From the IMG/VR virus record IMGVR_UViG_3300021964_000445, positions 1 through 26,159 of that record: a stretch of DNA of 26,159 nucleotides, one strand, 5' to 3'. Position 1 is the first letter of the stretch, and each line of letters opens with the position of its first letter. Origin of the DNA: a virus. Under the pieces are notes generated by a model. The model was not told the origin of the DNA. It saw only the letters and a list, made by a program, of their open reading frames with translations, and did no database searches. Positions 1 through 26,159 of this stretch are shown here, one piece after another. A program made the position numbers and the translations under genes.

Positions 1-36
1 GGTGGAGAAGTAAAGATCTTTGCTAAGAAGACATAA
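1..36 (+). CDS. 3' end of an upstream gene (partial)
   Basis: An open frame from base 1 ends at TAA (34-36), giving only eleven residues, GGEVKIFAKKT. Its position directly before the tail chaperone pair suggests the end of a major tail tube protein gene, since that order is usual in lambda-like tail modules, but eleven residues cannot show this. The next 127 bases contain no convincing gene. Confidence 0.5.
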   Translation, partial: GGEVKIFAKKT

Positions 37-51
37 TAACTAAAATGTTTC

Positions 52-162
52 TGAGGGGGAACATTATTTTAACCAGAGAGTGTCCATCACTTGCAATTCA
101 AGGTTCCCCCTCACCTACGAAGAGCAGATATGTGATGGACACTTACATTTATGAGGGGAAAC
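52..162 (+). promoter_or_regulatory. Leader with interlocked inverted repeats (candidate pseudoknot RNA / SD switch)
   Basis: Two perfect inverted repeats interleave. Arm 52-62 (TGAGGGGGAAC) pairs with 103-113 (GTTCCCCCTCA, 11 bp), and arm 79-90 (AGTGTCCATCAC) pairs with 132-143 (GTGATGGACACT, 12 bp). Because 79-90 lies in the loop of the first stem and its partner lies outside, the RNA would form an H-type pseudoknot, with connecting loops of 16, 12 and 18 nt. A near-copy of the first arm at 152-162 (TGAGGGGAAAC) contains the Shine-Dalgarno of the chaperone gene and could pair with 103-113 at 10 of 11 positions. The pseudoknot and an SD-blocking hairpin would thus be mutually exclusive. The repeats are seen directly; the switch is inference. 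No U-tract follows, so it is not an intrinsic terminator. I cannot match it to a named riboswitch class. Confidence 0.7.
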
Positions 163-163
163 C

Positions 164-595
164 ATGAGTAAAATTAAAAATATGATTGCTGAACAGTCTT
201 CTATTTGGGTTGAGTACCCAGATATTGAAGGTTTTGAAGTTAATCTATCATACCTAACACGCGAAGATCTAATGAAGATCCGTAACGCATCACTTACCTT
301 TAAATTTAACAAACGTACTCGCCAGCGTGAAGAAGAAATTGATAATGATCGCTTTCTTGAAAATTACGCAGAAAAAGCTATTATCGGGTGGAAAGGTCTT
401 AAAGTCAAGCATATGCCTGCTTTGATGCCTGTTGACATTTCTGGAATGGACGCCAACGAAGATATCGAGTATAGTAATGATGATGCAATAGAGTTATTAA
501 AAAATTCAACAGTGTTCGACCAGTTTATTACTGACACTATGAATGATTTTGAACAGTTCTCAAAGAAAAAAGCTGAGACAAACGCAAAAAACTAA
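164..595 (+). CDS. Tail assembly chaperone, short form (lambda gpG-like)
   Basis: A 143-aa protein, moderately acidic, with a Lys/Asn-rich end (KKKAETNAKN). Its place directly upstream of the tape measure gene, and a -1 slippery site on its last sense codons, identify it as the short tail assembly chaperone. In lambda the equivalent gpG coats the tape measure protein before the tail tube polymerises. I do not recognise the sequence itself, so the call rests on position and frameshift architecture. The ATG has a GAGGGG Shine-Dalgarno at 153-158, five bases upstream, which is part of the leader that can be sequestered by pairing. The last codons are GCA AAA AAC followed at once by TAA. Confidence 0.8.
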   Translation: MSKIKNMIAEQSSIWVEYPDIEGFEVNLSYLTREDLMKIRNASLTFKFNKRTRQREEEIDNDRFLENYAEKAIIGWKGLKVKHMPALMPVDISGMDANEDIEYSNDDAIELLKNSTVFDQFITDTMNDFEQFSKKKAETNAKN

Positions 596-960
596 GAGAC
601 TACCTCCAAACAAGCTTACATGGCGGTGGAATATCTGTAGAACAGTATTTTACTATATGTGAGCAAATGGGGGTAGAACCTAAAGAAGAGGATATACCAA
701 AAGATCCTTCTACTTTTTCTCTTGAAGCTCAACAAGCTTTGCAACTGTTAAATGCATTACCCGATAAGTGGGAAGGCATGAACGGTATTTGGTTAGGCAA
801 AGATTATACTGGACTATTTGATATAATGGATTTATATCACATTACTGCTAGAAAAGATGTCTTTGAATTACTTAAAGTATGCGAAGAAGAGCTTGGTAAG
901 TTTTACGCACAAAAACGAAAAGAGCAAGAGCAGCTTGCGAAAGCAAAGAGAGGAAGATAA
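164..960 (+). CDS. Tail assembly chaperone, -1 frameshift product (lambda gpG-T-like)
   Basis: Join of 164-592 (0 frame) with 592-960 (-1 frame), about 265 aa. The heptamer A AAA AAC lies at 586-592 in the X XXY YYZ register of the upstream gene and abuts the TAA stop. The -1 frame is open from 577 through 960, so a slip yields a fusion continuing with LRDYLQTSLHGGG. An imperfect hairpin (602-608 with 621-627, one mismatch, 12-nt loop) starts nine bases after the site, a suitable distance for a stimulator. In lambda the G-T extension recruits the tail tube protein to the tape measure-chaperone complex. An ATG at 667 exists in the second frame but has no ribosome-binding site, so independent translation is less likely. 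The region has a stretch resembling a T-domain: helical, acidic, ending in a Lys/Arg-rich tail. Confidence 0.82.
586..592 (+). promoter_or_regulatory. Programmed -1 ribosomal frameshift site (A AAA AAC)
   Basis: A canonical slippery heptamer in the correct reading register at the end of the gpG-like gene, with the 0-frame stop directly after it and a modest stem-loop at 602-627. Both codons can re-pair after the slip (AAA to AAA, AAC to AAA). This matches known tail chaperone frameshift biology, although lambda itself uses a G GGA AAG site. Confidence 0.85.
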
Positions 961-3900
961 TTGGCAACAGTAGCTGAGGTAAGAATTAAAGCGTCTGGAG
1001 GCGCAGCTGCCGCTAAACAACTTGATCAAGTCGGCAAGTCTACAGATGTTCTTACAAGAAATCAAACTCGTTTAGGACAAGCCTCTGCTTCAGCTGGTAG
1101 ACAATTTTCTGCTCAAGCTAATGGTTTAGGTGGCCTAGTTGGTGCTTATGCCGGTGCAGCTGCTAATGTTTTCGCTATCACAGCTGCTTTCTTTGCTTTA
1201 AGACGAGCGGCTGAATTTGAACAAATTATTTCTGGTACTAATGCCCTAGCAGCTACTATTGGTGCTAACGGTACAGCTCTTGTACAATCTGTACAAGAAA
1301 TTACTAAATCACAACTATCCTTACTTGATACAGTCCAACAGGTTAACCTTGCTTTGGTTTCTGGATTCAACACCTCACAAATCGAAGAACTGTCTGACGT
1401 TTCTCTGAGAGCTTCTAAAGCTCTTGGTAGAAACTTAGGAGATGCTTTTACTCGTATTGTAAGAGGTGCTGCTAAACTAGAACCTGAACTACTTGATGAA
1501 CTTGGTATCTTCACTCGTATTGATCCTGCAGTTAGAAAATATGCAGACTCAATTGGTGTGTCTGTATCTTCTCTTACTAACTTTGAACGCAGACAAGCTT
1601 TTGTTAATGCTGTTATTGAAGAAGGTACTACTAAATATAGAGATGTTGATACTACAACTAAAACAGCTGCTGAATCTTTACAAGCACTAGCTGCTGCAGT
1701 GGTTGACACTGGATTAAAGTTTGGTGCGGCATTATCTAATTTTATTGCACCTTTTGCAGATTTTATTAGTGAAGATGCTAATAATACCATAGCATTATTT
1801 GGTGTTTTGGCACGAGTTGTGGGTTCAACTGCTATTGTTGCTTTAACTGCTGGGGTTGAAAAGGCTACTACCTCAATACAAGCTTTTGCTACCTCTACTG
1901 CTGCAAGTATTAATAGCTTATCTAGAGGTTTTACAGCAGCAAGTAAAGCGTCAGCAGAATTTGCTCAATCTACTGCAACCTTAACCCGTTTTGGTACAGC
2001 AGCAGAACAAACTATTAAGGCAAAAGCTAGAGCAACTCTTGATGATATTAAAAACAATCGTCTCAACACAAAAGCAGAAATAGAACTAGCTAAAGCTACC
2101 TTACAAGAAGCTGCTGCTGTAGAAACAGCCTTTAGAGCTAGATCTAAATCACTACCTAACAGAATAGCGGCTAGAAATGCTGCTAGGTCCTTAACTCAAC
2201 AAATCCAGCTACTTACTGTTGCAGAAAGCCAAGCTACTGTTGCAGCAGGTATCTTATCTACTGGATTAAAAGGACTAGCCGCAGCAGCATCTGTAGCTGG
2301 TTTTGCTATTAGTAGAGTATTAGGATTTGTTACTACTCTAATTACGGTTGCTTCTTTATTGCAGTTATTCGGAGATGCAGTAGCACAATTCTTTGGATTT
2401 GAAGATTTAATCTCTGTATTTACTCCAGTTATTGAATTTTTTAATGATTTAATCGCAAAGCTTAATTTGGCTAAAGCTGGTATTGAAGGTTTTGCCTCTA
2501 CTATAGATAAAGATTTAAGAGGAGCTGCAGCAACTTTTGGAGTAATAGGCAAGGAAGCTGATAAAGCTATTAAAACAGCTACTGACACTCTCCAAGGATA
2601 TGCCAGGTTTCTTGCAGGAGACCGAAATCGCAGAGATTTAGCAAATCAATTTGAAAGATTAAAAAATGAAGCTAGTGCTGCAGGGGCTGTATTACGAACT
2701 CTTGTATCTGAAATTGAACAACTAGGTGCAGGTCTGTCAGGAGGAGTAGCTGGTTTAATAGGTATTGAAGTGCTTTCTTTTCAAAGCGGTATTGCGATAC
2801 AAAAATTCATTGACCTAGTCAAGGCTTCTAATGATCTTAACAGTAGTTTAGGACTAGCTATAAATCAGACCGGTGGATTAGTAGTCAAAATTGGAGAGTT
2901 TGAAGCTACTTTAACTACAGTAGAAAATGGTGTAGTAAATTTTGTAAAAGGTTTTGAGACAGCTGGATCTATACTAGCGGCCTTTGCTCAAAGTGCTACT
3001 CAATTTGCTAAGGACTATGCAGCAGGACTGTTGACTGCAGAGAGAGCTGCAGCTGCAGTTGCAGCCCAGACAGGTATTATTGCTCAATTGCAAGCAGATG
3101 CTGATAAACAAAGACAATTAGGTAATATTGCTGAGGCAGAACGACTTGAAGAAGCAAAATTAGAACTTCAGATTGTACGTAATATTAATCAAGCTTATGC
3201 TCAACAGATCACAGCTCTAGAAAAAGTAGCAAAGCAGTTTGATAAGATTTATGGTAAAACTGGTGAAAAAATTAGCATCTTAGGCGAAGCTGGTCAGATA
3301 AAAGAAACAATAAATGGTATTGAGTTTGTTCTTACTAAGAGAGAACAGCTTGCACAACAAGCTACCCGACTTACTAATAGAATCAAAGAAGCTAATCAAC
3401 TAGAACAGAGTGGTTCAGCTATACAAACAGATCTTATTAACAAAAGAAAAAAACAAATAGATGCAATCGCTTCAATTCAGAGACTACAGCAGTTAAGTTT
3501 AGGTGATGCTGATAAGGAAAGAGAGCTTGCTTTAGAGTTACAGCTAGCAAAGAACGCTCTAGCATCTACCGAAGAAAAGATTAATGCGCAAAACTCAGAA
3601 CTAATTCCAAAACTTCAACAGCGTCAACGCGACGAAGAAGCTATCTTGTTAATTAAACAACAGCTATTAACTGTAATTGAAAAAGAGGTAAACGCTCTTG
3701 AAAGACAACAGAGGCAAGCGGTTATTAAACTTATTGAATTAAATAATACTCTTGCAAATGTTCAAGAAAAACGTCAACTCAATGCTTTAAAAGCACAGCT
3801 AAAGATTGTTGAAAGAATTAACAAATTTAATCAAACTCTACTAAAATCCGCTGGTATTAGTACTGAGCAAGCAGAGCTTGCAGCAGCAGTTCAAGAAGGT

Positions 3901-5319
3901 CAATTAACTATTGGTCTAGCTAAGAGTGAAAGAGATGCCTCTATAGCAAGAGCACAACGTCAAGAAAAGCTTGAATTAGCAAAACTTGAGAACGATAAAA
4001 AGACTTTTGCAGCTAACTTCTCTATCCAAAAGACACAAATTGACGCAACAGTAAACTTAATTAGAGCTTTAAATCTTAATACTGATTCTAGCAATAGGCT
4101 ATTAGCTCAAGCAGGTGGTCAGCCTGTTCCTCAAGGAGAACAAGGCAGACTTGTAGTAGATTTCTTAACTACTCTACCAGGAGATCTTGAAAAGCTTGGT
4201 AAAGATATTGAGACTCTTACTACCCAATCATTTGAGCTAAGAAAGCAACAGATTGCAGAGGAACTTAAACTTCGTACGGAAGCAGCTGGTCAAGCATTTA
4301 GCATAACAAAGCTTAATGAGACACTTGAGCTTGCTGAAAAACGCTTTGCTGCTAACTCGACTGTGAAACTGTTTAAAGCAGTTAATGAATCTTTCAGAAA
4401 TGATCTTGCAAAAGGTGTTGATGATTTCTTCCAGTCTATTGCAGACGGTACTCTAACTCTTGATAGCTTTAAAGAAGGTTTTAAACAGTTCTTATTCGAT
4501 ACTTTTGAGAATATTCGTAAAGCAGTTTTACAAGAAACATTAATTAAACCGCTTCAAGATAAGGCAACTAATTTCTTAGCTGGTGCTTTTGGTCTTGATT
4601 CAATTAGAGAACAGTCAATTGAGTCTGCTATTGAAAGTGTAGCTGGCGGTAATGCGCTTAGAGTTATAAGTGTAGGTGAGCAGGCCATGGTAAATGCTTC
4701 TGTAGCACAAATTGAAGAAGAGTCTAAATCATTTGTTGATAACTTATCTAATGGCTTTTCAATGGTAAAAGAAAAGTCATTTGATTTCTTTAGCAATGTA
4801 GGTGAGCAGTTCAGTGCTCTTGGTAACACTGCGAAAGGTGTATTTGATGGAGTGCTTAAAAGCATAGGAGGAGAAGGCGGAATATTACAATCTATCGGAG
4901 GATTATTTGGCGGTGGAGGCGCAGGAGGTTCTGGTGGCGGATTCTTCTCTACCTTATTCTCCTCATTTGGTTTTGGTGCAAGTGCTTCTGGCGGTTTTGT
5001 TCCATCATCAGCTGTTCAAAGGCTAGCAGCTGGGGGCATGGCCCGTGACCGTGTTCCTACTTTATTAGAGCCTGGCGAGTTTGTAATGAAGCGTTCTTCG
5101 GCTAACTCAATTGGTGCTCCTGCTTTAAATCAAATGAACGCAACTGGTAAAGCTGGTGGCAATGTAGTAGTAAATATTCAGAATCAAGGCACACCACAAG
5201 ATGCTACTGCATCTGGTCCAAGATTCGATGGAGAAAAATTCGTGATTGATATTGTAACAAGAGATCTAAGAAATAATGGTCCAATCCGTAAGTCACTGAG
5301 AAGCGGAGGTGCTGGTTAA
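961..5319 (+). CDS. Tail tape measure protein (lambda gpH-like)
   Basis: 1452 aa, the second-longest protein in the window. It sets tail length, fills the tail tube and is ejected at infection. Visible features: an Ala/Gln-rich N-terminus; a hydrophobic helix near residues 55-80; a second hydrophobic block near 435-480; long Gln/Glu/Lys/Leu coiled-coil stretches from about 700 to 1100; a Gly-rich segment near 1302-1340; and the C-terminal signature VPTLLEPGEFVMKRS near 1366, typical of siphovirus tape measures. The start is TTG directly after the chaperone TAA, with AGAGAGGAAG just upstream (947-956); no in-frame ATG close by fits better. At roughly 1.5 angstrom per residue the tail would be near 210-220 nm (inference). 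A Gln/Lys-rich middle and the usual place after the frameshifted chaperones support the call. Confidence 0.95.
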   Translation: MATVAEVRIKASGGAAAAKQLDQVGKSTDVLTRNQTRLGQASASAGRQFSAQANGLGGLVGAYAGAAANVFAITAAFFALRRAAEFEQIISGTNALAATIGANGTALVQSVQEITKSQLSLLDTVQQVNLALVSGFNTSQIEELSDVSLRASKALGRNLGDAFTRIVRGAAKLEPELLDELGIFTRIDPAVRKYADSIGVSVSSLTNFERRQAFVNAVIEEGTTKYRDVDTTTKTAAESLQALAAAVVDTGLKFGAALSNFIAPFADFISEDANNTIALFGVLARVVGSTAIVALTAGVEKATTSIQAFATSTAASINSLSRGFTAASKASAEFAQSTATLTRFGTAAEQTIKAKARATLDDIKNNRLNTKAEIELAKATLQEAAAVETAFRARSKSLPNRIAARNAARSLTQQIQLLTVAESQATVAAGILSTGLKGLAAAASVAGFAISRVLGFVTTLITVASLLQLFGDAVAQFFGFEDLISVFTPVIEFFNDLIAKLNLAKAGIEGFASTIDKDLRGAAATFGVIGKEADKAIKTATDTLQGYARFLAGDRNRRDLANQFERLKNEASAAGAVLRTLVSEIEQLGAGLSGGVAGLIGIEVLSFQSGIAIQKFIDLVKASNDLNSSLGLAINQTGGLVVKIGEFEATLTTVENGVVNFVKGFETAGSILAAFAQSATQFAKDYAAGLLTAERAAAAVAAQTGIIAQLQADADKQRQLGNIAEAERLEEAKLELQIVRNINQAYAQQITALEKVAKQFDKIYGKTGEKISILGEAGQIKETINGIEFVLTKREQLAQQATRLTNRIKEANQLEQSGSAIQTDLINKRKKQIDAIASIQRLQQLSLGDADKERELALELQLAKNALASTEEKINAQNSELIPKLQQRQRDEEAILLIKQQLLTVIEKEVNALERQQRQAVIKLIELNNTLANVQEKRQLNALKAQLKIVERINKFNQTLLKSAGISTEQAELAAAVQEGQLTIGLAKSERDASIARAQRQEKLELAKLENDKKTFAANFSIQKTQIDATVNLIRALNLNTDSSNRLLAQAGGQPVPQGEQGRLVVDFLTTLPGDLEKLGKDIETLTTQSFELRKQQIAEELKLRTEAAGQAFSITKLNETLELAEKRFAANSTVKLFKAVNESFRNDLAKGVDDFFQSIADGTLTLDSFKEGFKQFLFDTFENIRKAVLQETLIKPLQDKATNFLAGAFGLDSIREQSIESAIESVAGGNALRVISVGEQAMVNASVAQIEEESKSFVDNLSNGFSMVKEKSFDFFSNVGEQFSALGNTAKGVFDGVLKSIGGEGGILQSIGGLFGGGGAGGSGGGFFSTLFSSFGFGASASGGFVPSSAVQRLAAGGMARDRVPTLLEPGEFVMKRSSANSIGAPALNQMNATGKAGGNVVVNIQNQGTPQDATASGPRFDGEKFVIDIVTRDLRNNGPIRKSLRSGGAG

Positions 5320-6905
5320 TGGCAACTTATCCTGATGACGCAATCGCCCCTGTAACTGCTTTTGGTGTAGTATCTGATGTTACTTATTCTTCAACTGGAC
5401 CTGTTCGTACAGATTTTAACCTAGCAGCTTCCGCTACCCATCGTGGCGAGGTAGTAGCTTTTGTTGATGGTGTTTTACAGCAAACTTCTGGCTATGATCT
5501 CTCAAATACAGGGCAGACAGTGTCTTTTTTGACTGCTCCAAATGCATCAAACTTAACACTTAAAACAGTTTCCTTACCTACTCGTTTTAGGTTAACACGC
5601 TCATTTCCAGCTGTAAGAACTGTAGACTATTCTAATACATCAGCTACTGTAGTCGATTCTAACTCTTTTGTCATTAATGCTAATACTGAATCATTTGCTC
5701 TACCAGAAGGAGTAAACGTTTCAGCAACTTCAGACTTTATGGTCTTTTTATCAGGTGTTTTTCAAACTTCAGATGCCTACACTTATCCTTCTGCTGTATA
5801 TGGATTTAATGGTATTGACATTGGTGATAACACTGCTGCCAAACTCATTTTGAATTTTAATGGAAACTTAACAGATGAAAGCCCGTCAGCTCATACAGTA
5901 ACAGCTAATGGTGGATCAACTTTTTCAGATGGAGCCTTTAACTTTCAAGGAACTAACTTTTTAACTGTTCCTTCAAGCAGTGATTTTGATATCGATACTA
6001 GTGATTTTACCCATGATTTAGAATTTAGGCTAACAGTTGATGAGATAGGCAATGACCAAGCATTTTATTCTCGTTATGAAGATATAAGCAATTATTATAT
6101 ATTGAAATACACAGGCGCAAACTCAAATATTGGTTTTCTAGTAAATACGGCAGGAACTTTAACTGAAGTTTATGGCGGTAATGTTAATGCTCTTTCAAAC
6201 TACCATGTAGCAGTTTCTTATGAGCGAAATGTTCAAAATCTTCGTTTATATGTAAATAATGTTATAGTTGATCATACAAACTTTACAGCAGCATCATCTC
6301 CTGCAGCTCCACTAGAACTTGGTAACGCAAATGCACTTGTATCTACTCTTGACGGTACTGTAAACTTCTACAGATTCGCAAAATCAGCTCGTTATCGTTC
6401 TGGAGGATTACAAGCTATTACTCCAACTTCTAACTATCAAGCTACAGTTATATCAGCAGCTCCTTTAGGTGCTGTAGATTCGGCAGATACTCTATCTATT
6501 CGTGTATTTGATTCAGAAGTAGTATCAGCTGACCGTTTTAATTCTATGGCCGATCGTAAACCTGATAAAGGTTTTACAGCTCAACGTACTTTTGATACCA
6601 TTAAATTTGAATCTCAGGCTGGTTATGAAAAACGTCGTTTACGCTCTCGTCGTTCTAAAAGATCCTATGATCTATCGTACACTAATATAACTGGTATTGA
6701 AAAAACAGCCATTGAGAACTTCTATAATGCCAGAAGCGGAGAATTTGAGGCTTTTATATTTGACTTGACCCATATTAATGAAATTGGTACAATTACTACA
6801 AGATTTGACGGACCTCTTACAGTTAACCATGTTTTATCGACTGGTGACAACTTAACTCAAAACTTCTATACCGTATCCTTTAAACTACAAGAGACATATG
6901 ACTAA
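5319..6905 (+). CDS. Minor tail / distal tail protein (lambda gpM-like) with LamG-like domain
   Basis: 528 aa. The last ~100 residues (425-528) look like the phage minor tail protein M/DUF2460 type: a GYEKRR motif, then ITGIEKTAIENFYNARSG and a closing beta segment that fits M proteins of lambda. In front lie two beta-rich repeats with an FVDGV/FLSGV core (about 46-75 and 140-158). Next is a LamG/concanavalin-like jelly-roll domain at about 172-355 (ALILNF-type opening, NFQGTNFLTVP, and a later YHVAVSYERNVQNLRLYVN strand pair). Lambda gpM is only about 110 aa, so this is a C-terminal M unit with a large added, possibly glycan-binding, N-terminal region. The ATG overlaps the tape measure stop by one base (TAATG), with GGAGGT upstream. 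It probably sits at the tube-baseplate junction. Confidence 0.75.
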   Translation: MATYPDDAIAPVTAFGVVSDVTYSSTGPVRTDFNLAASATHRGEVVAFVDGVLQQTSGYDLSNTGQTVSFLTAPNASNLTLKTVSLPTRFRLTRSFPAVRTVDYSNTSATVVDSNSFVINANTESFALPEGVNVSATSDFMVFLSGVFQTSDAYTYPSAVYGFNGIDIGDNTAAKLILNFNGNLTDESPSAHTVTANGGSTFSDGAFNFQGTNFLTVPSSSDFDIDTSDFTHDLEFRLTVDEIGNDQAFYSRYEDISNYYILKYTGANSNIGFLVNTAGTLTEVYGGNVNALSNYHVAVSYERNVQNLRLYVNNVIVDHTNFTAASSPAAPLELGNANALVSTLDGTVNFYRFAKSARYRSGGLQAITPTSNYQATVISAAPLGAVDSADTLSIRVFDSEVVSADRFNSMADRKPDKGFTAQRTFDTIKFESQAGYEKRRLRSRRSKRSYDLSYTNITGIEKTAIENFYNARSGEFEAFIFDLTHINEIGTITTRFDGPLTVNHVLSTGDNLTQNFYTVSFKLQETYD

Positions 6906-8479
6906 TGACAGCAAGAAATTATGATGTAGTAATTACTGTAGATAATGCTGCAGGATTTCAATCAACAAATGTTTTAATTGGTAACACCTCTGCTTCAACA
7001 GGGGTGATTGCTAATGTTGATACAACTCTTAACACTCTTAAAGTAAAGCTTTCAAATTCAATACTTGAATTTTCAAATCTTGAAGTAGTACACTCAAATG
7101 TAATCTCTATTTCTGGTACAGCTAATGGTGCTTTAAATACCACTTCTTTACCTTTCCAATCTAACACTTATGCAGGTAATACAACTACAGCTATTGCTAC
7201 TATACAGTCTATAGCTCCTAGCGGTTTTATTGCTGAGAAGAATGCTTTTACTCAGAACCCTGTTGTTAGGCTCTATGAGATATATTATCCAGGAGAATGG
7301 TACCCTGCAACTGCAGCAGGCAATCCAAGTGGTGCGGGTGAAGGGCGTGCTTGGCCTACTAATTTTCCGATCCGTTTTGCTGATATTCGTGGAGATTTGA
7401 TCTCTGACTTAAACTATAATGTTATACATCAAGGCGATTCATATATTCCTTTTCCTTCAGATATATCTAGCATTTCCCAATCAGGCGACGGTAAAATAAA
7501 CGAATTAAGTTTAACTGTTTTTAACTTGGATAATATTATCTCAGCTATAGTTGAAGACCCTTTTCTTGTAGGTAATAATCAGTCTAATGCTTGTCAAGCT
7601 TATGTAAATGGTGAATTAGTTCACGGTATCGATCCACGTACTATTAATGCAGCTCCTTCAGCTTTCGGTGCAGCAGGTACTGAGGGTTTTGATACCTTGA
7701 CACGGGCTAGAGCAAATGGTCTTGCTTATAGTGTTGATGTAGAGGGTATCTATGGCAAGGCTAATGCCTCATTTACACGAGAACAGACTTTAGCTATTGG
7801 TGGTGAATGGCAAGAAAATAAAATTGACTCAAGAGATCTTTTAGGTGCAGTAGTCACCATAAAATCAACTTTTGCAAACTTTTTAGATGTATGGCCTGAG
7901 TACAGTACTGCTCGTTTCTTAACTTCAAATGTAGTTGAAGTGTATAATGCTATGCCTTATCGTGTAGGTGATAATGTAAGAGGTGAGCTAGGAACAACTG
8001 AAGGGACTATTCAATCTATTGAAGAAAATCGTTTCTTATTCTTATCAAACCCTCTTGATTCAAATACTGCTGTTGGAGATGCGATATTTATTGTAAATTC
8101 TCAAGCGGATCCTGAATCTTATATTGAAGATGTCTTTAAGATAGATCAGCTTGAATCATTAAATGAGAGTGTGGCAACTTTTGGCCTGATCTCTTGGTTA
8201 CAATATTTTAGAAATCAAGTCCCTAATAGAAAGTACTATAAGAATACTTGTCAATGGTCATATAAAGGTGATGAGTGTCAATACCCTGGACCAGGTGGTT
8301 TAGCTATTCCTAATACTACTCTTGTCTCTAACAACAATCCTATTGCTGCAAATAATCAAATAGCTGCTTCTGCGGCAGGTGATGTATGTGGTAAATCCTT
8401 ACTGTCTTGTACTTTAAGAAATAACCAAGTTCACTTTGGAGGTTTCCCTGCAACAGGACGAACAGTCCCCAAACAATAA
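6905..8479 (+). CDS. Minor tail protein L-like, Fe-S cluster protein
   Basis: 524 aa; lambda gpL is about 230 aa. The central part (about 145-260) has the L-type segment beginning near IRFADIRGD. The C-terminal domain carries four cysteines, C449-X8-C458 and C495-X6-C502, within NTCQW, DECQYPGPGG, DVCGK and LSCTLRNN, followed by HFGGFP. The X8 and X6 spacings equal those of the cysteine pairs that hold the [4Fe-4S] cluster in lambda gpL, so the same cluster is expected here. The N-terminal 140 residues are an extra Asn/Thr-rich region not present in lambda. It is a tail-tip component between M and the K/I/J proteins. It overlaps the M gene by one base (TAATG), and its 3' end overlaps the radical SAM gene by up to 44 bases. 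Confidence 0.88.
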   Translation: MTARNYDVVITVDNAAGFQSTNVLIGNTSASTGVIANVDTTLNTLKVKLSNSILEFSNLEVVHSNVISISGTANGALNTTSLPFQSNTYAGNTTTAIATIQSIAPSGFIAEKNAFTQNPVVRLYEIYYPGEWYPATAAGNPSGAGEGRAWPTNFPIRFADIRGDLISDLNYNVIHQGDSYIPFPSDISSISQSGDGKINELSLTVFNLDNIISAIVEDPFLVGNNQSNACQAYVNGELVHGIDPRTINAAPSAFGAAGTEGFDTLTRARANGLAYSVDVEGIYGKANASFTREQTLAIGGEWQENKIDSRDLLGAVVTIKSTFANFLDVWPEYSTARFLTSNVVEVYNAMPYRVGDNVRGELGTTEGTIQSIEENRFLFLSNPLDSNTAVGDAIFIVNSQADPESYIEDVFKIDQLESLNESVATFGLISWLQYFRNQVPNRKYYKNTCQWSYKGDECQYPGPGGLAIPNTTLVSNNNPIAANNQIAASAAGDVCGKSLLSCTLRNNQVHFGGFPATGRTVPKQ

Positions 8480-9644
8480 TATTAAAGGTTGTATTCTACC
8501 TTGGATGCATTTATTCGGTTCTATAAGAGGCGAATACAAAATCTGCTGCTTTGCTGAATATGCACCTAATTCTCCAATATTAGGCACATATAAAGATTCT
8601 ATTGATTCAGTGTGGAATGGAGATACTTTAAAAAAAATAAGGAAAGATTTTTTATTAGGTAATGAAATTCCTGCCTGTGAGCATGCGTGTTTTAATAAAG
8701 AAAAACTAGGTAGTCAAAGCCATAGACAGATAATGAATAAAAACTATGAACATCTTCAATATTTACAAGATGCTACAAATTCTGATGGTTCTATAGATAA
8801 TTATCCTATCTATTTAGATGTTAGATTTGGAAATACTTGTAATTTTAGGTGTAGAATGTGCGGCCCACACTCCTCTACAAGCTGGTATAAAGAAATGCCT
8901 TCTGATCTTAAGTATCCTATTGATAAATATACCGATAATACAACTTTTTGGGAAAATATAGACATAATAGCTCCTAGTATTCGAGACGTGTATTTTGCTG
9001 GAGGTGAGCCTTTTGTTCAAGAAGGGCATTATAAATTGCTTGAATATTTAAATGAAAAAGGGTACGCTTCTAATATATCCTTAAGCTATAATACTAACTT
9101 AAGTTATAAAAAATTCAAAAAATATGACATTAAAACATTATGGAAAAACTTTAATAACATAAAACTATGGCCTAGTTGTGAAGGGTATGGAAATAGAGTT
9201 AATTATTCTAGAAAAGGTTTTTCGTGGTCTAAGTTTGAGGATAGTATAAATTACTACAAAGATTATGTTCAGACAATCAGCGCTGTGATAAGTATTTATA
9301 GCATATCAACAATGCCAGAATTATTGCTTTGGGCAAAAAATATTAACCTTAATGTTCATGGAACAACTTTAATTGACCCTTCATATATGTCAATAACTTG
9401 TTTACCTAAAGAATCAAAACGTGAAATCAATCTTAAGTTTAAAAAATTTCTTATGTCTAATTATCAACTCTTTACTTTACAAGAGTTAGATATGATTAAA
9501 TCATGGCTTTCTTATATGAATTCAAAAGATAACTCTCATCTCTTAAAAGACTTTAAAAAATTTAACGATAAATATGACCTAACTAGAAATGAAAGTTTTG
9601 AATCTACTTTTCCAGAGTACGCGGCATGGTACAAAAATATTTAA
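8436..9644 (+). CDS. Radical SAM enzyme with N-terminal twitch-like domain
   Basis: Up to 402 aa. The core motif C135-X3-C139-X2-C142 (CNFRCRMC) binds the [4Fe-4S] cluster that cleaves S-adenosylmethionine; YFAGGEP at about 188 is the usual GGE motif after it. In front of the core, C19, C37, C38, C81 and C85 (GCILPWMH, KICCF, CEHAC, then FNKEKLGSQSHR) form a twitch/SPASM-like auxiliary cluster module. This N-terminal-twitch layout is a known radical SAM family whose substrates are mostly unknown. The start is unclear: TTG 8436 has no SD, while CTG 8448 has GGAGG five bases before it; the first ATG (8505) would delete C19. Starts inside the L gene imply coupling. The gene interrupts the lambda-like order between L and K and is richer in A/T runs than its neighbours, suggesting later acquisition. 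Protein modification is plausible; the target is not shown. Confidence 0.9.
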   Translation: MEVSLQQDEQSPNNNIKGCILPWMHLFGSIRGEYKICCFAEYAPNSPILGTYKDSIDSVWNGDTLKKIRKDFLLGNEIPACEHACFNKEKLGSQSHRQIMNKNYEHLQYLQDATNSDGSIDNYPIYLDVRFGNTCNFRCRMCGPHSSTSWYKEMPSDLKYPIDKYTDNTTFWENIDIIAPSIRDVYFAGGEPFVQEGHYKLLEYLNEKGYASNISLSYNTNLSYKKFKKYDIKTLWKNFNNIKLWPSCEGYGNRVNYSRKGFSWSKFEDSINYYKDYVQTISAVISIYSISTMPELLLWAKNINLNVHGTTLIDPSYMSITCLPKESKREINLKFKKFLMSNYQLFTLQELDMIKSWLSYMNSKDNSHLLKDFKKFNDKYDLTRNESFESTFPEYAAWYKNI

Positions 9645-10015
9645 GTCTTAATCATGAATATGGTAAAGTAGATTGTATCGAGCTTATCAGACAGTTCTAT
9701 AAAGAAGAGTTAAATATAGCTTTTAACTTACCAACATACCCTAAATCAAGAGAGTGGCTTAAGCATTTTTCTGCTGAAAGTGTTGATCGCTGGGCTTCTT
9801 CTTGGTTTACAAAAGTTGAATTGACAGACGCACAAAACTATGATGTAATGATATTTAAGTCTGAGAAATCAGAACTAATTATACATTTTGGTATGTATCT
9901 TATGCCATCAAAAATGCTACACGTTGAAGAAGGGGGCTTTTCGTGTATTCAAACTCTTTCCCAATATTGGATGGATAGACTACACGCAATTTATAGACAC
10001 AATGACTTGGTATAA
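9626..10015 (+). CDS. NlpC/P60-type cysteine peptidase, first copy (K-like)
   Basis: 129 aa. NlpC/P60 features: C17 in KVDCIELI as nucleophile, H87 in IIHFGMYL as general base, and H99 in MLHVEE as the polar third residue. Such tail-tip enzymes cut peptide crosslinks in peptidoglycan during DNA entry; in lambda this domain is the C-terminal part of gpK. The ATG overlaps the end of the radical SAM gene by 19 bases and has only a weak GAG upstream, suggesting coupled translation. Together with the next gene it forms a tandem pair with the same fold. It is a minimal single-domain protein with no signal peptide, consistent with delivery in the virion. Family membership rests on motif spacing, since overall similarity to known examples is low. 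Confidence 0.75.
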   Translation: MVQKYLSLNHEYGKVDCIELIRQFYKEELNIAFNLPTYPKSREWLKHFSAESVDRWASSWFTKVELTDAQNYDVMIFKSEKSELIIHFGMYLMPSKMLHVEEGGFSCIQTLSQYWMDRLHAIYRHNDLV

Positions 10016-10430
10016 TTCTTATACAGGTTTTCCTTACAAACATCTTGGTAATGATACGGAAACAGGGATTGATTGTTTTAATCTCTGTGCACTTGTTTTT
10101 AAACAAGAATTAGGAATAGATATCCCATATACTACAGCTGACTTTTGTAATATAGTTGATGAAGATTGGTATACAAAAACTCATGAGCGTTGGATGGATC
10201 GTGCAGCTTCAGAACAACATGGATGGGTAAAAGTTAAAGATCCAAAACCCTATGATGTGATTCTTATGAGTTTAGGTTCTACCCATGTTACTAATCACTG
10301 TGCACTTTATGTAGATAAAAATAAGATACTTCAAACAATGATTAATCATAAGAGTTGGATAGCTCCTTATGGAAAATACTATAAACAATATACAACTGGA
10401 ATATTTAGATGGAAAGATTTGATGAACTAA
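10002..10430 (+). CDS. NlpC/P60-type cysteine peptidase, second copy (K-like)
   Basis: 142 aa from ATG 10002. The longer frame from 9888 would lie over the coding sequence of the previous gene for more than 100 bases, and its extra N-terminus does not look like this family. Motifs: C25 in TGIDCFNLCAL, H99 in NHCALYV and H116 in MINHKSW, the full Cys-His-polar set. The opening WYNSYTGFPYKHLGND resembles phage-encoded NlpC/P60 proteins, where the Y-x-x-G region precedes the Cys helix. The gene overlaps the first copy by 14 bases and the JAB gene by 22. It is probably the main cell wall peptidase of the tail tip and matches the standard family better than copy one. Confidence 0.85.
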   Translation: MTWYNSYTGFPYKHLGNDTETGIDCFNLCALVFKQELGIDIPYTTADFCNIVDEDWYTKTHERWMDRAASEQHGWVKVKDPKPYDVILMSLGSTHVTNHCALYVDKNKILQTMINHKSWIAPYGKYYKQYTTGIFRWKDLMN

Positions 10431-10786
10431 CTGAGGCAATGAATGCTCACGCTCTGCGAGACTATCCTCGTGAAGCCGTTGGGATTATTACTAATGATTT
10501 TAAATACATTCCTTGTAGTAATATATCTCCTGAACCAAAATTAACCTTTGTACTTGATCCAGCAGATTTAGTAAAACATGACGGAAATATATGGGGCATT
10601 TTTCATTCTCATCCAGGAGACGAAAACCCCATACCAAGTAAGGAAGATAAAGTAAGTGCTGCTTTCCAAGAATATAAATTTTTGGTAGGATTTAATAAGA
10701 AATTTTTTATCTATTGGCTTGACCAAAATCTAGACGCTCTTATCTTTGATAAGTTTGAGGAAAAACATCTTGCAGGCAACAGTTAA
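10409..10786 (+). CDS. JAB/MPN (JAMM) metalloprotease-like tail protein (N-terminal K half)
   Basis: 125 aa. Complete JAMM zinc motif: E22 (PREAVG), then H66-S-H68-P-X7-S77-X2-D80 (HSHPGDENPIPSKED). In lambda gpK a JAB domain is fused in front of the NlpC/P60 domain; here the two activities are separate genes and the order is reversed, with JAB last. Its role in tails is thought to be proteolytic or peptidoglycan-related, acting on Zn-bound substrates; the exact substrate is unknown. The ATG at 10409 lies within the last codons of the second NlpC gene, so the K-type genes form an overlapping chain. Confidence 0.9.
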   Translation: MERFDELTEAMNAHALRDYPREAVGIITNDFKYIPCSNISPEPKLTFVLDPADLVKHDGNIWGIFHSHPGDENPIPSKEDKVSAAFQEYKFLVGFNKKFFIYWLDQNLDALIFDKFEEKHLAGNS

Positions 10787-11510
10787 AGTTCATTCATCTT
10801 TACATAAGTATTTTGACTATACAGAGTTACGTGCTGACTTTAACACGTACTATGACTTAATTCCTTATCTTAGTGCTATGCATCCGCGTTTTAAACATTA
10901 CATGAATATGGTAAAATGGGGTGAAACTAATGAAGGCTTTACTTTTTTAGATAAAGATCTTAATCTTGTTACTGAAGAAGATCTGCATATTAAACGTATT
11001 CATGAAGGGGATACTATTTATTTAACACCTGTAATTGCAGGAGGTGGCGGTAAGAATGGCGGATTATTAGCCGCTGCTCTAGTTGTTGGTTTAGCTGTTG
11101 CTTTTCCCCCAGCTGCTGCTGGTTTAACTGGCACAGTTGGCACAGGTACCTCGTTAGTAGGTGGAGCTCTCGGTTCTGCACCTTCTGTAGTTGCTCCAAT
11201 AACTACTGGTGGCGGTGGCGGGTTGTTAGCTTCTTTTTCTGCTATGCCTGGCTTTGCTCAATCACTATTTATGAACGTAGGTTTATCATTAATTTCTTCA
11301 CTCTTTGCTAAGAAGAAAAAACCAACGGATACAGATACTTCCACTAGACAAGGAGGCGCTTTCGGCTCTTTGACTAATTCAACTCAATCAGGTACTCCTA
11401 TTGCACTTCATTATGGACAAGTGCGCGTTGCAGGCCAAATGTTAAGCGGTTATATTGATTCTGATGATCATGGTAAAAATGATGTTGTCAGAGTAGAGGA
11501 TAAATTCTAA
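10770..11510 (+). CDS. Tail assembly protein I-like
   Basis: 246 aa from TTG 10770. This start gives MQATVKVHSSLHKYF and has GAGGAAA nine bases upstream; an earlier in-frame TTG at 10746 lacks one. The N-terminal 75 residues look like a beta-grasp fold of the lambda tail protein I type, ending at DTIYLTPVIAGGGGKNGG. A Gly/Ala-rich hydrophobic stretch (about 95-185) follows, possibly membrane-active, then a hinge with KKKKP. The C-terminus ends with GTPIALHYGQVRVAGQMLSG, a strongly conserved motif of I proteins. The lambda homologue acts with J in tail tip assembly. It overlaps JAB by 17 bases and J by one (TAATG). Confidence 0.85.
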   Translation: MQATVKVHSSLHKYFDYTELRADFNTYYDLIPYLSAMHPRFKHYMNMVKWGETNEGFTFLDKDLNLVTEEDLHIKRIHEGDTIYLTPVIAGGGGKNGGLLAAALVVGLAVAFPPAAAGLTGTVGTGTSLVGGALGSAPSVVAPITTGGGGGLLASFSAMPGFAQSLFMNVGLSLISSLFAKKKKPTDTDTSTRQGGAFGSLTNSTQSGTPIALHYGQVRVAGQMLSGYIDSDDHGKNDVVRVEDKF

Positions 11511-14500
11511 TGGCAAGAAACTTCACAAAATACCAACATCAATTTGTACCTGTTATTGGAGGTTCTAAAGGAGGTAAAGGCGGAGGCGGAGGTGCGTCTG
11601 AAGATCCTAACTCTTTATTCTCGACTGATATCGTATTTATTACAAATGGTTTAGGTGAAGGACCTGTATATAGAATCAATCCAAACGGTCCTCAAGATAT
11701 TGAGATTCAAGACAACACTATTGATGATTTGATCGACTTTGCTACCAATACTACTGATGGCGAAAAATTTATCACTCTATCTTCAACAGGTACTACTACA
11801 CAAGATCGCCTTGATGTGTTTGGTGAGTCTATTGTTACTCCTCAAAACTTTGCTTCACCTGTATCTCTTAAAAAAGGTAACCTAGCAGGTGTTCCAGCAG
11901 TAAAAGTTTCTGACCAAGAAACTTCTGCTCAAGCTTGGGATGCTATTAAGTTTAACTTTGCTCTTAATGGACTACAGAAGATTGAGCCAGATGGTGATGT
12001 CAAGATTCATACAGTTTCAATTAAGATCACTCTAAAGAATAAAGTTTTAACTGGTAACCCTTTTAATGATGATATAACAACTGTCTCTAAAACTATAACA
12101 GGTAAAACTAATACTACTTTTAAGTTTAGTGTAAAAGTAAATGTTCCACCAGCTTCAAGAAATGATGCAGGCTACCGTTTTACTATTGAGAAGACTTCTA
12201 ATGACTCTGATTCTTCGGGTACCTCAGACAATATTCAGGCTACAGGTTGGTTTGAGATTGAAAATGCTGCACAAGCCTATCCTCGTACAGCTGTGATAGG
12301 TTATGCTCTAAAAGCTGTTGATGAACATCAAAATGGTATCCCTAACTTTACTTCTCTAGTTAAAGGGCTTATTGTAAAAGTTCCATCAAACTATAATCAA
12401 CCTATACTTACTAATGGGGAGATTGATTGGAGAGAAGTAGAGGTACCTGCTACTGGAAGTCCAAGTATAGCACAGGGCTACTCATTACAATCTTCAGGAG
12501 CTGGTACTAAGCTAACAGCTACAGATCCCCAAATATATATTGGTTCATGGGACGGTACTTTTGTATACTCTTGGACACAAAACCCTGTTTGGATAATTTA
12601 TGACATTCTAACTAATAATACTTACGGATTAGGAGTTCCAGAAGAGTATATAGATAAATATAAATTTTATCAAGTAGCACAGTACTGTGATGCTTGTGAT
12701 GCTGTCACCGGTAAGTTTATAGGAGTAGATGCCTTATCTGATGGATCTTTTAGACATAAACCTAGGGGGTTTTACGCAACTACACGAGAAAACCAAATAG
12801 GTCTTCCGTCAGGCACTGCTATTAAACAACGTAGATTTACTCTTGACATTAGCATCGCTGATGAAGGTCAAGCAATGGATATCTTAAATGAGATTACTTC
12901 TTCTTTTAGAGCAGCCTTAGTCTATTCTTTAGGCAAGCTAACTCTCGCCGTTGATATGCCTGATGAATATCCTGTAGCAGTATTTAATGAAACAAATATT
13001 AAACAAGGTTCTTTAACAATCACAGGTATTAAAGAAAGTGATGTTATATCTGGTGTAGACGTATCGTATATAGAACCAACAAACCACTATAAACGTGAAA
13101 CAGTTAGAGTAGATACTTCTGATGCGAATGATGGTATAGAAAAGAATATTATCCGTAATATCACGTCTCTTGACTTGAAAGGTGTTACTCGTAGAAGCCA
13201 AGCTCTTCGTTTTGCTCAATATCAGATCGCTTCTTCTAAATATCAGAGAAGATCTCTCTCATTTACTACTTCTACTGATGCTCTACAACTAGCTCCTGGT
13301 GATGTTATATCAGTAGCTCAACAGACCTCAGGAATTGCTTACGGATACAGTGGTAAGATACATGCTAATTCAGCTATTGGTGCGAGCTCTAATACAAATG
13401 TATTTTTAGAACACTTTACATCCCCTTCTTTGTCTAATTCTATTTTTACTGCTAATTCAGGTCCTCTTGCTCTTAGAGTTATTAAGATGAAAGATGATAG
13501 AGTAGATTTATATCTAGTAAGTAATACTGCTTTCAATCTTTCAGCGACAGATAATGTATCAACAGGTGTAGATTTAGCTGAAATCAATTTAATTTCTAAG
13601 TTTAATAAACAAACTAGACAGTTTCAAGGAATATCAACTTTTGATCAAACTATCGCTCCTGAAAAAGGAGATCTGTGGTCTTTTGGAGAAATAGAAAACC
13701 CAAATAACTATTATACCAGTAAAGCAGGTAAACTATTTAAAATTACAGGCATAGATCGTCAACCAAAAGAAGAGGAAGTTACAATCTCTGCTATTGAGTA
13801 TATTTCTAATGTCTATGTAGATTCTGATACCTTTATTGATTATACTCCTACTGCTTATACAGATATTGTATCACCACTATCTGTACCTCCAGCACCTTAT
13901 TTTACCTTTTCTGCTCAACCAAGACGTAGGCTAGACGGTACAGTTGCGGTAGATGGTGTTTTAGATTTCAGAAATGAGCTATTAGGTTATAATCAGGATC
14001 TCAGAACAGAGTACTTTATTTCTCGTCCTGACGGTTCTTCTCTTGTTAATAATGTTTATGCTGGATCATTAAACGTTATTGTAAGTGATCAAAACGTATT
14101 AACTGCTGGGTCTACAGCAACTCTAACTGGTAAAAATGGTTTTCAATCAACTATCGGAGAAATAAGACTTTTAGCTAATGCCTTTACTACAGTAGACACA
14201 GGAGGCGGAACTCTAGATGGTAACGTAGAATTAACTCTCGAAGGTTTAAACGTAGCTTTTGATGAAAACTTTTTTAAGCATGTATTAGAAGTAAACGATG
14301 GTGGAGTTTTTGCTAATCTTAAGGGTAGTGATACTATCTCAATACCTGTAAAAGATAAAACTGCTCCTCAAGGATTATTAAATTTTGTAGGATTTGCTTC
14401 TGATATTTCTGCATTAAGCGTTAATGTAGTAGGATTTGATAAGTCTCTAAATACTTTAAAATTTGAGAATACATTAACTAATGGATTAAATCTTGTAGAC

Positions 14501-17224
14501 TTATTACCTCCAGCTCCTTTCTATATTACTTTAAATCAGTTATTAGATGCACGTTATTTTAGTAATAATAGCTTCTATGTTAGTGGCTCAGAGTTTACAT
14601 ATGAAACAGAAGGCAACTTAGCAACTTCAGGATCTACTACTATACCTCTTGAAATTACCCCTCGTTCAGCAGATTTTGTTAGATTGTATATTGATGGAGT
14701 TTTAAAATCAACAGGACAATACACTGTTAATCTTAATAAATCTCTATCTATAGATGCTAATATTATCTACACTCTTCAATCTGGAGACGTTCTGTATAGA
14801 GCTGAAGTAGATCACTATACTGTTCCTGCTATTGAGATTGGTGACAATGTTCAAACATCCTTTAATAATACATTTTCAGTCATTAATACTTCTTTTGACC
14901 CAGAAAGTGCTACCTATAACGCAGCATTAACAGCTAATACTATTTATCGTGTAGAATTGGGCACTACCCCAACAGCAAATTTGACTGGTTTCTCTTTTGT
15001 TAATATTGAATCAGACCCTGTAGGTAGTATAGCAAATGTAAGTGGTAATGCCTGTACTTTAGACTATAATGAGACTACCTATCCTTCAACTTTTAACCTT
15101 GGCAACAATAGAATCTACAACCTAACTGTCGGTGGAGAATTTGAAAAATTCTTTGTAGGACAAGACCAGGTTATTAGAGATCTACCAGTTGGAACTACCT
15201 CAATCAAAGCTAGAAATAAAAGCGTATTAGGTAGATTTAGTCCTTTTACTACTAAATCAGTTACTGTAGCTACCATTCCTATCCAACGTGTAACAGGTCT
15301 TGCCGTCACTGAATCTTTATATCGTGAACAAACAGGCGGTGTCGCAGTTCGTGCAACTTGCTCTTTTGATCATATTACTGGACAAGAAGTGACAGATTAT
15401 GAAATTTCTTACAGATTAGCTACTATTGATGATGTAGGTATCAATGATGGTGGTGCTGATCTAACCTCTTTCAATACTGTAAAAGTTCCCTCAACTGGTA
15501 TTGATGATGACGGAAAAATTCGTTTTACCGTGCAAGGTATTAACCGTGGTACTTCTTCAGGTTTGAACTCTATTACTTTTAGAGTAACACCTCTTAATAA
15601 AACTATCAGAGGTAAGACAGCCACTATAACAAAAACTATTATTGGTAAAACAGCTACTCCTACAAATATCTTTAACTTTACTGGCGGTCAAAATACTGAT
15701 CAGATTACTCTTTTATGGCAATATCCTCGTGCTGTTTCTGGAGATCTTCTTGATCTTGATTTAAAAGAAGTTGTAATCCGTCGTGCTCCTGGCGCTGTTG
15801 CAAATACTGTAGCAAACTTCGTAGCGTCTGATCCTCTTGTAACTGTATCAGCTGGTACCGCTCGTAAATCAATTCCAATTGATACTTTTGGAGAGTTTAC
15901 TTATCTAGCTCGTGCTAGAGATACAAGTGGTAACTTTAGTGAAGATGTTCAAGCAATTACTTTTACAACTTCGCGTCCTGATCGCTCTACTGTTGTTGCA
16001 GCTTATAATGAAGACTCTCCTGGCACTGATTTTACTGTAATAACTAATACAAACCAAGGCGAATCTAACTTCCCATCATTTGCAGATTCTAACTCTGGAG
16101 GACTAGCATATGATTATACTTCTGCAGTAGACAATGCTAATGGTACTGCAGAAGGTTTTTCAGCTATTGGTGGTTCTCCTACAGATCTACTTGTAGAAGA
16201 TGATGGTGTTTATGTCACACAGATTAGAGATTTTGGAGCAACGGTTACTGGTTCTATCTTTGTTGACATTGAAGCAACTCAAGAAATTAAAACTACCTAT
16301 AACGATACGCACGAAGCATTGATTACTGGAGTTACAGAAGCGTCTCCTAACGGTAATGTGTTAGTAGATGTTGATTTTGGTGGGATAGGCCATGTTTTAG
16401 GTTTTGCAAATACCTCTCAACCTAATCAACGATATGACGCAAATAATAAAACTTGGATGACAGGCGGAGTATCAGGTAATGTATATGGTATATATAACCA
16501 TGGTCAATATGTAGGTGATACAGCTAATGCTAATTCTTATGCATTGATTGCAGGTTTAATAAACGCCACAGCAATTGAGTTAGGTGCGTCTTATTATGCT
16601 AATGGCGATCCTACAGGTTCTAATGGTTTTTCTAATATTACTGTATCTGGTAATACCTATGAATTGGTTAACTTTACTCAGTTTGCGGATACTGGTTCCG
16701 GTGATACCTATGAAGGGTCCTTAGGAGCCATATCTGCACAAACCCTAATTAGAACTACAACAGCTGATAATTCTTCTCTTTACTATGCAAATGGTAACGT
16801 AGATACTTCTCAGTTTGTTGGTGCTAGTGTAAATGATGGTTTTACCACTTATCAAGCGGGTTCTCGTACTTTCCGTCAGTTCCAATTAAAATTTATCGTA
16901 AACAATTCAAAGCCTAATGAATTTGACTTTACAATTGATAAATTTAGGTATAGTATAGAAAAAGATACAGTCACATTTACTGACACCGTAACTTATGACG
17001 GTACACCAAAAACCGTTAGTCTTGCTACAGCAAACTTTTTGAACAGACCTGTAATTTCTTATGCAATTCTAGATCAAATAGATGCAGTAGCAAATCCTGC
17101 TATTGTTGTCACCACTTCAGCAAGTAATTTGCAAGTACAGTTCCAGTTAGTAGCAGCAGATGGTACAGGTGCTTATCAGGCAAATAGCACAGCAAATGTT
17201 ATGGTAACAGCAGTAGGAGTATAA
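11510..17224 (+). CDS. Tail tip attachment protein J-like (host specificity)
   Basis: 1904 aa, larger than lambda J (1132 aa). The N-terminus has a Gly/Lys linker (about 17-30). A central part near 350-530 contains WTQNPVWIIYDILTNNTYGLG, the J/phage-tail_3 hallmark. Two fibronectin type III-like segments lie near 1256-1380 and 1385-1490 (strands VTDYEISYRLA, then TYLARARDTSGNFS). The C-terminal 400 residues are Asn/Thr/Ser-rich beta structure, the likely receptor-binding end. A repeat with core VRLYIDGVLK near 1060 resembles units in the M-like and fibre-like proteins. J forms the tip trimer that contacts the host receptor, so the distal region should vary most between relatives. Start TAATG with AGAGGATAA upstream. 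Confidence 0.92.
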   Translation: MARNFTKYQHQFVPVIGGSKGGKGGGGGASEDPNSLFSTDIVFITNGLGEGPVYRINPNGPQDIEIQDNTIDDLIDFATNTTDGEKFITLSSTGTTTQDRLDVFGESIVTPQNFASPVSLKKGNLAGVPAVKVSDQETSAQAWDAIKFNFALNGLQKIEPDGDVKIHTVSIKITLKNKVLTGNPFNDDITTVSKTITGKTNTTFKFSVKVNVPPASRNDAGYRFTIEKTSNDSDSSGTSDNIQATGWFEIENAAQAYPRTAVIGYALKAVDEHQNGIPNFTSLVKGLIVKVPSNYNQPILTNGEIDWREVEVPATGSPSIAQGYSLQSSGAGTKLTATDPQIYIGSWDGTFVYSWTQNPVWIIYDILTNNTYGLGVPEEYIDKYKFYQVAQYCDACDAVTGKFIGVDALSDGSFRHKPRGFYATTRENQIGLPSGTAIKQRRFTLDISIADEGQAMDILNEITSSFRAALVYSLGKLTLAVDMPDEYPVAVFNETNIKQGSLTITGIKESDVISGVDVSYIEPTNHYKRETVRVDTSDANDGIEKNIIRNITSLDLKGVTRRSQALRFAQYQIASSKYQRRSLSFTTSTDALQLAPGDVISVAQQTSGIAYGYSGKIHANSAIGASSNTNVFLEHFTSPSLSNSIFTANSGPLALRVIKMKDDRVDLYLVSNTAFNLSATDNVSTGVDLAEINLISKFNKQTRQFQGISTFDQTIAPEKGDLWSFGEIENPNNYYTSKAGKLFKITGIDRQPKEEEVTISAIEYISNVYVDSDTFIDYTPTAYTDIVSPLSVPPAPYFTFSAQPRRRLDGTVAVDGVLDFRNELLGYNQDLRTEYFISRPDGSSLVNNVYAGSLNVIVSDQNVLTAGSTATLTGKNGFQSTIGEIRLLANAFTTVDTGGGTLDGNVELTLEGLNVAFDENFFKHVLEVNDGGVFANLKGSDTISIPVKDKTAPQGLLNFVGFASDISALSVNVVGFDKSLNTLKFENTLTNGLNLVDLLPPAPFYITLNQLLDARYFSNNSFYVSGSEFTYETEGNLATSGSTTIPLEITPRSADFVRLYIDGVLKSTGQYTVNLNKSLSIDANIIYTLQSGDVLYRAEVDHYTVPAIEIGDNVQTSFNNTFSVINTSFDPESATYNAALTANTIYRVELGTTPTANLTGFSFVNIESDPVGSIANVSGNACTLDYNETTYPSTFNLGNNRIYNLTVGGEFEKFFVGQDQVIRDLPVGTTSIKARNKSVLGRFSPFTTKSVTVATIPIQRVTGLAVTESLYREQTGGVAVRATCSFDHITGQEVTDYEISYRLATIDDVGINDGGADLTSFNTVKVPSTGIDDDGKIRFTVQGINRGTSSGLNSITFRVTPLNKTIRGKTATITKTIIGKTATPTNIFNFTGGQNTDQITLLWQYPRAVSGDLLDLDLKEVVIRRAPGAVANTVANFVASDPLVTVSAGTARKSIPIDTFGEFTYLARARDTSGNFSEDVQAITFTTSRPDRSTVVAAYNEDSPGTDFTVITNTNQGESNFPSFADSNSGGLAYDYTSAVDNANGTAEGFSAIGGSPTDLLVEDDGVYVTQIRDFGATVTGSIFVDIEATQEIKTTYNDTHEALITGVTEASPNGNVLVDVDFGGIGHVLGFANTSQPNQRYDANNKTWMTGGVSGNVYGIYNHGQYVGDTANANSYALIAGLINATAIELGASYYANGDPTGSNGFSNITVSGNTYELVNFTQFADTGSGDTYEGSLGAISAQTLIRTTTADNSSLYYANGNVDTSQFVGASVNDGFTTYQAGSRTFRQFQLKFIVNNSKPNEFDFTIDKFRYSIEKDTVTFTDTVTYDGTPKTVSLATANFLNRPVISYAILDQIDAVANPAIVVTTSASNLQVQFQLVAADGTGAYQANSTANVMVTAVGV

Positions 17225-18427
17225 ATGTCATTAGTAGATTCCAATACCTTTATTGAACCAACCGCAGGTACTTCACTAAATGCGGCTCGTGGTCAGTATA
17301 ATAATTCATTAAGATCTCTTCTTACTAACTTTCGCTCATCTGGCGCTCCTACAACAGTTAATTTAACTGCTTCAGGAGCTAATATTGGTGAACAAGACGG
17401 TATGTTATATCGTCATGCCAATGCTAACGTTAATGCTCTTTATATTTCTGACTCTGGACAGGTAAAAGATGCTCCTGTAGGTGGTAATTTTACTCGTGTT
17501 GGTATAGGTAACAGAGTTGAAAATGGTATTGTAGCTCTAATGGCAAATGCTACTCATTACGAGATAGGCGAACTTGTTGCTACCGTATCAGCTGATGTAG
17601 GTTTAGCTTCCAATGCTCGTTTATATTTAAATAAATCTAACAATAATACACCAGCAGACTTCATTGATGTAGGTATACCTCCTACTAATGGCTCCGTAGT
17701 TAATACCATGATTGCAATTGGAGGAGTGACTACAGATAAAGTAAACTTTACTTTTCAAAACTTTACTTCTGCTCCTAATAATAGGCAAAATGCTCATCTA
17801 AAGATTGGCACAGCAGGAGCTGCTTCTAATACTTCAATCTTATTAGGTTCTCAAAATACCACTTCTAATGTGTCGATAGTAAAATTACATGGAGGAGTTG
17901 GTAAAGATGCAGGTATATCAATTTTTGATCAAGGAAATAAATACGCTCCTATATCAGCTAACATTGTATCTCAGTCAACTATTCAAGGAACTGACACAGC
18001 TGTCGCTCCTCTTATACCTGCAGGATCTGTTATAGCCTGGTCTGGGGCTAGTGTACCTTCAGGCTGGTTAAAATGTGACGGTACTGCTGTAAGTAGGACT
18101 ACTTATGCAGCATTATTTGGTATTACAGGTACTGCTTTTGGTGTAGGTGATGGGTCTACTACTTTTAATTTACCTGATTTAAAGGATAGAGTTATTTTAG
18201 GAGATGGGAATAATAATATCAGAGGTCAACAATTAGGCTCTTTTTCAAGTACTTCTAAAATAACTACAGATTCTGGTTCAGCATCACTAAGTGTTGCTTC
18301 TATAGTGGTATCTGTTGGAGCTAAAGATGCTGGAGGTGTAACTGTTGTAAACGGAGTTAATTCAACAGGTCATACCCATACTGCAACAATTCCGAGCACT
18401 GTGCTACTGTATATAATTAAAACTTAA
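17225..18427 (+). CDS. Tail fibre/tip protein with tail collar domain
   Basis: 400 aa. The C-terminal third holds a phage tail collar domain, about 262-335: AGSVIAWSGASVPSGW, then CDGTAVSRTTYAAL and FNLPDLKDRVILG, the classic microcollar signature. It ends with HTHTATIPSTVLLYIIKT, a His pair often binding metal in trimeric fibres. Residues 1-250 are an Asn/Ala-rich beta-repeat region. Such proteins are trimeric tips or fibre parts in contact with the host surface. The ATG follows the J stop directly, with AGGAG five bases ahead. It is probably the first gene of the distal adhesion set, followed by an acidic partner. Confidence 0.85.
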   Translation: MSLVDSNTFIEPTAGTSLNAARGQYNNSLRSLLTNFRSSGAPTTVNLTASGANIGEQDGMLYRHANANVNALYISDSGQVKDAPVGGNFTRVGIGNRVENGIVALMANATHYEIGELVATVSADVGLASNARLYLNKSNNNTPADFIDVGIPPTNGSVVNTMIAIGGVTTDKVNFTFQNFTSAPNNRQNAHLKIGTAGAASNTSILLGSQNTTSNVSIVKLHGGVGKDAGISIFDQGNKYAPISANIVSQSTIQGTDTAVAPLIPAGSVIAWSGASVPSGWLKCDGTAVSRTTYAALFGITGTAFGVGDGSTTFNLPDLKDRVILGDGNNNIRGQQLGSFSSTSKITTDSGSASLSVASIVVSVGAKDAGGVTVVNGVNSTGHTHTATIPSTVLLYIIKT

Positions 18428-18437
18428 GAGGGAAAAA

Positions 18438-18902
18438 ATGGAATACATAAAATTTAATATTGATGAAATGAATCAGCAACAAGTCTTCTGTGAGTACAGA
18501 GAGTTTAAAGATGGTGAAAAAGGTCCTATGATAACTAGAGCTTTTCCTTTAGATGTTTTAGGAGAACAAGAGCCTAAAATACTTGAAATGGTTTCTGGAG
18601 AAATTATTGGTGTCTACTATGAAAAACGTGGATCTATCCAAGTCAAAGAAACAAATTATCTTGAATACAATGACTCTATTGAAGATGAAGAAGTTGAATG
18701 GATTGAAGAGTTTGTTAAAAAAGTCTGCATACAGGAAGCATATGATGAACTTTTAAAACCACCTACAGTAGATCAACAGGTTGAAGATTTTATTAAAGAG
18801 TTTTTTGAGGATGAGGAAGAAGAGCCACTAGAGCAAAAAGACTTTCTCGCTGAGTTCTTTGCTGAATTAGAATCAGAGGACGAAAACGACTCTAAGGAGT
18901 AA
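18438..18902 (+). CDS. Acidic protein of unknown function, possible fibre chaperone
   Basis: 154 aa, mixed alpha/beta at the start (MEYIKFNIDEM, FPLDVLGEQEPKILEMVSGEIIGV) and strongly acidic at the end (FFEDEEEEPLEQKDF and further Glu/Asp-rich residues). I do not recognise a family. The position between two fibre-type genes and the acidic tail fit a small fibre assembly factor or chaperone, like other phages that carry one after a collar or fibre gene, but this is only positional. Good SD (GAGGG) eight bases before the ATG. No signal peptide or transmembrane helix is seen. Confidence 0.75.
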   Translation: MEYIKFNIDEMNQQQVFCEYREFKDGEKGPMITRAFPLDVLGEQEPKILEMVSGEIIGVYYEKRGSIQVKETNYLEYNDSIEDEEVEWIEEFVKKVCIQEAYDELLKPPTVDQQVEDFIKEFFEDEEEEPLEQKDFLAEFFAELESEDENDSKE

Positions 18903-18904
18903 AA

Positions 18905-20392
18905 ATGGCACTAACTAGGATTACATCAGGAGTACTAGGATCTAATGCAGTTTCCGCTGAGAAACTTGCAAATGGATCTATCACGTCTAGAACTCTAGGC
19001 AATAATTCTATTGAGTTAAAGCATTTAGCTTCTTCAGCTAATTTTACAACTACTATTAACACTGTTAGTTCTAATGTTGATGGTTTACAGACAAATGTAA
19101 ACTCAGTATCTGCAAATGTAGGTGCTATGATTACTAATACTAATATTGTTACTGCTAATGTTAGAAATGTAGCTGCAAATACTATTCAAAATAAAGCTAA
19201 CATGGCTGTTATATCAGCTAATACTGTACAGACTAAAGCTAATATAAATGTATTACATGCTAATATTGTAGCGGCTGAATCAAATATTGGATTAATTCTT
19301 GACGGTACATCACCTTTTACAGGTGCTGTTACTATGCAAGATACTCTAACAGTTCAAGGCAACCTAGTTGTTGTTGGTGCTCAGGTTGACCTTGGTATCG
19401 GTTCAGCACAAATTGATGATGCTACACTACTTTTAGCTGCGAACACTCCTCCAGCACAAGGGCTTCCTACTGACTCAGGTATTCTAATTAATCGCGGTGC
19501 TAATGCAAACGTATTCTTTGGGTTCGCTCAATATGGAGATCATATTGACTTTATCTTTACAGACGCTCCTGCTGATAATACCCAGCACTTTGCTATCTCA
19601 TATATTGATGTACACGCTAACTCTTTTGGTACTGATGCAACACATACCCCAGGATTTACTGGATTTCATCATGCAGACCATCCTGACACTGGTATGTATT
19701 TTATACCAACTGAAGATAAAATTTCTTTCTCAACAGGCGGCACAAACCAGGCAAATATTCTTTCATCAGGCAATATTGAATTAACTATTGGTAGTATAGA
19801 ACAGATTGATGGTAACCGTATCGATCTTAAGAGAAACTCTAATATCATTCTTAATAGTACTGATTCTGTTAAGATTCTACTTGATGTAGACAATGACGAT
19901 ACAGCTAGTTTCTTAGGGATCTATAGTGATACCGCAGATGAAACAACTGCTGTAGATAGCGCTCTAGTCTCGATTCGTGATGACGGTAACGTGTTTATTG
20001 CACACGACATTAACGTTGTAGGTAATGCAAATGTAAATAGTGTTAATTTGTTATCTAATGACTTCGTAACTTACACCCGTCTTAACGCTAATATTAATGT
20101 TGTTTCACAAAACGTTGATTCTGGTGTTGGTCTTGTTAAAAAAGTAAATGCAGCAGTATCTACAGGATCTTCTAATGTGTTTTATGTAGCGACACCAACT
20201 GCGACCCAAATTCCTTCTGATATTGATAAAGTAAATGTATTTATTGATGGTATCAGACAAATACCAGATAATCCTGGCACTTCTAATAATGACTTTGTCT
20301 ATAGTTCTGTGGATGCTTCTGTTACAATAACAGATGCTAGTTTACCAGCAGGCTTAAATGTTATAATTGACGCACTCTGCCCACGTCCGTAA
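18905..20392 (+). CDS. Trimeric tail fibre-like structural protein
   Basis: 495 aa. The N-terminus MALTRITSGVLGSNAVSAEKL is a pattern seen at the N-termini of marine phage fibres. Residues ~50-130 form regular Asn/Val repeats of 7-8 residues (SSNVDGLQTN, SANVGAMITN, TANVRNVAAN and so on), which predict a trimeric coiled coil. The middle has Gly/Asp-rich beta segments with DTGMYF and KISFSTGGTNQANILSS, similar to fibre shafts of cyanophage-type proteins. The last ~55 residues carry a VNVFIDGIRQ repeat, ending in ALCPRP with the only cysteine of the protein in its penultimate segment. SD AAGGAG is near the start. The stop overlaps the start of the second radical SAM gene by one base (TAATG). 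Confidence 0.82.
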   Translation: MALTRITSGVLGSNAVSAEKLANGSITSRTLGNNSIELKHLASSANFTTTINTVSSNVDGLQTNVNSVSANVGAMITNTNIVTANVRNVAANTIQNKANMAVISANTVQTKANINVLHANIVAAESNIGLILDGTSPFTGAVTMQDTLTVQGNLVVVGAQVDLGIGSAQIDDATLLLAANTPPAQGLPTDSGILINRGANANVFFGFAQYGDHIDFIFTDAPADNTQHFAISYIDVHANSFGTDATHTPGFTGFHHADHPDTGMYFIPTEDKISFSTGGTNQANILSSGNIELTIGSIEQIDGNRIDLKRNSNIILNSTDSVKILLDVDNDDTASFLGIYSDTADETTAVDSALVSIRDDGNVFIAHDINVVGNANVNSVNLLSNDFVTYTRLNANINVVSQNVDSGVGLVKKVNAAVSTGSSNVFYVATPTATQIPSDIDKVNVFIDGIRQIPDNPGTSNNDFVYSSVDASVTITDASLPAGLNVIIDALCPRP

Positions 20393-21375
20393 TGAGATCT
20401 ATAAGACAACTATCTACTGAACTAACATTTAGATGTAACGCCCGTTGTCCTGCTTGCCACCGTCAAAAACCTTTATCTGTAAATTTAAATGATTCAAAGT
20501 ACACAATCTCACTAGATCAGTTTAAGCAGCTATTTAACCCAGAATTATTGCAAGATCTTCAGTGGCTGATGTTTAATGGTAATTTTGGTGATTCTATAAT
20601 GAATAAGCATTTTAGAGAAATTTTATCTTATGTTAAGTCACAAGGCACCAAAATTAAAATACATACTAATGGCGGTATTCATAATCATGACTACTGGACT
20701 GACGTAGGCAACATACTAACAAAAGATGATATAATAAATTTTGATTTAGATGGTTTATGGGATACTCATCATATTTATCGTATAAATACCGAGTTTGAAA
20801 AAGTTTTCTCTAATGCTAAGTCAGTGATTTCAACTAATCGACCCCAGGTACATTGGAAATATATTGTATTTGAGCATAATAAACACCAAGTTGAAGAAGC
20901 TAGACAATTAGCTGAAACCGCTGGTTTTACTACTTTTTCTACTGTTAAAACTTCTCGTGATGTATTTGCTCCTAAAACAGGAACTTTTGTTCATTCTAAA
21001 AAAACTCAAATCTATGAAAAGGCTGAAAGACAAATACACTGCGTATGGGATAATTGGGGTAAGTGGTATATCTCACCAGAAGGTTTAGTCTTTAGGTGTT
21101 GTTGGACTGGTGGCCACTACTATGATCAAGGCGAAAAACGTTTTTACTATCCTCCTAAATTTGAACGCATGTTTAACGGTTTTCATGTTCCCATCCAAAA
21201 AATAATAAGTTATGATTATTGGAGTAAGTTACAAACATATTTATCAGGATATGAGCGTTCTTTTTCACTTTGTAAGTCTCAGTGTGGTAAAATAGTTTCA
21301 TCTATTGAGAAAACAGAAGAAAACTTAAAAACAGGTGAAAAGAACGTGTTAGAGTACAATACTCAGGAGAGCTAA
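20392..21375 (+). CDS. Radical SAM enzyme with C-terminal SPASM/twitch-like cysteines
   Basis: 327 aa. C15-X3-C19-X2-C22 (FRCNARCPACHRQ) is the S-adenosylmethionine cluster motif, placed near the N-terminus as usual; FNGNFGD near 63-69 replaces the more common GGE. The C-terminal part has C217, C236, C237, C294 and C298 (HCVWDNWG, SPEGLVFRCCW, LCKSQCGK), consistent with an auxiliary Fe-S cluster of the SPASM/twitch kind, used by enzymes that modify peptides or proteins. The start ATG shares its A with the stop of the fibre gene, so translation is coupled to it. Its place within the tail genes hints at a virion protein substrate, but the sequence does not prove this. The other radical SAM gene in the window has the matching cysteines at the other end. 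Confidence 0.9.
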   Translation: MRSIRQLSTELTFRCNARCPACHRQKPLSVNLNDSKYTISLDQFKQLFNPELLQDLQWLMFNGNFGDSIMNKHFREILSYVKSQGTKIKIHTNGGIHNHDYWTDVGNILTKDDIINFDLDGLWDTHHIYRINTEFEKVFSNAKSVISTNRPQVHWKYIVFEHNKHQVEEARQLAETAGFTTFSTVKTSRDVFAPKTGTFVHSKKTQIYEKAERQIHCVWDNWGKWYISPEGLVFRCCWTGGHYYDQGEKRFYYPPKFERMFNGFHVPIQKIISYDYWSKLQTYLSGYERSFSLCKSQCGKIVSSIEKTEENLKTGEKNVLEYNTQES

Positions 21376-21584
21376 TGGCAGCACAAGTAGTTAAGAAAGT
21401 AGGAAAATTTAAATTTTTAAGATTCCCAAATAAGGGCATTCGTAGAAATAAGAAAATACAAAAACTTGCAACCTCTGGAAAATTAGGTTATCCTACTCTT
21501 GAAAGATTTATTAATAAAGAACGTTCGCTTGGGTATCCTATTAAATACTCTAAGCCTATTGGTTTTAAAAGGAAAAGAAAATGA
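21375..21584 (+). CDS. Small basic protein of unknown function
   Basis: 69 aa, very rich in Lys and Arg (KKVGKFKFLRFPNKG, RRNKKIQK, and a closing FKRKRK). Nothing like an enzyme motif is visible. It could bind nucleic acid or an acidic partner; the next gene encodes an acidic protein. The ATG overlaps the radical SAM stop by one base and has GGAGAG upstream. The 3' end overlaps the next gene as ATGA, so it is in the same transcription unit. Confidence 0.75.
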   Translation: MAAQVVKKVGKFKFLRFPNKGIRRNKKIQKLATSGKLGYPTLERFINKERSLGYPIKYSKPIGFKRKRK

Positions 21585-22222
21585 GAAAAGATGGACATAC
21601 AGATGTATCCTCTTCACGCAGAATGTGTAAGATGATTATAGAAGATGCAAATGATATTTTAGATGCTCTTCCTCGTGATATGGAAGCTCCTCTTCCTACT
21701 TGGTGGACTAATAAACTAGCAAAAGTATCAGCTTATATTAATGGAGCACGAGATTATTTAGTTTACTCTAATTCTCCAATGGAGGAGCCAAGAGAAGAAC
21801 TAAATGAAGAAAATAAAGAAGTAGAATCAGATAACTCAGATCAAATTACTCAAGGTGAGTATACAACTAAGCATTTTGACATCTGTCCTTCTGCTCAAGA
21901 ATTGTATAAAGATATTAATGATAAAACTGATATGGTTCATTTAGTAGTAGAATCTATGATGTTACATGATCTACTATTTAAGATTGAAAAACAAGCTATC
22001 GCTATGGATAACGCAGATGAAGACATGGTTGAAAAAGCTCAACATTATGCAGATATGATTATGGATCTTGCTGAAGAGATGGAACTTAAAGATGAACATT
22101 CTTATATTGAAGATGTTCATATGGCTAAGATCAAAGAACTTGCTGCAGATAACAACAATGATGATGAGGAAGAAGATGAAGATATGATTCCTCCCTCAGT
22201 TAGGATGATGAATGCCTCTTAA
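21581..22222 (+). CDS. Conserved phage-type protein with TWWTNK motif, acidic end
   Basis: 213 aa. The N-terminal 60 residues (TDVSSSRRMCKMIIEDANDI, then LPTWWTNKLAKVSAYINGARDYL) have the look of a small helical domain I have seen in hypothetical proteins of marine phages; no function is established to my knowledge. A linker (about 68-95) rich in Glu/Asn joins it to a second helical region near 105-190 and a Glu/Asp-rich end (NNNDDEEEDEDM). Four-base overlap (ATGA) with the basic gene upstream; AAAGGA SD. It may be a scaffold or accessory virion protein, but nothing in the sequence decides that. Confidence 0.8.
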   Translation: MRKDGHTDVSSSRRMCKMIIEDANDILDALPRDMEAPLPTWWTNKLAKVSAYINGARDYLVYSNSPMEEPREELNEENKEVESDNSDQITQGEYTTKHFDICPSAQELYKDINDKTDMVHLVVESMMLHDLLFKIEKQAIAMDNADEDMVEKAQHYADMIMDLAEEMELKDEHSYIEDVHMAKIKELAADNNNDDEEEDEDMIPPSVRMMNAS

Positions 22223-22406
22223 GCGTGGTAAGTCTCAAAAAACAATTTCAACTAATATTAAAGAGCTAATGAAAAAACCTTCAAAAGCTCGTGCTAAAGG
22301 CGTCCGGACTTTAGCCAAACGTATGGGTATATCGCGTGAAGAAGCCCAACGCAGACAGGCTGTTGCAATTGCATTAAGCTCTGCAGGGAAGAAACGTAAG
22401 AAATAA
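22212..22406 (+). CDS. Small basic protein, MPLK...AVAIALS family
   Basis: 64 aa. MPLKRGKSQKTISTNIKEL at the start and RRQAVAIALSSAGKKRKK at the end match a short-protein pattern common in phage genomes (DUF6496-like, named from memory). Function unknown. Here the two halves are separated by about 25 residues (KARAKGVRTLAKRMGISREE) that look like a small helical insertion compared with the shorter usual form. It overlaps the upstream acidic gene by 11 bases. SD AGGA is seven bases before the ATG. It is the last gene before the internal promoter. Confidence 0.75.
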   Translation: MPLKRGKSQKTISTNIKELMKKPSKARAKGVRTLAKRMGISREEAQRRQAVAIALSSAGKKRKK

Positions 22407-22409
22407 ATT

Positions 22410-22449
22410 TTGACATATATGTAAAAGTTTGTGAAAATACAATCACAAA
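22410..22449 (+). promoter_or_regulatory. Sigma70-type promoter with overlapping palindrome
   Basis: TTGACA at 22410-22415 is a perfect -35. After a 17-base spacer comes GAAAAT (22433-22438, 4 of 6 to TATAAT) with an extended TGT just before it. A perfect 7-bp inverted repeat, TTTGTGA (22428-22434) and TCACAAA (22443-22449), with an 8-base centre, overlaps the -10 and likely start point. It could be an operator or, if transcribed, a short 5' hairpin. This is the only intergenic gap on the + strand after base 163 longer than 25 bases, which supports a real promoter for the virion gene downstream. Confidence 0.65.
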
Positions 22450-22469
22450 TCTAATTAAAGGAGACCCTT

Positions 22470-23111
22470 ATGGCAAACGTATATTATATCGGTGGAGCTG
22501 ATGGAAATTTTGCTGACCTTAACAGCATTGATTCTGCTACTCTATCACAAGGTAATAATGTGTTCATGGTAAATCCAGGTTCATATACTGCTCCAACAGA
22601 CTTTACTGGTACAGATGTATCATTCAAAGGCATTGGTGACCGTGATGATGTTATCATTCTTGGTAACTCAGCTGTTGGTTTCTCAATTGCTAACACCTAC
22701 TCAGGTGCTATCAGCTTTGAAAACCTAACTATTCAAGGTCAAGACTCAGTAGCAACTGGTGATCCAGCTGGTTCAAACACTGCTATTACAAAATTAGGTG
22801 CATCAGCTGCTCCTATGAAATTCCGTAATGTTAAGTTCACAGGTGCTGTTCACGCAGCTAACTCACACGCTGAACTAGCATTCGCAACAACTACAAACCA
22901 AATTGAAATGCATTATTGTTTAGCAGAAGTTGACAAGGCTCTTGTTTCAAATGCTAACATTTTTGCTACATATTCAGTATTTGGTGCTAACGCTTATCAT
23001 ACAGCTGGTTCAGGCGGTGATCCTGCACTGACAGTTAAGACACTTCTTTGTGGTCCTAACACTGCTAACGTTGGTAATTCAACTGAGTCAATTGTTGCAA
23101 CAATTGCTTAA
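22470..23111 (+). CDS. Probable beta-helix virion structural protein
   Basis: 213 aa, beta-rich and low in charge. Short strands with turns at Asn/Gly (VFMVNPGSYTAP, VSFKGIGDRDDVIILGN, ISFENLTIQGQD, MKFRNVKFTGAVH, TNQIEMHYCLAE) give the ladder look of a right-handed beta-helix of the pectate lyase type, without visible catalytic residues. It has its own promoter and an ideal SD (AAAGGAG, six bases to the ATG), and its codons are more uniform than its neighbours. Strong expression is therefore likely, as for a decoration, collar or head-fibre protein. No named family is recognised. Confidence 0.75.
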   Translation: MANVYYIGGADGNFADLNSIDSATLSQGNNVFMVNPGSYTAPTDFTGTDVSFKGIGDRDDVIILGNSAVGFSIANTYSGAISFENLTIQGQDSVATGDPAGSNTAITKLGASAAPMKFRNVKFTGAVHAANSHAELAFATTTNQIEMHYCLAEVDKALVSNANIFATYSVFGANAYHTAGSGGDPALTVKTLLCGPNTANVGNSTESIVATIA

Positions 23112-23131
23112 TCTTAAAAGGAGAATGAATC

Positions 23132-23410
23132 ATGGCTATGATTTCTAAAACAGCAAAACAGCCGATGGAAGGTGCTGCTTCTGCAGAAACTCCTTTCGGT
23201 GTAGCTACAGGTGCTAAAAAAACAGCTGGCTCTAATGCTCCTGCTGGAGCAGCTTGGAGTGCTGATATGAAAGCTCCTAAGCATATGGGTAATTTCCGTA
23301 CAGGAGATAACATTCCAGGTGCTCGTGGTGCAATCGACAAGAAGATCGCTGTAGCGTCAGAAGACGTAACCAAAGGCATGGGTGGTAAAGTCATCAAAGA
23401 TATGAGATAA
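23132..23410 (+). CDS. Small protein of unknown function, Ala/Gly/Lys-rich
   Basis: 92 aa, low-complexity Ala/Gly/Lys composition with little predicted structure (AGSNAPAGAAWSAD, MGNFRTGDNIPGARG). Good SD (AAAAGGAGA) before the ATG and in the same unit as the beta-helix gene, so probably co-expressed with it. It may be a minor virion or assembly protein. I do not recognise a family. Confidence 0.65.
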   Translation: MAMISKTAKQPMEGAASAETPFGVATGAKKTAGSNAPAGAAWSADMKAPKHMGNFRTGDNIPGARGAIDKKIAVASEDVTKGMGGKVIKDMR

Positions 23411-23414
23411 TCTG

Positions 23415-23612
23415 ATGGCTAGAACATCTTTTGGAAGCGGTATTGGAGAAGGAAAAGTAGCAACTATTGGAGATAATCGTTACGGTATGCGTGAAGAGTA
23501 TGATCCAGAAGTAGCAAAAAAGACTAAAGAGTATTATCGTAAAGGTGATACTCTTACAATCAAAGAGGTTAAAAACCCACTTCTTCAGACTGTTAAAACA
23601 GTAAAAGGTTAA
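23415..23612 (+). CDS. Small protein of unknown function
   Basis: 65 aa, with a Gly-rich start (MARTSFGSGIGEG) and a charged second half (EYDPEVAKKTKEYY). The start lies four bases after the previous stop, with only a weak SD, so translation is probably coupled. Its stop overlaps the next small ORF by one base. No family is recognised. Confidence 0.65.
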   Translation: MARTSFGSGIGEGKVATIGDNRYGMREEYDPEVAKKTKEYYRKGDTLTIKEVKNPLLQTVKTVKG

Positions 23613-23743
23613 TGAGTATAGTTCCTGAAGTTTTTATGCGTTCCATGCCTGACATAAAGCGTAAAAAGAAAAAGAGAACATTAATGAAAAAACGTAAAAT
23701 ATCTCTTAAAGAAATATATGGTACTAACTCGAAAAAGACCTAA
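23612..23743 (+). CDS. Very small basic ORF (43 aa)
   Basis: ATG 23612 overlaps the previous stop (TAATG) and runs to TAA 23741-23743. The product, 43 aa, is strongly basic (KRKKKKR, MKKRK). The one-base overlap copies the junction style used throughout this transcription unit, and its end is about 25 bases before the terminator. Both points support a real last gene. The coding 3' end also overlaps the end of the convergent methyltransferase-like gene (23724-23743). Function unknown. Confidence 0.6.
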   Translation: MSIVPEVFMRSMPDIKRKKKKRTLMKKRKISLKEIYGTNSKKT

Positions 23744-24281
23744 CTAAATTGATTAACCAAGTCTTATCGTAAGGCGCACAGATATTAATGTGCGCCTTAC
23801 TTGTTTTTAAAACCTTTTCTATAATCTTTTTATGATCTACATCAACAGATACAAAAACTAGATCATCATGATCTAACCATGAATAGTCATAGTCTAAAGC
23901 ATCTATCGTAACAATCTTAATACTATCCTTAGCTGGACTAGCCTCTATTAACTTTCTACTAATAGTAGCCCTCTTCTCATCTATTTCTAGCCCTATTTGA
24001 TTAATATGAGAATACTGTTTATGAACATCAAACATGGAGTAGGGATACATACCACTACCAATCATAACTAAGTTTGAACACTTAGGAAACATATATCTTT
24101 GTTTTTTATCTCTTAAAGTTCTAACAATCCAAGCATTCTTTTCTGCTCGTTCATAAGCTAGACTTAACCCTCCTTCAGTAGCATAACTTTTAATTAAGTT
24201 AATTTCATTCTGAACAACTAGCTCTTTCCATTGTTTTTCTTCTTTTGCTATATCACTTAGAGTAAATTTTCTCGATGACAT
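23724..24281 (-). CDS. Class I methyltransferase-like protein
   Basis: 185 aa from ATG 24279-24281; the frame also extends upstream to 24317, but AAAGGATC seven bases before 24281 fixes the start better. Rossmann-type signs: LVMIGSGMYP (71-80) as the SAM-binding loop; GLEIDEKRA with acidic E99/D101 at the end of the second strand; IVTIDALDYDYSW (123-135) as the adenine side; and DDLVFVSVDV as the fourth strand. The GSGMYP loop recalls nicotianamine synthase-type enzymes more than DNA methylases, and no DPPY/NPPY or PC motif is seen. Helical N-terminus (about 1-65). It overlaps the glycosyltransferase gene by 29 bases and is the last gene of that operon. The substrate is unknown. The 3' end overlaps the + strand sORF and contains its terminator. 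Confidence 0.65.
   Translation of the reverse strand: MSSRKFTLSDIAKEEKQWKELVVQNEINLIKSYATEGGLSLAYERAEKNAWIVRTLRDKKQRYMFPKCSNLVMIGSGMYPYSMFDVHKQYSHINQIGLEIDEKRATISRKLIEASPAKDSIKIVTIDALDYDYSWLDHDDLVFVSVDVDHKKIIEKVLKTSKAHINICAPYDKTWLINLVRSFSS
23769..23808 (+). terminator. Intrinsic terminator of the + strand structural unit
   Basis: An 11-bp perfect stem, GTAAGGCGCAC (23769-23779) with GTGCGCCTTAC (23790-23800), 10-base loop, followed by TTGTTTTT. It lies 25 bases after the last + strand ORF. The U-tract is on the + strand side only, so it stops rightward transcription. The hairpin is inside the coding end of the - strand gene, around residues ICAPYDK. Confidence 0.88.
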
Positions 24282-25365
24282 CAGCTGATCCTTTAACCCC
24301 GTTAAGATTAAACTCAAACGGTTCTGGTTTATTAGTGAGAGTTTCTTCTAAAACTTCTTTTAATCTATGTATCTCTTGTCTGTTTACTACTTTAAAATAG
24401 TTATAAGGCTCAAATGTGTAGGCTCTTACAAACTGTTCCATTTTTGAGCCGTCTTGTCTCGGTATTATAATTGACGGTATTTCACTTTGTAAGATTTCAA
24501 CTGTAGCATTATATCCACCATAAGTAATATATGCAGCACAATTTGTAAGTTTAGTTCTGAGGTTAGGAACATAATTAACCATAGCTAAATTGCCTTTTTG
24601 TCTTTCCTCAGTTTTTAAGTATCTGTTTGCGACAGGCATCACAAAAATGTATTCAGAAAAGTGTTTAGCTATCTTACTAATTTCTTTAAAGAGCAAAACT
24701 CCTTCTTCTTTATTAAGACCTGTGCTTACATAAATATAGTTATTTTTTCTTTCATGCTTACGCTGTGAATTATCACAAACATATCCAGTATATTCTACCA
24801 GAGGTAGTATATCGTCTATTACTTGTTTTGAATTAGAATGATTCGTTCTATCACTTATTAAAGGTAATATGTTTGGATCACCGTGCACTAATACTTTTTC
24901 TGCGTAGTACTTACAAATTAAGTTTTGAGTATAATTAACCCAGTCTTGTAGTGATGTATCATGTGGTTCGTCCCAAGGAAAGTCTCTAATAGAGATAATA
25001 ATTTTAATACCACGTTTTTTACATTCTTCAAAGTATCTTATATATTCATGAGCGAACTGTTGTCTACAAAAAGGAAAACCCTCACAGACCAAAACAGTTA
25101 TGTCGTTTTTATCAAGTATCTCAATAAATCTTCCAATTCTAAAATTTATCATATCCTCTGACATAATAAATTGAAACATATTATTTACATCAGAAGGCTT
25201 ATAGTCTTTTAGAAAAGATGTATGAGGAACAGAATAACTTAGAGGAGGCTCAAAAAGCTGATCTATTATTAATACATCATGCTTTTTGCCTACCTCCTCT
25301 GCAATAAACTTTATTCTTTGAGAGTGTCCAAGACCTCTGTAGTACTGAGTTAAAAAAGCAATCAT
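24253..25365 (-). CDS. GT-B fold glycosyltransferase (MurG/COG4671-like)
   Basis: 370 aa, two Rossmann-like halves. The start of the N-half has YRGLGHSQRIKF (about 9-20), the Gly loop in front of the first helix, as in MurG-like and COG4671 predicted glycosyltransferases. The C-half has VPNLR near 266, YGGYNATVEIL (282-292), PSIIIPR (297-303) and EQ (310-311), the nucleotide-sugar signature of GT-B enzymes. A donor such as a UDP- or similar sugar is expected; the acceptor is not known. Its ATGA overlap with thyX and the 29-base overlap with the methyltransferase indicate one operon. Possible acceptors are phage protein, DNA base or host surface glycan. No signal peptide or membrane helix. Confidence 0.82.
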   Translation of the reverse strand: MIAFLTQYYRGLGHSQRIKFIAEEVGKKHDVLIIDQLFEPPLSYSVPHTSFLKDYKPSDVNNMFQFIMSEDMINFRIGRFIEILDKNDITVLVCEGFPFCRQQFAHEYIRYFEECKKRGIKIIISIRDFPWDEPHDTSLQDWVNYTQNLICKYYAEKVLVHGDPNILPLISDRTNHSNSKQVIDDILPLVEYTGYVCDNSQRKHERKNNYIYVSTGLNKEEGVLLFKEISKIAKHFSEYIFVMPVANRYLKTEERQKGNLAMVNYVPNLRTKLTNCAAYITYGGYNATVEILQSEIPSIIIPRQDGSKMEQFVRAYTFEPYNYFKVVNRQEIHRLKEVLEETLTNKPEPFEFNLNGVKGSADVIEKIYSK

Positions 25366-26036
25366 TGCTCTCTTGGAGGTGCTAGATAGCTTTTACCCAT
25401 TGGAAAGATTTTCATAATAGCTTCTGCACAAGCTCTAGCTATTTCAATATGTTCTTTTTGAGTACCATTCTTTTCCCTTAAGTCAATATAATGAATCCAA
25501 GAACGAAGAGTTCCGTTAACATAGAGTCTTGATTCAGTCATACCTTCTGGTAATACTGCACGAGCTTGTTCCTTTGCAATACCTCTTTCAATTGCCCAGT
25601 TATAAGCTTTTACAGCTTGTAACCACACAAGATCTTGTTGTGCAGCCCAGCTTTGTTGTAAGCCTTCATCTTCAACTTCAACTGAGTTTTGCCTATTTTT
25701 ATGATCCTGAAGTCTAGCTTCTCTAGTAACTCTTTTTAAACTATCAACAGGATTAGCATAACGTTGACTAAACTCTTGAAATGAAAATGACCTATGACGT
25801 AGTATTTGACGAGCTATATCACGAGTTGTAGTTATTTCCATACAAACTGATACCATTTCAAATGGAGACCAATGTTTCTCTCTAATAAGATATTTTAAAA
25901 GTTTCTCTGAAGTTTCAGAACTCATCTGATTGTCAGGATTCGATACTCTAGCACAATAGGCTATAATCTCCTGTATATCATTTCCTACAACTAAATTTTC
26001 AGGTGTTTGTGAGTAACTAATTATTCTAGCTTCCAT
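25362..26036 (-). CDS. thyX: Flavin-dependent thymidylate synthase
   Basis: 224 aa, a normal length for ThyX. It makes dTMP from dUMP using FAD, NADPH and methylenetetrahydrofolate. The signature RHR-X7-S is complete: R80-H81-R82, S90, then QRY. HWSPFE at 55-60 is the other conserved element, and the C-terminal half has the EQARAVLP and LRSWIHYI motifs of the family. SD AAAGGA is eight bases before ATG. ThyX is common in marine phages, where it raises dTMP supply for an AT-rich genome. The gene overlaps the next one by ATGA and starts inside the last codons of the preceding one. Confidence 0.97.
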   Translation of the reverse strand: MEARIISYSQTPENLVVGNDIQEIIAYCARVSNPDNQMSSETSEKLLKYLIREKHWSPFEMVSVCMEITTTRDIARQILRHRSFSFQEFSQRYANPVDSLKRVTREARLQDHKNRQNSVEVEDEGLQQSWAAQQDLVWLQAVKAYNWAIERGIAKEQARAVLPEGMTESRLYVNGTLRSWIHYIDLREKNGTQKEHIEIARACAEAIMKIFPMGKSYLAPPREQ

Positions 26037-26159
26037 TTATATAATCCTTTATATCGTTTCGTGAATATCCCACGCTTTCACGTTCTTTTTTAGATATTCC
26101 TCTGATTTTATTTTTAATTTTTTGAATATAAGATTTTCCAGTTTGAATTTTTGAATCAA
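26026..26159 (-). CDS. C-terminal end of an unknown gene (partial)
   Basis: Reading leftward from the window edge, one frame is open for 43 codons to TAG (26026-26028), overlapping the start of thyX by 11 bases. Residues are Lys/Ile/Asn-rich (IQKIKNKIRGISKK, then YSRNDIKDYINGS). The overlap with thyX and the phage-like packing support a real gene. I cannot assign a family from this fragment. Confidence 0.55.
   Translation of the reverse strand, partial: DSKIQTGKSYIQKIKNKIRGISKKERESVGYSRNDIKDYINGS

Follow-up and report, generated by a model that had tools for sequence, protein, structure and literature searches.

Two radical SAM enzymes, termed rSAM1 and rSAM2, are permanent members of the tail operon in a widespread lineage of marine siphophages, and their placement together with their contrasting evolution speaks for a chemical change, made late in infection, to parts of the tail or to something on the host surface. 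We give a probability of about 0.4 to the explanation that both are late tail-operon enzymes modifying virion tail components, rSAM2 being fixed and rSAM1 being an interchangeable specificity enzyme. The window, i.e., the whole stretch of DNA analysed, comprises 26,159 nucleotides of one strand (positions 1 to 26,159 of IMG/VR record IMGVR_UViG_3300021964_000445). The original prediction of two radical SAM enzymes in a tail module was borne out with regard to enzyme type, auxiliary-cluster cysteines and fixed tail placement. Also, in agreement with its statement that no such case was known for lambda-type tails, no earlier report of radical SAM enzymes associated with phage tails or virion modification was found in the literature outside subscription journals and preprints.

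Homologues of the lambda genes L, K, I and J were found in this order by profile matches and tblastn, as expected for a lambda-type tail module, and all genes from L to the one behind rSAM2 lie on the plus strand. The homologue of minor tail protein L (6905..8479; lambda gpL type with C-terminal cysteines; PF05100, E = 2.9e-29; TIGR01600 over cut-off) precedes rSAM1 (8448..9644), which is followed by the NlpC/P60-like protein NlpC1 (9626..10015; PF00877, E = 1.5e-7). The lambda K-like parts are a second NlpC/P60 protein, NlpC2 (10002..10430; PF00877, E = 1e-11; start set from relatives), and a JAB-domain tail protein (10409..10786; PF14464, E = 2e-11; phrog_30). A lambda I-like tail assembly protein (10746..11510; phrog_32, E = 1.3e-20), a lambda J-like central tail protein (11510..17224), which matched tail tip protein J of many phages in tblastn (best E = 2e-37), and a tail collar/fibre protein (17225..18427; PF07484, E = 2.6e-22) come next. 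An acidic protein of 154 aa (the 18438 gene, 18438..18902) and a variable fibre-like protein (18905..20392), both without family matches, lead to rSAM2 (20392..21375), directly after which a small basic protein is encoded (21375..21584). Gene order and families are therefore common to the window and the lambda tail, but in the window rSAM1 and an extra NlpC gene are inserted between L and the K-like genes, and rSAM2 stands after the fibre gene.

By its sequence, rSAM1 is an intact twitch-type radical SAM enzyme. It matched family NF033640 (N_Twi_rSAM) over nearly the full model (positions 5-398 of 398) with 348.4 bits (curated cut-off 170; E = 5.7e-104) and PF04055 with 29.6 bits (cut-off 29.5), and its N-terminal module was over the cut-off of PF13186 (SPASM) at residues 19-82. 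Five auxiliary cysteines, C15-x17-C33C34-x42-C77-x3-C81 (A2 numbering), lie ahead of the core C131-x3-C135-x2-C138, and all of them were invariant among 22 relatives with identities down to 44%. Since rSAM1 belongs to this named family, for which we know of no assigned function, its N-terminal twitch is not new; the phage clade differs from the rest of NF033640 in being a separate, supported branch (100/99), in standing alone within a lambda-type tail operon and in undergoing allele exchange. The AlphaFold model of rSAM1 had a pLDDT of 88, and a VIA-align structural comparison covered mainly its model residues 71-361 and not the N-terminal module. BlsE was the top structural match, with MoaA and viperin structures as further matches. 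SkfB, SuiB and anSME, i.e., RiPP and protein maturases, were among the best structural matches as well and were counted toward virion modification.

The original prediction had each enzyme gene starting inside or on the stop of a tail gene. This is correct for rSAM1, which starts inside L, and for rSAM2, whose ATG overlaps the fibre stop codon by 1 nt in the window, but the TTG at 8436 proposed for rSAM1 is probably the wrong start. Haplotypes were compared for the element GGAGG-N5-CTG inside the L gene (8438..8450, plus strand), which probably supplies rSAM1 with its ribosome-binding site and start codon. All 20 distinct haplotypes that have neither ATG nor GTG nor a TTG further downstream to start from retain it, and three of these 20 have lost the TTG at 8436; for this reason CTG 8448 is the better candidate. 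Where one of those other starts is available, the element was often gone, and it was absent from a clade without rSAM1. Judged from these haplotypes, the Shine-Dalgarno sequence plus start codon inside L is under selection.

With an invariant CX3CX2C motif and radical SAM folds as its best structural matches, rSAM2 can be placed in the radical SAM superfamily, although its PF04055 score (20.1 bits) was below cut-off. It belongs to no named family (phrog_21308, E = 8.9e-28; TIGR04317, E = 1.7e-13, below cut-off), and NF033640 was not among its family matches. The core (C15-x3-C19-x2-C22) is followed by the auxiliary cysteines C217-x18-C236C237-x56-C294-x3-C298, and all were invariant among 23 relatives with identities down to 72%. 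The auxiliary region carries twitch-like cysteines without a profile match to SPASM/twitch models, and the predicted structure (mean pLDDT 64) was too weak around the cysteines to judge the module; SkfB and BlsE were the best folds for this low-confidence model. As every cysteine is invariant in the 22 and 23 relatives, the patterns of the two enzymes are not due to chance. They agree exactly with those originally read as the same auxiliary cysteines at opposite ends of the two proteins, but the likeness is one of spacing only: an hhalign comparison of the two modules gave a probability of 0.1% and an E value of 0.68, a similarity that is not significant and that does not thereby prove separate origin, and homology of the modules was rejected for want of a profile signal. 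The same alignment still paired CC with CC and C-x3-C with C-x3-C. The further proposal that a twitch-like module had been moved was not supported, as the N-terminal twitch is a known family trait and found the twitch of BtrN (best solved match, E = 0.0026), not that of rSAM2. One four-cysteine auxiliary-cluster pattern is common to the phage enzymes and to the C-terminal twitch enzymes BtrN, MoaA, SkfB and BlsE; a C-terminal extension is the described twitch arrangement (PMC9012708), whereas the rSAM1 module precedes the core.

The pairing with L and fibre genes, checked in environmental contigs, was conserved in at least 79 loci for rSAM2 and at 91 distinct junction sequences for rSAM1. In 156 of 159 scorable loci rSAM1 directly followed the L homologue, and all 79 relatives whose rSAM2 junction was read have a fibre gene ahead of the enzyme gene, mostly with a stop/start overlap of 1 nt. 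All 80 rSAM2 loci fell within the block J-collar-18438-fibre-rSAM2, the collar, 18438 and fibre genes being present in 61/61 scorable loci, and every contig spanning both slots (17/17, window and divergent contigs included) carried both enzymes. NlpC1 accompanied rSAM1 at every one of the 138 rSAM1 loci that could be scored, and one clade lacked both rSAM1 and NlpC1, a single co-loss event. Because the loci are all from one phage lineage, the shared position partly reflects shared ancestry.

The two enzymes have evolved in opposite ways. In several lineages rSAM1 was exchanged with gene-exact borders, identity dropping to 46-61% between flanks of 80-100%, and extra changes on the L tree numbered 4-6 for rSAM1, 0-1 for NlpC1 and JAB and 0-3 for NlpC2. 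In contrast, rSAM2 remained steady, with a mean identity of 71%, even as the fibre gene beside it was replaced (43%). Relatives outside the tail or without the partners, which would have spoken against the prediction, were rare exceptions for rSAM1 and were not seen for rSAM2. Two rSAM1 orthologues of the tail-linked clade lie away from a detectable tail, one on a Neomarinimicrobiota chromosome and one on a contig without detectable L or J. Further close rSAM1 copies were looked for in 245 Neomarinimicrobiota genomes, of which 1 has the gene; no close viral relatives of the chromosomal stand-alone rSAM1 appeared in a scan with that copy, and apart from itself the stand-alone copy G033 matched nothing above 33% identity in its scan. 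No rSAM2 relatives were confirmed in the bacterial genomes scanned, both empty searches being without a positive control.

Both enzymes are translated along with the tail-tip and fibre genes. If virion tail components are the targets, the enzymes would be expressed late from the tail operon, and a SAM-derived radical would modify these components, whose protein nature and identity we infer, during tail building. The activity of rSAM2 would be fixed and directed at a conserved component of the tail, whereas that of rSAM1 would be interchangeable, with alleles traded between phages as for a specificity or host-adaptation function. The opposite evolutionary behaviour makes this reading testable, the modification made by rSAM2 being expected to stay the same and that made by rSAM1 to vary. 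If tails are indeed modified in this way, we know of no earlier virion with a radical modification introduced by an enzyme; the marine phage lineage concerned is abundant, and some of the numerous radical SAM genes of marine viruses that still lack an explanation would gain one. That marine lambda-type siphophages finish their tails with fixed rSAM2 and swappable rSAM1, the traded alleles changing the modification and hence host recognition or escape, is a more speculative extension that we regard as doubtful; it would amount to type switching by an enzyme at the tail level instead of by receptor-binding sequence. Counted against virion modification were the lack of a substrate motif, the two rSAM1 orthologues off the tail and the distant relatives beside sugar-type genes.

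A tail-operon position is no proof of a tail substrate, as morons occur there too. The enzymes might instead act in the synthesis or alteration of a sugar, glycan or other small molecule and be passengers in the tail operon, serving a host-surface change, superinfection exclusion or a decoration that a glycosyltransferase such as the one encoded at 24253..25365 transfers, an explanation that we consider somewhat unlikely but deserving of serious attention. The rSAM1 N-terminal module is closest to BtrN, an aminocyclitol dehydrogenase (PMC9012708), and the top structural match, BlsE, is a blasticidin biosynthesis enzyme. Downstream of the block, a glycosyltransferase-family-28-like gene (24253..25365, minus strand; PF04101, E = 1.1e-7) was conserved in 37/37 scorable loci. 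Distant relatives of both enzymes, sometimes in one locus, occur in multi-radical-SAM arrays of T4-like and related phages and of bacteria, together with UDP-glucose dehydrogenase, galactosyltransferase-type, aminotransferase and carbamoyltransferase genes. Such arrays are found in Campylobacter phage CP220, Pelagibacter phage Mosig, marine T4-like genomes and the pelagimyophage host-recognition region (PMC2853527, PMC5332604, PMC7029224), and with their sugar or amino-acid enzymes they have been described as interchangeable or auxiliary. The stand-alone rSAM1 on a bacterial chromosome also counts toward this explanation, and the allele swapping is consistent with surface chemistry. However, in the window's lineage each enzyme is single and inside the tail operon, the tail block is without the pathway genes that the distant relatives have, and the enzyme genes adjoin L and fibre genes much more tightly than is usual for such genes. 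Should the substrate be a glycan, selection at the phage-host interface would still be clearly indicated by a gene that keeps its place in the tail operon while its alleles are exchanged.

It is improbable that, as first proposed, each enzyme matures its neighbour, rSAM1 acting on L or NlpC1 and rSAM2 on the fibre. Strict adjacency, overlapping starts and the joint absence of rSAM1 and NlpC1 from one clade favour such pairs, but L was 89-100% and NlpC1 mostly 74-93% identical where rSAM1 dropped to 46-61%, the fibre changes while rSAM2 does not, stand-alone rSAM1 copies exist, and the co-loss happened once only. rSAM1-gene distances correlated with those of every tail gene, no one gene standing out. 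A conserved peptide or motif adjoining the enzyme, as is the criterion for RiPP and protein maturases, was not found at the rSAM loci; beside rSAM2, fibre C-termini differed or were unrelated among loci. The C-terminal CPRP tail of the fibre was confined to the window and its nearest relatives, and the small gene at 21375 was absent from one clade that keeps rSAM2, so that both were rejected as candidates. In the clade without rSAM1, L, NlpC2 and JAB were inspected for the loss of a residue that might be a substrate, and nothing striking emerged, with 2 of 77 conserved columns of L differing, both conservatively.

Action on a host target in defence, translation or nucleotide metabolism, i.e., as anti-host morons in the late region, has a similarly small chance of being correct. 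The rSAM1 allele exchange resembles that of arms-race genes and viperin structures were among the matches, but the viperin likeness is confined to the common core and rSAM2 hardly varies. Morons usually differ from phage to phage in whether and where they occur, whereas rSAM1 and rSAM2 do not. That the enzymes are Fe-S carriers or scaffolds loading the cluster of L, not catalysts, is very improbable: the lambda homologue of L does hold a [4Fe-4S] cluster (PMC10721106) and rSAM1 overlaps the L gene, but lambda needs no such helper and both enzymes keep the entire SAM-binding CX3CX2C core without variation.

The window is an IMG/VR virus record of 26,159 bases. Its tail module encodes, in this order, tail chaperones, a tape measure, a DUF2460 protein, the lambda gpL-type minor tail protein L (6905-8479), the radical SAM enzyme rSAM1 (8448-9644, plus strand), two NlpC/P60 proteins (NlpC1, 9626-10015; NlpC2, 10002-10430) and a JAB protein (10409-10786), followed by an I-like protein, a J-like protein (11510-17224), a collar protein (17225-18427), an acidic protein of 154 amino acids (18438-18902), a fibre-like protein (18905-20392) and a second radical SAM enzyme, rSAM2 (20392-21375, plus strand). 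Both enzyme genes are intact. The NCBIfam model NF033640 (N_Twi_rSAM) matches rSAM1 with an E value of 5.7e-104, and residues 19-82 of rSAM1, N-terminal to the core, give a SPASM-type Pfam match. For rSAM2, the only family matches were general radical SAM models and phrog_21308, a phage family of 735 amino acids to part of whose profile it aligns. The auxiliary cysteine patterns originally described for the two enzymes proved exact, and all of those cysteines are invariant among 22 relatives of rSAM1 and 23 of rSAM2. The families of these enzymes are known, or close to known ones, and NCBIfam already names the N-terminal twitch; the literature searched contained no case of a radical SAM pair fixed in a lambda-type tail operon with one member undergoing allele exchange.

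The junction between L and rSAM1 was surveyed by scanning first with L and then with its homologue from a divergent clade. rSAM1 lies directly 3' of L in 156 loci, is absent in three, and four more were too short for scoring. Some contigs entered the set more than once, so the 156 loci represent 91 different junction sequences. The three loci lacking it (L133, L140 and L141) form one clade with L proteins 97-100% identical, on short contigs that also lack NlpC1 and carry NlpC2 directly after L. A scan with rSAM2 yielded 121 relatives, and in the best 80 of these 121, which were fetched, the same block holds rSAM2 in every case (80/80). In the 79 readable loci its start coincides with the end of the upstream fibre gene, a one-base overlap being commonest, and all 61 rSAM2 loci having enough sequence contain the collar, 154-residue and fibre genes. 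The pairing of the enzymes with L and fibre genes noted in the original prediction is therefore conserved. Both enzymes occur in the window and in all 16 fetched contigs spanning both slots, including distant members with L just 48-62% identical, and contigs with one enzyme missing appear, judged by coordinates, to stop short of the relevant slot. Downstream of the rSAM2 block, on the opposite strand, a GT28-like glycosyltransferase gene (24253-25365) and a methyltransferase-like gene (by eye; 23724-24317) are conserved in 37 of 37 scorable loci.

In most relatives, the rSAM1 frame lacks an ATG or GTG ahead of the conserved region. At 8438-8450, within the L gene, GGAGG is followed after a 5-base gap by CTG. 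None of the 20 distinct haplotypes that have no other start has lost either element, and three of these haplotypes lack the TTG (8436) first proposed as the start. In relatives that can start at an ATG, a GTG or a later TTG, GGAGG is frequently changed to GGCGG or GGAGC, and the clade without rSAM1 has neither element. Since this signal is kept where no alternative exists and is often lost where one does, rSAM1 probably starts at CTG 8448, with translation signals overlapping the L coding sequence.

Between phages sharing L at 89-100% identity, rSAM1 identity can fall to 46-61%. The window and locus L085 share 94% identity in L, 87% in NlpC1, 92% in NlpC2 and 96% in JAB, with 52% in rSAM1. Corresponding values for L, rSAM1 and NlpC1 are 93, 50 and 93% for L180/L196, 90, 46 and 84% for L099/L100 and 90, 56 and 74% for L093/L104; for L and rSAM1 they are 100 and 56% for L154/L155 and 100 and 61% for L202/L265. 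From the 3' end of L onwards identity falls, and it recovers where rSAM1 ends wherever the right flank is present, L155 and L202 being excluded at this border as their sequences end before it. Mapped on the L tree, the allele classes of rSAM1 require 4-6 changes beyond the minimum, compared with 0-1 for NlpC1 and JAB and 0-3 for NlpC2. The confined drop and the extra changes indicate that rSAM1 alleles are swapped as units, leaving their neighbours behind. rSAM2 behaves in the opposite way: its mean identity over all pairs is 71%, versus 43% for the fibre, whose C-terminus is unrelated in five loci. As neither enzyme evolves in step with its neighbour, L and fibre are not supported as the precise targets that had been proposed.

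That both enzymes serve the phage lineage in a tail context is shown by their fixed placement, their overlapping starts and their retention across large divergence. The most economical reading of these sequence patterns, to which we assign a probability near 0.4, is that virion tail components would be modified during assembly by rSAM2 as a constant and rSAM1 as an exchangeable enzyme. Its main rival, glycan or small-molecule chemistry at the phage-host interface, draws on the conserved GT28-like gene and on the gene company of distant relatives. Distant rSAM1 relatives (28-33% identity) in other virus contigs often lie in arrays that also include UDP-glucose dehydrogenase, genes of glycosyltransferase type and several more radical SAM genes. 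In the virus contigs of loci L203-L235, arrays contain as many as about eight radical SAM genes, and many include glycosyltransferase-like genes, UDP-glucose dehydrogenase and uncharacterized recurrent families. An rSAM2-like gene is present in 9 of 33 virus loci with distant rSAM1 relatives, and around bacterial distant relatives 18 of 61 scanned neighbour proteins are radical SAM proteins. The cultured phages CP220 and Mosig carry distant relatives within similar arrays, and radical SAM gene groups in phages of this type have been noted (PMC2853527, PMC5332604, PMC7029224).

The predicted structure of rSAM1 was good (pLDDT 88); over its core it resembles BlsE, MoaA, SkfB, anSME and SuiB, and among solved structures its N-terminal module matched the BtrN twitch (E = 0.0026). 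The rSAM2 model (pLDDT 64) was poor around the cysteines, with SkfB and BlsE as top matches, and a profile comparison of the two auxiliary modules gave no significant similarity. The known enzymes among these matches have peptides, proteins, sugars and nucleotides as their substrates, so structural similarity does not discriminate among the possible targets.

In a tree of 44 proteins, the tail-linked rSAM1 clade is well defined (support 100/99) and includes two members not adjoining tail genes. One (L285, 7878-9062; 49% identity) is a lone orthologue on a contig of a Neomarinimicrobiota MAG, among what by eye are ordinary chromosomal genes (pyrF/pyrE-like, patatin-like, secretion); an orthologue occurs in 1 of 245 Neomarinimicrobiota genomes. 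The other lies on a virus contig of 43 kb; searches of this contig found no L and no J, J being detected in control contigs and the L search having no positive control. A third radical SAM gene, of a different kind (L312, 500-1465; contig G001), lies outside the tail region of a relative of 54.6 kb, beside a possible glycosyltransferase gene. Contig G004, from a relative with rSAM2 at its usual place, carries a distant N_Twi-type radical SAM gene (L314, 3588-4685; 30% identity) that is not in the tail module but close to thyX.
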